From Sulfurisoma sediminicola (lineage in GTDB: Bacteria > Pseudomonadota > Gammaproteobacteria > Burkholderiales > Rhodocyclaceae): a DNA stretch of 64,000 nucleotides. The number at the start of each line of letters is the position of its first letter. The stretch's first letter is position 1. Below are positions 1-64,000 of this stretch, piece after piece. The position numbers were made by a program, and so were the translations under genes. Where the stretch lies: NCBI RefSeq assembly GCF_003865015.1, contig NZ_BHVV01000008.1, positions 372,001 to 436,000 of the forward strand, in the 5' to 3' direction. A model generated the notes under the pieces. It ran no database searches and was not told the origin of the DNA. It saw only the letters and a list, made by a program, of their open reading frames with translations.

Positions 1-1428
1 GCGCAGGTCGGCGTGCTCGAAGCCGCGGACATCGCTGGCGTTGGGCTCGACGGCGTGTTGCAGGAAACCACCGCGCGCCACGCCGTCGCCGTGCCGCTGT
101 TGAACCGCCAGCGTCACCTGGTAGGCGTGATGCTGCTGCTGCGCCACGCGCCGATCGGCGACGATCAGCTCTCCTTCGTCAGCGCGTTGTCCGGCTCGGC
201 CGCGACCTCGCTCGAAGCGCGCGAGCTGATCAAGGCGCAGAAGGAACTGTTCCAGGCCCTGATCGAGCTCCTCGCCGGCGCGATCGACGCCAAGAGCCCC
301 TACACCGGCGGCCACTGCGCGCGGGTGCCCGAACTGGCCAAGATGCTGGCAGCCGCCGCCTGCGCCGAGACCCGCGGTCCCTTCGCCGATTTCCGCCTCG
401 ACGACAAGGGCTGGGAGGCCCTGCATGTCGCCGCCTGGCTGCACGACTGCGGCAAGGTGACCACCCCGGACTACGTGGTCGACAAGGCGACCAAGCTGGA
501 GACCATCAGCGACCGCATCCACGAGGTGCGCATGCGCTTCGAGGTCCTCAAGCGCGACGCCGAGATCGCCTGCCTCGAGGCGATCGCATCCGGCGCGGAT
601 GCCCCGGCGGCGCGGGACCGCATGGCGGCCGAGCACCAGGCGCTCGACGACGACTTCGCCTTCCTCGCCGCCTGCAACGAGGGCGGCGAATTCCTCGCGT
701 CCGACGCCGTCGCGCGCCTCGCGGCCATCGCCGCGCGCACCTGGACGCGCACGCTCGACGACCGCATCGGCCTCTCGCACGAGGAGAGGGAGCGCAAGGC
801 GCGCACCCCGCCCGCCGCGCCGCCGGCGATCGAGCCGCTGCTGGCGGACCGGCCCGACCATGCCATCGAGCGGCAGCCGCAGGATCGCATCGGCGAGGAC
901 CCGCGCTGGGGTTTCCGCATGAAGGTGCCGCGCCTGCTCTACGATCGCGGCGAGCTCCACAACCTGGCGGTCGAGCGCGGCACGCTGAGCGAGGAGGAAC
1001 GCTACAAGATCAACGAGCACATCGTGCAGACGCTGGTCATGCTCTCGCAGCTGCCCTTCCCCAAACACCTGCGGCAGGTGCCGGAAATCGCCGGCGGCCA
1101 CCACGAGAAGATGGACGGCAGCGGCTATCCGCGCGGCCTGACGCGCGAGCAGATGAGCCCGATGGCGCGCATGCTGGCCATCGCCGACATCTTCGAGGCG
1201 CTGACCGCCATCGATCGTCCCTACAAGAAGGGCAAGACGCTGTCGCAGGCGATCGCGATCATGGCCGACATGAAGCGCAAGCAGCACATCGACCCCGATC
1301 TCTTCGACCTCTTCCTGCGCGCCGGCGTCTACCGCGAATACGCGGAGAAATTCCTGCGGCCGGATCAGATCGACGCGGTCGACATCGCGCCCTACCTCGG
1401 CGCCGGCGACACGCCGCTCAATCCTTGA
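1..1428 (+). CDS. HD-GYP domain phosphohydrolase with N-terminal GAF-like segment (5' end cut by window)
   Basis: The reading frame is open from the first base, so the true start lies upstream; a GTG at 13 is only the first visible candidate. The first ~75 residues read like the end of a GAF sensor domain. Next comes an HD-GYP domain with HDCGK (metal ligands) and, later, HHEKMDGSGYP, the GYP signature. This family hydrolyses cyclic di-GMP, so the protein is probably a sensor-controlled c-di-GMP phosphodiesterase in the cytoplasm or attached to the membrane by the missing N-terminus. A long insert (roughly residues 165-300) separates the HD motif from the GYP half, a feature of some HD-GYP proteins. 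The 3' end overlaps the convergent helicase gene by 11 bases. Family assignment is firm; the signal sensed is unknown. Confidence 0.88.
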   Translation, partial: AQVGVLEAADIAGVGLDGVLQETTARHAVAVPLLNRQRHLVGVMLLLRHAPIGDDQLSFVSALSGSAATSLEARELIKAQKELFQALIELLAGAIDAKSPYTGGHCARVPELAKMLAAAACAETRGPFADFRLDDKGWEALHVAAWLHDCGKVTTPDYVVDKATKLETISDRIHEVRMRFEVLKRDAEIACLEAIASGADAPAARDRMAAEHQALDDDFAFLAACNEGGEFLASDAVARLAAIAARTWTRTLDDRIGLSHEERERKARTPPAAPPAIEPLLADRPDHAIERQPQDRIGEDPRWGFRMKVPRLLYDRGELHNLAVERGTLSEEERYKINEHIVQTLVMLSQLPFPKHLRQVPEIAGGHHEKMDGSGYPRGLTREQMSPMARMLAIADIFEALTAIDRPYKKGKTLSQAIAIMADMKRKQHIDPDLFDLFLRAGVYREYAEKFLRPDQIDAVDIAPYLGAGDTPLNP

Positions 1429-3355
1429 AGAAGGCCTCGACGTCGCCGATCTCGCGCGTGCGCCGCATCGGCGGCAGTGAGCGCCAGACACGCTTGCCGT
1501 AGGACTTCCCGACCAGGCGCGGGTCGCAGATCATCAACACGCCGCGGTCCGTCTCGTCGCGGATCAGCCGGCCGGCGCCCTGCTTCATGCTGATCACCGC
1601 GCGCGGCAACTGGTACTCGAAGAAGGCGTTGCGGCCCTGCTGCTTCAGGTGCTCGATGCGCGCGGCCAGCACCGGGTCGTCGGGCGGCGCGAAGGGCAGC
1701 TTGTCGATCACCACCAGCGACAGCGCCTCGCCGCGCACGTCCACGCCCTCCCAGAAGCTCTGGCTCGCCACCAGCACGGCATTGCCGAGCCGGCGGAAGC
1801 GCTCGAGCAGCTCGGTCTTCGAGCCTTCGCCCTGCAGCAGCACCGGCATGTCGGCGCCGTCGAAGTCGATGCGCTCCTTCAGCAACTCGTGGATGCGGCG
1901 CATCGCGCGCAGCGAGGTGCACAGCACGAAGGCGCGGCCGCCCGACGCCTGGATCGCCGGCCACACCGCTTCGACCACGGCCTCGTTGTAGTGCGGATCG
2001 TTGGGGTCGGGCAGGTGCTGCGGGCTGTAGAGCAGCGCATGGGCCTCGTAGTCGAAGGGGCTGCCCCAGCAGCCGCTGTCGGCGTCGTCGAGCCCAAGTT
2101 CGCCGCGGTAGTGGCTGAAGTCGCTGCCGACCGCCAGCGTCGCCGAGGTGAAGATCCAGGCGCGCGGATGGCCCTCGAGTTGCCGCCTGAATATCTTCGC
2201 CACCGACAGCGGCGTGAGGTTGAGGGTGATCGCGTACTGGCCGGCGTCGGCCCAGCGGATGTTGGGGTTCTCGGGGTCCTCGTCCGTGGCCTGCCAGTGC
2301 TTGAGCCGCAGCGTCAGCTCGTGGGTGCGCGCGAGGCAGTTGGCCAGGCCCTCCGAGCGGACCGCCTGCGACTCGAGATGGCGGGCGAAGTCGGCGAGTT
2401 CCTTCTCCAGCGCCGCCAGCGCCTCGACGAAATGCCTGCGGTCGGCGAGCTGCGCGGCCGAAAGCCGCGCCCCCTCGCGCGGCAGCGCCAGGCGCAGGTC
2501 CTTCGCCGCCTTCTCCAGCAGCCGCGTGGCCTCCTGCAGCGGCGCGTAGTCCTTGGCGCCCGCGATGGCCTCCATGCGCGTGTCGCGCGCGAGGTCGATC
2601 AGCTGGCCCGAGCCGACCGCCTCGCCGAAGAACAGCCCGGCGACGTCGGGGATCTGGTGCGCCTCGTCGAAGATCACCGTGTTGCAGGCCGGCAGCAGCT
2701 CGGCCATGCCCTCGTCCTTGAGCATCACGTCGGCGAAGAAGAGATGGTGATTGACGACGACGACGTCGGCCACCATCGCCTCGCGCCGCGCCGCCAGTAC
2801 GAAGCACTCCGCATGATGCGGGCAGTCCTGGCCGAGGCAGTTCTCGCGCGTCGAGGTGGCCAGCGCCCAGGCGCCCGAATCCTCGGGCACGGCCGAGAGC
2901 TCGGCCTTGTCGCCGGTTTTCGTCGCCCTGGCGAATTTGGCGATGGTGCGGATGTGGCCGACCTCCGCCGGGTTGGCGAAGCGCCCCTCGCTCGCCGCGC
3001 GATCGAGGTGGTAGTGGCAGACATAGTTGGCGCGGCCCTTGAGCAGCGCGATGCTCATCGGCAGCCCGAGGGCGTCGCGCACCATCGGCAGGTCGCGGTT
3101 GAAGAGCTGGTCCTGCAGCGTCTTGGTGCCGGTCGACACGATCACCTTGCCGCCCGAGCGCAGCGCCGGCACCAGATAGGCGAAGGTCTTGCCCGTGCCG
3201 GTGCCCGCCTCCGCCACCAGCACCCGGTTGTCGCGGATCGCCGCCTCGATGCGCTGCGCCATCTCCAGCTGCTGCGGCCGCACGCGGTAGCCGGGAATCG
3301 CCGTGGCCAGCGGACCCTCCGCGGCGAAGACTTCCTCTAAATGGGGACAGACCAC
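1418..3355 (-). CDS. DinG/YoaA family ATP-dependent DNA helicase
   Basis: This is a superfamily 2 XPD-like 5'-3' helicase of about the usual YoaA/DinG length (645 aa). Walker A is AEAGTGTGKT at residues 48-57 and the DEAH box is at 230-233. Four cysteines (113, 173, 178, 184) are spaced as for the Fe-S cluster of this family. The Q-motif-like PGYRVRPQQLEMA is at 21-33. Known relatives unwind damaged or R-loop DNA. The only start that keeps the Q-motif is the GTG at 3355-3353. That codon and the next few lie inside the terminal inverted repeat of the adjoining transposase unit, so the first residues (VVCPH) are element-derived. The frame is the same as that of the upstream transposase, separated from it by one TAG and two codons. 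The next in-frame Met (residue 32) would delete the Q-motif. The native start was probably lost on insertion. Confidence 0.9.
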   Translation of the reverse strand: MVCPHLEEVFAAEGPLATAIPGYRVRPQQLEMAQRIEAAIRDNRVLVAEAGTGTGKTFAYLVPALRSGGKVIVSTGTKTLQDQLFNRDLPMVRDALGLPMSIALLKGRANYVCHYHLDRAASEGRFANPAEVGHIRTIAKFARATKTGDKAELSAVPEDSGAWALATSTRENCLGQDCPHHAECFVLAARREAMVADVVVVNHHLFFADVMLKDEGMAELLPACNTVIFDEAHQIPDVAGLFFGEAVGSGQLIDLARDTRMEAIAGAKDYAPLQEATRLLEKAAKDLRLALPREGARLSAAQLADRRHFVEALAALEKELADFARHLESQAVRSEGLANCLARTHELTLRLKHWQATDEDPENPNIRWADAGQYAITLNLTPLSVAKIFRRQLEGHPRAWIFTSATLAVGSDFSHYRGELGLDDADSGCWGSPFDYEAHALLYSPQHLPDPNDPHYNEAVVEAVWPAIQASGGRAFVLCTSLRAMRRIHELLKERIDFDGADMPVLLQGEGSKTELLERFRRLGNAVLVASQSFWEGVDVRGEALSLVVIDKLPFAPPDDPVLAARIEHLKQQGRNAFFEYQLPRAVISMKQGAGRLIRDETDRGVLMICDPRLVGKSYGKRVWRSLPPMRRTREIGDVEAFFKD

Positions 3356-3360
3356 GTTTT
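3338..3360 (+). repeat. Left inverted repeat of RAYT unit
   Basis: These 23 bases read GGGGACAGACCACG in their core and are the reverse complement of 4128-4150 with one mismatch (A for G next to the CCCC run). The repeat contains the GTG start codon of the helicase gene at 3355-3353. Confidence 0.85.
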
Positions 3361-3361
3361 T

Positions 3362-4081
3362 CTACCCGAAGAGGTCGCCGGATTCAGGGTCCGCGCCGTG
3401 CCTGCGCCGTCCCGGCGCACCGCGACTCGCGCGCCGCCCGAGCATCGCCGTCACCTGCTGCTGGAAGGCAGTGCTGCCGAGCGCAAAATTGCCGTTGGTG
3501 GCCCGGCGGATCTCGTCGACCAGCCCCGGCTCCAGTTCGTAACGGAACAGCTCGCGGTAGGCGGCGCGACGCTCGCCGTCGTCGCGACCCAGCGCGAGAT
3601 ACAGCGGATGCGGAGTCAGCGGCACCCGCCCCGCCTCGCCGCGCGCATTGGCCCGGTAGCTCGACCACGGGTATTCCGCCGGATGCTCGACCATGCCGGC
3701 GCGCACCGGGTTGAGTTCGATGTAACGCTGGCAGCCCAGCACGTAAGACTCTTCGCCGGCGATGCAGGAACGGAAGCGTCCCTCCCACAGCGAACCGGAA
3801 CGGCGATAAGTGCGATTGACGTACTGCACGTAGCGCTGCCCCAGCGCCTTCATCAGCCGCCCGGCGCTGTCCTCCGCCTCGGGCGTCAGCAGCAGATGCA
3901 CATGGTTGGTCATCAGCACCCAGGCATGCACCTGGCAGCCACTGCGCGGCGCGTGCTCGGCCAGCCAGTCGAGATAGAACCGGCAGTCGTCCTCGGCGAA
4001 GAAGCAGGCCTGCCGGTTGTTGCCGCGCTGGATCAGGTGCAGGGGAACGCCAGGAAGGGCGATGCGGGCGCGGCGCGGCAT
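3362..4081 (-). CDS. rayT: REP-associated tyrosine transposase (RAYT, IS200-like Y1 family)
   Basis: This 239-residue HUH-type transposase has the metal-binding HVH at residues 60-62 inside WVLMTNHVHLLL. It also has the family motif GSLWEGRF (96-103) and QRYIELNPVRAGM (118-130), whose Tyr120 is the best candidate nucleophile. Relatives nick single-stranded REP or IS ends and are often domesticated, resident genes rather than active insertion sequences. The C-terminus is a little longer than in minimal IS200 transposases, as usual for RAYTs. Its stop TAG is at 3364-3362, seven bases before the GTG of the helicase and in the same frame, so the two genes could be co-transcribed and translationally coupled. 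All visible catalytic residues are intact. Confidence 0.92.
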   Translation of the reverse strand: MPRRARIALPGVPLHLIQRGNNRQACFFAEDDCRFYLDWLAEHAPRSGCQVHAWVLMTNHVHLLLTPEAEDSAGRLMKALGQRYVQYVNRTYRRSGSLWEGRFRSCIAGEESYVLGCQRYIELNPVRAGMVEHPAEYPWSSYRANARGEAGRVPLTPHPLYLALGRDDGERRAAYRELFRYELEPGLVDEIRRATNGNFALGSTAFQQQVTAMLGRRASRGAPGRRRHGADPESGDLFG

Positions 4082-4127
4082 GGGGGGGTAGGTTGAAGGG
4101 GAACGGAACGACCGAAAGAATATCAGG

Positions 4128-4150
4128 AAAACGTGGTCTGTCCCCGTTTA
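4128..4150 (+). repeat. Right inverted repeat of RAYT unit
   Basis: These 23 bases with core GTGGTCTGTCCCC are the partner of 3338-3360 (22/23 identical as reverse complement). The repeat sits about 45 bases upstream of the TPR gene start, so any promoter of that gene close to its start overlaps the element end. Confidence 0.85.
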
Positions 4151-4195
4151 AGAACGTTCATACTGTCCTCACCCGCAACGAACAGGAGAAGGCTC

Positions 4196-4660
4196 ATGCA
4201 ACTGCTGACCGCTCTGTTTCTCGCCCTGGCTTTGAACGCGGCGCCGGCGTTTGCCGACGGCGACAGCTGGAGCAGCCCGCCGACAGCGATCGAAAGCGCC
4301 GATTACGCCGCCGGCAAGCGGGCGGCCGAGGCTCGGGACTGGAAGTCCGCGATCGACGCCTTCGGCCGGGTCGTGGCCAAGGAGCCGGGAAACGCCGGCG
4401 CCTACAACTATCTCGCCTTCGCCTACCGCAAGTCGGGCAATCTCGACCTGGCCTTCAAGAACTACCGCGAGGCATTGCGCCTGGACCCGAAGCACCGCGG
4501 CGCGCACGAATACATCGGCGAAGCCTACCTCATGGCCGGCAACGTCGCCAAGGCCGAGGAGCACCTGAAGATCCTGGACGGGCTCTGCCGCTTCGGCTGC
4601 CCGGAGTACGACGACCTGAAGAAGGCCATCGCCGACCACAAGGCGAAGCCGCCCCGGTAG
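4196..4660 (+). CDS. Exported TPR-repeat protein
   Basis: The 154-residue product begins with a Sec signal peptide (MQLLTALFLALALNAAPAFA, probable cleavage after residue 20). About two and a half tetratricopeptide repeats follow (roughly residues 35-135, with the typical Ala/Tyr/Gly spacing in DAFGRVVAKEPGNAGAYNYL and the next repeat). TPRs hold protein partners, so this is most likely a small periplasmic scaffold; the partner is unknown. The ATG at 4196 is chosen because AGGAGAAGG stands just upstream and the signal peptide starts there. An upstream in-frame GTG lies in the transposon repeat and would spoil the signal sequence. Two cysteines near the C-terminus (CRFGC) could form a disulfide. 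Confidence 0.85.
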   Translation: MQLLTALFLALALNAAPAFADGDSWSSPPTAIESADYAAGKRAAEARDWKSAIDAFGRVVAKEPGNAGAYNYLAFAYRKSGNLDLAFKNYREALRLDPKHRGAHEYIGEAYLMAGNVAKAEEHLKILDGLCRFGCPEYDDLKKAIADHKAKPPR

Positions 4661-4670
4661 CCGCTGCGGG

Positions 4671-5453
4671 CTACCTGATCTCGTCGACCTTCAGCCAGAC
4701 CTCCTGCGTTTCCCGGCCGCTGCGGGTGCCGTAGTGCACCGTGCCGACGCTCTGGCCGGCGCTTTCGCGGCTGGTGCCGCCGAGGCTGATCCATTCGCCC
4801 AAGCGCCCAGAGACGGTGGTCGACAGCCGGCGCACGTTGGCGCTGCCCGGGACCGGGCCTTGCGTGTCATGGCGGGGGCTGATGTCGAGGGTGACGGTTT
4901 CGCCGGCGACGCGCGGCTCGGCCTCGAAGCCGGTGCCAACGTCGTACCAGGTCATGCCGCGCGACACTACCGCACCGGCCGGTGTCAGCACGACCTCGCG
5001 GAAGGGGATCGCAAGCTCGCGGCCGACGTTGATGAAGGCGCGGCCGCCTTCCACCGTCTGCACCTGCTGCGAGATGCTTTCGCGGCTGCTGGTGTGACGC
5101 TCGCCGGCGCGGGCGCGCACGCTGCTGTCGCCCGGCGCGAGAACCACCGTGCCGCCGACGCCGACTTTTTCGCCCTCGGCCGCGCCGCCGTGGCGCACGG
5201 TGATCATCAGCCGCCGCAGCGGCCGGTCGAGCGCGTCGAGCGCCTGGCGGATCTCGGCCTGGTTGCGGGGCGAGGCGCGCAGGAACAGCTTGTCGCCCGT
5301 CCCCGTCAGCATGCCGCCCGGCTCGAGCAGCGGCTGCAATTGCGGCAGGAGTTGCTCCGCCGTGCGATGGCGCAGCGAGATGACATCGAGTGCCTGCGCC
5401 CAGGCGGTCGTGACGAATGTCACAAGGATGGCAATTAAGGCGGCTCGCTTCAT
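4671..5453 (-). CDS. Secretin N-domain-containing exported protein
   Basis: This 260-residue protein starts with a signal peptide (residues 1-19, ending WAQ). Residues ~20-90 resemble a secretin short N-domain, with HRTAEQLLPQLQPLL followed by GTGDKLFLRASPRNQAEIRQALDALD. The rest is rich in beta strands and resembles the start of a secretin core but is far shorter than a type II or type IV pilus secretin. It could be a periplasmic accessory of a pilus or secretion system, or a stand-alone remnant; no pilus genes are nearby. The start ATG (5453-5451) is preceded by GGAGGGA. The gene converges on the TPR gene, with 10 bases between the stops. Family assignment is moderate, role unknown. Confidence 0.75.
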   Translation of the reverse strand: MKRAALIAILVTFVTTAWAQALDVISLRHRTAEQLLPQLQPLLEPGGMLTGTGDKLFLRASPRNQAEIRQALDALDRPLRRLMITVRHGGAAEGEKVGVGGTVVLAPGDSSVRARAGERHTSSRESISQQVQTVEGGRAFINVGRELAIPFREVVLTPAGAVVSRGMTWYDVGTGFEAEPRVAGETVTLDISPRHDTQGPVPGSANVRRLSTTVSGRLGEWISLGGTSRESAGQSVGTVHYGTRSGRETQEVWLKVDEIR

Positions 5454-5629
5454 ATTCCCTCCATTTTTTAACGATAGCATGCGCCCCAATGCTGGCGTCT
5501 GGCACGCAGCGACCGCCGCCGACCATCGATCGGCACAACGCCGCCGCCAGTCGGAACCATGCAAGACAAGCGTCAGGGCGATGACCTATATTGAAATGTC
5601 TTCCCCTACAGGAAAATAAGAAAAAGCTT

Positions 5630-6901
5630 ATGAAACTTGAAACCATTGCAGTCCATGGCGGCTTCAGCCCCGATCCGACCACCAAGGCCGTGGCGGTTCC
5701 GATCTACCAGACCACCTCCTACGCCTTCGACAGTACCCAGCACGGCGCCGATCTGTTCGACCTGAAAGTCGCGGGGAATATCTATACCCGCATCATGAAC
5801 CCGACGCAGGACGTGCTCGAGAAGCGCGTCGCGGCGATGGAGGGCGGCGTCGCCGGCCTCGCGCTGGCCTCGGGCATGGCGGCGGTGACCTACTCGATCC
5901 AGACGATTTCCGAAGCCGGCGACAACATCGTCTCGGCCTCGACGCTCTACGGCGGCACCTACAATCTCTTCGCGCACACCCTGCCGCAATACGGCATCGA
6001 GGTGCGCTTCGCCGACTACCGCGACCCGGGCGCCTTCGAGAAGCTGATCGACGGCAGGACCAAGGCGATCTTCTGTGAATCCGTAGGCAACCCGCTGGGC
6101 AACGTCACCGACTTCGAGAAGCTGGCCGAAGTCGCGCACAGGCACGGCGTGCCGCTGATCGTAGACAACACCGTGCCCTCGCCCTACCTCTGCCGTCCCT
6201 TCGAGCACGGCGCCGACATCGTGGTGCACGCGCTGACCAAGTATCTCGGCGGCCACGGCAATTCCATCGGCGGCATGATCGTCGATTCCGGCAAGTTCCC
6301 CTGGGCCGAGCACAAGGCCAAGTTCAAGCGCCTCAACGAGCCCGACGTCTCCTACCACGGCGTCGTCTATACCGAAGCGCTCGGCCCGGCCGCCTACATC
6401 GGCCGCGCGCGCGTGGTGCCGCTGCGCAACATGGGCGCGGCGATCTCGCCCTTCAACGCCTTCCTCATCCTGCAAGGCGTCGAGACGCTGGCGTTGCGCA
6501 TGGACCGCATCTGCGACAACGCGGTGAAGATCGCCGAGTTCCTCAAGTCCCACCCGAAGGTCAGCTGGGTCAATTACGCCGGCCTCAAGGACCACAAGGA
6601 CTTCCCGCTGGTGCAGAAGTACATGGGCGGGAAAGCCTCCGGCATCCTCAACTTCGGCGTCAAAGGTGGCCGCGAGGCCGGCGGCAAGTTCCAGGATGCG
6701 CTCAGTCTGGTGACGCGCCTCGTCAACATCGGCGACTGCAAGACGCTGGCCTGCCACCCGGCCACGACCACCCACCGCCAGCTCGGCCCGGAGGAAATGG
6801 CCAAGGCCGGCGTGTCGGAAGACATGATCCGCCTGTCGATCGGCATCGAGCACATCGACGACCTCATCGCCGACCTCGACCAGGCGCTCAAGGCCGCCTG
6901 A
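5630..6901 (+). CDS. metY: O-acetylhomoserine sulfhydrylase (PLP-dependent Cys/Met metabolism enzyme)
   Basis: The 423-residue protein is a full-length member of the Cys/Met gamma-family PLP enzymes. The pyridoxal lysine is Lys204 in ALTKYLGGHG, and VDNTVPSPYLCRPFEHGADIVVH just before it is the usual cofactor-binding stretch. YTRIMNPTQ and ASGMAA are further family motifs. The length and the long internal insert favour O-acetylhomoserine sulfhydrylase (direct sulfhydrylation to homocysteine) over cystathionine gamma-synthase. The ATG at 5630 is the start because homology begins at KLETIAVHGGFSPD; the Shine-Dalgarno sequence is weak. The 176-base upstream gap shows no S-adenosylmethionine riboswitch that I could recognise. 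Confidence 0.93.
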   Translation: MKLETIAVHGGFSPDPTTKAVAVPIYQTTSYAFDSTQHGADLFDLKVAGNIYTRIMNPTQDVLEKRVAAMEGGVAGLALASGMAAVTYSIQTISEAGDNIVSASTLYGGTYNLFAHTLPQYGIEVRFADYRDPGAFEKLIDGRTKAIFCESVGNPLGNVTDFEKLAEVAHRHGVPLIVDNTVPSPYLCRPFEHGADIVVHALTKYLGGHGNSIGGMIVDSGKFPWAEHKAKFKRLNEPDVSYHGVVYTEALGPAAYIGRARVVPLRNMGAAISPFNAFLILQGVETLALRMDRICDNAVKIAEFLKSHPKVSWVNYAGLKDHKDFPLVQKYMGGKASGILNFGVKGGREAGGKFQDALSLVTRLVNIGDCKTLACHPATTTHRQLGPEEMAKAGVSEDMIRLSIGIEHIDDLIADLDQALKAA

Positions 6902-6917
6902 ACGCAACCGTCACCTC

Positions 6918-7853
6918 ATGAATCTGAGCAGCCCCACCCTCGCCGAACTGTCGCAACGCGACCCGACGGGCCGCGTCGACCTCGAGTCGCCGCGCGCAGT
7001 GGAGGGGGCGATCCGCGCCATCCTCGACGGCATGCCCGGCGGCTGTCCCGATCCGGGATTGCTGACGCGCGCCATCGACGACCTCGTGCGCGCCTTCCGC
7101 GGCGACTATCCCGGGCTGTTGCGCTGCGACACCCTCTACCACGACCTGCGCCACGCGCTCGAGACGGGGCTGACCATGGCTCGCCTGCTTGCAGGCGAGG
7201 CCAGCATGAGCGGACCGGAGGCGGAGCCGCGCATCGACCGCACCCACGCCCTGTTCGGCATCATCCTTGCCCTCTACCACGACATCGGTCTGCTCCGCCG
7301 CAGCCATGAGGCGGATCTCTGGGGCGCGTCGCTGACGCCGGTGCACGAGGAGCGCGGCGTCGAGTTCCTGCAGAACTACCTCAGCGGAACCTCGCTGGCC
7401 GCGCTGGCCCACAAGGCCGAGCTGATCATGCCGACCAAGCTGATCTTCAGGATTCCCGCCGAATGGCCCGCCCTGCACCAGAAGCTTGCCAGCATGATTG
7501 CGACGGCGGACCTCCTCAGCCAAATGGCCGACCGCTGCTACCTGGAGAAGTGCCGCGATTTCCTCTTCCTCGAGTTCAGCGCCATCGGTCTCGCGGGCAC
7601 CGACGACAGCCCCTATCCCGATCGCGAGACGCTGCTGCAGAAGACGCCGGGCTTCTACAGCGGTTTCATCGCCAAGCGCCTCGACGAGGACTTCGGCAAC
7701 GTCCGCCGCTTCATGAATCACCATTTCGACGGCGCCAGCCCCTACGACGATGCGATCCAGCGCAACCTGGATCATCTGGGCAACGTCCTCGCCACGCACG
7801 ACTACGCCCTGCTGCGCCGGCACCCCAAGGTCTTCGTGCCGATGCTGGCGTGA
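6918..7853 (+). CDS. HD-domain protein (predicted metal-dependent phosphohydrolase)
   Basis: The 311-residue cytoplasmic protein shows HD/PDEase-like metal ligands in order: YHDLRH (His75, Asp76, His79), LYHDIGLL (His121-Asp122) and ATADLLSQM (Asp198). This arrangement resembles metal-dependent phosphohydrolases and cyclic-nucleotide phosphodiesterases, not HD-GYP proteins, and no GYP motif is present. The substrate cannot be read from sequence. It follows metY by 16 bases and its stop codon overlaps the GTG start of the next gene, so metY, this gene and the phosphatase probably form one transcript. Confidence 0.78.
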   Translation: MNLSSPTLAELSQRDPTGRVDLESPRAVEGAIRAILDGMPGGCPDPGLLTRAIDDLVRAFRGDYPGLLRCDTLYHDLRHALETGLTMARLLAGEASMSGPEAEPRIDRTHALFGIILALYHDIGLLRRSHEADLWGASLTPVHEERGVEFLQNYLSGTSLAALAHKAELIMPTKLIFRIPAEWPALHQKLASMIATADLLSQMADRCYLEKCRDFLFLEFSAIGLAGTDDSPYPDRETLLQKTPGFYSGFIAKRLDEDFGNVRRFMNHHFDGASPYDDAIQRNLDHLGNVLATHDYALLRRHPKVFVPMLA

Positions 7854-8647
7854 CGGCCCCGGTCGAGCTCGCCCCTCTCGAGACCCTGATCCGCGAAGCC
7901 GCGCGCGACGAACTCGTTGCGCGCTTCCGCCGCACCTCCCGCCACGAGAAGGCCGACGGCAGCTGGATCACCGAGGCCGACCTGGCGATGCAGGATCGCG
8001 TAAAGTCGGCGCTGGCGGCACGCCACCCCGGAATCGGCTTTCTCGGCGAAGAGATGGAGGCAGGCGAGCAGCAACGCCTGCTGGACGACAGCAGTGGTTC
8101 CGGCATCTGGGTACTCGATCCGCTCGACGGCACCAGCAATTTCGCCGCCGGCATCCCGCTGTTCGGCGTCTCGCTGGCCCTGTTGCAGGGAGGCCGCATC
8201 GTCGCCGGCATCGTTTACGACCCCATGCACGACGAATCCTTCGCCGCCACCCTCGGCGGCGGCGCCACGCTGAACGGCGAGGCCCTGCACGCCAGGCCGG
8301 CCGGCATCCCCATCGCCAAGACCACGGCCTGCATCGACTTCAAGCGCCTGCCGCCGCAGCTCGCCACCCGCATCGCGGCGACCCCGCCCTATTCCTCGCA
8401 ACGCTCTATCGGTTCGGTGGCCTTGGACTGGTGCTGGGTTGCGGCCGGCCGTTTCCATCTCTACCTGCATGGCCGGCAACGGCTCTGGGACTACGCGGCG
8501 GGCAGCCTGGTGCTGGCCGAGGCCGGCGGCTTCTCCGACACGCTCGATGGCACCCCGGCGCCACCGACGCTGGCGCCGCGCTCGGCGGTATGCGCCGCCG
8601 ACAGGGGCCTGTTCGAAGAATGGTGCCGCTACCTGCGCAGCGGCTGA
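7850..8647 (+). CDS. Inositol monophosphatase family protein
   Basis: This 265-residue sugar-phosphate phosphatase of the IMPase/CysQ/FBPase fold has all metal ligands visible: GEE (Glu67-Glu68), DPLDGT (90-95) and WDYAAG (Asp214). Family members remove phosphate from inositol phosphate, 3'-phosphoadenosine phosphate or related compounds; the substrate here is undecided. Translation most likely starts at the GTG at 7850, which overlaps the preceding stop (GTGA), giving tight coupling to the HD protein. The neighbouring metY might suggest sulfur metabolism (CysQ-like), but the motifs do not settle this. Confidence 0.88.
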   Translation: MTAPVELAPLETLIREAARDELVARFRRTSRHEKADGSWITEADLAMQDRVKSALAARHPGIGFLGEEMEAGEQQRLLDDSSGSGIWVLDPLDGTSNFAAGIPLFGVSLALLQGGRIVAGIVYDPMHDESFAATLGGGATLNGEALHARPAGIPIAKTTACIDFKRLPPQLATRIAATPPYSSQRSIGSVALDWCWVAAGRFHLYLHGRQRLWDYAAGSLVLAEAGGFSDTLDGTPAPPTLAPRSAVCAADRGLFEEWCRYLRSG

Positions 8648-8836
8648 TCAGTTCTTCTTCTTTTCCTCTGCGGTGCCACCGCTGCCCGCCACGGCCTTGA
8701 CCCCCGCGACGGTCAGATCCGCGGCGGTTCCCACCACCGCGACGCCGGCCGAGACGGCGACGTCGGCCGCCACGATGATGGCCGAGCAGGCGCTCAGAAT
8801 CGGCATTGACAGCAGACCCACGACTAGCGCGCGCAT
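8648..8836 (-). CDS. Small lipoprotein
   Basis: This 62-residue protein has a signal sequence ending in the lipobox LSAC (Cys17), so it is probably lipid-anchored in an envelope membrane. The mature part is an Ala/Val/Gly-rich hydrophobic stretch followed by a charged tail EEKKKN. Similar short lipoproteins are widespread in Proteobacteria and have no known role. Its stop is immediately adjacent to the convergent phosphatase gene. Confidence 0.72.
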   Translation of the reverse strand: MRALVVGLLSMPILSACSAIIVAADVAVSAGVAVVGTAADLTVAGVKAVAGSGGTAEEKKKN

Positions 8837-8853
8837 GGCGACCCCGTATGTGG

Positions 8854-8885
8854 CAAGGGCCTAGATCTTTCGATCTAAGCCCTTG
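8854..8885 (-). terminator. Hairpin downstream of tRNA-Arg
   Basis: A 14-base stem (8854-8867 with 8872-8885, one mismatch, loop TTTC) lies 8 bases beyond the tRNA 3' end. There is no clear U-run after it in the tRNA direction, so termination strength is doubtful. It also lies upstream of the small lipoprotein gene. Confidence 0.5.
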
Positions 8886-8892
8886 AATTTGT

Positions 8893-8969
8893 TGGCGCGC
8901 CCGGAGAGATTCGAACTCCCTACCCCTTGGTTCGTAGCCAAGTACTCTATCCAGATGAGCTACGGGCGC
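8893..8969 (-). tRNA. tRNA-Arg (ACG)
   Basis: The 77-base cloverleaf has acceptor GCGCCCG paired with CGGGCGC, and anticodon stem CTTGG/CCAAG with loop CTACGAA giving anticodon ACG. The T arm contains GTTCGAATC, and CCA is encoded at the 3' end (8895-8893). ACG is normally edited to ICG and reads CGU/CGC/CGA. A -10-like TATACT lies on the same strand at 8992-8987, about 18 bases before the mature 5' end. Confidence 0.95.
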
Positions 8970-9026
8970 CTTGCTTGAGGGCGCGAAGTATAACAGAACT
9001 TTTTCATGCCGCGCGCCGTGCCGTCG

Positions 9027-9668
9027 CTACTCGACGAGGCCGTGCTCGAGGCCGTAGCGGATCATCTCGGCGTTGCTGCGCAGGCCGGTCTTCTCGATGA
9101 TGCGGGCGCGGAAGGTGCTGATGGTGGCGACGGCGAGATTGAGTTCGTCGGCGATCTGGGTCAGCGGCCGGCCGACGGCGATCAGGCGGAAGACCTCGAA
9201 CTCGCGGTCGGTGAGCAGTTCGTGCAGCGGCTTCTCGCTGTCGCTGGCGATGGCGTCGGCGAGCTGCATCGCCACCGTCGGGCTCAGGTATTTCTTGCCC
9301 TGCGCCACCTGGCGGATCGCCGTGACCAGCAGTTCCGGCGCGCTCTGCTTGGTCAGGTAGCCCGAGGCGCCGGCCTTGATGGCGCGCACCGCGTACTGCT
9401 CTTCGGGGTGCATCGAGAGCATCAGCACCGGCAGCCGCGGGAATTCCTTCTTGAGCTGCTTGAGGGTGTCGATGCCGTTGCGGTTGGGCATGGTGACGTC
9501 GAGCAGGAAGACGTCCCACTGCTGCTGCCGCGCCAGTTGCAGCGCATCCGCACCGTCGTCCGCCTCGCCGGCGACGACGAGGTCGTCGGTCTCCGACAGG
9601 ATCTGCTTGAGGCCCTGACGAACGATGGCGTGATCGTCGGCGATGAGAACGTGAATCTTGGTGGCCAT
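9027..9668 (-). CDS. LuxR/NarL-type response regulator
   Basis: The 213-residue regulator has an N-terminal receiver with Asp11-Asp12, the phospho-acceptor Asp57 in LLDVTMP and Lys107 (YLTKQ). A LuxR-type helix-turn-helix follows at ~150-210 (LTDREFEVFRLIAVGRP). This architecture (UvrY/NarL/FixJ-like) binds DNA as a dimer after phosphorylation. The histidine kinase gene lies 14 bases upstream on the same strand, so the two form a two-component pair. The target genes are not evident from context. Confidence 0.94.
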   Translation of the reverse strand: MATKIHVLIADDHAIVRQGLKQILSETDDLVVAGEADDGADALQLARQQQWDVFLLDVTMPNRNGIDTLKQLKKEFPRLPVLMLSMHPEEQYAVRAIKAGASGYLTKQSAPELLVTAIRQVAQGKKYLSPTVAMQLADAIASDSEKPLHELLTDREFEVFRLIAVGRPLTQIADELNLAVATISTFRARIIEKTGLRSNAEMIRYGLEHGLVE

Positions 9669-9682
9669 GGGTCTTTCGGGTA

Positions 9683-11218
9683 TCAGAACAGATTGCGCTG
9701 CAACTCTTCCTCGTCACGGGACGGCTCGGCCCCGCGCCGCTCGGGCACCTGCAGCGCGATATGGGTGCCGCCGCTTTCCCCGCTCGCAACGTTGAAGGCA
9801 CCGGCCAGGCTGTGCACGCGTTCGCGGATGCCGCGCAGGCCGAAGGACTTGGGCTTGGCGAGATCGCCTTCGGAAATGCCGCGGCCGTTGTCGCGAATTT
9901 CGAGGGAGATACTACCGTTTTCGCGGCGCATGCGCAGCACCACCAGCGAGGCGTAGGCGTGCTTGGCGATGTTGGTCAGCGCCTCCTGCACGATGCGGAA
10001 CAGCGCCAGCGAGGTGTCGGCGTCGGGCTCGATGCCCTCGTCGTCGCAGTGGACACGGCAGGTGATGCCGAAGCGCTTGGCGAAGTCGTCGGCCTGGCAG
10101 CGTACCGCCTCGGCCAGGCCGAACTCCTTGAGGATGCCCGGCCGCAGTTCGCGCGAGACGCGGCTGGCCGTCGCCATGGCCTGGTCGAGCAGCGTGCCGA
10201 TCGCCTGCGCCTTGTCGCGCAGGCCGGCGGGCGTCGCGGGCAGTTTGGCGGTCAGCAGGTTGGTTTCGATCTTGATCGCGACGAGCAGGCTGCCGATCTC
10301 GTCGTGGATGTCGCGGGCGATGCGTTCGCGTTCCTCCTCGCGCACCACCTCGAGGTGCGACGACAACTCCGACAGCTGTTCGCGCGAGCGGCGCAGCTGG
10401 GCCTCGATCTCCTTGCTTTCCGAAACATCGGAGGCGATGCCCTGCCACACCGTGTCGCCATTGTCGACGTGGCCAAGGTGGCGCGACGTCGCGGAGAGGC
10501 TGATCCAGCGGCCACGGGCACGGCCCTTGAGCCTTCCCTCCCACTCCAGCGGCACGCCCGAGTGCACCGAAGCGGCGATGGCATCCTCGAGCCGGCGCCG
10601 GTCGGCGGCCTCGAAGGCGTCGAAGAAGCGCCGCGCCGAATAGACGATCTCGTGCTGCTTGATGCCGAGCAGGCGGTGGCAGCCGTCGCCGACGAAGAGG
10701 AATCGAAACTCGCCGCCACCGTCGCGCAGCAGCTGGAAGACCATGCCGGGCAGGCTCGACGCCATGGCGCGGAAGCGCGCCTCGCTGTCCTTGAGCATCT
10801 CGAGCGCGGCGCGGTGCTCGGCCCGATGGCGGGCCTCGCGGATCTCGCGCTCCAGCGCGGGTGCCAGACGGTCGAGGCGGTCGCTCGACACCACGTCGTG
10901 GGCGCCGGCCTTCATGGCACGGATCGCCGCCTTTTCGTCCGCGGGAGCCGCCACGATCACGCAGGGAATGTCGAGGTTCTGCTGGTGCATCGCCTTCAGC
11001 ACCGCCGCCGCGCTCAGCGTCGTCTCGCCGTAAAGATAAAGGCAGCCATCCCAGGTCTGCATGCGCAGCGCGGCGCGCAGCGCCGTCGGCGTCGCGGCAC
11101 GCATCACCCGGACTGCCATGCCGGACTGCGCCAGCCGTCCGGACACGGCCGCGACACGTTCGTCGGCGGCCGCGATCACCAGCAGACTGACGGAGGCATC
11201 GTGCGAAGTGTGCGTCAT
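9683..11218 (-). CDS. Sensor histidine kinase with degenerate receiver and PAS domain (HisKA_3 type)
   Basis: The 511 residues hold, in order, a receiver-like domain (~10-125), a PAS domain (~140-275), a HisKA_3 dimerisation helix with ERIARDIHDEIG (His305), and an ATPase domain with the N box around Asn416 and DNGRG at 443-447. There is no transmembrane segment, so it is a cytoplasmic NarX/UhpB-type kinase. In the receiver-like domain the position expected for the phospho-Asp falls in CLYLYGETT, with no Asp, so this module probably cannot be phosphorylated. The start ATG at 11218 gives a clean N-terminus. The partner is the regulator 14 bases downstream. PAS ligand unknown. Confidence 0.9.
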   Translation of the reverse strand: MTHTSHDASVSLLVIAAADERVAAVSGRLAQSGMAVRVMRAATPTALRAALRMQTWDGCLYLYGETTLSAAAVLKAMHQQNLDIPCVIVAAPADEKAAIRAMKAGAHDVVSSDRLDRLAPALEREIREARHRAEHRAALEMLKDSEARFRAMASSLPGMVFQLLRDGGGEFRFLFVGDGCHRLLGIKQHEIVYSARRFFDAFEAADRRRLEDAIAASVHSGVPLEWEGRLKGRARGRWISLSATSRHLGHVDNGDTVWQGIASDVSESKEIEAQLRRSREQLSELSSHLEVVREEERERIARDIHDEIGSLLVAIKIETNLLTAKLPATPAGLRDKAQAIGTLLDQAMATASRVSRELRPGILKEFGLAEAVRCQADDFAKRFGITCRVHCDDEGIEPDADTSLALFRIVQEALTNIAKHAYASLVVLRMRRENGSISLEIRDNGRGISEGDLAKPKSFGLRGIRERVHSLAGAFNVASGESGGTHIALQVPERRGAEPSRDEEELQRNLF

Positions 11219-11285
11219 GGAATGGCCGATTCTAAATCGAGGCCGCAGCTTGATCCGATATACTTCGCCGCTGTTGTGACAAAGG

Positions 11286-11361
11286 GCCGGCATAGCTCAG
11301 CTGGTAGAGCAACCGCCTTGTAAGCGGTAGGTCGTCTGTTCGATTCAGACTGTCGGCACCA
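11286..11361 (+). tRNA. tRNA-Thr (UGU)
   Basis: The 76-base cloverleaf has acceptor GCCGGCA paired with TGTCGGC, anticodon stem ACCGC/GCGGT with loop CTTGTAA (anticodon TGT), T-loop GTTCGATTC and encoded CCA. A TATACT hexamer at 11259-11264 is a plausible -10. It precedes the PF10136 gene by 39 bases. Confidence 0.95.
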
Positions 11362-11400
11362 TCCCGATCAAGGATCCGCACCCGCCACGAAGGGCCGCAC

Positions 11401-13479
11401 ATGACCCCCGCCACGACCCAGGCGCTGCTATCGGCCCTGCGCGGATTCACCGACGCCGCCGCGGCAGCGGCCGACCCCGATCGCGCCCTCGACCTCTTCG
11501 TCGCGCTGTTCGACGCGGTGCGACCACGGCGCAGCAGGAACCTCGAGAGTGCGCTGGCCAACTACGTCTTCGTGGTCGAGCACTTCGAGGCCGACCGCGC
11601 GCTCGCCAAGGCCGCGCACGGCCAGCTGCAGATCCTGTTGACCAGCCGACGGCTGCTGCGCTTCTTCGCCGACAGCGGCATCCTGCCGGCGACGGGCTTC
11701 TTCAGCGAGCTCGGCCGCATCGTTTCCAGCCGCCTGCTGCCCGAGGTGCCGGACGACAGCGATTTCCGCGGCTGCCTGCACCGCATCTTCCACCGTCCCG
11801 ACGACTGGCTCTGGCTGCAAGCGATCCCCCCCGAGCTGACCCAGCGCTTCTGGCGCTCGCTCGCGCCGGCCTCTCCGGCCGAGCTGGCGGAGTTCAAGCC
11901 CGCGTTCCAGTACGTCACCGGCGAGATCCTCGACGCCCTGCTGGTACTGGCCTACCGCATCGGAGCGCTCGGTTCCGAGCCCGAGCTTGATCGCCTCGGT
12001 CCGAGCTTCGCCCGCCATACGGTGCGCTTCCATGCCACCGCGGCAGCCGCCCAGTATTTCGCCGACGCCTGGCGGCGCCACCAGGTCGAACCCCGCGATC
12101 TCGAGGGCGAGATCAAGGATCTCGAAGTCATGCTCGACCAGTCGCGCGAAGCCCTCGACGACGCCCACCGCATCGCTCTGCGACGCGGCACCAGCCTTCA
12201 TCTCACCTACGTGCTGCAGCGCTCGCGCCAGACCCTCGACCGTATCGAGCAGCTGAGCCGGCTGCTTGGCGACGCCGGCGGCGCCGGGCGCGAAGCGGGC
12301 GTGCTCGCCGCCTGGAGCACGGTGGCGCGCGACGCCCTGCGCATGGATTCGCGGCGCAACAGCCCCACCCATCACATCCGCTCGGGCATCGAGATGCTGG
12401 CGCTGCGCGTCACCGACAATGCCGCCAAGACCGGCGAGCACTACATCGCCGAGACGCCGGCACAGTACGCAGGCATGTGGCGCGCGGCCGCCGGCGCCGG
12501 CGTGATCATCGCCGCGATGGCGCTGCTGAAGATATTCAGCAGCAAGCTCGACCTCGCGCCGGCCGGCTACGCCCTGCTCTACAGCCTCGACTACGGCCTC
12601 GGCTTCGTCGTCATCTACATGCTGCACCTGACCGTCGCCACCAAACAGCCGGCGATGACGGCGCAGACCATCGCCGGCTACCTCGGCAGCGCGAGCCAGG
12701 GGCGCGTCGCCGAGTTGGACCGCGTGGTCGAACTCGTCGCCGCGGTGACGCGCAGCCAGCTCGCGGCGATTCTCGGCAACGTGATGCTGGCGATGCCCGC
12801 CGCACTGCTGATCGCCTACGCCCTCAACCGGGCCGCCGGCTCGCCGATCATCGACCCGGGCAAGGCCGCGCACCTGCTCGACGACCTCGACCCACTCGGC
12901 TGGGCCATTCCGCATGCCGCCGTGGCCGGCGTCTTCCTCTTCCTGTCGGGCCTGATCTCGGGCTACTTCGACAACAAGGCGAGCTATGCCCAGATCGGCG
13001 CCCGCGTGGCCCGCTTGCGCTGGCTGCGCGCCATGTTCGGCAGCGACCGCGCCGAGGCGGCGGGCAGCTATCTCGAGAACCATCTCGGCGGCCTCATGGG
13101 CAATTTCCTCTTCGGCTGCATGCTCGGCTCCACCGGCACCATCGGCCAGATCCTCGGCCTGCCCGTCGACATCCGCCACATCGCCTTCGCCTCCGCCAAC
13201 CTCGGCTATGCCTGGCAGGCCTTCGACTACGCCCTGCCGCTGCGCACCCTGCTCTGGGCCGGGCTGGGCGTCGCCTTGATCGGCTTCACCAATCTCGCCG
13301 TGAGCTTCGCCCTGGCGCTGTGGATGGCGCTGCGCGCCCGCGGCGTCGAATTCACCCAGACGCGCGAACTGCTGCGGCGGCTGTGGCTGCTGTTCAAGTC
13401 GCGTCCGGCGCTGTTCCTGCTTCCGCTGCGAACCGGCGAAGCGGCCGCCGCTGCGCAGACCGGGAAACCCCGGCGCTGA
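11401..13479 (+). CDS. PF10136-type 'site-specific recombinase' membrane protein
   Basis: This is a 692-residue protein of the family named after a putative gonococcal site-specific recombinase (PF10136). The N-terminal half is soluble and alpha-helical. The C-terminal half (from ~365) has about seven hydrophobic membrane segments and carries the family-like stretches SGLISGYFDNKASY and ENHLGGLMGNFLFGCMLGS. No serine or tyrosine recombinase catalytic motif is visible and the protein is clearly membrane-embedded, so the recombinase name is doubtful; the true role is unknown. It is flanked by tRNA-Thr and tRNA-fMet with no sign of recent transfer. Confidence 0.82.
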   Translation: MTPATTQALLSALRGFTDAAAAAADPDRALDLFVALFDAVRPRRSRNLESALANYVFVVEHFEADRALAKAAHGQLQILLTSRRLLRFFADSGILPATGFFSELGRIVSSRLLPEVPDDSDFRGCLHRIFHRPDDWLWLQAIPPELTQRFWRSLAPASPAELAEFKPAFQYVTGEILDALLVLAYRIGALGSEPELDRLGPSFARHTVRFHATAAAAQYFADAWRRHQVEPRDLEGEIKDLEVMLDQSREALDDAHRIALRRGTSLHLTYVLQRSRQTLDRIEQLSRLLGDAGGAGREAGVLAAWSTVARDALRMDSRRNSPTHHIRSGIEMLALRVTDNAAKTGEHYIAETPAQYAGMWRAAAGAGVIIAAMALLKIFSSKLDLAPAGYALLYSLDYGLGFVVIYMLHLTVATKQPAMTAQTIAGYLGSASQGRVAELDRVVELVAAVTRSQLAAILGNVMLAMPAALLIAYALNRAAGSPIIDPGKAAHLLDDLDPLGWAIPHAAVAGVFLFLSGLISGYFDNKASYAQIGARVARLRWLRAMFGSDRAEAAGSYLENHLGGLMGNFLFGCMLGSTGTIGQILGLPVDIRHIAFASANLGYAWQAFDYALPLRTLLWAGLGVALIGFTNLAVSFALALWMALRARGVEFTQTRELLRRLWLLFKSRPALFLLPLRTGEAAAAAQTGKPRR

Positions 13480-13503
13480 CCGCCACATTTCGGGCGATCC
13501 TTG

Positions 13504-13532
13504 TTGACGCATCTTCGCCCTCGCTTTAGAAT
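13504..13532 (+). promoter_or_regulatory. Sigma-70 promoter of tRNA-fMet
   Basis: TTGACG at 13504-13509 and TAGAAT at 13527-13532 are separated by exactly 17 bases. Transcription would begin near 13539, about six bases before the mature tRNA. Confidence 0.75.
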
Positions 13533-13544
13533 GCCGTTCTCTGA

Positions 13545-13621
13545 CGCGGGGTGGAGCAGTCTGGCAGCTCGTCGGGCTCATAACCCGAAGGTCGCAAGTT
13601 CAAATCTTGCCCCCGCAACCA
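13545..13621 (+). tRNA. Initiator tRNA-fMet (CAU)
   Basis: This 77-base tRNA has anticodon CAT in loop CTCATAA. Two initiator hallmarks are visible: the unpaired first base (C1 opposite A72) and three consecutive G-C pairs in the anticodon stem (GGG/CCC). CCA is encoded. Confidence 0.96.
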
Positions 13622-13630
13622 ACAAAAAGA

Positions 13631-13668
13631 CAATAAGGCCAATCACTTAGCGGTGGTTGGCCTTATTG
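13631..13668 (+). terminator. Hairpin downstream of tRNA-fMet
   Basis: A 16-base stem (13631-13646 with 13653-13668, one G-U pair, six-base loop) begins nine bases after the tRNA. The tail is only CTTTGG, so the U-run is poor. It may act as a terminator or 3' stabiliser. Confidence 0.6.
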
Positions 13669-13699
13669 CTTTGGCATAGCGGAACAGTTCCCCCTGTCG

Positions 13700-14416
13700 A
13701 TGCAAAGCTACCGCTCCATCCCCATCGAGGAATGCAAGGATCCGCTGGTCGGCATCCCGGCTGAGCCCTTCGCCTTCACCCGGCCCCACCCTTACGTCCT
13801 GCTCGGCGCGCCCTATGGCGACGCATCGCCCTGGATGCTGCGGCGGCGCGTCCTCGCGGCGCTGCTGCAGGCCGCCGACGCGCTGCACGCGCGCAGGCCG
13901 GGCTGGCGGCTGAAGCTGTTCGACGCCTACCGGCCGCTGCCGGTGCAGGCATTCATGGTCTGGCGGGAGTTCGGCCTCCAGGCCGAACGGGCCGGTCGTT
14001 CACTGGCGCCGTGTCGCAACCCGGCCGAACTGGAGGTGCGGGAACCCGAACTCCACGCGGCGCTGGCGGCCACGGTGTTCGAGTTCTGGGGCATCCCCAG
14101 CGACGATCCGCGCACCCCACCGCCGCACAGCACCGGCGCGGCCGTCGACCTGACGCTGCAGGACGCAGCGGGGCACGAGGTCGACATGGGCTGCCCAATC
14201 GACGAGACGACGGAGCGCGCCTATCCCGACCACTATGCCGGCGCGACCACGCCGGAGCTACATGGCTTTCACGAGCGGCGGACGCTGCTGCACGACGTGA
14301 TGACCTCGGCCGGGTTCAACCGGCACGCCAACGAGTGGTGGCACTTTTCGCTCGGCGACCAGATGTGGGCGTGGGCGCGGGGCGAGCGCGCGGCCATTTT
14401 CGGCCGGGCCCGGTGA
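13700..14416 (+). CDS. D-alanyl-D-alanine dipeptidase (VanX/DdpX family, M15D)
   Basis: The 238-residue zinc dipeptidase has all expected residues: Arg78 in DAYRP, the metal ligands His143 and Asp150 in HSTGAAVD, and the catalytic Glu212 with ligand His215 in EWWHF. Relatives cleave D-Ala-D-Ala, either as part of glycopeptide resistance (VanX) or for peptidoglycan dipeptide use (DdpX). No vanH/vanA-like ligase or signal peptide is present, so a cytoplasmic nutrient or recycling role is more likely than resistance. Confidence 0.9.
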   Translation: MQSYRSIPIEECKDPLVGIPAEPFAFTRPHPYVLLGAPYGDASPWMLRRRVLAALLQAADALHARRPGWRLKLFDAYRPLPVQAFMVWREFGLQAERAGRSLAPCRNPAELEVREPELHAALAATVFEFWGIPSDDPRTPPPHSTGAAVDLTLQDAAGHEVDMGCPIDETTERAYPDHYAGATTPELHGFHERRTLLHDVMTSAGFNRHANEWWHFSLGDQMWAWARGERAAIFGRAR

Positions 14417-14698
14417 TCACTCGTCCCGACTGCGCGGCAGGGTGATGTACTCGGCCGCGTGGTGTTCCTCGACGATCACCGCCTCGCCCTCGATCACTTG
14501 TCCTCCCGGCGGCCGTTCGCGCAAGGTTCTGCGCAGTTTCCGCGTCTTCCACCAGAAGTAGCCCCAGGCCGCGAGTCCGGCGACGGCGAGGACTGCGAGC
14601 AGTACCACCGAGAACATCACGCCCAGGACGAGCAGCGCCGCACCGGCGACCACGCCGAGCAGCTTTCCGAGCGGGCCGGGTTCGTCGGGCCGGTTCAT
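14417..14698 (-). CDS. Small membrane protein, unknown
   Basis: The 93-residue product has a long hydrophobic region at ~13-50 that could form one or two membrane helices. A basic patch KTRKLRRTLRERP follows, then a cytoplasmic acidic tail. I do not recognise a family. The start ATG at 14698 was chosen because the longer frame upstream gives no sensible N-terminus. It converges on the VanX-like gene, its stop directly adjacent to that gene's stop. Confidence 0.6.
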   Translation of the reverse strand: MNRPDEPGPLGKLLGVVAGAALLVLGVMFSVVLLAVLAVAGLAAWGYFWWKTRKLRRTLRERPPGGQVIEGEAVIVEEHHAAEYITLPRSRDE

Positions 14699-14867
14699 CG
14701 GCGATGCCTCAGTCTGCGGGTCATGTCCATTCCTGTCGCATTTGAATCCGGTCGGCGGGAGCCATCCCGGCGGTGCGCAATGATATGCCGATGCCGGTGT
14801 CCGCACACTTCGTTCAGTATTCGGAGATACTGCCGTTCTGCCCTGAAACGCGACCTGAGGTGCAACG

Positions 14868-16775
14868 CTGATCTCCCTCCGCCTCCATTCGCTCCGTGCG
14901 AAGCTGATCCTCGCCATCGGCCTGCCACTGCTGGCGATCCATGGCGTCCTGCTGACCCAGGAATACCTGGTCGGCAAGGCCGAGGCGATCGCCGACATGG
15001 CGGTATATCTGCGCGAACTGACCCGGCACCGGGCAGCGCGCATCGACGGCGAGTTTTCGGTGCTGGCCCAGGCGGCCCGTTCGTCCGCCTGGCAGCTCGA
15101 CGGCGTCGCACCCGACGACCAGGCCGCGCTCGACCGGATACTGCAGGGCACGCTGGCACAAAGCGAACTCATCTACGGCTCCGCGATCGCCTTCGACCCC
15201 GGACTCCGGCGTGTGGCCCCCTACCTCTATCGCCCCGGCGGCGAAACCTCGCTGCGCCGACTGGACATCGGACGCGATGCCTACGACTACACAAGCTGGG
15301 ACTGGTTCCGCCTGCCGCGCGAAGCCGGATCGCCGGTATGGGTGGAGCCCTATTTCGACAAGGGCGCCGGCAACGTGCTGATGGTCACTTATGGCGTGCC
15401 CCTGTCGCGACAAGGACAGTTCAGGGCAGTGCTGACGGTGGATGTCTCGCTCGAAAGGCTGCGCGCGGACATGTCCCGGGTCGAAGTGCCGAACGGCTTC
15501 GTCGCGCTCGCGAGCCGTCGCGGTGTCTTCCTTTCCCACCCGCGGCCGGACATGGTCATGCACGAAAGCGTGGCCGGCGTCGCCGCAAAGCTCGATCTGC
15601 CGGAACTGGCGGCTGCCGCAACGGACATGGCGTCGGGCAGGAGCGGCGTGGTGCGGCTGCTCGATCCCAACGACGGCGAGGGCATGAGCTGGCTGGTGTA
15701 CGCGCCGATCGCGTCCACCGGATGGTCGCTCATGGCCCTGGTCGAGGAAGAAAAGGTGCTGGCCCAGGTCAATCAACGCCTGCAGCGCCAGCTGCTGGTG
15801 TCGCTGGCCGGCGCGGTGCTGGTGCTGCTGATACTGCTGCTGACCACGGTGCGCATCACGCGGCCGCTCGTCCGCCTCGGCGAGACCGCGCGGCAGGTGG
15901 CCGGCGGAAACCTCGCGGCACGGGCTCAGGACGTCTCCGGCCACGACGAAATCGGCCGGTTCGCGACGGTGTTCAACCGCATGCTCGACGAGCTCGATGC
16001 GGCGACCGCGGCCCGCATCCGCGAAGCCGCGGCGCGGCAGGCGGTGGAAAGCGAACTCAAGGTGGCGCTGGAAATCCAGCGATCCCTGCTGCCCCATGTC
16101 TTTCCGCCGTTTCCCGACCATTCCGAATTCGAGCTCTACGCGATATGCAACCCGGCCCTGTCCATGAGCGGGGACTTCTACGACTTCTTCCTGCTCGACG
16201 AGAACACGCTGGTGCTGCTCATCGCCGACGTCTGCGGCAAGGGCGTGCCGGCGGCGATGTTCATGGCGGTGGCGCGCACCACCCTGCGCAATCTCGGCCG
16301 GCCGGGGCTATCGCCGGCCCAGGTGCTCGAGGCCGCCAACCAGGCGCTGGTCGCCGAGAACGAGCAAGGCATGTTCGTGACCCTGTTCCTCGCGCACTAC
16401 GACCTGGCGAGCGGCGCACTGCGCTATGCCGGCGCCGGCCATCCGCCGCCCTGCCTGGTCCGCAGCGATGGCGAGGTCGCCCGCCTGCCGTCGCATGGCG
16501 GCCTGTTCGGCGTGTTCGCGGAAGCGCGCTACGAGATGGGCGAGTCACGCCTGGAACCCGGCGATGCACTCGTCCTGTACACCGACGGTGTCACCGAGGC
16601 CCACGATGCCGGCGGGACGCTCTACGGCGAAGCCCGTCTGGCGACACTGCTGCAGGACGCGGCGTCGCAGCCGGCGGAGTCGATCTGCCGCGCGGTGGTC
16701 GCCGACGTGGATGCCTATCGCGCGGACGGGCGCCAGGACGACGTCACGCTGCTGGTCCTGCGGCGCACGGCCTGA
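14868..16775 (+). CDS. Membrane receptor with Cache, HAMP and SpoIIE-type PP2C phosphatase domains
   Basis: The 635 residues are arranged as an N-terminal membrane helix (~12-30), a periplasmic dCache-like sensor (~35-270), a second membrane helix (~300-322, LLVSLAGAVLVLLILLL), a HAMP linker, and a PP2C/SpoIIE phosphatase domain. The phosphatase motifs are SMSGDFYDFF, IADVCGKGVPA, YTDGVTEA and GRQDDVTLL. Such proteins dephosphorylate anti-sigma-factor antagonists in response to an extracellular signal. No ATG, GTG or TTG occurs in frame before 14997, a start that would remove the first membrane helix. The open frame begins at 14859, so I propose CTG at 14868 (MISLRLHSLRAKL), preceded by GAGGTG. 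No anti-sigma or antagonist gene is adjacent. Confidence 0.85.
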   Translation: MISLRLHSLRAKLILAIGLPLLAIHGVLLTQEYLVGKAEAIADMAVYLRELTRHRAARIDGEFSVLAQAARSSAWQLDGVAPDDQAALDRILQGTLAQSELIYGSAIAFDPGLRRVAPYLYRPGGETSLRRLDIGRDAYDYTSWDWFRLPREAGSPVWVEPYFDKGAGNVLMVTYGVPLSRQGQFRAVLTVDVSLERLRADMSRVEVPNGFVALASRRGVFLSHPRPDMVMHESVAGVAAKLDLPELAAAATDMASGRSGVVRLLDPNDGEGMSWLVYAPIASTGWSLMALVEEEKVLAQVNQRLQRQLLVSLAGAVLVLLILLLTTVRITRPLVRLGETARQVAGGNLAARAQDVSGHDEIGRFATVFNRMLDELDAATAARIREAAARQAVESELKVALEIQRSLLPHVFPPFPDHSEFELYAICNPALSMSGDFYDFFLLDENTLVLLIADVCGKGVPAAMFMAVARTTLRNLGRPGLSPAQVLEAANQALVAENEQGMFVTLFLAHYDLASGALRYAGAGHPPPCLVRSDGEVARLPSHGGLFGVFAEARYEMGESRLEPGDALVLYTDGVTEAHDAGGTLYGEARLATLLQDAASQPAESICRAVVADVDAYRADGRQDDVTLLVLRRTA

Positions 16776-16783
16776 GCACAGCC

Positions 16784-18559
16784 TCAGCGCGGCGGCTGGT
16801 CCTCCCAGTCGACCCAGTCTACGGCGTACTTTTCGAGATAGCTGTTGACGCCGACGCCGATCGTGGGGAAGAAGGAGTCGTCGCCGAGCCGCGAGAACAG
16901 GCCGAAGCGTTTGAGCTTGTCCTTGACCGGGTCCTTCATCTCGGCGAAGCACAGTTCGATCCCGGCCGATTGCAGCAACTCGTCGAGCTCGGCGAGGACA
17001 TCGGCAGCCGTGACGTCGACGCTGGTCACCGGCTCCGCCGCCACCACGACCCACTTCACCGGCGTCGGCGACGTGGCGATGGCGTCGAGCACCCGGTTGT
17101 GGAACAGCTCGGCATTGGCGAAGAACAGGGGCGCGTCCCAGCGGAACAGCACCAACCCCGGAACGAGGCGCGCCTGCGGATAGCGCTTGATGTCGTGGTA
17201 GCCCTTGACGCCCTCGGCCCGGCCGAGCACGGCCGAATGCGGCCGCCAGCCGTCCCAGAGGAATTCGATCACGGCGATGATGATGGCCAGGCCGATGCCC
17301 GGAATCGCGCCGAGGACGAAGACGCCGATGGTGCAGACGATGGACAGCCAGCACTCCCAGCGCTGGATGCGGTAGATGCGCTTGAGATCCGTGATCTCGA
17401 TGAGGCCGATCGCCGCCGCGATCACCACCGCCGCCAGGGCGCTGGTCGGCAGATTCTTGAGGAGATCCGGCGCCGCGACGAGCAGCAGGGCGACGGCCAG
17501 CGCGCCGACGACCCCCGTCAGCTGCGTCTTGGCGCCCGCCGCCTCGGCCACCGGCGTGCGCGAGGAGCTGCTGCTGATGGGGAAACCCTGGAAGAAGCCG
17601 GCCGCGAGATTCGCCGCGCCCAGGCCCACCATCTCCTGGTTGGGGTTCACGTAGGTGCGCGAGCGGGCCGCATAGACGCGCGACAGCACGCTGGTGTCGG
17701 CGAAGGCGACCAGCGCCGTGGCGCAACCGCCGAGCAGCACCGGGCCGATGTCTTCCTTCGTGATCCAGGGAATGGCGAAGGCCGGCAGGCCCTGCGGCAG
17801 GCTGCCCAACACCTTCACCCCGGCCTGCCCCAGTTCGAATATGCCGACGATCGCCGTGGCGGCGATCACCGCGACGAGCACGCCCGGGACGCGCGGCAGG
17901 TTCTTGAAAGTGAATATCAAGGCCAGCGTGGCGGCGCCGACAAGAAGTGTCGCCCAGTGCGTCCGCCCCTCGGCGATCGCCACGCCGATGCCGACGATGC
18001 TCTCGATCGGCCCGTCGCTCTTGATCGAGAAACCGAACAACTTCGGCAGCTGGCTGATCAGCACCGTCAGCGCGATGCCGTTCATGTAGCCGTAGCGGAT
18101 CGGCTTCGACAGCAGTTCGGTGACGAAGCCCAGCCTGACGAGGCCGGCGACGATGCAGATCGTGCCCGAAACGACGGCCATCATGCTGGCCAGCGCGATG
18201 GCACGCAGCGGATCGCCGCCGGAGAGAGGCAGCACGACGGCGAGGATCACCGCCGCCAGCGCCGAGTCCGGCCCCAGCACCATGATGCGGCTCGGCCCGA
18301 ACACCGCATAGGCGAGGAGCGGAACGATGGTGGCGTAGAGGCCGTAGATGCCGGGCACGCCCGAAGCCACCGCATAGGCGATGCCCGCCGGCACCAGCAT
18401 CGCCGCCAGCACCAGCCCCGCGACGATGTCGTGGCGAAGCCATGCCGCCTCGTAAGCGCGCAGCACCTGCATCCCCGGCACCCAGCGCGACCAGCCGTCG
18501 CCGACGCGCTGCGGGCGCGGCACGCGGCCCTGCTCGGGAGGGAGCAGCGGCGAATCCAT
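16784..18559 (-). CDS. SulP family anion permease with STAS domain
   Basis: The 591-residue SLC26/SulP transporter begins with the family N-terminus (LRHDIVAGLVLAAMLVPAGIAYAVASGVPGIYGLYA at ~40-75), continues through about 12-14 membrane segments and ends in a cytoplasmic STAS domain (~435-575). Members carry sulfate, bicarbonate or other anions; the substrate is not determinable here. The ATG at 18559 is supported by AGGAGG seven bases upstream. The gene is divergent from the ArsR-type regulator 116 bases away, so the regulator may control it. The stop is 8 bases from the convergent PP2C gene. Confidence 0.92.
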   Translation of the reverse strand: MDSPLLPPEQGRVPRPQRVGDGWSRWVPGMQVLRAYEAAWLRHDIVAGLVLAAMLVPAGIAYAVASGVPGIYGLYATIVPLLAYAVFGPSRIMVLGPDSALAAVILAVVLPLSGGDPLRAIALASMMAVVSGTICIVAGLVRLGFVTELLSKPIRYGYMNGIALTVLISQLPKLFGFSIKSDGPIESIVGIGVAIAEGRTHWATLLVGAATLALIFTFKNLPRVPGVLVAVIAATAIVGIFELGQAGVKVLGSLPQGLPAFAIPWITKEDIGPVLLGGCATALVAFADTSVLSRVYAARSRTYVNPNQEMVGLGAANLAAGFFQGFPISSSSSRTPVAEAAGAKTQLTGVVGALAVALLLVAAPDLLKNLPTSALAAVVIAAAIGLIEITDLKRIYRIQRWECWLSIVCTIGVFVLGAIPGIGLAIIIAVIEFLWDGWRPHSAVLGRAEGVKGYHDIKRYPQARLVPGLVLFRWDAPLFFANAELFHNRVLDAIATSPTPVKWVVVAAEPVTSVDVTAADVLAELDELLQSAGIELCFAEMKDPVKDKLKRFGLFSRLGDDSFFPTIGVGVNSYLEKYAVDWVDWEDQPPR

Positions 18560-18639
18560 GCGAACGCCTCCTGTCATTCCGATAGCTGCGGCGAGCATAC
18601 CACCGCGGTCTGCGCCTGCCATGCCCCGGCAATAAGGCG

Positions 18640-18668
18640 TTGACATGACAAAACGACGCAACTAAGAT
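18640..18668 (+). promoter_or_regulatory. Sigma-70 promoter of ArsR-type regulator with flanking direct repeat
   Basis: TTGACA (18640-18645) and TAAGAT (18663-18668) are separated by 17 bases. The predicted start point (~18675) falls at the ATG at 18676. The -35 region is part of a 14-base motif (18640-18653) that recurs at 18671-18684 with 12 of 14 identical bases, spaced by 31 (three helix turns). These could be operator half-sites. Confidence 0.7.
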
Positions 18669-18675
18669 TATCGAC

Positions 18676-18987
18676 ATGAGAAAAGACTACCGCCGCGCCA
18701 TTCCCGCCCGCTGGCGCGCCATGTCCAAGGTGTTCACGGCCCTCGGCGACGAGCACCGCCAGCGCATCCTGCTGCTGTTCGAGCCCGGCGAACGACTCAA
18801 CGTCGGCCAGATCGCCGAGGTCTCCACCCTCACCCGCTCCACCGTCTCCCACCACCTCAAGGTGCTGCGCGAGTCCGGCGTGCTGCGTTCGGAGAAGATC
18901 GGCAAGGAAGTGTGGTTCTGGATCGACCGGGACTGGCTGCTCGCGGTTTTCGGCAACGTTATCGAGTACATTTCCGAAACGACGTGA
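18676..18987 (+). CDS. ArsR/SmtB-family transcriptional regulator
   Basis: The 103-residue winged-helix regulator contains FTALGDEHRQRILLLF and the recognition helix TRSTVSHHLKVLRESGVLRSEKIGKEV. The metal-binding cysteines of classical ArsR (ELCVCDL) are replaced by ERLNVGQIAEV and no cysteine is present, so it does not sense thiophilic metals by the ArsR site. It is divergent from the SulP permease. The ATG at 18676 coincides with the predicted transcription start, suggesting a leaderless mRNA; an alternative ATG at 18721 would give an 88-residue protein that keeps the whole DNA-binding domain. Autoregulation is likely. Confidence 0.88.
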   Translation: MRKDYRRAIPARWRAMSKVFTALGDEHRQRILLLFEPGERLNVGQIAEVSTLTRSTVSHHLKVLRESGVLRSEKIGKEVWFWIDRDWLLAVFGNVIEYISETT

Positions 18988-19078
18988 TTGGCGTTCGTTT
19001 TTTTGAGACACCCGTCGATATAAGTAGTTGCGTGATTATGACGAAAGTTAGAGAGATGCAGCCTGGGAGAAAGTTTTG

Positions 19079-21229
19079 ATGCGTGCCCTGATCCATTTCA
19101 TCCTGCGCGGACTGGCGTCGATGCTCTTCAGCGTCCGCATCAAGGGCGACCTGCAGGCCCTGTCCGCCCAACGGCTGCTGATCGTCGCCAACCACGAGTC
19201 CTTCCTCGACGGCCTGCTGCTCGGCCTCTACCTGCCGGTCGATCCGGTCTTCGTCGTCCATACCGGCATCGCCCGTTCCTGGTACTTCCGCCTGATCCTC
19301 TCCCAGGTCGATTATCTGGCGGTCGACCCGACCAGTCCGATGGCCATGAAGAAAGTCATCCGCCTGCTCGAATCGGGCCGCCCCGTCATGATCTTTCCCG
19401 AAGGCCGCATCACCGTCACCGGCAGCCTGATGAAGGTGTACGAGGGCCCGGCCTTCGTCGCGGCGAAGACCGCCGCCACCATCGTCCCGGTGCGTCTCGA
19501 CGGCACCGCCCGCACCTATTTCGCCCGCGTCTCCGGCAAGGCACCGCGCCGGCTGTTCCCCCGAATCACCATCACCGTCCTGCCGCCGACGCGCATCGAC
19601 ATGCCGACAGCCGCGACCGCCAAGCAGCGCCGCCGATTGGCCGGCGAGGCCATGCGCCGCCTGATGCAGGACATGCTGTTCACCTCGCGGCCGCAGCAGA
19701 CCCTCTACTCGGCGCTGTGCGATGCAGTCGAGATCCACGGCCGCGGCCACCGGCTGGTCGAGGACATGAAGCAGATCGAGTACAGCTACCAGGACCTGCT
19801 GAAAATGGCGCTGATGCTCACGCGCCTGATCCTGCGCGCGGCGCCGGAAGTGAAATCCGGCGAGCGCATCGGCCTGCTGCTGCCCAACCTCGCGCCGACG
19901 CTGGCCCTGGTCTTCGGCCTCTCGGCCCGCCGCCGCGTGCCCGCCATGCTCAACTACACCGCCGGCACCGAGGGCATGCAGGCGGCCTGCACCGCCGCCA
20001 CCGTCAAGGTCATCGTCACTTCGCGCGGCTTCGTCGAGCAGGCGAAGCTGGCCGACAAGCTCGCCGGCCTCAAGGGGGTCCGCCTCGTCTACCTCGAGGA
20101 CCTGCGGGAAGCCGTGACGCTGGCCGACAAGCTCTGGCTCATGGGCTACGCCCTCTGGTTCCCGCGCGCCTTCGAAGCGCCGACCTCGCCCGAGGACGCC
20201 GCGGTGGTGCTGTTCACCTCCGGCTCCGAGGGCAAGCCCAAGGGCGTGGTGCTGCCGCACCGCGCGCTGCTCGCCAACATCGCCCAGGTGCGCGCGGTCA
20301 TCGACTTCTCGCCCGACGACAAGGTGCTGAACGCCCTGCCGATCTTCCATTCCTTCGGCCTCACCGCCGGCTCGCTGCTGCCCGTGCTGAACGGCGCAAG
20401 TCTCTTCCTCTATCCCTCGCCGCTGCATTACCGCGTGATTCCCGAGCTGGCCTACGACCGCGGCTGCACCGTGCTGTTCGGCACCAGCACCTTCCTCGCC
20501 AACTACGGCAAGTTCGCCCACCCCTACGATTTCTTCCGCCTGCGCTACGTCATCGCCGGGGCCGAGAAGCTGGCCGAGCCCGTGCGCAACCTCTGGTTCG
20601 AGAAATTCGGCCAGCGCATCTTCGAAGGCTACGGCGCCACCGAGACCGCGCCGGTGCTGGCGGTGAACACGCCCATGGCCTACCGCACGGGCACGGTCGG
20701 CCAGTTCCTTCCCGGCATCGAGCCGCGCCTGGTGCCGGTTCCCGGCATAGAACGCGGCGGCCTGCTGCACGTGCGCGGCCCCAACCTCATGGCCGGCTAT
20801 CTCAAGTTCGAGCAGCCCGGCGTGCTGCAGCCGCCCTCATCGAGCGAGGGCGAAGGCTGGTACGAGACCGGCGACATCGTCGATATCGACGCCGACGGCT
20901 TCGTCCGCATCGTCGGCCGCGTCAAGCGCTTCGCCAAGGTCGCCGGCGAGATGGTCAGCCTCGAGTCGGTGGAAAAGCTCGCCGCCGCGGCCTCGCCCGA
21001 CAAACCGCATGCCGCCTCGAGCCAGCCCGACGCCGCCAAGGGCGAGGCGCTTGTCCTGTTCTCGACCGACGCGGCGCTGGTGCGCGAGATGCTGCAACAC
21101 AAGGCGCGCGAACTCGGCTATCCGGAACTGGCGGTGCCGCGCAAGATCGTCTTCCTCGAGGCGCTGCCGCTGCTGGGCACGGGCAAGATCGATTACGTGA
21201 CGCTCAAGCGTCTGGCCGAAAGCGCCTGA
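19079..21229 (+). CDS. aas: Bifunctional acyltransferase / acyl-ACP synthetase (Aas-like)
   Basis: The 716-residue fusion begins with a PlsC-type acyltransferase domain with NHESFLDG (His39, Asp44) and FPEGR (106-110). It continues with an AMP-binding acyl-activating domain with FTSGSEGKPKGV (379-390), YGATET and GWYETGD. This is the layout of E. coli Aas, which activates fatty acids and re-acylates lysophosphatidylethanolamine at the inner membrane. The ATG at 19079 is preferred over the TTG three bases upstream; GGGAGAAAG precedes both. Its stop overlaps the next gene (TGATG), and the LplT-like flippase is two genes on, so this is a phospholipid-repair operon. Confidence 0.92.
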   Translation: MRALIHFILRGLASMLFSVRIKGDLQALSAQRLLIVANHESFLDGLLLGLYLPVDPVFVVHTGIARSWYFRLILSQVDYLAVDPTSPMAMKKVIRLLESGRPVMIFPEGRITVTGSLMKVYEGPAFVAAKTAATIVPVRLDGTARTYFARVSGKAPRRLFPRITITVLPPTRIDMPTAATAKQRRRLAGEAMRRLMQDMLFTSRPQQTLYSALCDAVEIHGRGHRLVEDMKQIEYSYQDLLKMALMLTRLILRAAPEVKSGERIGLLLPNLAPTLALVFGLSARRRVPAMLNYTAGTEGMQAACTAATVKVIVTSRGFVEQAKLADKLAGLKGVRLVYLEDLREAVTLADKLWLMGYALWFPRAFEAPTSPEDAAVVLFTSGSEGKPKGVVLPHRALLANIAQVRAVIDFSPDDKVLNALPIFHSFGLTAGSLLPVLNGASLFLYPSPLHYRVIPELAYDRGCTVLFGTSTFLANYGKFAHPYDFFRLRYVIAGAEKLAEPVRNLWFEKFGQRIFEGYGATETAPVLAVNTPMAYRTGTVGQFLPGIEPRLVPVPGIERGGLLHVRGPNLMAGYLKFEQPGVLQPPSSSEGEGWYETGDIVDIDADGFVRIVGRVKRFAKVAGEMVSLESVEKLAAAASPDKPHAASSQPDAAKGEALVLFSTDAALVREMLQHKARELGYPELAVPRKIVFLEALPLLGTGKIDYVTLKRLAESA

Positions 21230-22470
21230 TGGCCATCGATCGCAAGCGCCGCCTGCTGCTCGCCAGCCTCGGCGCCGGCGCGCTCGCCGCCGGCCTCTAC
21301 TCGGCCGCCCGCGCCGTGCCGCGGGTGTGGAACCCCTGCCATGCCAGCCTGCCGCCGGAGCTCGCCGACCACCCGCTGGTCCGCGCCGCCTGGGACGGCA
21401 TCGATCCCGCCCGCGTCTGGGACTGCCACGCCCACATCGCCGGCACCGGCGACTCCGGCAGCGGCATCGTCGTCGCCGAGGAAATGAACAGCCTGCTGCA
21501 TCCGGTGCAGTTCGCCCAGCGCCTGTTCTACCTCAATGCCGGCTGCGCCCACGACGCCCCCGGCCGCGTGGACCAGAGCTACGTCGAGCGCATGCACAAC
21601 CTGCTCGAAGGCATGCGCCCCGGCGTCAAGCTCATGCTGTTCGCCTTCGACCGCGCCCACGACGAGGCCGGCACCGCGCTGCCCGAGCGCAGCGCCTTCT
21701 ACGTGCCCAACGACTACACCCGCGACCTCGCGCGCAAGTATCCGCAGCGTTTCGAGTGGGTCGCCTCCATCCATCCCCATCGCCCCGACGCCGTTGCCGC
21801 CCTCGAGCGCGCCAAGGCCGAGGGCGCGCGGGCGGTGAAGTGGCTGCCGCCGGCGATGGGCATCGATCCGGCATCGCCGCGCTGCGATGCGTTCTACCGC
21901 ACGATGGCAAAACTCGACCTGCCGCTGATCAGCCACGCCGGCGAGGAGAAGGCCGTGCATGGCGCCGGCCGGCCCGAGTTCGGCAACCCGCTCAAGCTGC
22001 GCCGCGCGCTCGACATCGGCGTGCGCGTGGTGCTCGCCCACTGCGCCTCCATCGGCGAGGATGCCGACCTTGACCGCGGCGGCAAGCGCGTGGCGAGCCT
22101 CGAACTGTTCTCGCGCATGATGGCCGATGCCTCGCATCGCGGCCGCCTGTTCGCCGACATCTCCGCCATCACCCAGCGCAACCGTCCGCTCGAAGTGGTG
22201 CGTACCATCGTCGAGCACGACGACTGGCACGGGCGCCTGCTCAACGGCTCCGACTACCCGCTGCCGGGCGTGATGCCGCTGTTCGCACCGGCCGAGTTCG
22301 CCCGCGCCGGCATGCTGTCCGACGAGGTCGTGCCCGTGCTCGACGAACTCCACGGCCACAACCCGCTGCTGTTCGACTTCGTGCTCAAGCGCCACCTCAA
22401 GGCCGGCGGCCGCAGCCTGCCCGTCGGCATTTTCGAAACCCGTCGTTTCTTCGCCCCGGAACTCGCATGA
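21229..22470 (+). CDS. Amidohydrolase-family exported or membrane-anchored enzyme
   Basis: The 413-residue protein starts with a basic region (DRKRRLLLASLGAGALAAGLYSAA) that is a signal peptide or anchor. The metal-dependent amidohydrolase (TIM-barrel) fold shows DCHAHI (~65-70), an invariant lysine in RAVKWLPP, ISHAGEE, VLAHCAS and NGSDYPL. These are the positions of the metal ligands in amidohydrolase 2 family enzymes. The substrate is unknown. Its placement between aas and the LplT-like gene, overlapping both, suggests a link with lipid or lipid-headgroup turnover, but that is inference only. Confidence 0.82.
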   Translation: MAIDRKRRLLLASLGAGALAAGLYSAARAVPRVWNPCHASLPPELADHPLVRAAWDGIDPARVWDCHAHIAGTGDSGSGIVVAEEMNSLLHPVQFAQRLFYLNAGCAHDAPGRVDQSYVERMHNLLEGMRPGVKLMLFAFDRAHDEAGTALPERSAFYVPNDYTRDLARKYPQRFEWVASIHPHRPDAVAALERAKAEGARAVKWLPPAMGIDPASPRCDAFYRTMAKLDLPLISHAGEEKAVHGAGRPEFGNPLKLRRALDIGVRVVLAHCASIGEDADLDRGGKRVASLELFSRMMADASHRGRLFADISAITQRNRPLEVVRTIVEHDDWHGRLLNGSDYPLPGVMPLFAPAEFARAGMLSDEVVPVLDELHGHNPLLFDFVLKRHLKAGGRSLPVGIFETRRFFAPELA

Positions 22471-24173
22471 GCTCCCAGACCCGCCTCCTCCGCGCCCGCC
22501 GCTTCCTGCCCCTCTTCGTCACCCAGTTCCTCGGCGCACTCAACGACAACGTGCTGAAGAACGCCATGGTGGTGCTGCTCACCTTCCAGGCCGCGAGCTG
22601 GACAGCGCTGAAGCCCGAGGTGTTGGCCAACCTTGCGGCCGGCATATTCATCCTGCCCTTCTTCCTCTTCTCGGCGACGGCGGGCCAGATCGCCGACAAG
22701 TACGACAAGGCCGTGCTCACGCGCCTGGTGAAGCTGCTCGAGATCGGCATCGTGCTCGTCGCCGGAGCGGGCTTCGTGCTCCACAGCCTCGAGGTGCTGC
22801 TCGCGTCGCTGTTCCTGCTCGGCCTGCACTCGACGCTGTTCGGCCCCATCAAGTACGCGATCCTGCCGCAGCACCTCGGGGAAAAGGAACTGGTCGGCGG
22901 CAACGCGCTGATCGAGGCCGGCACCTTCGTCGCCATCCTCATCGGCACCCTGCTCGGCGGCCTGCTCGCCGGCGACCTCGGCGGATCGGGTGCCATCACC
23001 CTGGTCGGACTCGTCTTCGCCGTCGCCGGCTATCTCGCCAGCCGCGGCATTCCGCAGGCGCCGCCACCGGCGCCCGAGCTGAAGGTCAACCTGAACCCGA
23101 TAGTCGAAACCTGGCGCAACATCGCCTTCTCCCGCGAGAACCGCTCGGTCTTCCTCTCGATCATGGGCATCTCCTGGTTCTGGCTCTACGGCGCCATGTT
23201 CCTCGCCCAGTTCCCGGCCTACACCAAGAACGTGCTGGGCGGCTCGGAGACCGCCGTGACGCTGCTGCTCGCCACCTTCACGCTCGGCATCGGCGTCGGC
23301 TCGATGCTGTGCGAGCGCCTGTCGGCCGAACGCGTCGAGCTCGGCCTCGTCCCCTTCGGCTCCATCGGCCTCACGCTGTTCGGCCTCGACCTCGCCTTCG
23401 CCTCCCCCGCCGGGCCTGCCGGCAGCGACGCGCTCGGCGCGCTGGCCCTGCTCGAGCAGGCGGCGACTTGGCGCATCCTCGCCGACCTCGCGCTGCTCGG
23501 CATCTTCGGCGGCTTCTTCATCGTTCCGCTCTACGCTTTGGTGCAGCAGCGCTCGGCCGCGGCCCACCGCGCCCGCGTGATCGCCGCCAACAACATCTTC
23601 AACGCGCTGTTCATGGTGGTCGGCGCGCTCGCCGCCGCGGCCATGCTCGGCAACGGCCTGTCGATCCCCGCCCTGTTCGGCGTCGCCGCGCTGTGCAACG
23701 CCGCCGTCGCCGTGTTCATCTACGGACTGGTACCCGAGTTCCTGCAGCGCTTCGTCGTCTGGCTGCTGATCCACAGCGCCTATCGCCTGCGCGCCACGGG
23801 CCTCGAGCAGGTGCCGCACGACGGCGCCGCCGTGCTCGTCTGCGAGCGGGCCGACGCCATCGACGCGTTGCTGCTGATGGCGGCCTGCCGCCGCCCGATA
23901 CGCTTCGTCATCGATCGCCGGCTCTCCCACGGCCCGCTGCTGCGCTTCGTCTTCGGCGAGTGTCGCGCGATCTACTACGATGGCGCCGTGCCGCCAGCGC
24001 CGACTTTTTCAGAAATTGATGCCGCGCTCGCAGCTGGAGAATTGGTGGGCCTGCTGGCGCCGCATGCCCTGAGCGACGCAGCAAGCGCAGCCCCGCGCCT
24101 GCCAGTGACGCTGACCCCGCGCGGCGGATTGTTCTCGCGCATCGATCTCGCCGTCGGCGCACCGGCGAACTGA
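22467..24173 (+). CDS. MFS lysophospholipid transporter (LplT-like) with C-terminal partial acyltransferase-like domain
   Basis: The 568 residues begin with a 12-segment major-facilitator domain (~1-425). Its N-terminus FLPLFVTQFLGALNDNVLKNA is typical of LplT-like carriers, which flip lysophospholipid to Aas. Residues ~430-568 resemble a shortened PlsC-like module (LRATGLEQVPHDGAAVLVCERADAIDALLL) in which the catalytic HX4D is not recognisable (ERADAID at its place). Many bacteria carry an MFS-acyltransferase-ligase fusion. Here it appears split, leaving an inactive acyltransferase stub. The start ATG overlaps the previous stop (ATGA). Confidence 0.87.
   Translation: MSSQTRLLRARRFLPLFVTQFLGALNDNVLKNAMVVLLTFQAASWTALKPEVLANLAAGIFILPFFLFSATAGQIADKYDKAVLTRLVKLLEIGIVLVAGAGFVLHSLEVLLASLFLLGLHSTLFGPIKYAILPQHLGEKELVGGNALIEAGTFVAILIGTLLGGLLAGDLGGSGAITLVGLVFAVAGYLASRGIPQAPPPAPELKVNLNPIVETWRNIAFSRENRSVFLSIMGISWFWLYGAMFLAQFPAYTKNVLGGSETAVTLLLATFTLGIGVGSMLCERLSAERVELGLVPFGSIGLTLFGLDLAFASPAGPAGSDALGALALLEQAATWRILADLALLGIFGGFFIVPLYALVQQRSAAAHRARVIAANNIFNALFMVVGALAAAAMLGNGLSIPALFGVAALCNAAVAVFIYGLVPEFLQRFVVWLLIHSAYRLRATGLEQVPHDGAAVLVCERADAIDALLLMAACRRPIRFVIDRRLSHGPLLRFVFGECRAIYYDGAVPPAPTFSEIDAALAAGELVGLLAPHALSDAASAAPRLPVTLTPRGGLFSRIDLAVGAPAN
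23984..24008 (-). repeat. Dispersed 25-base motif, copy 1
   Basis: On the - strand this reads AAAAGTCGGCGCTGGC then GGCACGGCG. It matches the copies at 33457 and 49188 at most positions. It lies inside the LplT-like coding region. Confidence 0.6.
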
Positions 24174-24187
24174 GGAGGGACGACACC

Positions 24188-26914
24188 ATGTGGATCGTCG
24201 GAGCATTGATCGGAGCATTCGTCGGTGCCGCCATCGGCCACGGCCTCTGGGCGCTGGGCGCCGTCATCGGCGGCATCGTCGGCCTCTGGCTGAACCAGCG
24301 TCAACCGAAGCCCGCACCCGAAGCGACAATCCACGAGCGCCTGCGGCACGTCGAAAACGAGGTCGCCGCACTGCGCGAAGAAGTCGCCGCGCTGCGCGCG
24401 GGCCGCGCGCCCGAGGCAGCCGATGTCGCGAGCGAAGCGATGCCGCTGCCGGCCACGGCCGCCGCGCCGGCCGCCACGGACAAGGACGACTGGAACCTCG
24501 TCGTCGTGCCCGCCGTCGACGAGAAGCCGGCTGCTCCGGAAGCCGTGGAGGAACTGCCCGTCGCGCCGCCCCCCGAGCCCTTCCGCTCCCCCGTCGAGAT
24601 GCCGGAGTGGCTGGCCAAAATCTGGGCCGGAAACCCGTTGGCCAAGATCGGCATCATCCTGCTCTTCTTCGGCGTCGCCTCGGGCCTCAAGCTCGCCGCC
24701 GAATACGGCCTGATGCCGGTGCCGCTGCGCCTGTTCGTCGCCGCCGCGGCCGGCGTCGCGCTGATCGTCTTCGGCGTCGCCAAGGTGCGCGACGAAACAC
24801 ATCGCACCTTCGGCCTCGCCATCCAGGGCGGCGGCTTCGCCCTGCTCTACCTCGTCGGCTACTTCATGCTCGAACGCTACGCCATGATCGGCCAGGGGCC
24901 GGCCTTCGGCCTGTTCGCCGTGCTCGGCGTGGCCTGCGTCTTCCTCGCGGCGAAGCAGGACGGCCCGGCGCTCGCCGTGCTCGGCCTCTCCGGCGCCTTC
25001 CTCGCCCCGGTGCTCGCCGGCGGCCGCGCCGACAGCCCGCTGCCCCTGTTCTCCTACTTCGCCCTGCTCAACGTCTTCATCCTGGTCGTGGACTGGTTCA
25101 AGTCCTGGCGGGTGCTCAACATCGCCGGCTTCTTCTTCACCCTCGCGGTCGGCATGGCCTGGGCCATCGACGGCTACGAGGAACGCCACTACCTGGTCAC
25201 GCAGATCTTCGTCGTCATCTTCCTCGTCGCCTATTCGGCGATGCCCGCGGCCACCGCGCTGCTGCGCGCGCCGGGCCTGGCCGGCTGGCGCGACGGCATG
25301 CTGCTGTTCGGCACGCCGCTGATCGGCGCCTTCCTGCAGGCGCGGCTGATGGAGGGCACGGAATACGGACTGGCGTGGAGCGCGCTGATCGGCTCGCTCT
25401 GGTACTTCGCCCTCTGGGCCCTGATGTTCCGCCGCTCCGAGCCGGAGATCCGCATCGTCGAGCGCAGCCACCTCGGCATCGCCATCGCGCTGCTCACCGT
25501 CTCGGTGCCGCTGGCCTTCGGCGCCCAAGTCACCTCCGCCTTCTGGGCCGCGGAAGGCACGGCCGTGCTGTGGTTCGGCGTCCATACGCGGCGCAAGCTG
25601 GCGCAAGGCACCGGGCTGGCGATGCAGTTCGCCGCCGGCGTCGCGCTGCTGCTCGGCTGGCACAACCTCGGCCATCGCCTGCCCGTCACCAACGACGCGG
25701 TGCTCGGCGCCCTCATCCTCACCTTCGCCGGCCTCGTCGCCGCCCGCCTGCTGCGCTCGCTCGAAGCGGACCCGACCGACAGGAAGGACAACCGCGTTCC
25801 GCCCGCCCTGCCCTTCGTCTGGTCCATGCTCTGGTGGCTCGGCGCCGGCCTCGGCGAGATCGAGCGCTTCGCAGCGCACTCCCTGCACGCGCCTTACGGC
25901 CTGCTCTATGTCGCTGCCACCGTCATCGGCCTCGAGGAACTGGCGCGGCTGTGGTCGTGGCCGCAGGTGCGGACGGCGGCGATCCTGCTGCTGGCCGGCA
26001 TGTGGGTCGCCGCCGCGATGACCATCGACCGGGCCGGCCACCCGCTCGCCGGCTTCATGGCCCTGGCGTTGCCGCTCGCGTTCGTCCTCCATTACCTGCT
26101 GCTGGCCGCGCACGAACGAACCGGCACGGCGAGCCTGCAGACCGTGCGCCATCTCGGCGCCTGGTGGCTGCTGCTGGTCGTGCTGCCGGCGGAACTGTCA
26201 TGGCAGGCACAGCAGCTCGCCCCCGGCGTCAAGCTGTGGCCGTTCATGGCCTGGGCGCTGACGCTCGCCGCCGGCATCGCACTGCCCGGCCTGGGTGTTC
26301 GCCGCGGCATCTGGCCCTTCGCGGCCGACCAGGGCGGCTACGTGCCGATCGGCATCGCGCCGCCGACGCTGGGGCTCGTGATCCTTCTGGCGTGGGCGAA
26401 CCTGCATCTCGCCGGCGCCAGCGGCCTCGGCATGCCCTACGTTCCCGTGCTCAACTTCTTCGATGCCACGCAGCTCGCCGGCATCGGCGCCCTGCTGCTC
26501 CTCTCCCGCGCGGTGGACGAGCAGCTGCGACCTGCGCTGCGCGCCCTCGCGGCGGCCCTGGCCTTCCTCTGGCTCTCGGCCCTCGCCGGCCGCATCGCCC
26601 ACCACTGGGGCGGCGTGCCCTTCGACATGCACGCGCTCATGCGTTCGACGCTGTTCCAGGCCATCCTCACCATCTTCTGGACCGTCACCGCCATCGGCAC
26701 CATGATCCACGCCTCGCGCCGCAGCCTGCGCGAACTCTGGTTCGGCGGCTTCGGCCTGCTCGGCATCGTCGGCGCCAAGCTGCTGCTGTTCGACGCCACC
26801 GGCCGCGGCACCGTCACCTGGACCGCGACACTGATCGGCGTCGCGCTGCTGGTGCTCGCGGCGAGCTACTTCGCGCCGCTGCCGCCGAAGGACGTGCGGG
26901 ATGCGGCGCCGTAG
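24188..26914 (+). CDS. DUF2339 multi-spanning membrane protein
   Basis: The 908-residue protein opens with a glycine-rich membrane segment (GALIGAFVGAAIGHGLWALGA). A short coiled coil follows (HERLRHVENEVAALREEVAALR, ~48-70), then a Pro/Ala-rich linker and more than twenty further hydrophobic segments. This is the layout of the DUF2339 family, whose function is not established. It follows the LplT-like gene by 14 bases with AGGAGGGACG upstream, so it is probably the last gene of that operon. Confidence 0.88.
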   Translation: MWIVGALIGAFVGAAIGHGLWALGAVIGGIVGLWLNQRQPKPAPEATIHERLRHVENEVAALREEVAALRAGRAPEAADVASEAMPLPATAAAPAATDKDDWNLVVVPAVDEKPAAPEAVEELPVAPPPEPFRSPVEMPEWLAKIWAGNPLAKIGIILLFFGVASGLKLAAEYGLMPVPLRLFVAAAAGVALIVFGVAKVRDETHRTFGLAIQGGGFALLYLVGYFMLERYAMIGQGPAFGLFAVLGVACVFLAAKQDGPALAVLGLSGAFLAPVLAGGRADSPLPLFSYFALLNVFILVVDWFKSWRVLNIAGFFFTLAVGMAWAIDGYEERHYLVTQIFVVIFLVAYSAMPAATALLRAPGLAGWRDGMLLFGTPLIGAFLQARLMEGTEYGLAWSALIGSLWYFALWALMFRRSEPEIRIVERSHLGIAIALLTVSVPLAFGAQVTSAFWAAEGTAVLWFGVHTRRKLAQGTGLAMQFAAGVALLLGWHNLGHRLPVTNDAVLGALILTFAGLVAARLLRSLEADPTDRKDNRVPPALPFVWSMLWWLGAGLGEIERFAAHSLHAPYGLLYVAATVIGLEELARLWSWPQVRTAAILLLAGMWVAAAMTIDRAGHPLAGFMALALPLAFVLHYLLLAAHERTGTASLQTVRHLGAWWLLLVVLPAELSWQAQQLAPGVKLWPFMAWALTLAAGIALPGLGVRRGIWPFAADQGGYVPIGIAPPTLGLVILLAWANLHLAGASGLGMPYVPVLNFFDATQLAGIGALLLLSRAVDEQLRPALRALAAALAFLWLSALAGRIAHHWGGVPFDMHALMRSTLFQAILTIFWTVTAIGTMIHASRRSLRELWFGGFGLLGIVGAKLLLFDATGRGTVTWTATLIGVALLVLAASYFAPLPPKDVRDAAP

Positions 26915-27118
26915 CCCCCCTGCCGTCACCCTTGTGCGGGCAGAAGCGCTCGTCCACGAGCCATTCCGGGACGGCCACCGCTATGTCATGCGGATTGCCG
27001 ATGCGTCGGATCGAATGCATACTTCGAACGACGACAGGCGATGTCAGGAATTTCTCGACATGACGCGAAGTTTTCCGTCATGACGCATTTTTTTCGTCAT
27101 TTAGGCAGGCTATTTAAC
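26915..27118. other. Non-coding stretch with composition switch before the cassette island
   Basis: No convincing gene lies between the DUF2339 stop and the first cassette ORF at 27215; short frames here lack homology and initiation signals. GC content falls within this stretch. The last 60 bases hold a pair of imperfect direct repeats (27059-27080 and 27079-27099) with the common parts CATGACGC and CGTCA. Confidence 0.6.
27059..27099 (+). repeat. Imperfect direct repeat pair beside the first cassette junction
   Basis: Two copies of CATGACGC, a T-rich 8-9 base spacer, then CGTCA, overlap by two bases and stop 20 bases before the GTTGGGC core at 27119. They could be integrase-binding repeats of an attI site or an unrelated operator. 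Confidence 0.45.
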
Positions 27119-27125
27119 GTTGGGC
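27119..27125 (+). other. GTTRRRY core (GTTGGGC) at left cassette boundary
   Basis: The heptamer fits the R' core consensus of integron recombination sites. No folded attC stem is recognisable just upstream, so this is either an attI-type site or a secondary target joined to cassette 1. Confidence 0.55.
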
Positions 27126-27214
27126 TCCATAAATCCATGATCGCTCGCTATTCAAACTTCCCAGCTAAATCCACATGCGCTTAAGCATCCGCAGGCACGC
27201 AAAACGAGTAAGCC

Positions 27215-28114
27215 ATGTTTAGTTGGGGCGTAACGCTAATGGTCGTGGGCGGCTTATCGTTTGTTCTTCCGATATTTGGGCGGCAATTTATTGTTGTTTC
27301 CGCGCTGGGCCTTACCGGGATGGGTTCAGCCGTGGCCGGGATCATTTTGTTTGCGATCGGAATCTTGCTATTCAACGCAGCGAAAAAGAGGGAGCTACTA
27401 GAACATCCCGCTCCTCGCGCGCCGGATTTCGACGTACACCAGCCAATGCCCGCGTCGTCTAGTAAAACGAGTGGATCAATCAATGACGCGAGCCCCCAGC
27501 TTGCCCAACGTAGTGCACCTAGTTTCAAGATGGGCAGCGGAGAATGTCTTGATCCGTACTCATTTGGGGTGCTCGCCGTAAAGACCGGGATTGAAGACTC
27601 TCAGCAAGCAGTTGACGAAATGATCGGCACGGGTGAATTGCCAGGACAACAATCGATCCGTTCAAAAAAGGGCGCAGTTCAACTGCATTTATTGGCTTTA
27701 ATCGTAGGAGTGCTTTACGTTTGTGCCAACAAACTCTGTTCGTCCAATAAGCAAGTTCTCACAGAAGTTGGTAGCGGTCTCAGCGACGGATTTACAGCAC
27801 TGTTTGCCGACGAAAACGGCAAGCTGTCAAACCCCAACAATTCCCGATCTCTTTACGGACTATTCCAAGATTATGCGGGCTCACTTGCAAACGAACTCAA
27901 TAACATTGACCCCGAAACACTTGGCTCCAATCCTTTTGATATGGGTGCTACCGCACGACTAGTTGTCGAAAATATCGGTGGCCAATGCGACATACAGGCT
28001 ATTTTGGCTGACAGTCCGCTGGAGCGGGTTATGCTCGAGAAAGTAGCCGCAACATATGGCGTATCGCTTCTAATCAGGCTGTTACTTGCAAAACAAATAG
28101 GCTATTCGCACTAA
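27215..28114 (+). CDS. Cassette-borne membrane protein of unknown function
   Basis: The 299-residue product has two membrane helices in the first 55 residues (MFSWGVTLMVVGGLSFVLPIFG; GSAVAGIILFAIGILLF), a soluble linker rich in Ser/Pro, and a third hydrophobic segment at ~152-172 (HLLALIVGVLYVCANKL). A mainly helical C-terminal half follows. I recognise no domain. The AT-richer sequence and the attC 25 bases beyond the stop mark it as an integron cassette gene. The Shine-Dalgarno sequence is weak. Its role, as for most cassette genes, is open; a membrane-associated defence or toxin function cannot be judged from sequence. Confidence 0.72.
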   Translation: MFSWGVTLMVVGGLSFVLPIFGRQFIVVSALGLTGMGSAVAGIILFAIGILLFNAAKKRELLEHPAPRAPDFDVHQPMPASSSKTSGSINDASPQLAQRSAPSFKMGSGECLDPYSFGVLAVKTGIEDSQQAVDEMIGTGELPGQQSIRSKKGAVQLHLLALIVGVLYVCANKLCSSNKQVLTEVGSGLSDGFTALFADENGKLSNPNNSRSLYGLFQDYAGSLANELNNIDPETLGSNPFDMGATARLVVENIGGQCDIQAILADSPLERVMLEKVAATYGVSLLIRLLLAKQIGYSH

Positions 28115-28139
28115 TGCCGTCAAGCTCTTGCCTCGTGTG

Positions 28140-28227
28140 GCCCAACCCGGCGGTCGACCCCGTTCGCTTCGCTCTCTGGACGCTGCGCGATAAAGCCGCG
28201 CAGCGCCGGTCACCTTGAACGTTGAGC
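28140..28227 (+). repeat. attC site of cassette 1
   Basis: All attC parts are present. R'' is GCCCAAC (28140-28146), L'' is GGTCGACC (28152-28159), L' is GGTCACC (28208-28214) and R' is GTTGAGC (28221-28227), with 5- and 6-base spacers. L'' has one extra base relative to the complement of L', the extrahelical base that orients integrase. The interior folds into a perfect hairpin GCTGCGCG/CGCGCAGC (28182-28189 with 28197-28204, loop of 7). Total length is 88 bases. Confidence 0.85.
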
Positions 28228-28239
28228 CTCATACACGCA

Positions 28240-28908
28240 ATGAAAGCTCTCGCCACTTCCGACATTGATCCTCGCGTGCTCAGGTCACTGCGCGATGAGC
28301 TTTCTCCAGACCTTGAGCTTGTGCTTGACGAGCATTCGATCTCACTCAAGTCGGTTGAGCCGCCTTCGTGGGTTCAGTTCTTTGCTGAAGGGCCGTGGTG
28401 GTTAAAGACACTCGGTGCGTATGTTGCGCTCTATGTTGCAGAGATTGTTAAGGAAGCCGGAAAACAAACATGGAAGAGCCGAGCAAAGATCGTCCATGCT
28501 TCGGTTACTGCCGGAGACAAGGTTTTAAAGCTTGCTAGAGCGCTCGCTAAGCTGCGGGAATCTCTTCCCGCGCACTCAAAACTTGTTCTTGGCCTACCCG
28601 TACCGGATGACTACTTTGGCATTCGGTACGACCTCGTCGCACGCGACGAGGATCTGATGGCCTCGGAGATTGCTCTGTTCGTGAGCTACATCCCGCAAGT
28701 CGAACAGTTGGTCGAGTCTGAAGGTTTGCGGAATGGAAACGTGACTGGCCCTCTTATGCTATTGGTTCGTGACGACCTAGCTCTCAAGGTCACATGGATG
28801 AACCGAAAGACACTTACCGTCGAAGAACGAACCCTTTGTCTTACCAATGAGGCCCAACCTACCGTTGCAGGGGACGCCTCGCCTATTGGCGGCGGGTCCC
28901 TGAATTAG
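28240..28908 (+). CDS. Cassette-borne protein of unknown function
   Basis: The 222-residue product has one hydrophobic stretch at ~52-66 (LGAYVALYVAEIV), then a lysine-rich helix. The C-terminal half looks like a mixed alpha/beta domain (SKLVLGLPVPDDYFGIRYDL). No family is recognised. A TTG at 28222 would add six residues but lies inside the attC core, so ATG 28240 is preferred; the ribosome site is weak. The gene runs into its own attC (28852-28918), so the last 18 codons are part of the recombination site, a known habit of cassette genes. Base composition resembles cassette 1. Confidence 0.68.
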   Translation: MKALATSDIDPRVLRSLRDELSPDLELVLDEHSISLKSVEPPSWVQFFAEGPWWLKTLGAYVALYVAEIVKEAGKQTWKSRAKIVHASVTAGDKVLKLARALAKLRESLPAHSKLVLGLPVPDDYFGIRYDLVARDEDLMASEIALFVSYIPQVEQLVESEGLRNGNVTGPLMLLVRDDLALKVTWMNRKTLTVEERTLCLTNEAQPTVAGDASPIGGGSLN

Positions 28909-28918
28909 CACGTTTCGC
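28852..28918 (+). repeat. attC site of cassette 2 with non-consensus R'
   Basis: R'' is GCCCAAC (28852-28858). L'' GTTGCAGGG (28864-28872) pairs with CCCTGAAT (28898-28905), leaving one extra G in L'' as the extrahelical base. The interior folds around the loop TATT. The R' position holds GTTTCGC (28912-28918), which keeps GTT but not RRRY, as expected if the bases after the crossover G come from non-integron DNA. Confidence 0.68.
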
Positions 28919-28927
28919 TTCAGATTC

Positions 28928-29308
28928 ATGAGCCATCTCGCCACGATGTTCGCCGGAATCACGCTCGGAGCATTCGGCTGGGGCATATCGCACTGGGTGT
29001 CAGGCCAGTTCGAGCCCCTCGACAGCGGTGCCGGGTTTCTTGCCACGCAAATCGTCCTGGCGCCGGCTGCTGCGATAGCGGGATACCGCAAGGGCATTGC
29101 CGCTTCGTTCGTTCTGGTCGTCGGCGGATACATCGGCTTGAATGGCTATGCCTATGTGTTTGGCGGTTCCGAGTCCCGCGTCTGGGCGATGCGCGGCGCT
29201 ATTTCGACCCTCTTGCTGATCATCGTCCCCGCGGTTGCCGGCCTGCTCGGCGGCGTGGCGAAGCGCCTTGTTACCCGGTTTCGCCGCGGAAATGAGACGC
29301 CGAGCTAG
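28928..29308 (+). CDS. Small integral membrane protein, unknown
   Basis: The 126-residue protein has about four hydrophobic helices (MFAGITLGAFGWGISHWV; LATQIVLAPAAAIAGY; ASFVLVVGGYIGLNGYAYVF; ISTLLLIIVPAVAGLLGGV) and a basic C-terminus. No family is recognised. Base composition is nearer to the chromosome than to the cassettes. It begins 10 bases after the degenerate attC core, so it lies just outside the cassette array, and could be the gene whose upstream region was invaded. Confidence 0.65.
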   Translation: MSHLATMFAGITLGAFGWGISHWVSGQFEPLDSGAGFLATQIVLAPAAAIAGYRKGIAASFVLVVGGYIGLNGYAYVFGGSESRVWAMRGAISTLLLIIVPAVAGLLGGVAKRLVTRFRRGNETPS

Positions 29309-29312
29309 GCAC

Positions 29313-29726
29313 ATGTCTATTCCCTGCCCCCACGACGCCCGCCCGCTGACCATCGAGGAAGCGGAGGGCCACATCGGCCACTTGTGCGAGACCTGCGGCG
29401 GCCTCTGGCTGCCGCGCCAGTACATCGAGTCGCTCGCCCACCTGCGCAATTTCTCGGCAAAGCCCTTTTACGCGGCCATCCTCGAGCGGCCCAAGTTCCG
29501 TTCCACCATCGGCTGCCCGGCCGGCTGCGGCACGCTCCAGCGCAAGAGCGTGAAGGGCATCGACCTCGACTTCTGCCCGGGCTGCCACGGCATCTGGTTC
29601 GACCGCGGCGAGGTCGCGGCGATGCTCAAGGACTATCCGCATACAGCGAACGGCGGCGGCAGCAGCGGCGGCGACGCCGGTGACGTCGTCGATTTCGTGC
29701 TGTCCGTGCTCGACATCTTCAATTAG
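29313..29726 (+). CDS. zf-TFIIB zinc-ribbon protein
   Basis: The 137-residue protein has two CxxC pairs in each half: CPHDARP...CETCGGLWL (~5-35) and CPAGCGTL...CPGCHGIWFDRGE (~68-103). These match the zf-TFIIB (PF13453) fold, usually found as a small zinc-binding protein of unknown role. A Gly/Ser-rich linker leads to a short hydrophobic tail (DVVDFVLSVLDIFN). The start ATG 29313 keeps the first Cys pair at the N-terminus; an ATG at 29292 would overlap the previous gene. Confidence 0.82.
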   Translation: MSIPCPHDARPLTIEEAEGHIGHLCETCGGLWLPRQYIESLAHLRNFSAKPFYAAILERPKFRSTIGCPAGCGTLQRKSVKGIDLDFCPGCHGIWFDRGEVAAMLKDYPHTANGGGSSGGDAGDVVDFVLSVLDIFN

Positions 29727-29755
29727 CCGTTCGCCCTTCCCGACAGGTGACCACC

Positions 29756-32700
29756 ATGATGCGTCTGCCGATCCTCTTCGCCCTCGCCCTCCACGCCGGC
29801 CTCGCCGTCGCCGCCACCGTGCAGCAGTTCCAGCCGCAGGGCCGCATCGACCAGCAGACGCGGGCGACGGTGCTGTTCAGCACGCCGATGGTCGAGCTGG
29901 GCGCGACCACGGCGCCGGCGCCCTTCACGGTCAATTGCGGCCAGATCAGGGGCGAGGGGCGCTGGGTCGATCCGCGCACCTGGGCCTGGCAGCTCAACCA
30001 GCCGCTGGCCGCCGGCGAGCGCTGCGAGTTCCTGCTGCGTTCCGGCCAGGTCGCACTCAACGGCGAGGCGGTGACGGGCAAGGGCCGCTTCGAGTTCTTC
30101 GCCGCCGGCCCCTGGCCGCGGTCCATCCAGCCGCGGCCAGGCGGCGCGGTGGACGAGGAGCAGGCCTTCATCATCAACGGCGGCGGGGCGATAAAGCCGG
30201 CGTCGGCAGAGAAGGACATCTGGTGCGAGGCCGACGGCGTGGGCAACCGCATCGGCGTGCGCCTGCTGCCGGAGGCGCAGCGCCGCGAAATCCTCTCCCA
30301 CGTCCATGGCAACTTCGGCCCGGAGCCGCTGGTGCTCGCCTGTGCCGAGCGCCTGCCGCCGGGCGCGAAGATGAAGCTGGTGTGGGGCAAGGGGGTCGAA
30401 GCCGCCAACGGGGCCAAATCCGAGAAGGAGGAGAGCTTCGTCTATACGGTGCGCGAGCCCTTCCGCGCCAAGCTCAGCTGCGAACGCGAGAAGGCCGGCG
30501 CGCCCTGCTCGCCGCTGTCGGCCATCAACGTCGAGTTCACCGCGTTCACCGACGCCAAGCTGCTGCAAAAGATCCGCCTGGTGACGCCCGAAGGCGCGCG
30601 CAGCCCCAAGGACCCCGAGCGCGACAGCAGCCGGCGCGAGACGACGGCGCGTGCCGTCGCCTTCCCCGGCCCCTTCCCGCAGAACGCAGAGCTGCGCCTG
30701 GAACTGCCCGCCGGCATCAAGGACGACGCCGGCCGCACGCTCGAGAACGCGGCGAGCTTCCCGCTGAAGTTCCGCACCGGCGCGCTGCCGCCGCTGGCCA
30801 AGTTCCCCGGCAGCTTCGGCATCGTCGAGCTCAAGGAAGGCGGGCTGCTGCCGGTGACGCTGCGCAACGTCGAGGCCAAGCTGCCTACCAGCAGCCTCAG
30901 GCTGCCGGGCAGCCACAGCCTCGCCGACAAGCGCTTGACCGAGGACGGCGACGTCATCGCCGCGATGGAGGCGCTGGCGCGCTTCGAGCGCCAGACGCGC
31001 AAGGTCAAGCTCGAACGCAACGGCAAGGTGGAAGACGCCATCGACCCGCACTACGCCCGCGAGCTGCCCTTCCTCGCCGGGCAGGCCAACGTCAACCGCC
31101 AGGAACTGCCCAAGCCCGGCGGCAGCGCCGAGTTCGAGGTGGTGGGCATCCCGCTGGCCAAGCCCGGCTACCACATCGTCGAGATCGAGAGCCGCTTGCT
31201 CGGCGCCGCGCTGCTCGCCAAGCCCGCGCCGATGTACGTGCGCAGCGCGGTGCTGGTCACCAACATGGCGGTGCATCTCAAGCTCGGCCGCGACAACGCG
31301 CTGGTCTGGGTGACGGCGCTGGACAGCGGCAATCCGGTCGGCAATGCCGAGGTGCGCATCTCGACCTGCGACGGCAAGCCGCAGTGGAGCGGCAAGACCG
31401 ACGCCCAGGGCCGCGCGCTCATCGACAAGCCGATCAAGGCCGCGTACTGCAAGGAGAGCAACTTCGTCTTCGCCAGCGCGCGCCTCAATGATGACTACAG
31501 CTTCGTGCGCTCCGACTGGAACGAGGGCATCGAGCCCTGGCGCTTCGGCGTCGAGACCTGGGGCGAGCGCAGCGAGATGAAGATCCACGCCATCCTCGAC
31601 CGCTCGCTGTTCCGCGCCGGGCAGACGGTGTCGATGAAGCACGTCGCGCGCGCACGCGGCAGCAGGGGCTTCGCCTTCCCCGACGCGGCCGCCCTGCCCA
31701 AGCGCCTGACCATCCGCCATACGGAGACCGGCACGGAGTTCTCCCAGCCGCTCGAATGGGACATGCAGGGCAGCGCGATCAGCCAGTGGAAGATCCCCGA
31801 CTCGGCCAAGCGCGGCACTTACGAGATCGCCTATTCAGGCGGCCGGGGCGGCATGAGCAGCGGCGGCGAGTTCCGCGTCAGCGACTTCCGCCTGCCGGTG
31901 TTCACGGGCAGCGTGCAGGGCGTGCCGCCGCGGCAGGTGGCGCCGACGAAGGTGCCGCTGACGCTGGGCCTGTCCTTCCTCAACGGCGGCGCCGCCAAGG
32001 GCGCGGCGGTCGACGTCTCGGCCACGCTGCGCCCGCGCTGGCCGACCTATCCGCGCTACGAGCGCTACAGCTTCGGCCTCGGCTTCGACCGCGAGACGCT
32101 GTCCGCCTTCGGCGTCGACGAGGGCCGCGAGGACGAGCACCTGGTGCTCGACAAGCAGGCGGTGACGCTCGACCGCGCCGGCGCCGGCAAGCTCGAGGTG
32201 ACGCTGCCGGCCAAGCCCAAGGGGCCGAGCGAGCTCTACGCCGAGATGCGCTTCTCCGATCCCAACGGCGAGATCCAGACCATACGCGGCAGCGTCGAGC
32301 TGTGGCCCGCCGCGGTGGTACTCGGCATGCGCGTGGCCGACTGGGCCGCGAGTCGCAAGGACGGCACCCACGCCGAGATCGTCGCGCTCGACACCAACGG
32401 CAAGCCGCTCGCCGACCAAGCGGTCACCGTCAAGGCGCAGCGGCGCATCGACTATTCGCACCGGCGACGCATCGTCGGCGGCTTCTACGCCTACGAACAC
32501 CACCACGAATACAAGGACCTCGGCGAGGTCTGCAGCGGCCGCACCGACAGCCGCGGCCTGTTCTTCTGCGAGCCAAGCGGAAAAGCGGTCGCCGACCCCG
32601 GCTCGATCTACCTGCTGGCCGAAACGCGCGACGGCCAGGGCAACGCCGCGCGCAGCGGCAGCAGCTACTGGATCACCGGCGGCGGCGACCTCTGGTTCAC

Positions 32701-35473
32701 CGCCGGCAACCAGGACCGCATCGACGTCATCCCGGAGAAGCGCGAATACAAGGCCGGCGAGACCGCGCGCTTCCAGGTGCGCACGCCCTTCCGCGAGGCG
32801 ACCGCGCTGATCTCGGTCGAGGCCGGCGGCGTGATCGAGACCTTCGTGCGGCCGCTGTCGCGCTTCAAGCCGGTGGTCGAACTGCCGGTCAAGGGCGAAT
32901 GGGCGCCCAACGTCTTCGTCTCGGTGCTCGCGGTGCGCGGTCGCGTCGAGCCGCTCAAGTGGTACTCCTTCTTCCAGTGGGGCTGGCGCGAGCCGTCGAG
33001 CTGGTTCAAGGAATGGTGGGCGCCGCTCAAACCGACCGCGATGGTCGATCTGGCCAAGCCGGCCTACCGCATCGGCCTCGGCGAGATCGGCGTCGGTACC
33101 GAGGCCTTCCGCCTCAAGGTGGACGTCGCGACCGAGCGCAAGGACTACCGCCCGCGCGAGGAAGCCACGGTGAAGCTCAAGGTGACGACGGCCGAGGGAA
33201 AGCCCGCGCCCGCCGGCACCGAAGTGGCCTTCGCCGCCGTCGACCAGGCGCTGCTCGAACTGCGCCCCAACGACAGCTGGAACCTGCTCGAAGCGCTGCT
33301 GCAGAAGCGCGCCTACGAAGTGGAGACAGCGACCGCGCAGTCGCAGGTGATCGGCAAGCGCCACTTCGGCAAGAAGGCGCTGCCGCCGGGCGGCGGCGGC
33401 GGACGCGCGCCGGCGCGCGAGCTCTTCGACACGCTGCTGAGCTGGAACCCGCGCGTAAAAGTCGGCGCTGACGGTACGGCGACGATCAAGGTGCCGATGA
33501 ACGACTCGCTCACCGAGTTCAAGCTCGTCGGTGTCGCGACTTCAGGAACCAGCCTGTTCGGCACCGGCTCGGCCGCGGTGCGCACGAAGCAGGACCTGCA
33601 GATGATCTCGGGCCTGCCGCCGCTGGTGCGGGAGAAGGACACGTTCACGGGGCTGCTCACGCTGAGGAACGGCACCGCGCGTGCGATGAACGTCGCGGTC
33701 GCCGCCAAACTCGGCGGCAAGCCGCTGGACAAGCGCACGGTCAAGCTCGAGCCCGAGGGTGCGGCCGAGTTGCGCTGGGACGGCCAGGCGCCCGAGGACG
33801 TGAAGCAACTCGTCTGGGAATTCGAGGCGAACGAAGAAGGCGGCGGAAGCGCGAAGGACAGGCTGAAAATCGTGCAGGAGGTCGCGCCGGCCGTGCCGGT
33901 GACGGTGCAGCAGGCGACCTTCGTCCGCGTCGAGGGCAAGTACGACGTCGCCTCGGCGCTGCCCGCCGGCGCGCTGCCGGGCAAGGGCGGCATCGAGATC
34001 GGCCTGTCGCCGAAGCTGTCGACGCCGCCACCGGAACTGAAGCGCTTCTTCGAGACCTACCCCTTCATCTGCCTCGAGCAGAAGGCCTCGATCGCCGCCG
34101 GCCTGCGCGATGCGAAACGCTGGCAGGAGATCGCCGACGGCCTGCCGGGCTATCTCGACGGCAACGGCCTGGCGCGCTACTTCCCCGGCGACGGACCGGG
34201 CAGCGTGGTGCTGACCGCCTACTTGCTCGACCTCGCGGCGCTCTCGGGCCTGGCGCTGCCCGAGGACGCGAGGAACCGCATGCTGCAGGGCCTCACCGCC
34301 TTCGCCGAGGGACGCATCAAGCCCACGCACTGGTCGCCGCTCAACGATCCGAGCAACGACCTCACGGTGCGCAAGCTGTTCGCGCTGCAGGCGCTGACGC
34401 GGCAGAACGTGCCCACTAGTGGATTGGCCGGGCCGACGCGCATCGCCGCCGCGCTCGACGTCGAGCCGATGCGCCTGCCCACCGCCGCCCTGATCGACTG
34501 GTACCTGGTCGCGAAGCGCCTGCCCGAACTGCCGCAACGCACGGCACGCCTCGCCGCGGCCGAGCAGGAGCTGCGCAACCGCCTCGCCTACACCGGCGGG
34601 CGGCTGAGCTTCACCACCGAGCGCTCCGACTACTGGTGGTGGATGATGATCAGCGGCGACTCCAACGCCTTCCGCCTGATCGAGGCCGTGATGGACGAGC
34701 CGGCCTGGAAGGAGGACCTGCCGCGGCTGGTGCGCGGCGCGATCGAGCGCCAGGCCCACGGCCGCTGGTTCACCACCACGGCCAATGCCTGGGCCGCGCT
34801 GGTGCTCGACCGGTTCGGCCGCAAGTTCGAACGCGAGACCGTGACCGGCACGACCCGCGCGAGCCTCGGCAAGGCCAGTGCCGAGCTGAAATGGAAAGCG
34901 GGCCAGAACGAGGGCGAGCTTGCGCCGCTGTCCCTTCCCTGGCCGCCGGCGAACGACAGGCTCTACATCCAGCACGAGGGCAGCGGCAAGCCTTGGGCCT
35001 CGGTGCAGGTGCTCGCCGCAATTCCGGCGGGCGCGCCGCGCGCCTTCGGCTACCGCGTCACGCGCAGCGTCGCGCCGCTGCAGGAGAAGACGGCGGGCAA
35101 GGTCAGCCGCGGCGACCTGTGGCGCGTCACGGTGCGCGTCGAGGCCGAGCAGGACATGACGTGGGTGGTCGTCTCCGACCCGATCCCGGCCGGCGCGCGC
35201 ATCATGGGGGACGGCGACGGCCGCGACTCGCACATCGCCACCATGGATGAAAACCGCTTGGCGCGCCGCGTCTGGCCGACCTTCGTCGAGCGCACCTTCG
35301 GCTTCTTCCGCGCCTACTACGAGGTCGTGCCCAAGGGGCCGTTCCAGATCGACTACACCGTGCGCATCAACAACGCCGGCGAGTTCAGCCTGCCGCCGAC
35401 GCGCGTCGAGGCGATGTATGCACCCGACGTATTCGGCGAGACGCCCAACGCGAAGTTGGTGGTGGGCGAATGA
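29756..35473 (+). CDS. Bacterial alpha-2-macroglobulin with thioester motif
   Basis: The 1905-residue protein starts with a Sec signal peptide (MMRLPILFALALHAGLAVAA). A series of MG/bait-like beta domains follows, then the thioester motif CLEQ at 1439-1442 inside a predicted alpha/alpha barrel, and a C-terminal receptor-like domain. Bacterial A2Ms trap proteases in the periplasm and are usually encoded beside penicillin-binding protein 1C, as here, where the next gene overlaps its stop. Unlike E. coli YfhM it has no lipobox, so it should be soluble or peripherally bound. ATG 29756 is chosen because AGGTGA stands five bases upstream; a GTG at 29747 would add three residues. Confidence 0.93.
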   Translation: MMRLPILFALALHAGLAVAATVQQFQPQGRIDQQTRATVLFSTPMVELGATTAPAPFTVNCGQIRGEGRWVDPRTWAWQLNQPLAAGERCEFLLRSGQVALNGEAVTGKGRFEFFAAGPWPRSIQPRPGGAVDEEQAFIINGGGAIKPASAEKDIWCEADGVGNRIGVRLLPEAQRREILSHVHGNFGPEPLVLACAERLPPGAKMKLVWGKGVEAANGAKSEKEESFVYTVREPFRAKLSCEREKAGAPCSPLSAINVEFTAFTDAKLLQKIRLVTPEGARSPKDPERDSSRRETTARAVAFPGPFPQNAELRLELPAGIKDDAGRTLENAASFPLKFRTGALPPLAKFPGSFGIVELKEGGLLPVTLRNVEAKLPTSSLRLPGSHSLADKRLTEDGDVIAAMEALARFERQTRKVKLERNGKVEDAIDPHYARELPFLAGQANVNRQELPKPGGSAEFEVVGIPLAKPGYHIVEIESRLLGAALLAKPAPMYVRSAVLVTNMAVHLKLGRDNALVWVTALDSGNPVGNAEVRISTCDGKPQWSGKTDAQGRALIDKPIKAAYCKESNFVFASARLNDDYSFVRSDWNEGIEPWRFGVETWGERSEMKIHAILDRSLFRAGQTVSMKHVARARGSRGFAFPDAAALPKRLTIRHTETGTEFSQPLEWDMQGSAISQWKIPDSAKRGTYEIAYSGGRGGMSSGGEFRVSDFRLPVFTGSVQGVPPRQVAPTKVPLTLGLSFLNGGAAKGAAVDVSATLRPRWPTYPRYERYSFGLGFDRETLSAFGVDEGREDEHLVLDKQAVTLDRAGAGKLEVTLPAKPKGPSELYAEMRFSDPNGEIQTIRGSVELWPAAVVLGMRVADWAASRKDGTHAEIVALDTNGKPLADQAVTVKAQRRIDYSHRRRIVGGFYAYEHHHEYKDLGEVCSGRTDSRGLFFCEPSGKAVADPGSIYLLAETRDGQGNAARSGSSYWITGGGDLWFTAGNQDRIDVIPEKREYKAGETARFQVRTPFREATALISVEAGGVIETFVRPLSRFKPVVELPVKGEWAPNVFVSVLAVRGRVEPLKWYSFFQWGWREPSSWFKEWWAPLKPTAMVDLAKPAYRIGLGEIGVGTEAFRLKVDVATERKDYRPREEATVKLKVTTAEGKPAPAGTEVAFAAVDQALLELRPNDSWNLLEALLQKRAYEVETATAQSQVIGKRHFGKKALPPGGGGGRAPARELFDTLLSWNPRVKVGADGTATIKVPMNDSLTEFKLVGVATSGTSLFGTGSAAVRTKQDLQMISGLPPLVREKDTFTGLLTLRNGTARAMNVAVAAKLGGKPLDKRTVKLEPEGAAELRWDGQAPEDVKQLVWEFEANEEGGGSAKDRLKIVQEVAPAVPVTVQQATFVRVEGKYDVASALPAGALPGKGGIEIGLSPKLSTPPPELKRFFETYPFICLEQKASIAAGLRDAKRWQEIADGLPGYLDGNGLARYFPGDGPGSVVLTAYLLDLAALSGLALPEDARNRMLQGLTAFAEGRIKPTHWSPLNDPSNDLTVRKLFALQALTRQNVPTSGLAGPTRIAAALDVEPMRLPTAALIDWYLVAKRLPELPQRTARLAAAEQELRNRLAYTGGRLSFTTERSDYWWWMMISGDSNAFRLIEAVMDEPAWKEDLPRLVRGAIERQAHGRWFTTTANAWAALVLDRFGRKFERETVTGTTRASLGKASAELKWKAGQNEGELAPLSLPWPPANDRLYIQHEGSGKPWASVQVLAAIPAGAPRAFGYRVTRSVAPLQEKTAGKVSRGDLWRVTVRVEAEQDMTWVVVSDPIPAGARIMGDGDGRDSHIATMDENRLARRVWPTFVERTFGFFRAYYEVVPKGPFQIDYTVRINNAGEFSLPPTRVEAMYAPDVFGETPNAKLVVGE
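33457..33481 (+). repeat. Dispersed 25-base motif, copy 2
   Basis: This reads AAAAGTCGGCGCTGAC then GGTACGGCG, inside the alpha-2-macroglobulin gene, where it encodes KVGADGTA. Confidence 0.6.
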
Positions 35474-37671
35474 TGCGACGGGCGCTGGCGACGATTGCCC
35501 TGGCGACACTCACCGTGGCGCCAGGGCCGAGTTTTGCGCTGCCGAGCCATGCCGAGGTCAAGGCTGCCTACGTGTCATCCGAGGCGACGCTGCTCGCGCG
35601 CGACGGCCGTCCGCTGCAGAGCCTGCGGGTCGATCCAACGGTGCGCCGCTTCGCCTGGACGCCCTTGCACGAGATCTCGCCCGCGCTGCTGCGCGCGGTG
35701 GTGCTGTCGGAGGACAAGCGTTTCTTCGAGCACGGCGGCGTCGACTGGCAGGCGGCCGGCAGTGCGGCCTGGAGCAATCTCGGCGGCGAGCGCGTGCGCG
35801 GCGCCAGTACGCTCTCCATGCAGCTCGCCGGCCTCATCGACGAGGATGCGCGGCGCCGCGGCCGCCGCAGCCTGTTCGAGAAGGTCACGCAGGCAAGCGT
35901 CGCGTTGCGCCTCGACGGCCAGTGGAGCAAGCGCCAGATCCTCGAGACTTATCTCAACCTCGCGGCCTTCCGCGGCGAGTTGCAGGGCGTGGGCGCGATG
36001 AGCCGCACGCTGTTCGGCAAGTGGCCCGACGGCCTCGACGAGCGCGAGGCGGCGCTGGCCGCGGCCCTGCTGCGCGCACCCAATGCCCCAGCCTCGAAGG
36101 TGGCGCAGCGCGCCTGCGCCATCCTCAAGGAAATGCAGCGGCCGGGCGAATGTGCGGGCCTCGACGGCTACGCGGCCAGCACCCTGGCGGGTGCCCTGCG
36201 CCAGGGCGCCGAAACACCCGCGCTCGCGCCACATCTCGCGCGCAGGCTGCTCAATCGCCCGGGCCAGACGGTCAGAAGCACGCTCGACGCCGAATTGCAG
36301 CGCTTCGCCGGCGAGGCCTTGCACCGGCACCTCTCGGCGCTGGCGCAGCAGAACGCCGAGGACGGCGCGGTGGTGGCGATCGACAACGCCAGCGGCGAAC
36401 TGCTGGCCTGGATCGGATCGAGCGGCACGCTGTCGGAGGCGGCCGAAGTGGATGGCGTCACCGCGCTGCGCCAGGCCGGCTCGACGCTCAAGCCCTTCCT
36501 TTACGCGCTCGCCTTCGAACGCCGCAACCTGACGCCGGCCTCGCTGATCGAGGACGCGCCGCTGACGCTCGACACCGGCAACGGCCTCTACGCGCCGCAG
36601 AACTATGAGCCGCAGTATCGTGGCTGGATTTCGGCGCGCAGCGCGCTCGGCGGCTCGCTCAACGTGCCGGCGGTGAAGACGCTGGTGCGCATCGGCCCCG
36701 AGCCCTTCCGCCAGCGCCTGCGGCTGGCGGGTCTGGACAGCCTCAACGAGAACGGCGACTGGTACGGCTACAGCCTCGCGCTCGGCTCGGCCGACGTCTC
36801 GCTGCTGATGCTGGCCAACGCCTACCGCACGCTGGCCAACGGCGGCCGCTGGTCGCCGTTGCGCGCCAGCCAGAACCCCGCCGACGCCGCGCCCTGTCGC
36901 GACAGCGGATGTACCGGGGTCTTCGCCGGCAAGGGGCGCAAGGCGTTTTCGGATCAGGCCGCCTTTATCGTCGCCGACATCCTCGCCGACCGCAACGCGC
37001 GGGCCGCCACCTTCGGCCTCGAATCGTGGCTGGCGACGCCCTACTGGGCCGCGGTGAAGACGGGCACCAGCAAGGACATGCGCGACAACTGGTGCATCGG
37101 CTACTCGCGCCGCTACACCGTCGCGGTCTGGGTCGGCAACGCCTCGGGCCAGGCGATGCACGACGTGTCCGGCGTGTCGGGCGCCGCGCCGGTCTGGCGC
37201 GAAGTGATGGACTGGCTGCACCGGGGCGATGCGGCCAGCGGCAGGCCGTCAGTCGGCAGCCCGCCGCCCCTGCCGCCACCGGGCATCGTGCGCACCGCGC
37301 TGAGCTTCGAGCCGTCGCAGGAGCCGCCGCGACAGGAGTGGTTCGTCGCCGGCACGGAAACGAAGCGGGTGCGAGGCGCCGCCGCGCGTGCGCTGGCGCG
37401 CATCAGCTATCCGGCGGAAGGCACCGTCATCGCCCTCGATCCGGACATCCCGCCAATGCGCCAGCGCCTGCCCCTGCGCCTGTCATCGCCGGCGCAGAAG
37501 GGCTGGCAATGGCAACTCGATGAGCGCAGGCTCGGTGGCGCCGGGGGTGTGGTGCTGTGGCTGCCGCAGCCCGGCCGCCACCGCCTCGCCCTGCTGGACG
37601 TCGGCGGCCGCGAGCTGGATGCGATCAGTTTCGAAGTGCGGGCGCTGCGCGGCAATCGACAGCGCCGCTGA
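35470..37671 (+). CDS. pbpC: Penicillin-binding protein 1C
   Basis: This 733-residue class A PBP has an N-terminal signal-anchor and a GT51 glycosyltransferase domain with SEDKRFFEHGGVDW (catalytic Glu81). The transpeptidase domain carries STLK (nucleophile Ser338), SLN and KTG (Lys530). A C-terminal PBP1C-specific beta domain follows (~640-725, PAEGTVIALDPDIPPMRQRLPL). It builds peptidoglycan in the periplasm. The start overlaps the A2M stop (ATGA), and this A2M-PBP1C pair is thought to couple wall repair to defence against host or rival proteases. The N-terminal hydrophobic stretch is short and ends ALPSHA, so it may be cleaved. Confidence 0.94.
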   Translation: MMRRALATIALATLTVAPGPSFALPSHAEVKAAYVSSEATLLARDGRPLQSLRVDPTVRRFAWTPLHEISPALLRAVVLSEDKRFFEHGGVDWQAAGSAAWSNLGGERVRGASTLSMQLAGLIDEDARRRGRRSLFEKVTQASVALRLDGQWSKRQILETYLNLAAFRGELQGVGAMSRTLFGKWPDGLDEREAALAAALLRAPNAPASKVAQRACAILKEMQRPGECAGLDGYAASTLAGALRQGAETPALAPHLARRLLNRPGQTVRSTLDAELQRFAGEALHRHLSALAQQNAEDGAVVAIDNASGELLAWIGSSGTLSEAAEVDGVTALRQAGSTLKPFLYALAFERRNLTPASLIEDAPLTLDTGNGLYAPQNYEPQYRGWISARSALGGSLNVPAVKTLVRIGPEPFRQRLRLAGLDSLNENGDWYGYSLALGSADVSLLMLANAYRTLANGGRWSPLRASQNPADAAPCRDSGCTGVFAGKGRKAFSDQAAFIVADILADRNARAATFGLESWLATPYWAAVKTGTSKDMRDNWCIGYSRRYTVAVWVGNASGQAMHDVSGVSGAAPVWREVMDWLHRGDAASGRPSVGSPPPLPPPGIVRTALSFEPSQEPPRQEWFVAGTETKRVRGAAARALARISYPAEGTVIALDPDIPPMRQRLPLRLSSPAQKGWQWQLDERRLGGAGGVVLWLPQPGRHRLALLDVGGRELDAISFEVRALRGNRQRR

Positions 37672-37680
37672 GGGTTGGTC

Positions 37681-40590
37681 CTAGCGCCGGCTCCAGACGG
37701 CGGCCTTGGTCGTTCCCGAGACGGTAATGCTGGCGCGGCGCGTCTCCGCGGGCATGCGCAATTCGACGGCAATGCGACCGCGGATGCTCTTGTTGGCGTC
37801 AGCCTCGGCACTGCCGCTGGCGGAGAGATTCCCCGCGCTCAGGCGCAAGCCCTGCAGCTGCAGCATGCCGCGCTCGTGGACGAAGCTGCCGGCGAGTTCG
37901 TTGAATTCCGTCTTGCCGCCGCTGTCGCCGCTTTGCAGCATGCGGGCGAGGTCGATCCCGACCAGCGTGCCTTTCTTGATGACGAAGGTACCGTCGAGCC
38001 GCGCCGCGCCGAACAGCTTCGCCGCGACCTCGGCCCGCATTGCATAGCTGGCCTTGGCTTCGAGCTTGTCGCCTTCGAGCAGTCCCGGCAGCAGTTGTGC
38101 GGTGTCGATCTGGCGTGCGACGACTTCGCCGTCGAGGCTCCACTGGCGTCCCCACTTCAGCCTGGCATTGCCGGAGAGGAGGCCGCCGTGCAGGCGGTTC
38201 TTGAATTCCGTCACCGTGATGCCGCCGCTGCCTGCGACCCCGGTCGCGCTGAAGTCGGCCAGCACGACGCTGGAGCCGAAGGGCACGGCGAACGAAGCGG
38301 CACTGACATCGAACTGTACCGTCTCGCCCTGCGACGTCATATCCACCGTCAGCGACTTGTCCGTCGTCTCGAGCTGCGCCTTCTTCCACAGGCCGTCGCC
38401 GCCGGTCTCGGCCTTGACCGAGAATGCGGGCAGGCTGACGGTCGTCGAATCCAGCTTGACGTTGCTCATGCTGACCTTGCCTGCCTTGGCGCCCTGACCG
38501 GACGGCTTGCGCAGGACCAGCCATGACAGGCCCTCGTCGGTCAGGACCGGCGATTCCACTTCGAGCGACTCGAACGTCATGTCGCCGCCGAAGATGGCGC
38601 CGATGCCCGCCGCGAGCTTGACGCGCGGTGCCTTGATCTGCCCGCCGTCGCCGACGACGACACCGGCGAGACTCAAGTGCGGCGGGAAGAGCGAAGCATT
38701 CACGCTCGCGATCTTGACCGGCTGTTGCAGCAGCGTGCCGGCCGCCTTTTGCAGTTCGGGAATCTTGCCGTCGAAGGGCATGACGTGCACCAGGGCGATA
38801 CCGAGCACGGGCAACGCCACCGCTGCCGCCACGACCAGCCGCCCCCAGGCGAAGCGCTTGCCGCCAGCGGCCTTGGCGACCGCCGCCGCGGGCTTGGCCG
38901 CGGCACGCTCGCGGCCCGCCCGCGCCTCGTCTTCTTCGCGTTGTGCCCGCTCTTCGACTTCGCGTTGTGCCCGCTCTTCAGCTTCGCGGCGGGACTGCTC
39001 CTCGGCTTCGCGACGCGCCAGTTCCTCGGCGGCTTGCTCGGCACGGTCCTCCTCTTCGCGCCGCGCTTTTTCCTCGGCTTCCTTGCGCGAGCGCTCTTCC
39101 GCCTCGCGACGCGCCTTCTCTTCGGCTTCCTTGCGCGCCTGCTCTTCCGCCTCGCGGCGGGCCTGCTCTTCGGCTTCCTTGCGCGCCCGCTCTTCCGCCT
39201 CGCGACGCGCCTTCTCTTCGGCTTCCTTGCGCGCCCGCTCTTCCGCCTCGCGACGCGCCTTCTCTTCGGCTTCCTTGCGCGCCCGTTCTTCCACCTCGCG
39301 ACGCGCCTGCTCTTCGGCTTCCTTGCGCACCCGCTCTTCCGCCTCGCGACGCGCCTTCTCTTCGGCTTCCTTGCGCGCCCGTTCTTCCGCCTCGCGACGC
39401 GTCTTCTCTTCGGCTTCCTTGCGCGCCCGCTCTTCCGCCTCGCGACGCGCCTTCTCTTCGGCTTCCTGCTTCGCCCGCGCCTCCGCTTCGGCCCGGGCCT
39501 TCGCTTCCGCCTCCTGCCGTGTGCGTTCTTCCGCTTCGGCCTTGGCCTTCGCGTCGGCCTCCTGCCGTGTGCGTTCTTCCGCTACCCGCCGCGCCTTCTC
39601 TTCGGCTTCGGCCTTCGGTTTCGCTTCGCTCTCCTGTCGAGCGCGCTCCTCGGCTTCGCGCTGCGCCCTCTTCTCGGCGAGCTTGCGCTGTTGCGCTTCC
39701 GCCAGCGCCCGCCCATTGGCTTCGGCCTTTTCGCTTGCCTCGGCTTCCCGCCGCGCCTTCTCTTCGGCTTCCTTCCTGGCCTGTGCTTCGGCCTCCTGCC
39801 GCGCGCGCTCTTCGGCCTCGCGCCGTACCTTGTCTTCGATTTCCTTCCTTGCCCGAGCCTCCGCCTCGATCTTCGCCCGGGCTTCGGCTTCCGCCCTCGC
39901 CTTCGCTTCCGCCTCGCGACGCGCCTTTTCCTCGGCCTCCGCCTTGGCACGCGCTCCCGCTTCCCGCTGCGCTCTTTCTTCCGCTTCCTTCTTCTCTCGC
40001 GCTTCGGCCTCCGCCTTGGCACGCGCTCCCGCTTCCCGCTGCGCTCTTTCTTCCGCTTCCTTCTTCTCTCGCGCTTCGGCCTCCGCCCTGGCCTTCGCCT
40101 CGGCTTCACGCCGCGCCTTCTCCTCCGCTTCCTGACGAGCCCTTGCTTCTGCTTCGGCCCTGGCGCGCACCTGTGCATCCTGCTGCGCACGAGCGGCCTG
40201 TGCCTGACGCTCCGCCTCCTCGGCCCTGGCGCGCTCCGCCGCCAGATCGGCCGGGCTCGGCGCGGCCACCAGCGCAGTAAAGTCCAGATCTTCGCCGCCC
40301 CCGCCTCCCTCCGGCTTCGGCGTCGCTGGCGACGTGGGGCGCGCGGTCGACGTGTCGGGTGGAGGCGCCTCGCGTTCGACTTCGCGGATGAAGTCTTCCT
40401 GGAGCAATTCCTTGAGGATGTCCCGGAGATCGGTCTCGGAGAAATCGAACTTCTTCAGCAGGTGACGAACGGTGTTCTTGCCGTCGATGTCCTTCAGAAG
40501 ATTGCGCACATTGCGCGAAACGAGACTGGTCTTGCCAGAGGCTTCGCGCAGACCCTTTGCGGTCTTGGTGAAAATTGTCGTTTTATCCAT
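37681..40590 (-). CDS. AsmA-like membrane protein with a very long charged single-helix domain
   Basis: The 969 residues start with an N-terminal helical domain (~1-75, [24 protein letters not shown]; winged-helix-like) and a Pro/Gly linker. Some 450 residues of repeated A/E/K/R sequence follow (~115-565; units such as [16 protein letters not shown]). Then come one membrane helix (~583-603, [19 protein letters not shown]) and an AsmA-like periplasmic domain (~610-969). AsmA-like proteins act in outer-membrane lipid traffic. The repeat has E-to-K/R pairs at i/i+4, as in stable single alpha helices, and could reach several tens of nanometres into the cytoplasm. It converges on pbpC (9-base gap). 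The ATG at 40590 is the natural start. Confidence 0.8.
39066..39470 (-). repeat. 48-base coding tandem repeat
   Basis: About eight near-identical units of 48 bases encode 16 residues of the type [16 protein letters not shown]. They account for the densest part of the helix domain and invite length variation by slippage. Boundaries are approximate. The repeats have no spacers, so they are not a CRISPR array. Confidence 0.8.
39944..40087 (-). repeat. Perfect 72-base tandem duplication
   Basis: 39944-40015 and 40016-40087 appear identical. Each encodes the same 24 residues around [19 protein letters not shown]. The perfect identity indicates a recent in-frame duplication. Confidence 0.85.
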
Positions 40591-40812
40591 GTCGTCCGAA
40601 CCGACCGGCCTCACCCCTGGAATTGCATTAGTCTAGCGACTGAACGCCCCGCATTGTACGAATTTACGGTAGCGCTGGCAGCAGCCGGGCATCACACGGT
40701 CACCCGCAGCACGATTGCCCCGTACCATCCTGCCTGCCAGCGACGCCAAAGCTGCGATTATTCGGCATACTAGCGCCTGTCCACAGGAAGAAATCCTCAA
40801 TTCCCGTCAAAC

Positions 40813-41043
40813 ATGTCCGCTCCGACCCCCGAGACCATCTTCTGCTACCACTGCCGCATCCACCACCCGAAGGCCGAGATGCGCCTGCTGGTGACGAAGA
40901 CCGGCAAGCGCTGGCGCTGCCTCAAGAGCATCGAGGCGACGAAACAGGGCAAGGCGGCCCGCGAGGCCTACGGCCGCCAGATGACCGAGACCAACAAGGC
41001 GGAGGCCCGCAGCAAGGCACGCCTGCTCAACGCCCACCAGTAA
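40813..41043 (+). CDS. Small cysteine-containing basic protein, unknown
   Basis: This 76-residue protein has CYHCRIHH near the N-terminus and a further cysteine in WRCLKS, which could bind a metal. The rest is a basic helix (KQGKAAREAYGRQ). No named family is recognised. It lies between the AsmA-like gene (divergent) and norC. The FNR-type promoter downstream of it shows that it is not part of the nor transcript. Confidence 0.62.
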   Translation: MSAPTPETIFCYHCRIHHPKAEMRLLVTKTGKRWRCLKSIEATKQGKAAREAYGRQMTETNKAEARSKARLLNAHQ

Positions 41044-41105
41044 GTCGTTCCTCCTGCCCTGCCTGGCCACGCCCGCCGGCGCCTGGCGACCGCATTCCGG
41101 CAGAA

Positions 41106-41147
41106 TTGACTGCCGTCAAGGAATGGCTTGACCGCCTTCCCTAAAGT
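41106..41147 (+). promoter_or_regulatory. FNR/Dnr-type box and -10 element of norCB
   Basis: The palindrome TTGAC-TGCC-GTCAA (41106-41119) matches the FNR/Dnr consensus at all ten half-site positions. TAAAGT at 41142-41147 is the -10. The box centre (41112.5) is 29.5 bases from the -10, so it sits at about -41.5 from a start near 41154, the class II activation position. A small hairpin GCCGCA/TGCGGC (41156-41170) begins the leader. Confidence 0.85.
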
Positions 41148-41189
41148 CCCGACACGCCGCATGGTGCGGCATGATCAAAGGGGGGCTAA

Positions 41190-41618
41190 ATGAGCGGATC
41201 ATTCACCACGTCGGCGGCAAGGAACATCTTTTACGGGGGAACGATATTCTTCTTCCTGGTGTTCCTCGGCCTGACTTACAACACCGAGCAGGTTCTACCC
41301 AAGCGCGACAACCGCGCGGCGCTGGCCAACCCGGACATTGCGGCGGGCAAGAAACTGTGGGAGACCAACCAGTGCATCGGCTGCCACACGCTGCTCGGCG
41401 AAGGCGCCTATTTCGCTCCCGAACTCGGCAACGTCTACAAGCGCCGCGGCGGTGAATTCATCAAGGCCTGGATCAAGGCGCAGCCCACCGGTGCCCCGGG
41501 CCGCCGCCAGATGCCGCAATTCAACCTGACCGACAAGCAGTTGGACGACCTCGTCGCCTTCTTCAAGTACGTGGGCGAGATCGACACCGCCAAGTGGCCT
41601 CCGAATATCGAAGGCTGA
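41190..41618 (+). CDS. norC: Nitric oxide reductase subunit C (membrane cytochrome c)
   Basis: The 142-residue protein has one N-terminal membrane anchor (~11-30) and a periplasmic heme c site CIGCH (Cys62, Cys65, His66). The later QMPQF supplies the likely Met ligand. It passes electrons to NorB. GGGGGG stands just upstream of the ATG. It is followed after 34 bases by norB. Expression should follow the FNR-type promoter at 41106-41147. Confidence 0.96.
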   Translation: MSGSFTTSAARNIFYGGTIFFFLVFLGLTYNTEQVLPKRDNRAALANPDIAAGKKLWETNQCIGCHTLLGEGAYFAPELGNVYKRRGGEFIKAWIKAQPTGAPGRRQMPQFNLTDKQLDDLVAFFKYVGEIDTAKWPPNIEG

Positions 41619-41640
41619 TGCGGAAACCGACTCGACTTAA

Positions 41641-43029
<1,389 letters not shown>

Positions 43030-43049
43030 TCCTGAAGCCCCGAGCACAG

Positions 43050-43088
43050 CCGGCGCCCCTCGCAAGACGGGCGCCGGTTTTGTTTTGG
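43050..43088 (+). terminator. Rho-independent terminator after norB
   Basis: A GC-rich stem of nine bases (43050-43058, CCGGCGCCC, with 43069-43077) is followed by TTTTGTTTT. It should end most norCB transcripts. Confidence 0.85.
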
Positions 43089-43126
43089 GAGTACGGACAA
43101 GTCGGCGATGCTGCTACCATCGACCC

Positions 43127-43843
43127 ATGCACTCCTTACTCGAAGAACATGATCGCTGGCGCGCCGCCCGTCTCGCCGAACTGACCAAGGCCGACGGCTG
43201 GCTCACGCTGGCCGGCCTCGTCTGGCTCGACGACGGCGAGCATCGCGTCGGCTCCGCCCCCGGCTGCGACATCGAACTGCCGGGCGTGCCGCCCCACCTC
43301 GGAGCCCTGCGCGTCGCCGGCAGCCGGGCCGAATGGTTGCCCACGGACGGCGCGCCGCAGGTCCTGCGGAGCGATTCCGGCGGCGCACCCACCGTCGTCA
43401 GCCATGGCGCCACCAGCTTCTTCGTCATCGAGCGCGACGGCCGCCTCGCGCTGCGCGTGCGCGACGCGGAGAGTCCGACGCGCCGCAATTTCACCGGCAT
43501 CGACTGCTTCGACTTCGATCCGGCGTGGCGCATCGAAGCCCGCTGGGACGGCACGCTGGCCCGCTTCACGCGGGATGGGGTGGTCCATGCGCTGCGCCCG
43601 CAGAGACCAGACGCAGACCCGCTGCATTTCGTCATAGCCGATGCCGGCAGCGGTCGCGAAACCTACGGCGGCGGACGCTTCCTGCATGCCCTCGCCCCGC
43701 AAGGCGACCGCCTGACGCTCGACTTCAACCGCGCCATCAATCCACCCTGCGCCTTCACCCCGTTCGCGGTCTGCCCGCTGCCGCCGACCGAGAACCGCCT
43801 GCCGTTCGCCGTAACGGCCGGCGAAAAGACCTGGAAGGGTTGA
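43127..43843 (+). CDS. DUF1684 domain protein
   Basis: The 238-residue protein has the conserved DUF1684 features: NFTGIDCFDFDPAWRIEARW in the middle and, near the end, GRETYGGGRFL and FNRAINPPCAFTPFAVCPLPP. The family is widespread and uncharacterised. No signal peptide is visible, so it is likely cytoplasmic. It sits between the norB terminator and norE, a position suggesting either its own promoter or an incidental neighbour. Confidence 0.85.
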   Translation: MHSLLEEHDRWRAARLAELTKADGWLTLAGLVWLDDGEHRVGSAPGCDIELPGVPPHLGALRVAGSRAEWLPTDGAPQVLRSDSGGAPTVVSHGATSFFVIERDGRLALRVRDAESPTRRNFTGIDCFDFDPAWRIEARWDGTLARFTRDGVVHALRPQRPDADPLHFVIADAGSGRETYGGGRFLHALAPQGDRLTLDFNRAINPPCAFTPFAVCPLPPTENRLPFAVTAGEKTWKG

Positions 43844-43918
43844 TTCACCTTATCCCGAGTCAAGGCGGCTCCATGAGGGTTTGCTGATACTTGAGGCCTT
43901 TCCTCATCCATCCGCACC

Positions 43919-44509
43919 ATGACCGCCCACGCCCGCCGCCACGGCCACGCCCTGGCCGAGTATCCGCCCGGCGACCTCGCCATCTGGGTCTTCATCCTCG
44001 CCGAGCTGCTGGCCTTCGGCGTGCTGTTCGCCGCCTACGCCATCACCCGGCTGAAGAACCTCGACCTCTTCAACGAGATGCAACTGACGCTGAACCGCGA
44101 CGCCGGCGCCCTCAACACCCTGCTGCTGATCACCGGCAGCTGGTTCGTTGCACGGGCAGTGGCGGCGATCAAGGCCGACCGCCGCCACGGAGCCGCCAAC
44201 TTTCTGCTTGCCGGTATCGCCTCCGGCTTCGCTTTCCTTGTCGTCAAGTATTTCGAGTACTCGGCCAAGTTCGATGCCGGCATCAGCCTCGACACCAACA
44301 CCTTCTACATGTTCTACATCTCGCTCACCATGTTCCACGCGCTGCACGTGGTGCTGGGCATGGTGATCCTCGGCTTCGTCTGGAACAAGGCGCGCCAGGG
44401 CGCCTACACGGCGCGCGAGCACCACGGCATCGAGACCGGCGCCTCCTACTGGCACATGGTCGACCTGGTGTGGATCATCCTGTTCCCGCTGGTCTATGTG
44501 ATGCGATGA
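43919..44509 (+). CDS. norE: NorE-like cytochrome c oxidase subunit III family protein
   Basis: This 196-residue membrane protein has five predicted helices and the oxidase subunit III signature stretches (FHALHVVLGMVILGFVW; GASYWHMVDLVWIILFPLVYV). In denitrifiers such subunit-III-like proteins encoded beside norCB are called NorE and aid NOR maturation or activity. norF follows after four bases. No FNR-type box is visible directly upstream. Confidence 0.9.
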   Translation: MTAHARRHGHALAEYPPGDLAIWVFILAELLAFGVLFAAYAITRLKNLDLFNEMQLTLNRDAGALNTLLLITGSWFVARAVAAIKADRRHGAANFLLAGIASGFAFLVVKYFEYSAKFDAGISLDTNTFYMFYISLTMFHALHVVLGMVILGFVWNKARQGAYTAREHHGIETGASYWHMVDLVWIILFPLVYVMR

Positions 44510-44513
44510 ATAT

Positions 44514-44774
44514 ATGAGCCCCCATGTCCTCAATGTCGTCTGGATCGCGCTGATGGCGGCGACCGCCGTCACCTGGTTCGTCGGCGAAATCCACGCCGCC
44601 GGCCCCAAGGCCGTCGCCGTCATCCTCGCCATCGCCGGCGTCAAGGGCTGGCTGGTGATCTACGATTTCATGGCCTTGCGTCGCGTCAAATTTCTTTGGC
44701 GCGCGGTCGTGCTAGGCTGGCTGCTCCTCGTGCTGGCGATCATCATGCTGGCGTACTGGCTAGGTCTGAAATGA
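44514..44774 (+). CDS. norF: NorF-like small membrane protein (subunit IV-like)
   Basis: The 86-residue protein has three predicted helices. It resembles the short prokaryotic cytochrome oxidase subunit IV proteins that accompany NorE. The role is assembly or stability of NOR by analogy. Its stop overlaps the norQ start (ATGA). Confidence 0.82.
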   Translation: MSPHVLNVVWIALMAATAVTWFVGEIHAAGPKAVAVILAIAGVKGWLVIYDFMALRRVKFLWRAVVLGWLLLVLAIIMLAYWLGLK

Positions 44775-45565
44775 ACGCACCCCATACCGAACTGCCCTAC
44801 TACGAAGCCGCCGGCAACGAAGTCGATCTCTTCGAACACGCCTGGAAGAACCACCTGCCCGTGCTGATCAAGGGCCCGACCGGCGTCGGCAAGACGCGCT
44901 TCGTCGCCTACATGGCGGCGAAACTGAACCTTCCCATCTACACCGTGGCCTGCCACGACGACCTGACCGCAGCCGACCTGGTCGGCCGCCATCTGATCGG
45001 CGACGGCGCCACCTACTGGTCCGACGGCCCGTTGACGCGCGCCGTGCGCGAAGGCGGCATCTGCTACCTCGACGAGGTGGTCGAGGCGCGCAAGGACACC
45101 ACCGTCGTCATCCATCCGCTGGCCGACCATCGCCGCGTGCTGCCCATCGACCGCACCGGCGAGGTGCTGCACGCGCCATCCTCGTTCATGCTCGTGGTTT
45201 CCTACAACCCCGGCTACCAGAACTTCATGAAGGGCATGAAGCCCTCGACGCGGCAGCGCTTCGTCTCGCTGCGCTTCGACTTTCCGAATGCCGAACGCGA
45301 GGAAAGCATCCTCCGCGGCGAAACCGGCTGCGACGAGATGACGGCCAAGCGCCTGGTCGGCATCGGCCGCAGCCTGCGCGCGCTCAAGGACGTCGACCTC
45401 GAGGAAGTCGCCAGCACGCGCCTGCTGGTCTATGCGGCGATACTCATACGCGACGGCATGGACCCGGTGGAGGCCTGCCGTGCCTCGCTGGTCGAGAGCC
45501 TCACCGACGACCAGGAAGTCGCCGAGGCCTTGCTGGAGGTGGTGCTTGCCACATTCGGGCGCTGA
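44771..45565 (+). CDS. norQ: NorQ/CbbQ-type MoxR AAA+ ATPase
   Basis: The 264-residue AAA+ protein has Walker A GPTGVGKT (35-42) and Walker B GGICYLDE (95-102). SYNPGYQNFMKGMKPSTRQRF is the sensor and second-region homology typical of CbbQ/NorQ. NorQ works with the VWA protein NorD to insert the non-heme iron into NorB. norD is separated from norQ here by two genes and a 408-base palindrome-rich gap. Confidence 0.95.
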   Translation: MNAPHTELPYYEAAGNEVDLFEHAWKNHLPVLIKGPTGVGKTRFVAYMAAKLNLPIYTVACHDDLTAADLVGRHLIGDGATYWSDGPLTRAVREGGICYLDEVVEARKDTTVVIHPLADHRRVLPIDRTGEVLHAPSSFMLVVSYNPGYQNFMKGMKPSTRQRFVSLRFDFPNAEREESILRGETGCDEMTAKRLVGIGRSLRALKDVDLEEVASTRLLVYAAILIRDGMDPVEACRASLVESLTDDQEVAEALLEVVLATFGR

Positions 45566-45938
45566 CCCCGCGCCCGGCCAGGATCTCGCCATCGCGGCCG
45601 AGTCGCTCTATCTGGTCAACCTGATGCTGGCGCCAGGGCTGGGCTTTCTCGCCATCGCCTGGCTCTGGTTCAAGCACCGCGGCACCGCGCCGGTGCTGGC
45701 CCGCTGCCATCTCGATCAGACCTTCTGGGTCAGCCTCTGGGGAGGCGCATTGATCGTCGCCGCCGTCGCCGGCTTCGTGCTCCTCTTCGGTCTCCATTCG
45801 GAATGGACCTGGACCTACGTCATCCTCTACTTCACCTGCATCCACTCGACGCTGATCATGTTCGGCATCCTCGGCCTGGCCAAGGCCATGGCGGGACAAC
45901 CCTATGTCTATCCCCTCATCGGCCGCAAATGTGATTGA
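45546..45938 (+). CDS. Small membrane protein in nor cluster, unknown
   Basis: The 130-residue product has three to four hydrophobic segments (NLMLAPGLGFLAIAWLWF; SLWGGALIVAAVAGFVLLFGL; YVILYFTCIHSTLIMFGILGLA). No family is recognised with confidence. Translation probably starts at the TTG at 45546 inside the end of norQ, because GGAGGT lies five bases upstream (45535-45540) and no ATG or GTG occurs in frame before the first helix. The stop overlaps the start region of the polyferredoxin gene. The coupling on both sides suggests that the product works with NorQ or the polyferredoxin. Confidence 0.72.
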   Translation: MPHSGADPAPGQDLAIAAESLYLVNLMLAPGLGFLAIAWLWFKHRGTAPVLARCHLDQTFWVSLWGGALIVAAVAGFVLLFGLHSEWTWTYVILYFTCIHSTLIMFGILGLAKAMAGQPYVYPLIGRKCD

Positions 45939-46932
45939 GGCGCCGGTCAGCTGGCACACCAAGTCGGCGCCGGGCAAGGCCGGCGCGATCCAGCACGGCC
46001 GCCTGTGGGCGCAGATCGGCTTCTTCGTGCTGTTCGTCGTCGCGCCGGTCTTCGACATCTTCCGCTACGATCTGACCCAAGGCCACGCCATCATCCTCGG
46101 CCTCGACTGGCACCTCGGCCTCGACGACTTCTTCGCCGGCAGGATCACGGCGACCGAAGCCGGCATCAACATCCTGCTGCGCCTGTTCCTGCCACTGCTC
46201 GGCGGCGCCGCGATCTTCCTCGCCATCGCCTGGCGCTGGGGCCGACTTTACTGCGGTTGGCTGTGCCCGCATTTCTCGGTGGTCGAGACCATCAACCGCC
46301 TGATGCGCCATGCGTCGGGCAAGCAGAGCCTGTGGGACCGCAAACCCGTGCCGCCGAAGAATCCGGACGGCAGCGCCTTCGTCGTCGATGCGCGCTGGTG
46401 GCTGGTCACCCTGCCGCTCACCGTGCTGTTCGCCGCCCTCTGGGCCATCGTGCTGATCACCTACCTGCTGCCGCCGGCGGAGGTTTACGGCAACCTCCTC
46501 GCGCTCGCCCCGACGCGCAACCAGGCGCTGTTCATCGGCGTCGGCACGCTGGTGCTGACGCTCGAATTCATTTTCGCGCGGCACCTGTTCTGCCGCTTCG
46601 GCTGCGCGGTCGGCCTGTTCCAGAGCCTGGCGTGGATGGGCAACCGCGGCGCCATGGTGATCGGCTTCCAGCGCCGCCGCGCGGCCGACTGCAACAGTTG
46701 CTACACCGCCGACGGCCCCGGCTACGCGGCCTGCGAGGGCGTCTGCCCGATGCGGCTGCGGCCGCGCGTGCCCAAGCACCAGATGTTCACCTGCACCCAG
46801 TGCGGCCAGTGCATCGCCGCCTGCGCCACGGTGCAGCGCGATTCACCCAAGGGCACGCTGCTGGCGTGGGTGGAACATGAAGCCGCGCAGCAGAACGAGG
46901 CGCAGGTCAGCCTCACGGGGAAGCGGGATTAG
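45904..46932 (+). CDS. Membrane polyferredoxin (NapH/CcoG-like) in nor cluster
   Basis: The 342-residue protein has four to five membrane segments and several cysteine clusters: LYCGWLCPHFS (~115), LFCRFGCAVG (~235), CNSC...CEGVCP and CTQCGQCIAACATV (~300). The last is a CxxCxxCxxxC 4Fe-4S site. It resembles the cores of NapH, NosR and the oxidase-assembly protein CcoG/RdxA but lacks the C-terminal domain of CcoG. It could pass electrons from quinol to the periplasm or serve metal insertion into NOR. The ATG overlaps the preceding gene. Confidence 0.85.
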   Translation: MSIPSSAANVIEAPVSWHTKSAPGKAGAIQHGRLWAQIGFFVLFVVAPVFDIFRYDLTQGHAIILGLDWHLGLDDFFAGRITATEAGINILLRLFLPLLGGAAIFLAIAWRWGRLYCGWLCPHFSVVETINRLMRHASGKQSLWDRKPVPPKNPDGSAFVVDARWWLVTLPLTVLFAALWAIVLITYLLPPAEVYGNLLALAPTRNQALFIGVGTLVLTLEFIFARHLFCRFGCAVGLFQSLAWMGNRGAMVIGFQRRRAADCNSCYTADGPGYAACEGVCPMRLRPRVPKHQMFTCTQCGQCIAACATVQRDSPKGTLLAWVEHEAAQQNEAQVSLTGKRD

Positions 46933-47005
46933 GAATGGACCACCCGCAGTTTCAGAGTTGCGCGCACGTGGGCCGCTGGGGTGTCCCGCCCTGCTCATGT
47001 TCCAC

Positions 47006-47283
47006 GGCTTGCTTTGCACAGCAAGCCGGCTACGGCAGCGCGGAGCAGTGCTCCGCGCAACCCTGCCTACGCCCTCCGGCGTTGGCTATAAGCCAACGCC
47101 TCCCCCTTTACTTCGCTGGTCGAGACACCCCACCGACCCAGACAATGGCCGCGTGGGTTTTCACGCAAACCAACGCCCACAGGTTCTTCGCCCGGGGCGT
47201 CGGGTATCCGATGCAGCGAAGTAAAGGGGGAGGGCTGGGCGTCGCCCAGCCCGGAGGACATGAGCAGCATCGGATACCCGGCG
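47006..47283. repeat. Cluster of palindromes between polyferredoxin gene and norD
   Basis: The 408-base gap 46933-47340 has no gene. It holds perfect or near-perfect inverted repeats: 47006-47013/47020-47027 (8 bp), 47039-47047/47049-47057 (9 bp, one-base centre), 47078-47087/47091-47100 (10 bp), 47099-47117/47215-47233 (19 bp, long-range) and 47232-47240/47244-47252 (9 bp). A 17-base repeat around GGTATCCGATGC near 47198-47214 also recurs inverted at ~47267. The region looks like an inserted REP or MITE-like element. Confidence 0.75.
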
Positions 47284-47340
47284 TCCCGGACGCACCGAGA
47301 TCACAATCAAGGCTGGCGCACAGCGCCATGAAATAACGCC

Positions 47341-49188
47341 ATGGAAGAGTGGGTCGGCGACCTCTGGCACCGCTGGATCACCAAGACCGCGCGGCGCGAC
47401 CATCCCGAGGCCGCCGTGCGGCTGGCCGACATGGAGAAGACGCTGGGCGTGGTGTTCCGCGCGCTCGGCGGCGACGCCGGGCTGCGCGTGGCCGCCGCCA
47501 GCGACCAGCACCACGGCGCCCGTCGCCGCCTGCTCGAACGCATCGCCGGCACCGGCCTGCGCTCCGCCCACGCCGCGCTCGACATGGAGACGCTGCGGCT
47601 GCCGCCGAGCATCGCCTATTTCGCCGACCGCAGCCTCAACCGCGATCTCTACCTGTGGCTCACGGCCGTCGCCGCACACGAGCCGCCGCCGTCGGCTCAC
47701 GAATGGATCGTCCGCAACCAGCAGGCGACGATCTCGGCGCTGCATCGCTTTCCCGGACTCAAGGCCCGCTACGACCGGCTGGTGGCCGCCGCCATCGCCG
47801 AGCGCATTGCCCCCGAAACGATGCCCGAGGACGAGGCGGCACAGGAACGCGCGGTGCGCGCGGCGCTGACCGCGCCCGGCACCGTGCCGCGACTGCCGAC
47901 CTTGTCGCGCCCCAAGGCCAAGGCACTGCAGCCCGTGCCGCTCTGGCTCTATCCCGCGCCGACAGCGCTGCCGCGTGGCCGCGGTGGTGCCAATCAGAAC
48001 CCCGAAAGCGCCGGCGCCAAGCAGGAAGAGGCCGAGCGCAAGCAATACCAGGCCGAGCGCGTGGACATGCCGGAGAACGAGTCGCCGATGATCCTGATGT
48101 TCCGCGCCGAGAGCATCCTGTCGTGGGCCGAATTCGTGCGCGTCAATCGCGACACCGACGAGGACGAGAACCCGGATGCGGGAGCCGCCGCCGAAAGCCT
48201 CGACAAGCTCTCGCTGGCCGACGACGACGGCCAGCGCGTCGCCTCCAAGGTGCGCTTCGACCTCGACCTGCCCGCTGCCGCCGAGGACGACATCCCCCTC
48301 GGCCCCGGCATCCCGCTGCCCGAGTGGGACTACCGCAAGCACGAACTCAAGCCCGATTATTGCCGCCTGCAGCCGCTGCTCGCGCGCGGCGCCGAACCCA
48401 TGCCGCTGCCCGAACGCCTGCGCCGCCCGGCGCGGAAATTGCGCAGCCAGTTCGCGGCGCTGGCACCGGCACGGCGCTGGCTCAAGGCCCAGCCCGACGG
48501 CACCGAGCTCGACATCGACGCCTGCGTGCGCATCCACACCGACCGCCTCGCCGGCCAGCACTTCGGCAACGCCGGCGCCTATCTGGCGATGAATCAGCGT
48601 GAGCGCGACCTCGCCTGCCTCGTCCTCGCCGACCTCTCGCTCTCCACCGATGCAGGAATCGCCGACGAGCACCGCGTCATCGACGTCATCCGCGACAGCC
48701 TGATGCTGTTCGGCGAGGCGCTCGGCGCCACCGGCGATGCCTTCGCCCTCTACGGCTTCTCCTCGCTCAAGCGCAGCCTGGTGCGTTTCCACGAGATCAA
48801 GACCTTCGCCGACCCGCTCGACGCCGCCGCGCGCGGCCGCATCGCCGCCATCAAGCCCGGTTACTACACCCGCATCGGCGCCGCGATTCGCCACGCCACC
48901 ACGCTGCTGAATAAGCAGCCGGCCGCCATGCGCCTGCTGCTTATCCTGTCGGATGGCAAGCCGCACGACATCGATCTCTACGAGGGCCGCTATGGCATCG
49001 AGGACACGCGCATGAGCGTGATCGACGCCCGCAAAGCCGGCATCAAGCCCTTCTGCGTCACCATCGACCGCGAGGGTGCCTCGTATCTACCGCACGTCTT
49101 CGGTCCCGGCGGCTTCACCGTGCTGCGCAAGCCCGAGGAACTGCCGACCAAGCTGCCGCTGCTCTATGCGCAGCTGACGGGGCACTGA
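47341..49188 (+). CDS. norD: NorD, von Willebrand factor A domain protein
   Basis: The 615-residue cytoplasmic protein has a C-terminal VWA domain with the MIDAS motif DLSLST (DxSxS). Upstream is a long helical region with a charged linker (AKQEEAERKQYQAERVD). It acts with NorQ to mature NorB. In many denitrifiers norD directly follows norQ; here two genes and a palindrome cluster intervene, so norD may need its own promoter or read-through. It converges on nirN with 41 bases between stops. Confidence 0.94.
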   Translation: MEEWVGDLWHRWITKTARRDHPEAAVRLADMEKTLGVVFRALGGDAGLRVAAASDQHHGARRRLLERIAGTGLRSAHAALDMETLRLPPSIAYFADRSLNRDLYLWLTAVAAHEPPPSAHEWIVRNQQATISALHRFPGLKARYDRLVAAAIAERIAPETMPEDEAAQERAVRAALTAPGTVPRLPTLSRPKAKALQPVPLWLYPAPTALPRGRGGANQNPESAGAKQEEAERKQYQAERVDMPENESPMILMFRAESILSWAEFVRVNRDTDEDENPDAGAAAESLDKLSLADDDGQRVASKVRFDLDLPAAAEDDIPLGPGIPLPEWDYRKHELKPDYCRLQPLLARGAEPMPLPERLRRPARKLRSQFAALAPARRWLKAQPDGTELDIDACVRIHTDRLAGQHFGNAGAYLAMNQRERDLACLVLADLSLSTDAGIADEHRVIDVIRDSLMLFGEALGATGDAFALYGFSSLKRSLVRFHEIKTFADPLDAAARGRIAAIKPGYYTRIGAAIRHATTLLNKQPAAMRLLLILSDGKPHDIDLYEGRYGIEDTRMSVIDARKAGIKPFCVTIDREGASYLPHVFGPGGFTVLRKPEELPTKLPLLYAQLTGH

Positions 49189-49212
49189 AAAGTCGGCGCT
49201 GGCCGTACGGCG
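49188..49212 (+). repeat. Dispersed 25-base motif, copy 3
   Basis: This reads AAAAGTCGGCGCTGGC then CGTACGGCG, starting at the last base of the norD stop codon in the norD-nirN gap. Confidence 0.6.
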
Positions 49213-49229
49213 AGGCCTGATCCCGCGCC

Positions 49230-50786
49230 TCAGTGGCTGGTGCCTTCTGACCGGGTGATCTTGTTGTAGAGGTTGTACTTCCCGACCGGCTTGTCCATCG
49301 GGATGCGCTTCACTTCCTTGAAGGTCGCGGCATCGAACACCACCAGCGCGCCGCCGTCGGCCTTGCGTTCCCACAGGCTGGCCAGCGCGTACTTGCCGTC
49401 GCGGGTGAATTCGACGTGCGCCAGCGTCTTGCCCGGCGCGACCTTCACCTCGGCCACACGTTCGAGCGTGCGCTTGTCGATGATCTGCAGCGTGTCCTTG
49501 GCCTTGGACATCATCGAATCGGTCCAGGCATAGGGCGTCGCCTCGTGGCTGCGCATGAAGAAGCCGGGGCCGCGCGTCGGGATCTGCTTCACCGTCTGCC
49601 AACTCTTGAGGTCGATGACGCTGACCATCCCCTCCTTGAGATTGGGCGAGGCCATGACGCGGCGGCCGTTCCAGTCCCAGGTGATGCCGGAGCCGAGATG
49701 CGGCATGCCGGGCAGGTCGAGGTCGGCAACCTTCTTGCGTGCGTCAAGATTGACCACCTGGCCGCCGCCGCCCTCGCGTGCGGCGCCCATCAGCTCGGAG
49801 TAGTCCTGCGTGAAGAAGAAGTCGTCGAGCGGCGTCGACAGGAAGGTGCGGCGCGGATTGAGGAAACCCGGAATGAAGGCGCCTTCCTTGTACTTGAAGT
49901 CGTGGATCATGCCGACGGGCACATCCTCGGCCTTCGGATCGTAGCTGATCTCCCACACCTCGGGCACATCCTTGAGCGCGGCGACGAAGCTCTGGCGCGG
50001 GGCAGCATCATAGACCGCCGACACGCGCGAGCTTTCCTTGCCGTCCTTGTCGCGCACCGGGTGCACCTTGAGCAGGTTGAGGTCGGCATCGAGCAGCACC
50101 AGGGTGTGCGGCAGGTAGTTGGCGACAGCGACATACTTGCCGTCGCCCGACACCGCGACGTTGCGGGTATTGATGCCGGCGCGGATCTCGGCGACGACCT
50201 TGAGGTTCCACAGGTCGAACTTGCTGACCCAGCCATCGCGCGAGGCGAAAAAGACGTAGCGGCCGTCCGGGGTGAACTTCGGCCCGCCGTGCAGCGCGTA
50301 GCGGCTGGGGAAGCGGTGGATGGGTTCGAGCTTGTCGCCGTCGAGCACGGTGACGTGATGGTCGCCGGTCTCGACCACGATAAACAGGTTCATCATGTCG
50401 ACGCCGTCGAAGACGGCGGCCGGCTTGTCGGGCAGGCTGCCCGGCTTGAAATTGACGATGCGCGACTCGCGGATCTGCGCCTCCGTCCACGCCGGCTTCG
50501 GGCTCACCGGCGTGTAGATCCAGTTCACCACCGCCTCGATTTCCTCGGTCGAGAGGCGATCCCTGAATCCTTCCATCTGCGTCGCCGCCCTGCCCTCGCG
50601 CACGGTCTTGATCGCCTCCGGCTTGCGCAGCCGTTCCAGGCTCTCGGGCAGCAGCGCCGGGCCGGTGATGCCGAGGCGGTCGGGTCCGTGACAGGCCACG
50701 CAATGCTGCCGGAAAATATTCTGCGGCTCGGCGGCGACTGCCCAGCCGGTCGCGCAGGCGAGGACGAACGCGATCAGGCCGCGCAT
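49230..50786 (-). CDS. nirN: NirN: cytochrome c with heme d1-type propeller (dihydro-heme d1 dehydrogenase)
   Basis: The 518-residue periplasmic protein has a signal peptide (1-19) and a heme c site CVACH (Cys29, Cys32, His33). A cd1-type eight-bladed propeller begins around residue 100. GPALLPESLERLRKPEAI and GRAATQMEGF after the heme are NirN-like; NirS proteins have a different, longer c domain. NirN performs the last step of heme d1 formation. It overlaps nirJ by 13 bases. No nirS is in the window, so heme d1 made here must serve an enzyme encoded elsewhere. Confidence 0.88.
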   Translation of the reverse strand: MRGLIAFVLACATGWAVAAEPQNIFRQHCVACHGPDRLGITGPALLPESLERLRKPEAIKTVREGRAATQMEGFRDRLSTEEIEAVVNWIYTPVSPKPAWTEAQIRESRIVNFKPGSLPDKPAAVFDGVDMMNLFIVVETGDHHVTVLDGDKLEPIHRFPSRYALHGGPKFTPDGRYVFFASRDGWVSKFDLWNLKVVAEIRAGINTRNVAVSGDGKYVAVANYLPHTLVLLDADLNLLKVHPVRDKDGKESSRVSAVYDAAPRQSFVAALKDVPEVWEISYDPKAEDVPVGMIHDFKYKEGAFIPGFLNPRRTFLSTPLDDFFFTQDYSELMGAAREGGGGQVVNLDARKKVADLDLPGMPHLGSGITWDWNGRRVMASPNLKEGMVSVIDLKSWQTVKQIPTRGPGFFMRSHEATPYAWTDSMMSKAKDTLQIIDKRTLERVAEVKVAPGKTLAHVEFTRDGKYALASLWERKADGGALVVFDAATFKEVKRIPMDKPVGKYNLYNKITRSEGTSH

Positions 50787-51928
50787 GGCACGACTCCGAT
50801 TTCTTCGTCGCTGAGGTAGCACCCCGGATCTTCCGCCCACGGGTCGCCGGTGAGCTGCTGGGCGCGCACGCGGGTGTTGCCGCCGCAGATGTCGAAGTGG
50901 CGACACCGGCCGCAGCGCCCGCCGACATGGCGCGGCTGCGCCTTGAGCCCGGCCAGCAGCGGGTCGGAGATGTCAGTCCAGATCTGCGAGAACGGCCGCT
51001 CGCGCACGTTGCCGAGCGTGTAGTGCCACCACATGGTGTCGGGATGCACGTTGCCGAGGTTGTCGATGTTGGCGACATTGACGCCGCTGGAGTTGCCGCC
51101 CCATTGCGCCAGCTTCTGCCGGATGTGCGCCGCGAGGTCCGGGAAATTGCGTCGCACCCAGTAGAGCAGGTAGACGCCATCGGCATCGTTGTTGCCGGTG
51201 GTGAATTCCTTCTTCAGCCCCTGCTGCTGGTGCCGCCAGCAGGTGTCGAACAGCAGGTCCATGGCCTGCCGCGTCATCTGGTGGTGGGCGTCGTCCTTGC
51301 GGTTCTTGTTGCCGCGCCCGGCATAGTTGAGATGCGAGAAGTAGAAACGATCGATGCCCTCGTCCTCGACCAGCTGCAGCAGCGCCGGCAGGTCGTCGAA
51401 GTTGTCCTGCGTCAGCGTGAAGCGCACGCCGACCTTGAGGCCGGCGTCGCGGCAGAGGCGGATCGCGTGCAGCGACTTGTCGAAGGCACCCTGCATGCGG
51501 CGGAACTTGTCGTGGGTCGCGCCCATGCCATCGAGGCTGATGCCGACGTAGTCGAAGTCGGCGGCTTCGACACGGCGGCACATGGCCTCGTCGATCAGCG
51601 TGCCGTTGCTGGAGAGCGCGGTATAGAAGCCGAGCGCCTTCGAACGGCCCGCGATGTCGAAGATGTCGGGACGCAGCAGCGGCTCGCCGCCGGAGAGGAT
51701 CAGCGCCGGCACATGGAATAACTTGAGGTCGTCCATCACGCCGAATACTTCGGCGGTCGTCAGCTCGCCGGCGAAGTCCTTGTCGGCAGAGATCGAGTAG
51801 CAGTGCTTGCAGGTGAGGTTGCAGCGCCGCACCAGGTTCCAGATCACCACCGGCCCCGGCGGTTTGCGCGCGGGACCGAGCGGTGTCGGCGCGGCGATCT
51901 CCTGCATGAACTGGGAAATGCGGAACAT
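50774..51928 (-). CDS. nirJ: NirJ: radical SAM/SPASM enzyme of heme d1 synthesis
   Basis: The 384-residue enzyme has the radical SAM motif CNLTCKHC (Cys36, Cys40, Cys43). A C-terminal SPASM-type cluster (CGRCRHFDICGG and a later CYL) binds auxiliary Fe-S. Its N-terminus MFRISQFMQE is typical of NirJ, which removes the propionate side chains of didecarboxysiroheme to give the oxo groups of heme d1. Genes nirD/L/G/H and nirF, also needed, are not in the window. It is 12 bases from the prenyltransferase gene upstream in the same run. Confidence 0.94.
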   Translation of the reverse strand: MFRISQFMQEIAAPTPLGPARKPPGPVVIWNLVRRCNLTCKHCYSISADKDFAGELTTAEVFGVMDDLKLFHVPALILSGGEPLLRPDIFDIAGRSKALGFYTALSSNGTLIDEAMCRRVEAADFDYVGISLDGMGATHDKFRRMQGAFDKSLHAIRLCRDAGLKVGVRFTLTQDNFDDLPALLQLVEDEGIDRFYFSHLNYAGRGNKNRKDDAHHQMTRQAMDLLFDTCWRHQQQGLKKEFTTGNNDADGVYLLYWVRRNFPDLAAHIRQKLAQWGGNSSGVNVANIDNLGNVHPDTMWWHYTLGNVRERPFSQIWTDISDPLLAGLKAQPRHVGGRCGRCRHFDICGGNTRVRAQQLTGDPWAEDPGCYLSDEEIGVVPCAA

Positions 51929-51940
51929 CGTCCGCCCGCC

Positions 51941-52882
51941 TCAGCGCGACAGCACCAGCGCGCCTGCCAGTAGCAGGCCATGCAGCGAGGCGGCGAGAAT
52001 GGTCAGCTTGAGCGCCGGCACCAGTTGGGTCGGCTCGGCCGCGTGACGCCAGAGAATGCGCAGCGCGCCGACGCTGGCGCCGGCCGCCAGCAGGGAAGCT
52101 AGCGCCAGCCATGGCAGCATGCCCGTGGCGACCATGGCGACGACCCAGCCGTAGGTCAGCAAGGTGATCAGGGTGTAGCCCCAGCGCGCGCGCTGGACTC
52201 CGAGGCGCACGACCATCGTGCGCTTGCCGGCCGAGGCATCGGCCTTCACATCGGGAAACTGGTTGATGTAGAGCACGTTCGCCACCAGCAGGGCGAAGCC
52301 GAGGCCTGCAGCGACAGGCGTGAAGGAAAAACCGTGGCGCTGGACGAAGTCGCTGCCGACGACGACCAGCAGCCAGCCCGCGGTGATGCCGAACTCGCCC
52401 AGCCCGCGGCTTTGCAGCTTGAGCGGCGGCGCCGAGTAGGACCAGCCGACGATGAGCCCGGCCAGTCCGATCCAGATCAGCCCGCCGTCGCTGACCGCGG
52501 TGAGGTAGAGGCCAGCCGGCACCACCGCGGCGAGCAGGGCATAGCCGAAAACGCCGGTGGCGCGGACCGTAAGCACGCCGTTCTGGATGAAGCGGCTGCC
52601 GCCGGTGAAAGGGAAGACGCGCTCGGTGTTGGCGCTGTCGCAACCGGAGAGCGCATCGTAATAGTCGTTGATGACGTTGGCGCCGGCATGGGCCACCAGG
52701 GCGAAGAACAGCGTCAGCGTCGCCAGCGCCGGATCGAGGCGGATGCCGCTGACGGTGGCGGTGGCCAGTCCGAGAAGGCAGCCGACGAAGGTGACCGAGA
52801 GAAAGGCCGGCCGCGTCGCCGCGAAATAGCGCAGCGCCGGATTGGGCAGTGCGGCGAGGGTCGGTTCGAGCGGCTGCGGCAT
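51941..52882 (-). CDS. UbiA-superfamily prenyltransferase (MenA-like)
   Basis: The 313-residue integral membrane protein has eight to nine helices. The first Asp-rich motif is NDYYDALSGCD (~72-82); the second region is NQFPDVKADASAGKRT (~208-223). The NDYYD form and TGGSRFIQNG are closest to 1,4-dihydroxy-2-naphthoate prenyltransferases of menaquinone synthesis, but UbiA-family substrates are hard to tell from sequence. Its place between nirJ and the nos genes suggests that it supports the quinone or a prenylated cofactor used in anaerobic respiration; that is inference. Confidence 0.82.
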   Translation of the reverse strand: MPQPLEPTLAALPNPALRYFAATRPAFLSVTFVGCLLGLATATVSGIRLDPALATLTLFFALVAHAGANVINDYYDALSGCDSANTERVFPFTGGSRFIQNGVLTVRATGVFGYALLAAVVPAGLYLTAVSDGGLIWIGLAGLIVGWSYSAPPLKLQSRGLGEFGITAGWLLVVVGSDFVQRHGFSFTPVAAGLGFALLVANVLYINQFPDVKADASAGKRTMVVRLGVQRARWGYTLITLLTYGWVVAMVATGMLPWLALASLLAAGASVGALRILWRHAAEPTQLVPALKLTILAASLHGLLLAGALVLSR

Positions 52883-52898
52883 GGGTTGTCTCCCGGGG

Positions 52899-53399
52899 TT
52901 ACTTGAGCGCCGCCTCGGCGGCGGCTTCGATATCGGCCTTCCTCATGACGCCGAGCTTCATCGCGACGACGTTGCCCTTGCGGTCGATCGCCACGGTGAA
53001 GGGCAGGCCGGCGCGGGTGTTGCCGAGCGCCTGCATCAGCGGCAGGCCTTTGTCCTTGGCCAGCACGATCGCATAGTCCATTTCGTAGGCCTTGGCGAAT
53101 TCGCGCACCGCCTCGGCCTTGTCCTCGATGCCGATGCCGATGACCTCGAGGCCGCGCGCCTTGTACCTGACACGGGCCTTGATCAGTTCGGGGATCTCCT
53201 CGCGGCATGGCGCGCACCAGCGCGCCCAGAAGTTCACGATCAGCGGCTTGCCCTTGTAGGCGGCCATCACGGCGGGCTTGTCGTCGAGATCGGCCAGGGT
53301 CGCGACGAACAGCGGCTCGGCATTCACCGCGCTCTCGGCATGCACGCCGCTCGCGGCAAGCAGCGCGAGCAGGGGCAACAGGGCGAGCAGCGGCCTCAA
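52899..53399 (-). CDS. TlpA-like periplasmic thioredoxin
   Basis: The 166-residue protein has a signal peptide (~1-21) and the active site WCAPC (Cys62, Cys65) within NFWARWCAPCREEIPEL, as in TlpA/ResA proteins. Such proteins reduce cysteines of apo-cytochrome c or copper sites; a role for NosZ CuA or the cytochromes of this cluster is likely. Translation probably begins at the TTG at 53399, overlapping the nosY stop (TTGA) and preceded by GGGGAT. No ATG occurs in a suitable place. Confidence 0.87.
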   Translation of the reverse strand: MRPLLALLPLLALLAASGVHAESAVNAEPLFVATLADLDDKPAVMAAYKGKPLIVNFWARWCAPCREEIPELIKARVRYKARGLEVIGIGIEDKAEAVREFAKAYEMDYAIVLAKDKGLPLMQALGNTRAGLPFTVAIDRKGNVVAMKLGVMRKADIEAAAEAALK

Positions 53400-54223
53400 G
53401 GCAGATCCCCGCGACGGAACAGGAAGTAACCCAGCGTCGCGGCGCCGACGCCGATCGCGGCCGGATAGGCGAGGGCGAATATCTTGTAGCCGAGTGCGCC
53501 GAAGAGATCGAGGATGACGAAGGCCGAGGGGCCGAGCACGATCAGCTGCGGATCGAACAGTGCCAGCGCCGCCGTGCGGAAGACCTGCAGCGGGTTGGCC
53601 AGGGCGATGGTGACGGCCACCTCGGGCGCCACCTTGCCCTGGATCATGACGCCGAGGAGGATCAGGTCGAGGAACAGGAGCAGCGTGAGCCAGACGAGGA
53701 AGGCCGCGCCCTGGGCGACGTCGGTGCTGCGGGCCACGGCCGAGATCAGCATGCCGATGCCGAGGAAGCAGGCGGCCATCACGGCGAGCAGGGCCGTGTA
53801 GTAGCCGAACATGCCCCACGGCACCTCGATGCCGGCGACCACCGCGTAGAGCACGGCGCCGAGCATGGCGGCGAACACCGGAACGAAGATGACGATGTAG
53901 CGACCGAGGATCTTGCCCCAGAACCAGGCCGCGAGCGACACCGGCAGCGACAGCAGGTACTCGAACACGCCGGCCTCGCGGTCGCCGGCGACCGAGCGCA
54001 CGGTGGTGATCAGGACGAAGATCGGCAGGATCGCCATGGTGAGCTGGATGTAGGTGACGAGCAGGCGCGACAGGCCGATGAAGCCGAGCACGCGCGATTC
54101 GGTCAGCCCGAACAGGAACAGCAGCGCGACGATGCCGCCGAATACCAGGGTGTAGATCTGGAACCAGCGCGCCCGCAGGCTTTCCACGATGTCGAGCTTG
54201 GCGGTGAGCCACAGTTGCTTCAT
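53396..54223 (-). CDS. nosY: NosY ABC-transporter permease
   Basis: The 275-residue protein has six predicted membrane helices and the NosY-type stretch SVAGDREAGVFEYLLSLPVSLAAWFWGK. Together with NosF (ATPase) and NosD (periplasmic) it forms the NosDFY complex needed to build the CuZ centre of NosZ, acting on a sulfur or copper species. nosL lies 3 bases upstream. Confidence 0.94.
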   Translation of the reverse strand: MKQLWLTAKLDIVESLRARWFQIYTLVFGGIVALLFLFGLTESRVLGFIGLSRLLVTYIQLTMAILPIFVLITTVRSVAGDREAGVFEYLLSLPVSLAAWFWGKILGRYIVIFVPVFAAMLGAVLYAVVAGIEVPWGMFGYYTALLAVMAACFLGIGMLISAVARSTDVAQGAAFLVWLTLLLFLDLILLGVMIQGKVAPEVAVTIALANPLQVFRTAALALFDPQLIVLGPSAFVILDLFGALGYKIFALAYPAAIGVGAATLGYFLFRRGDLP

Positions 54224-54226
54224 TGC

Positions 54227-54700
54227 TTACTTTCCCTTGGCCAGGACATGCCGGCTCATGTCGGTGAAATCGGTCGATCCGGCCTGCGGCAGCGCCACGG
54301 CGCCGAAGTTGTAGCCCATCGGCGAGACCTTGCCGAAGTATTGAACCTTGCGCGCATCGTGCCAGCGCAACTCGTTGCCGCGGTTGTTCACGTCGGCGAC
54401 CCAGAGCCGCGTCGCCGGCTCGGCCATCCACGGATAGTTGGCAGCCTTGTCGCGCAGCCAGAACACGGCGCAACCGATGTCGTCGAACTTGAACACGGTG
54501 TTCTTCGGGCCGCCCCGCATCTCGGCGGCGAAGCGGCGGTCGGAGATCACCATGCTGCAGCGGACACAGGTGTCGCGATCCCACTTGATTTCCTGCATGC
54601 CCTCGGGCCAGTCGCCGCGGCCGGAACAGGCGGAGAGCGCCGCCACCAGCGGTGCCAGTGCCACGCCGCCGCCGGCGGCGATGAAGCGGCGGCGATCCAT
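54227..54700 (-). CDS. nosL: NosL copper chaperone lipoprotein
   Basis: The 157-residue protein has an N-terminal RRR and a hydrophobic stretch ending in the lipobox LSAC (Cys25). The NosL copper-site residues are visible in CVRCSMVISD. NosL binds Cu(I) and delivers it for NosZ assembly. Its start overlaps the nosF stop by one base. Gene order F-L-Y differs from the D-F-Y-L order common in clade I clusters. Confidence 0.95.
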   Translation of the reverse strand: MDRRRFIAAGGGVALAPLVAALSACSGRGDWPEGMQEIKWDRDTCVRCSMVISDRRFAAEMRGGPKNTVFKFDDIGCAVFWLRDKAANYPWMAEPATRLWVADVNNRGNELRWHDARKVQYFGKVSPMGYNFGAVALPQAGSTDFTDMSRHVLAKGK

Positions 54701-55557
54701 CAGCCTTCGACCTCGGTCAGCGATATATGGTCGATGACGGCGACGTAGCGCGAGGCCATGCCCATGAAGCGCAGACGGTCGGGACCGGCCACCTTGCCGG
54801 TCCAGTCGAGGCCGTCGCCGAGATCGGTGAAGTTCCAGCTGGCCATGGCCTTGGCGAAGGCCGGTTCGGGACGCTTGACCGATATGCGGCAGTCGAGCTT
54901 GCCCGTGAGCGAGACATCGTCGGCGACACGATCGTCGAGCACCACCTTGCCCATGTCGAGTTCGACCACGCGGTTGACCAGCGTCGACACCTCGTTGAGG
55001 CGGTGACTGGAAATGAGCATCGTCGCCGATTCTGCGCGCTCGGCCAGCAGTTCGAAGAAGATCTTGCGCGCCTCGGGATCGAGGTTGGCGGCGGGCTCGT
55101 CGAGCACCAGCACGCGGGCCGAGCGACCGAGCGCGATGGCGATCAGGAGCTTCTGCTTCATGCCGCCGGAGAGCCGCACGAACTGGCGCGACATCACGCT
55201 ATCGACGTCGAGGCCGAGACGTTTGGCCAGGTCGAGGATGCGCTGCGGATCGCTGCGGCAGAGCGAGGCGGAAAAGTGGATCAGCTGGCCGACCGGCATC
55301 CTGAGCGGCGGCGGCAGTTGCGGCACGAAGCCGATCTTGCCGAGAACCGTGGTGCGTTCGCTCCGCGGCGACTGGCCCTCGATGGTGACGCTGCCGTCGT
55401 GGGTGTATTCGCCGAGCAGGCAGCGGATCAGCGTGGTCTTGCCGGCGCCGTTGGAGCCGATCAGCGCGACGCGCTCCCCCAGCCCGATCTCGAGGTCGAT
55501 GCCGTCGAGCACGCGGGCGCGGCGGAAGGTCTTGGCGACGTTGTGGAATCGAATCAT
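54700..55557 (-). CDS. nosF: NosF ABC-transporter ATPase
   Basis: The 285-residue ATPase has Walker A GSNGAGKT (34-41), signature LSGGMKQ, Walker B VLVLDEPAANLDP and the switch His in ISSHRLNEV. It powers the NosDFY complex. A 43-base gap separates it from nosH upstream. Confidence 0.95.
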   Translation of the reverse strand: MIRFHNVAKTFRRARVLDGIDLEIGLGERVALIGSNGAGKTTLIRCLLGEYTHDGSVTIEGQSPRSERTTVLGKIGFVPQLPPPLRMPVGQLIHFSASLCRSDPQRILDLAKRLGLDVDSVMSRQFVRLSGGMKQKLLIAIALGRSARVLVLDEPAANLDPEARKIFFELLAERAESATMLISSHRLNEVSTLVNRVVELDMGKVVLDDRVADDVSLTGKLDCRISVKRPEPAFAKAMASWNFTDLGDGLDWTGKVAGPDRLRFMGMASRYVAVIDHISLTEVEG

Positions 55558-55600
55558 GGTGGAGCGGATTTTACGGGCATCCGCCCCACCGCGGTTTGAT

Positions 55601-56584
55601 TCAGAGCAGTTTGGAAAGACCCTTCACTTCGAAGGTCAATGAGCCCGTCGGGCAGGTGTCGACGCAGAGGCCGCAGCGCGTGCAGTCGGGGCCGATCGGT
55701 ACCTCGACGTCGACGGCGCGGCCCTTGATCACCGTGTCCAGCACATGCGGCACCAGGCAGACCTTGCGGCAGTCGCCTTCGTGGAAGCAGCCGTCGAGCT
55801 TGTACTTGATGCGCACCGGCGAGAGGATGCCGACGACGCCGTAGGTCAGGCCGATGGGGCAGGCATAGCGGCACCAGGCGCGCTTGGAGAAGAACACCTC
55901 GAACACCAGCAGCGCCAGAACCCACAGCAGCGCCACGCCCGGTCCGTAGATCAGGGCGCGAGAGAGGATGCCGGTGGGCGAGATCGCCTCGAACACCGTG
56001 TAGCCGGTGGCAATGGCGAGCACGGCGAAGACCAGCCAGAACACGCTGCGCAGGCGGCGGTCGATGGTCTGGTCGGTGACCAGCTTCTTCTTGACGAGGT
56101 AGAGGTGCAGCTTCTCCGCCCACTCCGCCAGCAGGTGGTAGGGGCAGACCCAGGAGCAGAAGGTGCGCCCGCCGAGCAGCACCCACAGCACCAGCACCGT
56201 TCCCGTCCCGATCAGCAGGTTGTTGATAATGTGCTTGTGCGCCAGCATCACCTGCAGCGCCGAGTTGAGGTCGATCAGGTGAAAGCCGACGAAGCGCGAG
56301 GCGGTCAGCGCGCCCTCGAGCATCTGGACGTCGAAATAGTACGAGATCACGAATAGCAGGTTGGCAATGATCAGCGTCGCCCAGCGCCGGTTGCGCCACT
56401 TGGTTGAGTGTTCCTGATGAGCGCGCATGTGCTCCTTCGCCGCGTTCAGATCGGCCTTGTTGGTCACGCGCTTGAGCTTATGCACCTGCTGAGCCCGCTC
56501 TGTAATCTGCTCGGGCTTCTTCGGCTCGCGACCGAACATGACCATGATCTGATCGCGGAAGCGGCGCTTCAGTACCTGATTCAT
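55601..56584 (-). CDS. nosH: NosH (NapH-like membrane ferredoxin)
   Basis: The 327-residue protein has four to five membrane helices, two CxxxCP-type motifs near the membrane (FCSWVCPYH and WCRYACPIG) and a C-terminal 4Fe-4S pair ending CTRCGLCVDTCPTGS. NapH-like proteins oxidise menaquinol and pass electrons to the G subunit. In clade II nos clusters NosH and NosG replace NosR. The start overlaps the nosG stop (ATGA). Confidence 0.93.
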   Translation of the reverse strand: MNQVLKRRFRDQIMVMFGREPKKPEQITERAQQVHKLKRVTNKADLNAAKEHMRAHQEHSTKWRNRRWATLIIANLLFVISYYFDVQMLEGALTASRFVGFHLIDLNSALQVMLAHKHIINNLLIGTGTVLVLWVLLGGRTFCSWVCPYHLLAEWAEKLHLYLVKKKLVTDQTIDRRLRSVFWLVFAVLAIATGYTVFEAISPTGILSRALIYGPGVALLWVLALLVFEVFFSKRAWCRYACPIGLTYGVVGILSPVRIKYKLDGCFHEGDCRKVCLVPHVLDTVIKGRAVDVEVPIGPDCTRCGLCVDTCPTGSLTFEVKGLSKLL

Positions 56585-57528
56585 GTTTTCCACACCTCGC
56601 GCGGAACGATTTCGATGGCGGCCGACTCGACCGGGCAGATCATTTCGCAGACTCCGCAACCGACGCAGGGTTCATGCACCACCGGCGATTTGCGCTTGCT
56701 GCCGTCGGGCGCGAACACCGTCTCGATGGAGATGGCGCCCTTGACCGGGCACTCGCGCGCGCAGAGGTCGCACTCGGCGACGTCGTAGGGATGCTCGGTG
56801 ATCTTGATCGGCTTCCAGCGGTTGACCGACATGTAGCGCATGCGGCCCTTGAAGTTTGAGCCGCGCGCCTGCCCCTTGAAGCCCTTGCCCTGGATGGCGA
56901 GGCAGGCCTCGGGCCGCGTCAGGCGCGCGACGCCGATGCGTTCGTTGAGGTTGAGCGTCGGTTCGGCGTCTTTTTCCTTGGCCAGCAGGATGGGCTTGGC
57001 CGCCAGCGCCGCACCGGCGCGCACCGAGAGGAATTCCGGCTTGTGGTAGGTCAGCGAGCCGGTCGGACAGGCGAGGATGCACTGCACGGCGTCGCAGGAG
57101 AAGTCGCAGGCCTGAGATCGTGCGTCGATGTAAGGCGTCCCGACACCGAAGCCGTCGACGAGGTCGGCGAGCTTGATCGCCGACACCGGGCAAACCTGCA
57201 CGCACTGGCCGCACTTGATGCAGCTGGAGAGAAAGTCCTTTTCATCGAGCGCGCCGGGCGGTCGCAGGCGCTGCTTCTGCGCGTAGACCAGCGGCAGGAA
57301 GCCCGACAGGGCCGCGCCCATGACGCCGCCGGTAAGCAGGATGGTGCGCAGCACGCGACGGCGCGCCTGCTGCCGGCGCTCTTTCGACAGCGGCGGCGTG
57401 CCGCCACCGCCAGCGCTGTGCTTGCCCTGCACTACCTTCGGGTCGCCTTCGGGAACCTTCTTGGCGGCGGCCGGGGACGGAGAATCCGGCGCAGCGGAGT
57501 CGTCGGGAAGCTGTTCTTCGTCGCTCAT
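56581..57528 (-). CDS. nosG: NosG (NapG-like periplasmic ferredoxin)
   Basis: The 315-residue protein has a cytoplasmic Pro/Ala-rich N-terminus (~1-45), a basic region and a membrane anchor (~60-80, LTGGVMGAALSGFLPLVYA). Four 4Fe-4S motifs follow: CIKCGQCVQVCP, CDFSCDAVQCILACP, CDLCARECP and CVGCGVCEMICP. It carries electrons from NosH across the periplasmic face. The N-terminal extension before the export signal is longer than in typical NapG. The start overlaps the nosD stop. Confidence 0.93.
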   Translation of the reverse strand: MSDEEQLPDDSAAPDSPSPAAAKKVPEGDPKVVQGKHSAGGGGTPPLSKERRQQARRRVLRTILLTGGVMGAALSGFLPLVYAQKQRLRPPGALDEKDFLSSCIKCGQCVQVCPVSAIKLADLVDGFGVGTPYIDARSQACDFSCDAVQCILACPTGSLTYHKPEFLSVRAGAALAAKPILLAKEKDAEPTLNLNERIGVARLTRPEACLAIQGKGFKGQARGSNFKGRMRYMSVNRWKPIKITEHPYDVAECDLCARECPVKGAISIETVFAPDGSKRKSPVVHEPCVGCGVCEMICPVESAAIEIVPREVWKT

Positions 57529-58919
57529 GCGTGTCTTGCCTCCGGCTTGTTGAAGCGCGGCGTCTTGTCCCGCAGTTGCAGCTCGGGTGTCGAGAACGGC
57601 GCCAGACGCTCGAGGAAGTCGAGCAATTCGAGCACCGGCGAGTTCTTGAAGAAGCGCGCCGCTGGAATTTCCATCCAGAGCTGATCGGCATAGGCGAAAT
57701 TCTCGTGCGGCGTGTCGCCGATACCGTCGCCGTCGCGGTCGAAGCCTTGGTAGGTGTCGAAGTAATTGCCGATCCAGGTGTTCTTGTCGCCGCTGCCGCG
57801 GCCGCCCTGGAAGACGTCGGTGATGTTGCCCTCGAAGACGTTGTCCTTGAGGATGTTGCCGCCGAGTTCGGAGGTGAGCTGCACGGCGATGCCGTTGTAG
57901 GCGAAGCGGTTGCCGTTGAAGCGGATGGTGGTGTCGGGCTGGAACGGCGACAGGTCGGAGCCGACGCCGACGGCGCAATAGATGATCTCGTTGCCCGAGA
58001 TCTCGATGTTGCTCGACTCCTTGAAGCCGAAGGCCATGCCGGCCGCGCCGGTGGCGTGCGAAATCACGTTGTTGCGGGCGGCGCCGCCTTCCATGTACAT
58101 GAAGTAAATGCCGACGGCATTGTCGTAGAAGCGGTTGTTCTCGACGATGTTGTTGTTGGCGAACATGAAATGGATGGAGTAGCGGCTGCGCTTGCCGACG
58201 TTGCCGCGGAAGATGTTGTCGTTGGAGTACCACGCCACCATGTCGCGGGTATCGATCACCTCGTTGTTCTCGATCAGGTTGCGGTGGCTGTACCACAGGC
58301 GCAGGCCGTCGCCGCGGACGCCGAGGTCGAAAGGCTTGGAGCGGATGCGGTTGCCGCGCACGACGCTGTCGTTGGACTGTTTGAGGTCGATGCCGAACAG
58401 GCAGTTGTCGACGACGAGATTCTCGATGGTGGCGCGGTGGCCGCGCACGTCGAGGCAGCTGTCGTCGGAGTCGTGCGAGTCGCCGGAACCGGTGAGATGC
58501 AAGCCGCGCAAGGTCGAATCGTTCGCCTTGAGCTCGAACACCGTGCCCTTGTCGCCGGAATCGATGGTGACCTTGCCGCCGCCATCGATGGTCAGCGGCT
58601 TGTCGACCACCACGGGGCCGGCATAAGTGCCCGGCGGCGGCTTCAGCACCGAACCGGCCGGCGCCGCATCGACCAGTTGCTGGAAGGGCTTGAGGCCGTG
58701 CACGCGCTTGTCGCGCTCGTTCAGCATGAATTGCGGCTTCGGCCGGTCGACTTCAACGCGTGGCGCGTTGCTCATGTCGGCCGTCGCGCCGAGCTTCTGC
58801 GCCTTTACCGGGCTTTCGTCACCGCCGCGCCAGCCGAGCTCGCCGCTGGTTTCGGCCGCGACCAGCAGCGTCGATACGCCCAGCGCCAGCAACGGCAGCA
58901 GGGCGCGGACGGGTTTCAT
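57525..58919 (-). CDS. nosD: NosD periplasmic right-handed beta-helix protein
   Basis: The 464-residue protein has a signal peptide (~1-22) and a carbohydrate-binding-like parallel beta-helix with many Asn-rich turns (ENNRFYDNAVGIYFMYMEG; GNRIRSKPFDLGV). It is the periplasmic partner of NosFY in building the CuZ cluster. The start overlaps the nosB stop. The ~50 residues after the signal (GELGWRGGDESPVKAQKLGATAD) are an extension of unknown use. Confidence 0.95.
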   Translation of the reverse strand: MKPVRALLPLLALGVSTLLVAAETSGELGWRGGDESPVKAQKLGATADMSNAPRVEVDRPKPQFMLNERDKRVHGLKPFQQLVDAAPAGSVLKPPPGTYAGPVVVDKPLTIDGGGKVTIDSGDKGTVFELKANDSTLRGLHLTGSGDSHDSDDSCLDVRGHRATIENLVVDNCLFGIDLKQSNDSVVRGNRIRSKPFDLGVRGDGLRLWYSHRNLIENNEVIDTRDMVAWYSNDNIFRGNVGKRSRYSIHFMFANNNIVENNRFYDNAVGIYFMYMEGGAARNNVISHATGAAGMAFGFKESSNIEISGNEIIYCAVGVGSDLSPFQPDTTIRFNGNRFAYNGIAVQLTSELGGNILKDNVFEGNITDVFQGGRGSGDKNTWIGNYFDTYQGFDRDGDGIGDTPHENFAYADQLWMEIPAARFFKNSPVLELLDFLERLAPFSTPELQLRDKTPRFNKPEARHA

Positions 58920-59899
58920 TCGACCGTGCCTTCGCGGATCTGCTTGCGGCGCAGCAGGATGGCCAGCGCCAACGCGACGAAGGTCACCAGCAGCAGGCCA
59001 TAACCCCAGTACGGGTAGGAGAAGGTCGAGAACTGCGCCACCTTGCCTTCGCCGAACACCGTGGGCATGAAGGGCTTGACGGTGAAAGCGCCCCAGGGGT
59101 GCATGTTGTGGCCGAAGAACCACAACCAGCCGGCGTATTCGATGACGAAGAACACCGGCAGCAGCGCCGGCACGGCTGCCAGCAGCAACTGGAACTGACG
59201 GATCTTCCAGACGCCGAGCACCACGATCACCATGGCGACGACGAGGAAGGCGATGGCGATGTGCGTGTAGAAGGTGACGTTGTCGCCCCAGTGCTTGATC
59301 TTGTCCGGCTCCTTGAAGAAGGTGCCGGCCTCGCGCACATAGTCCGCGACATGGCTGGCGAGATGGCCCAGCACGTACTGATCGACGATGGCCCAGGTCG
59401 CCACGGCGGCAAAACCCACCGAGAGGATCGTCAGGCGCAATTTCTGTTTGGTGCAGGCGAAGCCCGCCAGCATCACGGCGAAAAAGCCGAAGAAGAACTT
59501 GGCCAGCGGCTTCTCGACCGGGGCGCCGGTGGCGATCGGGAACATGCCGACGTAGTGGTTGATGGTGTTCATCTCGTGCACGCAATCGAGGCCCTCGGCA
59601 CCCTTGTCCACGTTCTTCTTGGCATCGAGGATGGGGTTGTAGCGCTCGTCTTCGGCGCCGAGATCCTTCTGGATGATCTCTCCCGCCATGCGGGTGCCCT
59701 TGCCGGCCGCACTGCAGCCGTTATAGACGCCGTTGAAATGGAAATGGATGCGGATGCCGTCGGGGAAGGCATCCGGCGGGTAGTTGGGCGCGGTCAGCGA
59801 CACCCACCAGATGGGAGCGAAGAAGGCGGCGATCATGGCGACCAGCGCGATCAGGGTCAGGCCGCCAATAGCGACATTGGGATTTTTGGGGGTGTTCAT
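58916..59899 (-). CDS. nosB: NosB, multi-spanning membrane protein of clade II nos clusters
   Basis: The 327-residue protein has about six membrane helices. A large periplasmic loop between the first two holds two cysteines and several histidines (GIRIHFHFNGVYNGCSAAGKG; CVHEMNTINHYVGMFP). The position between the small cytochromes and nosD, together with the topology, matches NosB of clade II clusters, known from Wolinella and Dechloromonas and absent from clade I. The function is not established; the loop histidines and cysteines hint at a metal or electron-transfer role. Confidence 0.82.
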   Translation of the reverse strand: MNTPKNPNVAIGGLTLIALVAMIAAFFAPIWWVSLTAPNYPPDAFPDGIRIHFHFNGVYNGCSAAGKGTRMAGEIIQKDLGAEDERYNPILDAKKNVDKGAEGLDCVHEMNTINHYVGMFPIATGAPVEKPLAKFFFGFFAVMLAGFACTKQKLRLTILSVGFAAVATWAIVDQYVLGHLASHVADYVREAGTFFKEPDKIKHWGDNVTFYTHIAIAFLVVAMVIVVLGVWKIRQFQLLLAAVPALLPVFFVIEYAGWLWFFGHNMHPWGAFTVKPFMPTVFGEGKVAQFSTFSYPYWGYGLLLVTFVALALAILLRRKQIREGTVE

Positions 59900-59979
59900 C
59901 GTGCTCTCTCTTGTCCTGGAGCTATCGCAACAGCATTGCGGTATCGACGCGGCGTGTCCCCCAAAGGGACTTCCTTCGG

Positions 59980-60004
59980 GGCGTCGCCAGCGCCGACTTT
60001 CTGG
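59980..60004 (-). repeat. Dispersed motif, shorter copy 4
   Basis: Only the core AAAGTCGGCGCTGGCGAC is kept, on the - strand, in the non-coding gap downstream of the diheme cytochrome gene. Confidence 0.5.
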
Positions 60005-60063
60005 CAGAAACCGCCCGCGCGCCGCGAGGGCGGTGCGCGGGGTCCATTACAGCACGGTTCTGC

Positions 60064-60795
60064 TTACTTCTTCTTGCCGCCGGCCTTGGCTTTGCACATC
60101 GAACCCGGCATGGACAGGCTGGATTGGTAGGCGGAAATCGCCACCAGCTGGTCGTTGGTGTAGGGCTTGATAATCTTCACCATGTCCGGGTTGGCGTTGC
60201 GGCGCTTGCCGTCGCGAATCTCGGTCATCTGGCGCAGCAGGTACTTGTAATGCTGGCCGGCGATGACGGGATAGAACTTCTCCTTGTTGCCCTCACCGGT
60301 GGCACCGTGGCATTCCTTGCACTGCTTCTCGTACAGGTCCTTGCCCATGGCGATCTGCTTGGCGGCATCGGCGCCTTCGTATTGGCCATGATCGATCGGA
60401 ATGCACAAACTGTTGATATAGGAGGCCACATTGGCCAGTTCCTGTGCGTCGGTCAGTTCCTTGGCGAAGGGATACATGGTCGGGTTGTCGCGCAGTCCGG
60501 CGCGGATGTCGGCCATCTGCTTGATCAGCACCGTGCTGTGCTGACCGGCAAGTTGCGGGAAGGTGCCATCGGTACGACCGGCGCCGGACGGCAGGTGGCA
60601 GGCGCCGCAAATCTCGTAGCCTTCCTTGCCGGCCTTGGGATCACCCTTCTTCTGCAGGGCTTCGATCTTTTCGCCCTCCTGGGCATTCCATTTGTAATCC
60701 TTGCCCTCGATGCCTTCCTTCTTCGGGGCAGGCGGGCCGGCGAAGGCAACGGTGGCGGAAAGCAGCGCAAGGACGAGCAGGGTGGGTGATTTCAT
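60064..60795 (-). CDS. Diheme periplasmic cytochrome c (clade II nos cluster)
   Basis: The 243-residue protein has a signal peptide (1-19) and two heme c sites, CGACH (Cys63, Cys66, His67) and CKECH (Cys159, Cys162, His163). Each lies in a cytochrome c4-like half with a later Met (MYPF; MPGS). It probably delivers electrons to the CuA of NosZ. It has its own FNR-type promoter (60828-60869) in addition to any read-through from nosZ. The sequence from 59900 to 60063 downstream is non-coding and holds several GC-rich hairpins. Confidence 0.9.
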   Translation of the reverse strand: MKSPTLLVLALLSATVAFAGPPAPKKEGIEGKDYKWNAQEGEKIEALQKKGDPKAGKEGYEICGACHLPSGAGRTDGTFPQLAGQHSTVLIKQMADIRAGLRDNPTMYPFAKELTDAQELANVASYINSLCIPIDHGQYEGADAAKQIAMGKDLYEKQCKECHGATGEGNKEKFYPVIAGQHYKYLLRQMTEIRDGKRRNANPDMVKIIKPYTNDQLVAISAYQSSLSMPGSMCKAKAGGKKK

Positions 60796-60827
60796 GTAGT
60801 GATCCTCTTCAAAAGTCAATATATCTT

Positions 60828-60869
60828 ATTATCCCCGAAGGAATATCAGCGCTCATTGATAGACGTCAA
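60828..60869 (-). promoter_or_regulatory. FNR/Dnr-type box and -10 element of the diheme cytochrome gene
   Basis: TTGAT-AGAC-GTCAA (60856-60869) fits the FNR/Dnr palindrome. On the - strand GATAAT (60833-60828) is the -10, with the box centre 29.5 bases away, the same geometry as at norC and nosZ. Start point about 60821. Confidence 0.8.
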
Positions 60870-60877
60870 TCAATGAG
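60852..60877 (-). terminator. Hairpin embedding the FNR-type box
   Basis: CTCATTGAT (60852-60860) and ATCAATGAG (60869-60877) form a perfect 9-base stem, and AGCGCT lies on either side. It stands 15 bases after the monoheme cytochrome stop. There is no U-run, so it may be an attenuator or RNA stabiliser rather than a true terminator. Confidence 0.5.
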
Positions 60878-60891
60878 ACAGCGCTGCTCGA

Positions 60892-61206
60892 TCAGGGTTT
60901 CAGCTTGGAGAGGTAGTCGGCCAGCGCCTTGATTTCCTCGTCGCTGACGAGCCCCATGACCCCTTTCATCGCAGCGGTCTGGCCGTTGTTGCGCGCGCCG
61001 CTCTTGATGTCCTTCATCTGGGCCTCCGCATAGGCTGCACTCTGGCCGGCGAGTTTGGGATAGGGCATGCCCTTGAGGGGGGTCTTGGCATCCTTGCCGT
61101 GGCAGGACCAGCAGGTCTTTTCCTGAAAAAGCTTAGCGCCGTCAAGGGCGAAAGCCGAAGCGGAGAACATCATCGCTGTGGCAGCGAGAGTCAGGGTCAG
61201 TTTCAT
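60892..61206 (-). CDS. Monoheme periplasmic cytochrome c (clade II nos cluster)
   Basis: The 104-residue protein has a signal peptide (~1-20), heme c site CWSCH (Cys32, Cys35, His36) and a likely Met ligand in AAMKGVMGLV. It resembles cytochrome c-553/c5-like carriers found next to clade II nosZ, where they feed electrons to NosZ. It lies downstream of the nosZ terminator, so its expression may depend on partial read-through or on a weak FNR-like site at 61269-61282. Confidence 0.9.
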   Translation of the reverse strand: MKLTLTLAATAMMFSASAFALDGAKLFQEKTCWSCHGKDAKTPLKGMPYPKLAGQSAAYAEAQMKDIKSGARNNGQTAAMKGVMGLVSDEEIKALADYLSKLKP

Positions 61207-61223
61207 GGGTATTCCTTTCGTAG

Positions 61224-61258
61224 AAGAAAAACGGGGGGCAGATTACTCCGCCCCCCGT
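61224..61258 (-). terminator. Rho-independent terminator of nosZ
   Basis: A 9-base GC stem (ACGGGGGGC 61231-61239 with GCCCCCCGT 61250-61258) is followed, in the nosZ direction, by TTTTCTTC. It is positioned 26 bases after the nosZ stop. Confidence 0.85.
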
Positions 61259-61283
61259 TCGTGACACATTGCGCTAGATCAAC

Positions 61284-63578
61284 TTACTTGACCTTCTTGG
61301 CACCATTCTGCTCAAGGTAGGTCTTGGCGCGCAACCCGAGGTCGGCGGTCTTGACCTGGTATTGCCAGATCTGCTCGGCCCAGAGGTTGGCATTCTCCCA
61401 ATCCTTCTTGGCGGCGAACGCCTCATGCTTCTCTTTCAGGCCCTTGGTCTTGCCCAACTGGTCAAAGGCGTCTTCGACCATGGCCACGACATCCGGGAAG
61501 TCCTTGTAGTTGACACTGGTGATGTAGGCCACGACGGAGTCGATGATCACCTGGGTGTCGGCCACTTTCTTCACGGTCGCCTTGTAGTCGGCTTCGGTGT
61601 AGGAACCCTTGGCCAGCGTCGTCGTCTTGCTCGGCTTCCAGCCCTTCGGCTTCACCAGGAGGTAGCCCTGCATCTCGAGGTGGAGAGCGGAGCAGAACTC
61701 GGTGCAGTAGTAGGGATAGACGCCTTCCTTGTCGGCCTTGAACTTCAGCTGGACGGTCTTGCCCGGCTCGACCGAGGCATGCACGTTGTAGGTCGAGACG
61801 GTGAAGCCGTGGGTCTCGTCCTGCGCGCGCTCAAGGTTGGTCAGGTTGATGGTGATCTCGTCGCCCACTTCGGCCTCGATGGTCTCAGGCGTGATGTGCG
61901 AGCGGATCAGGCTGCCGAAGACCTCGACCTTGTTGCCCTTCTTGACGGTCCTCTCCTCGCCGGCAACCACGCGGCCCGGATGCGGCTTGTCGGTGCGGCT
62001 GTTGGTGCCGACCTTGTAGCGCACGCCCGGCTTCAGCTTGTCGGCCGAGATGGCGACGACGTAGTGCGGCTCGCCCAGCGGCAGCGGCATGTCGTAGAGG
62101 AGCTGCATCTTGTCGTTGCTGATGTCGATCAGCTGGTGGTTCTGCGGATGCAGCGGACCCACCGGATTGAAACGATCGATCGACAGCTTGTTCAGCGCGA
62201 CCAGATAACGGCCTTTCGGATCGACGGAATCGCCTTCCATGGTCATCAGGTGACCGATGTTGTAATGGACGGAGATCTTGTCGAGCACCTTGCCTTCGCA
62301 GTAGTTCCACTTCGCGACCTGGCTGTCGACATACAGGGAGGTATATGCGATGCAAGGCTTGGAGTCGTACTGCGTGTGCAGGGGGCCGAGGCCGAGTTGC
62401 ACCTGGGTGTGCAACGTGTCCTTCATGCTCAGCACCGGGATGCCGTACGGATCCTTGGACTCGAACTTGCCGGCCTTGATGGCGGCCATGATCTTCTCGA
62501 AGGAATACACGGACACGTGGGTGTCGAGCTTGCCGGCGACGACCAGCATCTTGCCGTCCGGCGTGACATCGACGCCGTGCGGCGACTTGGGCTCGGGAAT
62601 CAGGAAGAGGATGCCTTCCTTGATGGCCGTTTCCATCATCAGCACGTCGTGGCCGTTGATCTTCTTGGCCTTGCCGGCCTTGACCAGTTCGGCGGCCTTC
62701 TTCCAGTTGATCACGTGCAGGTAGTCGGTGTCCTTGGCGGAGCAGCCGGCTTCGTACGGCGGACGACCCTTCTCGATGCCGCCGACGTAACGCTCGGAGC
62801 AGAAGGAGTTGGTGAACGACCAGCCGTCGGACGGGCCCTTGCCGGCGTCGGAAAGGTCCTGCGAATAGGGCGGCAGTTCGAGCGAGAAGGACTCTTTCTC
62901 GACGATGCGGCCTTCCTTGCGGTCGAACTTCCAGTAGGTGACGCCGCCGCGATACTTCTCGTTGAACTCTTCGAGCGGGAAGAACTTCTTGTTCTCCAGC
63001 GGCGAAGCGTACTGCGCGGCCTCGATCACGTACTCGGTATTCGGGGTGACGAAGGCGCCGCCGTGCTCGGACTTGAAGATCGGGTTGACCACGATCTGCT
63101 TGGTCTCGAAGTCGCGCAGGTCGAGCACCGCCAGGCGCGGGTTGGCCTTGTCGTTGATGAACAGATACTGGCCGTCGTACTTGCCCTGGGTCTCGGAGAT
63201 CGCCGGGTGGTGGGTGTCGCCCCAGGTGATATCCTTGCCGTCGATGCGGCCCTGTTTCAGCACGGCCTTCGACTCTTCGTCGAAGCCGTAGCCCTGCCAG
63301 GGCTCGGGCGTGAACACGCCGATGTACTTGAGGATGCGCATCGAGGGGATGCCGTAGACGATGATCTGGCCCGACTGACCGCCGGAGCTGAAGGCGATGA
63401 AGTCATCGCGCTTGCCGGTGGGGACGTAGGTCTTGGAAGCGGCCAGCAGATCCTGTTGGCTCAAATTGCGACGCTTCATCACGTCCTGCAGGGACTCTGC
63501 CGACCACGATGCGGCCGCCGCGAGCCCGAGACCCGCCGCCAGCAGCAGCGAGGTGGACCGCACTGCAAATTTCTTCAT
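61284..63578 (-). CDS. nosZ: Nitrous oxide reductase, clade II (Sec-exported)
   Basis: The 764-residue enzyme reduces N2O to N2 in the periplasm. The signal peptide MKKFAVRSTSLLLAAGLGLA has no twin-arginine motif, which with the neighbouring nosB and nosG/H marks clade II. CuZ histidines are visible in DTHHPA, HGGAF, SPHGVD, HTQYD, HYNIGH and EPHY. The CuA site is CTEFCSALHLEM (Cys625, Cys629, His633, Met636). Some 120 residues follow CuA, a helical extension lacking any CxxCH. The ATG at 63578 is preceded by GGGAGAAA. It is transcribed from an FNR-type promoter at 63680-63721. Confidence 0.96.
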   Translation of the reverse strand: MKKFAVRSTSLLLAAGLGLAAAASWSAESLQDVMKRRNLSQQDLLAASKTYVPTGKRDDFIAFSSGGQSGQIIVYGIPSMRILKYIGVFTPEPWQGYGFDEESKAVLKQGRIDGKDITWGDTHHPAISETQGKYDGQYLFINDKANPRLAVLDLRDFETKQIVVNPIFKSEHGGAFVTPNTEYVIEAAQYASPLENKKFFPLEEFNEKYRGGVTYWKFDRKEGRIVEKESFSLELPPYSQDLSDAGKGPSDGWSFTNSFCSERYVGGIEKGRPPYEAGCSAKDTDYLHVINWKKAAELVKAGKAKKINGHDVLMMETAIKEGILFLIPEPKSPHGVDVTPDGKMLVVAGKLDTHVSVYSFEKIMAAIKAGKFESKDPYGIPVLSMKDTLHTQVQLGLGPLHTQYDSKPCIAYTSLYVDSQVAKWNYCEGKVLDKISVHYNIGHLMTMEGDSVDPKGRYLVALNKLSIDRFNPVGPLHPQNHQLIDISNDKMQLLYDMPLPLGEPHYVVAISADKLKPGVRYKVGTNSRTDKPHPGRVVAGEERTVKKGNKVEVFGSLIRSHITPETIEAEVGDEITINLTNLERAQDETHGFTVSTYNVHASVEPGKTVQLKFKADKEGVYPYYCTEFCSALHLEMQGYLLVKPKGWKPSKTTTLAKGSYTEADYKATVKKVADTQVIIDSVVAYITSVNYKDFPDVVAMVEDAFDQLGKTKGLKEKHEAFAAKKDWENANLWAEQIWQYQVKTADLGLRAKTYLEQNGAKKVK

Positions 63579-63679
63579 AATTTTCTCCCGTTTATAAACA
63601 ATGACTTGCGTCACCCGATGCAGCCACTTCAAACTGCAATCGCCATGCGGCAAAATGCCACTGCGGCAATATGACGCGG

Positions 63680-63721
63680 ACTTTATGACCTTTGGTGCGG
63701 GAACGGTTTGACTTGGGTCAA
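63680..63721 (-). promoter_or_regulatory. FNR/Dnr-type box and -10 element of nosZ
   Basis: TTGAC-TTGG-GTCAA (63708-63721) is a perfect FNR/Dnr palindrome. TAAAGT on the - strand (63685-63680) is the -10, 29.5 bases from the box centre, giving a start near 63673 and a ~95-base leader. The box is also 46 bases from the divergent ATG at 63761 and may serve both directions. Confidence 0.85.
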
Positions 63722-63760
63722 GTCCCTTGCTGCTTCCCTGCACAAGAATCGCGCCTTCCC

Positions 63761-64000
63761 ATGACCCCGAATAAGAAGATCCTGATGGACCTTGCCGCGA
63801 TTCTCGGCATCGTCCTGATCGCGGTGATCGGCTACAAGCTGTCGCCGTTGCTCATGCCCAAGGCCGACGTGAGTGCCGTCTCAGAAGCGGGCTGCGACCT
63901 GCACAAGCGTGCCTGCGCGGCGACGATGACCGGCGGCGGCCGCATCGAGCTGTCGATCGCGCCACGACCGATCCCGATGGTCATGCCGCTGCAGGTCGAG
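63761..64000 (+). CDS. Membrane-anchored protein of unknown function, divergent from nosZ (3' end cut by window)
   Basis: The first 80 residues are visible. There is a short cytoplasmic start, one membrane helix (~9-28, LAAILGIVLIAVIGYKLSPLL) and then a periplasmic part with two cysteines spaced by six residues (AGCDLHKRACAAT). A beta-rich stretch follows (GGRIELSIAPRPIPMVMPLQVE). I recognise no family. The position beside nosZ and the shared FNR-type box suggest a role in N2O respiration, perhaps copper or thiol handling. The frame is open to the end of the window. Confidence 0.7.
   Translation, partial: MTPNKKILMDLAAILGIVLIAVIGYKLSPLLMPKADVSAVSEAGCDLHKRACAATMTGGGRIELSIAPRPIPMVMPLQVE

Follow-up and report, generated by a model that had tools for sequence, protein, structure and literature searches.

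Between the nosZ cluster and nirJ of Sulfurisoma sediminicola lie a gene for a UbiA-superfamily prenyltransferase (hereafter P) and a gene for a TlpA-type thioredoxin, and the question raised by this arrangement is what a prenyltransferase would contribute to the respiration of nitrous oxide (N2O). Bacteria containing clade II NosZ are important sinks for this greenhouse gas; to our knowledge, which quinone feeds clade II NosZ in mainly ubiquinone-type bacteria is not settled. The original prediction for this DNA had proposed that the prenyltransferase makes either a low-potential quinone for N2O respiration or a prenylated heme. The reading that we prefer, with a probability of roughly 0.42, is that P attaches the tail to a naphthoquinol-type ring—one that the cell does not make by a known route—for the nos chain in this genome. 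Throughout, the window denotes the whole stretch of 64,000 nucleotides that was analysed.

The nos–nir Gene Run

On the minus strand of the window, the genes are ordered nosZ, two cytochromes c, nosB, nosD, nosG, nosH, nosF, nosL, nosY, tlpA, P, nirJ, and the gene for a cytochrome c/D1 protein (Table 1). The MenA-like prenyltransferase and the TlpA-like thioredoxin that the original prediction had placed within this nos–nir run were both found where it had located them, with family matches over cut-off. The stop codon of nosY and the start codon of tlpA overlap (TTGA), and gaps of only 16 bases separate tlpA from P and 12 bases P from nirJ, so that transcription as a single unit is likely. In a same-genus genome (G138), P is 89% identical to the window P and the gene order is the same, indicating that the arrangement of P and tlpA is not due to chance; the nearest relative of the window locus in the named collection is locus L201, from a metagenome-assembled genome named Sulfurisoma sp. 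Among the loci compared, the window nosZ shows 80–93% identity to nosZ genes of the 216-base type and 31% to one of the 213-base type. Facing the nos–nir run on the plus strand (window positions 41190–49188) are norC, norB, norE, norQ, a gene for a CcoG-like polyferredoxin, and norD, all named by eye.

Table 1. Genes of the nos–nir run in the window, listed from P through the nos cluster to nosZ and then on the nir side of P
Feature	Position	Strand	Remarks
P, UbiA-superfamily prenyltransferase, MenA/UBIAD1 branch	51941..52882	-	313 aa; Asp-rich motifs NDYYDALSGCD and DVKAD intact
tlpA, TlpA-type periplasmic thioredoxin	52899..53399	-	166 aa; TTG start; WCAPC motif
nosY, ABC permease	53396..54223	-	Named from gene order and sequence; no NCBIfam model over cut-off
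nosL-like	54227..54700	-	Probable, from position and sequence by eye; no NCBIfam match
nosF, ABC ATPase	54700..55557	-	ABC ATPase matches; name from gene order
nosH-like polyferredoxin (Fer4_5)	55601..56659	-	Name from gene order
nosG-like 4Fe-4S protein	56581..57440	-	C-terminal part of ORF 56581-58296; name from gene order
nosD	57525..58900	-	Part of ORF 57525-59585; name from sequence and order
nosB-like membrane protein	58916..59899	-	Probable, from position; no Pfam match
Cytochrome c, two matched cytochrome c stretches	60064..60819	-	Pfam
Cytochrome c, one matched stretch	60892..61206	-	Pfam
nosZ, clade II type	61284..63743	-	nos_propeller, cupredoxin, and COX2 domains
nirJ, heme d1 radical SAM protein	50774..51928	-	TIGR04051, 639 bits vs cut-off 515; next gene after P
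Cytochrome c and D1-heme-domain protein (NirS/NirN type)	49230..50906	-	Pfam domains

TlpA as a Member of the nos Cluster

The thioredoxin is of the TlpA/ResA type, with Redoxin and AhpC-TSA matches over cut-off and the active-site motif following a hydrophobic leader. Wherever a nosY locus extends 800 bases or more past that gene, a tlpA homologue comes directly after it (63 of 63 loci, a count that includes repeat retrievals of the same genome; the 65 nosY loci in all correspond to 42 distinct genomes or contigs). In the TlpA proteins of the relatives, W-C..C is seen in 39 of these 42, and the remaining three keep C..C but not the W. Given this constancy, TlpA is an ordinary core member of the family's clade II nos cluster. 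The statement that neither of the two genes is a standard nos or nir gene thus does not apply to tlpA; it does apply to P, which is not core to the clade II nos cluster and occupies a variable quinone slot behind tlpA, as described below.

TlpA-type proteins act as reductants of copper-site cysteines. By analogy with them, the window TlpA would be a periplasmic thiol reductant, most likely for the CuA cysteines or for a copper chaperone in NosZ assembly. A tlpA–P pair is also found without adjoining nos genes at L046 and L225, in both cases behind ABC-transporter and HPP-like genes (by eye), with nor genes present as well at L225.

Family, Motifs, and Predicted Structure of P

Membership of P in the UbiA superfamily is clear (PF01040, 85 bits vs a cut-off of 34.2). 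Its 17 NCBIfam matches at E-values up to 0.001 are headed by MenA models and include no UbiA (4-hydroxybenzoate), heme O synthase, or DPPR synthase model. P nevertheless falls under every MenA equivalog cut-off (TIGR00751, 78.3 vs 102; PRK06080.1-3, 121.7 vs 264), whereas the canonical MenA proteins of G046, G811, and G812 clear those of TIGR00751 and PRK06080.1-3. In a 34-row alignment with P, the residues N72, D73, and D76, and D211 and D215, of the two Asp-rich motifs are invariant, as is a stretch of the P subfamily's own, N85 and P91–R97 (PFTGGSR); the canonical MenA signature near residues 86–100 is absent from P. Identity to three canonical MenA rows is 27–29%, with P on a separate branch in a quick tree.

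The structure model of P (pLDDT 93.4) has an all-helical membrane fold, and UbiA-fold structures head its PDB matches. Among solved structures, UBIAD1, a vitamin K2 synthase, is the closest both by profile (E 2.9e-22) and by fold (E 7e-7, TM 0.65), at 23% identity. Judged by sequence, P is on the MenA side of the UbiA superfamily. In the window's genome there are four PF01040 genes in total, encoding UbiA, heme O synthase, a DPPR-synthase-like protein, and P; an ordinary UbiA, heme O synthase, or DPPR synthase was thus ruled out for P, each being a separate gene. The same separateness of the heme O synthase and UbiA genes, together with the lack of a match between P and any heme O synthase model, led us to reject the prenylated heme that had been suggested as a product.

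Menaquinone Routes in the Genome

The genome assembly comprises 2,995,111 bases in 8 contigs and is rated 99.99% complete. The original prediction had proposed a check of the genome for men or futalosine genes, and this check came out negative. MenD was not found over cut-off (three model matches, the best with 63 bits vs 244, and none at E 1e-40), in a search that detected MenD in 7 of 7 men-bearing relatives; MenB gave no match at E 0.001; and MqnA/D were not found. Positive controls for these searches were detected in named genomes. De novo synthesis of menaquinone by a known route is therefore very unlikely in this genome and was rejected, and P is not the last step of such a pathway here. 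Across the family, PF02621 gave weak matches in 9 of 150 genomes, two of them barely over cut-off (~26 bits) and none convincing as evidence of the futalosine pathway.

The Slot Behind nosY–tlpA in Relatives

The contents of the slot behind nosY–tlpA were counted per distinct genome or contig, with curated-model checks for MenA, MenB, MenC, and MenD; because many loci had been fetched for their likeness to P, the counts are not frequencies. P with no men gene behind it fills the slot in 20 genomes or contigs, including the window and Sulfuritalea, and in three more (L209, L254, and L258) the contig ends in or soon after P. P-menG-menA-SBF is found in two (L212 and L217; genomes G811 and G812). 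Five genomes—the same-genus G046 together with G019, G029, G080, and G114—have a men operon starting menG-menA-menB-menC, which at loci L124 and L134 runs on as menC-menE-menF-menD. The slot holds menG-menA-SBF in G008, menA-SBF in G066, menA in the MenB-bearing G084, and menG in G028, whose menA-SBF pair lies another ~2 kb away on the opposite strand; G050 and G088 have men genes adjoining nosZ. No recognised quinone gene was found in seven slots, one of which (L147) is visible for 1.3 kb only, and L145 ends too soon behind nosY–tlpA to show the slot. As for the naming of these genes, the MenE match of the first operon is below cut-off, MenF and the first UbiE/MenG (L120) were named by eye, and PF01209 was confirmed for the MenG copy of L217 only. 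A second NosD-family gene stands behind the quinone slot in many genomes (e.g., L212:12148-13350).

Since variable quinone genes occur at a fixed place in the nos operon, the slot can be described as an exchangeable quinone cassette. The proposal of a low-potential quinone for N2O respiration gains from the presence of quinone genes in this slot in relatives, including one of the same genus, and loses from the failure to find the known de novo pathway in the window's genome. Taken together, the slot and P suggest that N2O respiration may use a borrowed or alternative electron carrier.

A DHNA-Salvage Cassette in Relatives

Canonical-type MenA is present in 45 of 150 family genomes, or in 41 if the weak matches of G061, G111, G136, and G146 (35–37% identity, possibly other UbiA relatives) are left out. 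MenB over cut-off occurs in 28, all within the 45, and 17 of the 150 have MenA without MenB. MenD was not found in any of the 15 MenB-less MenA genomes tested (13 of the 17, plus G811 and G812). In nine genomes without MenB and MenD (G811, G812, G066, G132, G008, G056, G028, G145, and G110), a gene for an SBF/BASS-type sodium symporter lies directly behind menA, so that canonical MenA, absence of MenB and MenD, and a linked transporter coincide as a salvage cassette in these relatives; within the 64-kb window, no SBF transporter gene was found. The gene absences are weaker in several of the nine, whose assemblies are incomplete (G132, G066, and G056, rated 81–87%) or without a completeness rating (G811 and G812).

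No SBF gene directly behind menA was found in the 14 MenB-bearing genomes counted (13 plus G077), of 28. MenA with neither MenB nor an adjoining SBF gene occurs in G042, G127, G098, G030, and G089 and, with weak MenA matches, in G061, G111, and G136; in G103 and G146 a contig edge behind MenA leaves SBF beyond judgement. Two of these loci, L304 (G042) and L305 (G127), come from single-contig genomes rated 100% complete and combine canonical-type MenA with the absence of MenB, MenD, and a neighbouring SBF gene, which represents a partial menaquinone pathway of another build. MenB and SBF alternate several times on the MenA tree. An independent-pairs test of SBF vs MenB on this tree gave five pairs on starred branches, with 3–4 opposite and 0 the same, which is too few for significance.

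For two SBF carriers PF01758 was confirmed, both scoring below the NCBIfam bass and PanS cut-offs; candidate carriers behind menA are exemplified by L217:11369-12262 and L309:8623-9477. The SBF proteins are predicted to be importers of DHNA that would replace the DHNA-making genes. At L199 (G447, of the same class), an SBF-like gene (31% identity) lies divergently beside a MenA gene. Our search of the open-access literature, outside which most subscription journals lie, found no paper on DHNA transport or uptake. The use of outside DHNA itself has precedents: in the accessible text of the respective sources, Porphyromonas pasteri is described as missing five men genes, retaining the last two, and growing on DHNA (PMC9704088), and bacteria with only the last men genes, including Lactiplantibacillus plantarum, as using DHNA from outside (PMC10746273).

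Distribution and Placement of P

P is present in 66 of 150 family genomes, with one match each at E 1e-20 except in G004 (two pieces). The set was reduced from 68 because a quick tree placed the matches of G077 and G136 with canonical MenA, which also lowered the number of genomes with both P and MenB from two to one. In the family, P mostly adjoins rng or ruv genes (rng/ruvC-P-ruvA; by eye), far from nos. At E 1e-18, P matches were obtained in 59 of 300 sampled genomes of the order and 15 of 398 of the phylum, the weakest being more distant UbiA relatives, and many order members among the matches listed have P between ruvC and ruvA. Such a housekeeping site in many Betaproteobacteria implies that the role of P is not confined to nos. 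Thus, P as a nos-only gene was rejected, and with it the general form of the idea that the prenyltransferase is dedicated to N2O respiration, since most family genomes with P have the housekeeping-site copy. Of the 68 family genomes with a P match, 23 lack a nosZ match (22 of 66 once G077 and G136 are removed), although at least three of these (G001, G065, and G066) carry nos genes.

In a careful tree of 48 rows, at least three changes between nos/tlpA and other sites are required, each of them imposed by starred branches; what is counted here is changes, which need not be gains. A single clade uniting the window group with the g11 group was rejected (p-AU 1e-4). In the third lineage, represented by G611 and a Magnetococcales record, P follows nosY and tlpA is missing; measured from the start of the contig, the genes of these two lie at identical coordinates, so that they may be one record. 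Three separate placements of P beside nosY are the simplest reading of the tree, and such repeated placement argues for a functional link. In our search of the open-access literature, with most subscription journals outside it, no paper was found that ties men genes or P to nos clusters.

P and MenB occur together in 1 of 150 genomes (66 with P, 28 with MenB; Fisher p 3e-7, uncorrected for kinship). Both MenB-bearing and P-bearing species occur in four genera, namely g1 (G046 vs G000, G101, and G138), g20 (G019 and G080 vs G126), g66 (G114 vs G066 and G149), and g21 (G020 and G081 vs G127). With the length of the match (216 or 213 bases) serving as a proxy for nosZ type, verified on a subset of loci only, P or MenA was found in 34 of 37 clade II nosZ genomes vs 71 of 113 others (p 7e-4; the 34 include G111, with its weak MenA match), and MenB in 19 of 37 vs 9 of 113 (p 6e-8). 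Taken by itself, P shows no preference for clade II nosZ (13 of 37 vs 53 of 113, p 0.25) and is significantly more frequent where the other nosZ type is present (31 of 45 vs 35 of 105, p 7e-5); among MenA-less genomes, P is present in 10 of 13 clade II genomes vs 50 of 92 others (p 0.15). Both P and MenA are missing from three of the clade II nosZ genomes. The P-menG-menA-SBF operons of G811 and G812 combine P with canonical MenA; P is thus no simple replacement for MenA, and the notion of a plain substitute is weakened accordingly.

The neighbours of distant P relatives in Neomarinimicrobiota, Deltaproteobacteria, and Thiothrix gave no clear hint of the substrate. In Neomarinimicrobiota (L259:7837-9207, L262:292-1680, and L263:9506-10894), the P-like domain forms the C-terminal portion of a protein of 456–462 aa; at L259 and L263, the second gene upstream of it encodes an FAD protein that by eye looks similar to geranylgeranyl reductases. 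In Thiothrix (L253 and L255), a P relative (~46%) lies divergently beside a UbiD-like gene (by eye).

Proposed Role of P

In the preferred reading, P would be a membrane enzyme that adds a polyprenyl tail to a small ring of the naphthoquinol type, with DHNA or a close relative as the predicted substrate. As the genome searches turned up neither of the two menaquinone pathways that are known, scavenging or a route not yet described would have to supply the ring, and UbiE, whose presence we infer, could add the methyl group. The resulting low-potential quinone would then feed the NosG/NosH/cytochrome module of the clade II nos system. Strain BSN1 of S. sediminicola exists in pure culture, with anaerobic growth listed for it (PMC6397845); a borrowed ring is thus not needed for all growth and would be required only conditionally.

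That same pure-culture growth would sit well with a different product, namely some other aromatic compound with a prenyl tail, which might be a benzo- or naphthoquinone not described so far. It would be made from a ring of the cell's own, and P, with a general role, would have been recruited to nos where the chain uses that compound. This possibility, which we hold to be doubtful though the strongest of the alternatives, is also in line with a subfamily that has its own invariant stretch and sits at a housekeeping site in many betaproteobacterial genomes, with the lack of MenB in 65 of the 66 P genomes of the family, and with the coexistence of P and canonical MenA in the nos operons of G811 and G812. 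However, P shares the slot with menaquinone genes and the SBF carrier gene, a menaquinone-related product accommodates the near-exclusion of P and MenB more easily, and among the neighbours of P at the loci read none was recognised as a ring-forming partner.

P might also be a passenger, of housekeeping origin, that reached the nos operon by copying or relocation and is transcribed along with it, with no role in N2O respiration. The single P match per family genome (in two pieces in G004), located either elsewhere or behind tlpA, and the persistence of tlpA–P pairs without adjoining nos genes (L040, L044, and L046) are as expected of a passenger, but three placements behind nosY or nosY–tlpA, in a slot otherwise used for men genes, make it unlikely, and the nos-linked P copies retain 65–89% identity to the window P. 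Service to nir, for example by prenylation of heme d1 or another tetrapyrrole, would account for the closeness of P to nirJ in the window and for the same order in G138 and G065; it is very improbable, given that heme d1, as far as we know, carries no prenyl tail, that P matches no heme O synthase model, and that P is followed by a second nosD in Sulfuritalea records and by nap-like genes (by eye) in G010 (g11).

Comparison with Known Systems and Implications

P resembles MenA of the Men pathway in belonging to the UbiA superfamily, in its Asp-rich motifs, and in having MenA models as its best NCBIfam matches, and canonical menA fills in relatives the operon slot that P fills here. It differs from MenA in its low identity, separate branch, and scores below all MenA cut-offs, and in having no MenD, MenB, or Mqn partner found in the genome. 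P also resembles UBIAD1 in profile and fold, though at low identity, and menadiol may be among its substrates. As in the DHNA-using P. pasteri and L. plantarum, a MenA-type step would occur here minus the DHNA-making genes, to judge from the accessible text of the sources (PMC9704088, PMC10746273); unlike in those bacteria, it lies within a betaproteobacterial denitrification operon, with a linked SBF/BASS carrier in relatives.

The window cluster also resembles the clade II nos system of Wolinella succinogenes. That system comprises the NosG-C1-C2-H module and NosB, and it reportedly depends on NosG, C1, C2, H, NosB, and the cytochrome bc complex. The two have in common nosZ, nosB, nosD, nosG, nosH, nosF, nosY, nosL, and two cytochromes c, whereas the window cluster adds tlpA and the variable quinone slot.

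A broader and more tentative view, which we would rate below the reading for the window itself, is that an exchangeable naphthoquinone cassette—a men operon, a MenG/MenA/SBF salvage set, or a UBIAD1-like P acting on scavenged naphthoquinols—follows nosY–tlpA in the clade II nos operons of Rhodocyclaceae/Sterolibacteriaceae, and that N2O respiration might in such cases run on a borrowed quinone. With a quinone cassette fixed in the nos operon, the quinone question becomes directly testable, and the salvage cassette supplies in SBF a candidate DHNA importer, which, if borne out, would be the first as far as our search of the open-access literature reached. Were the ring scavenged, N2O consumption would hinge on the community exchange of a vitamin K precursor. 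Overall, if this view is true, N2O reduction in these bacteria would depend on vitamin-K-type precursors released by other microbes.
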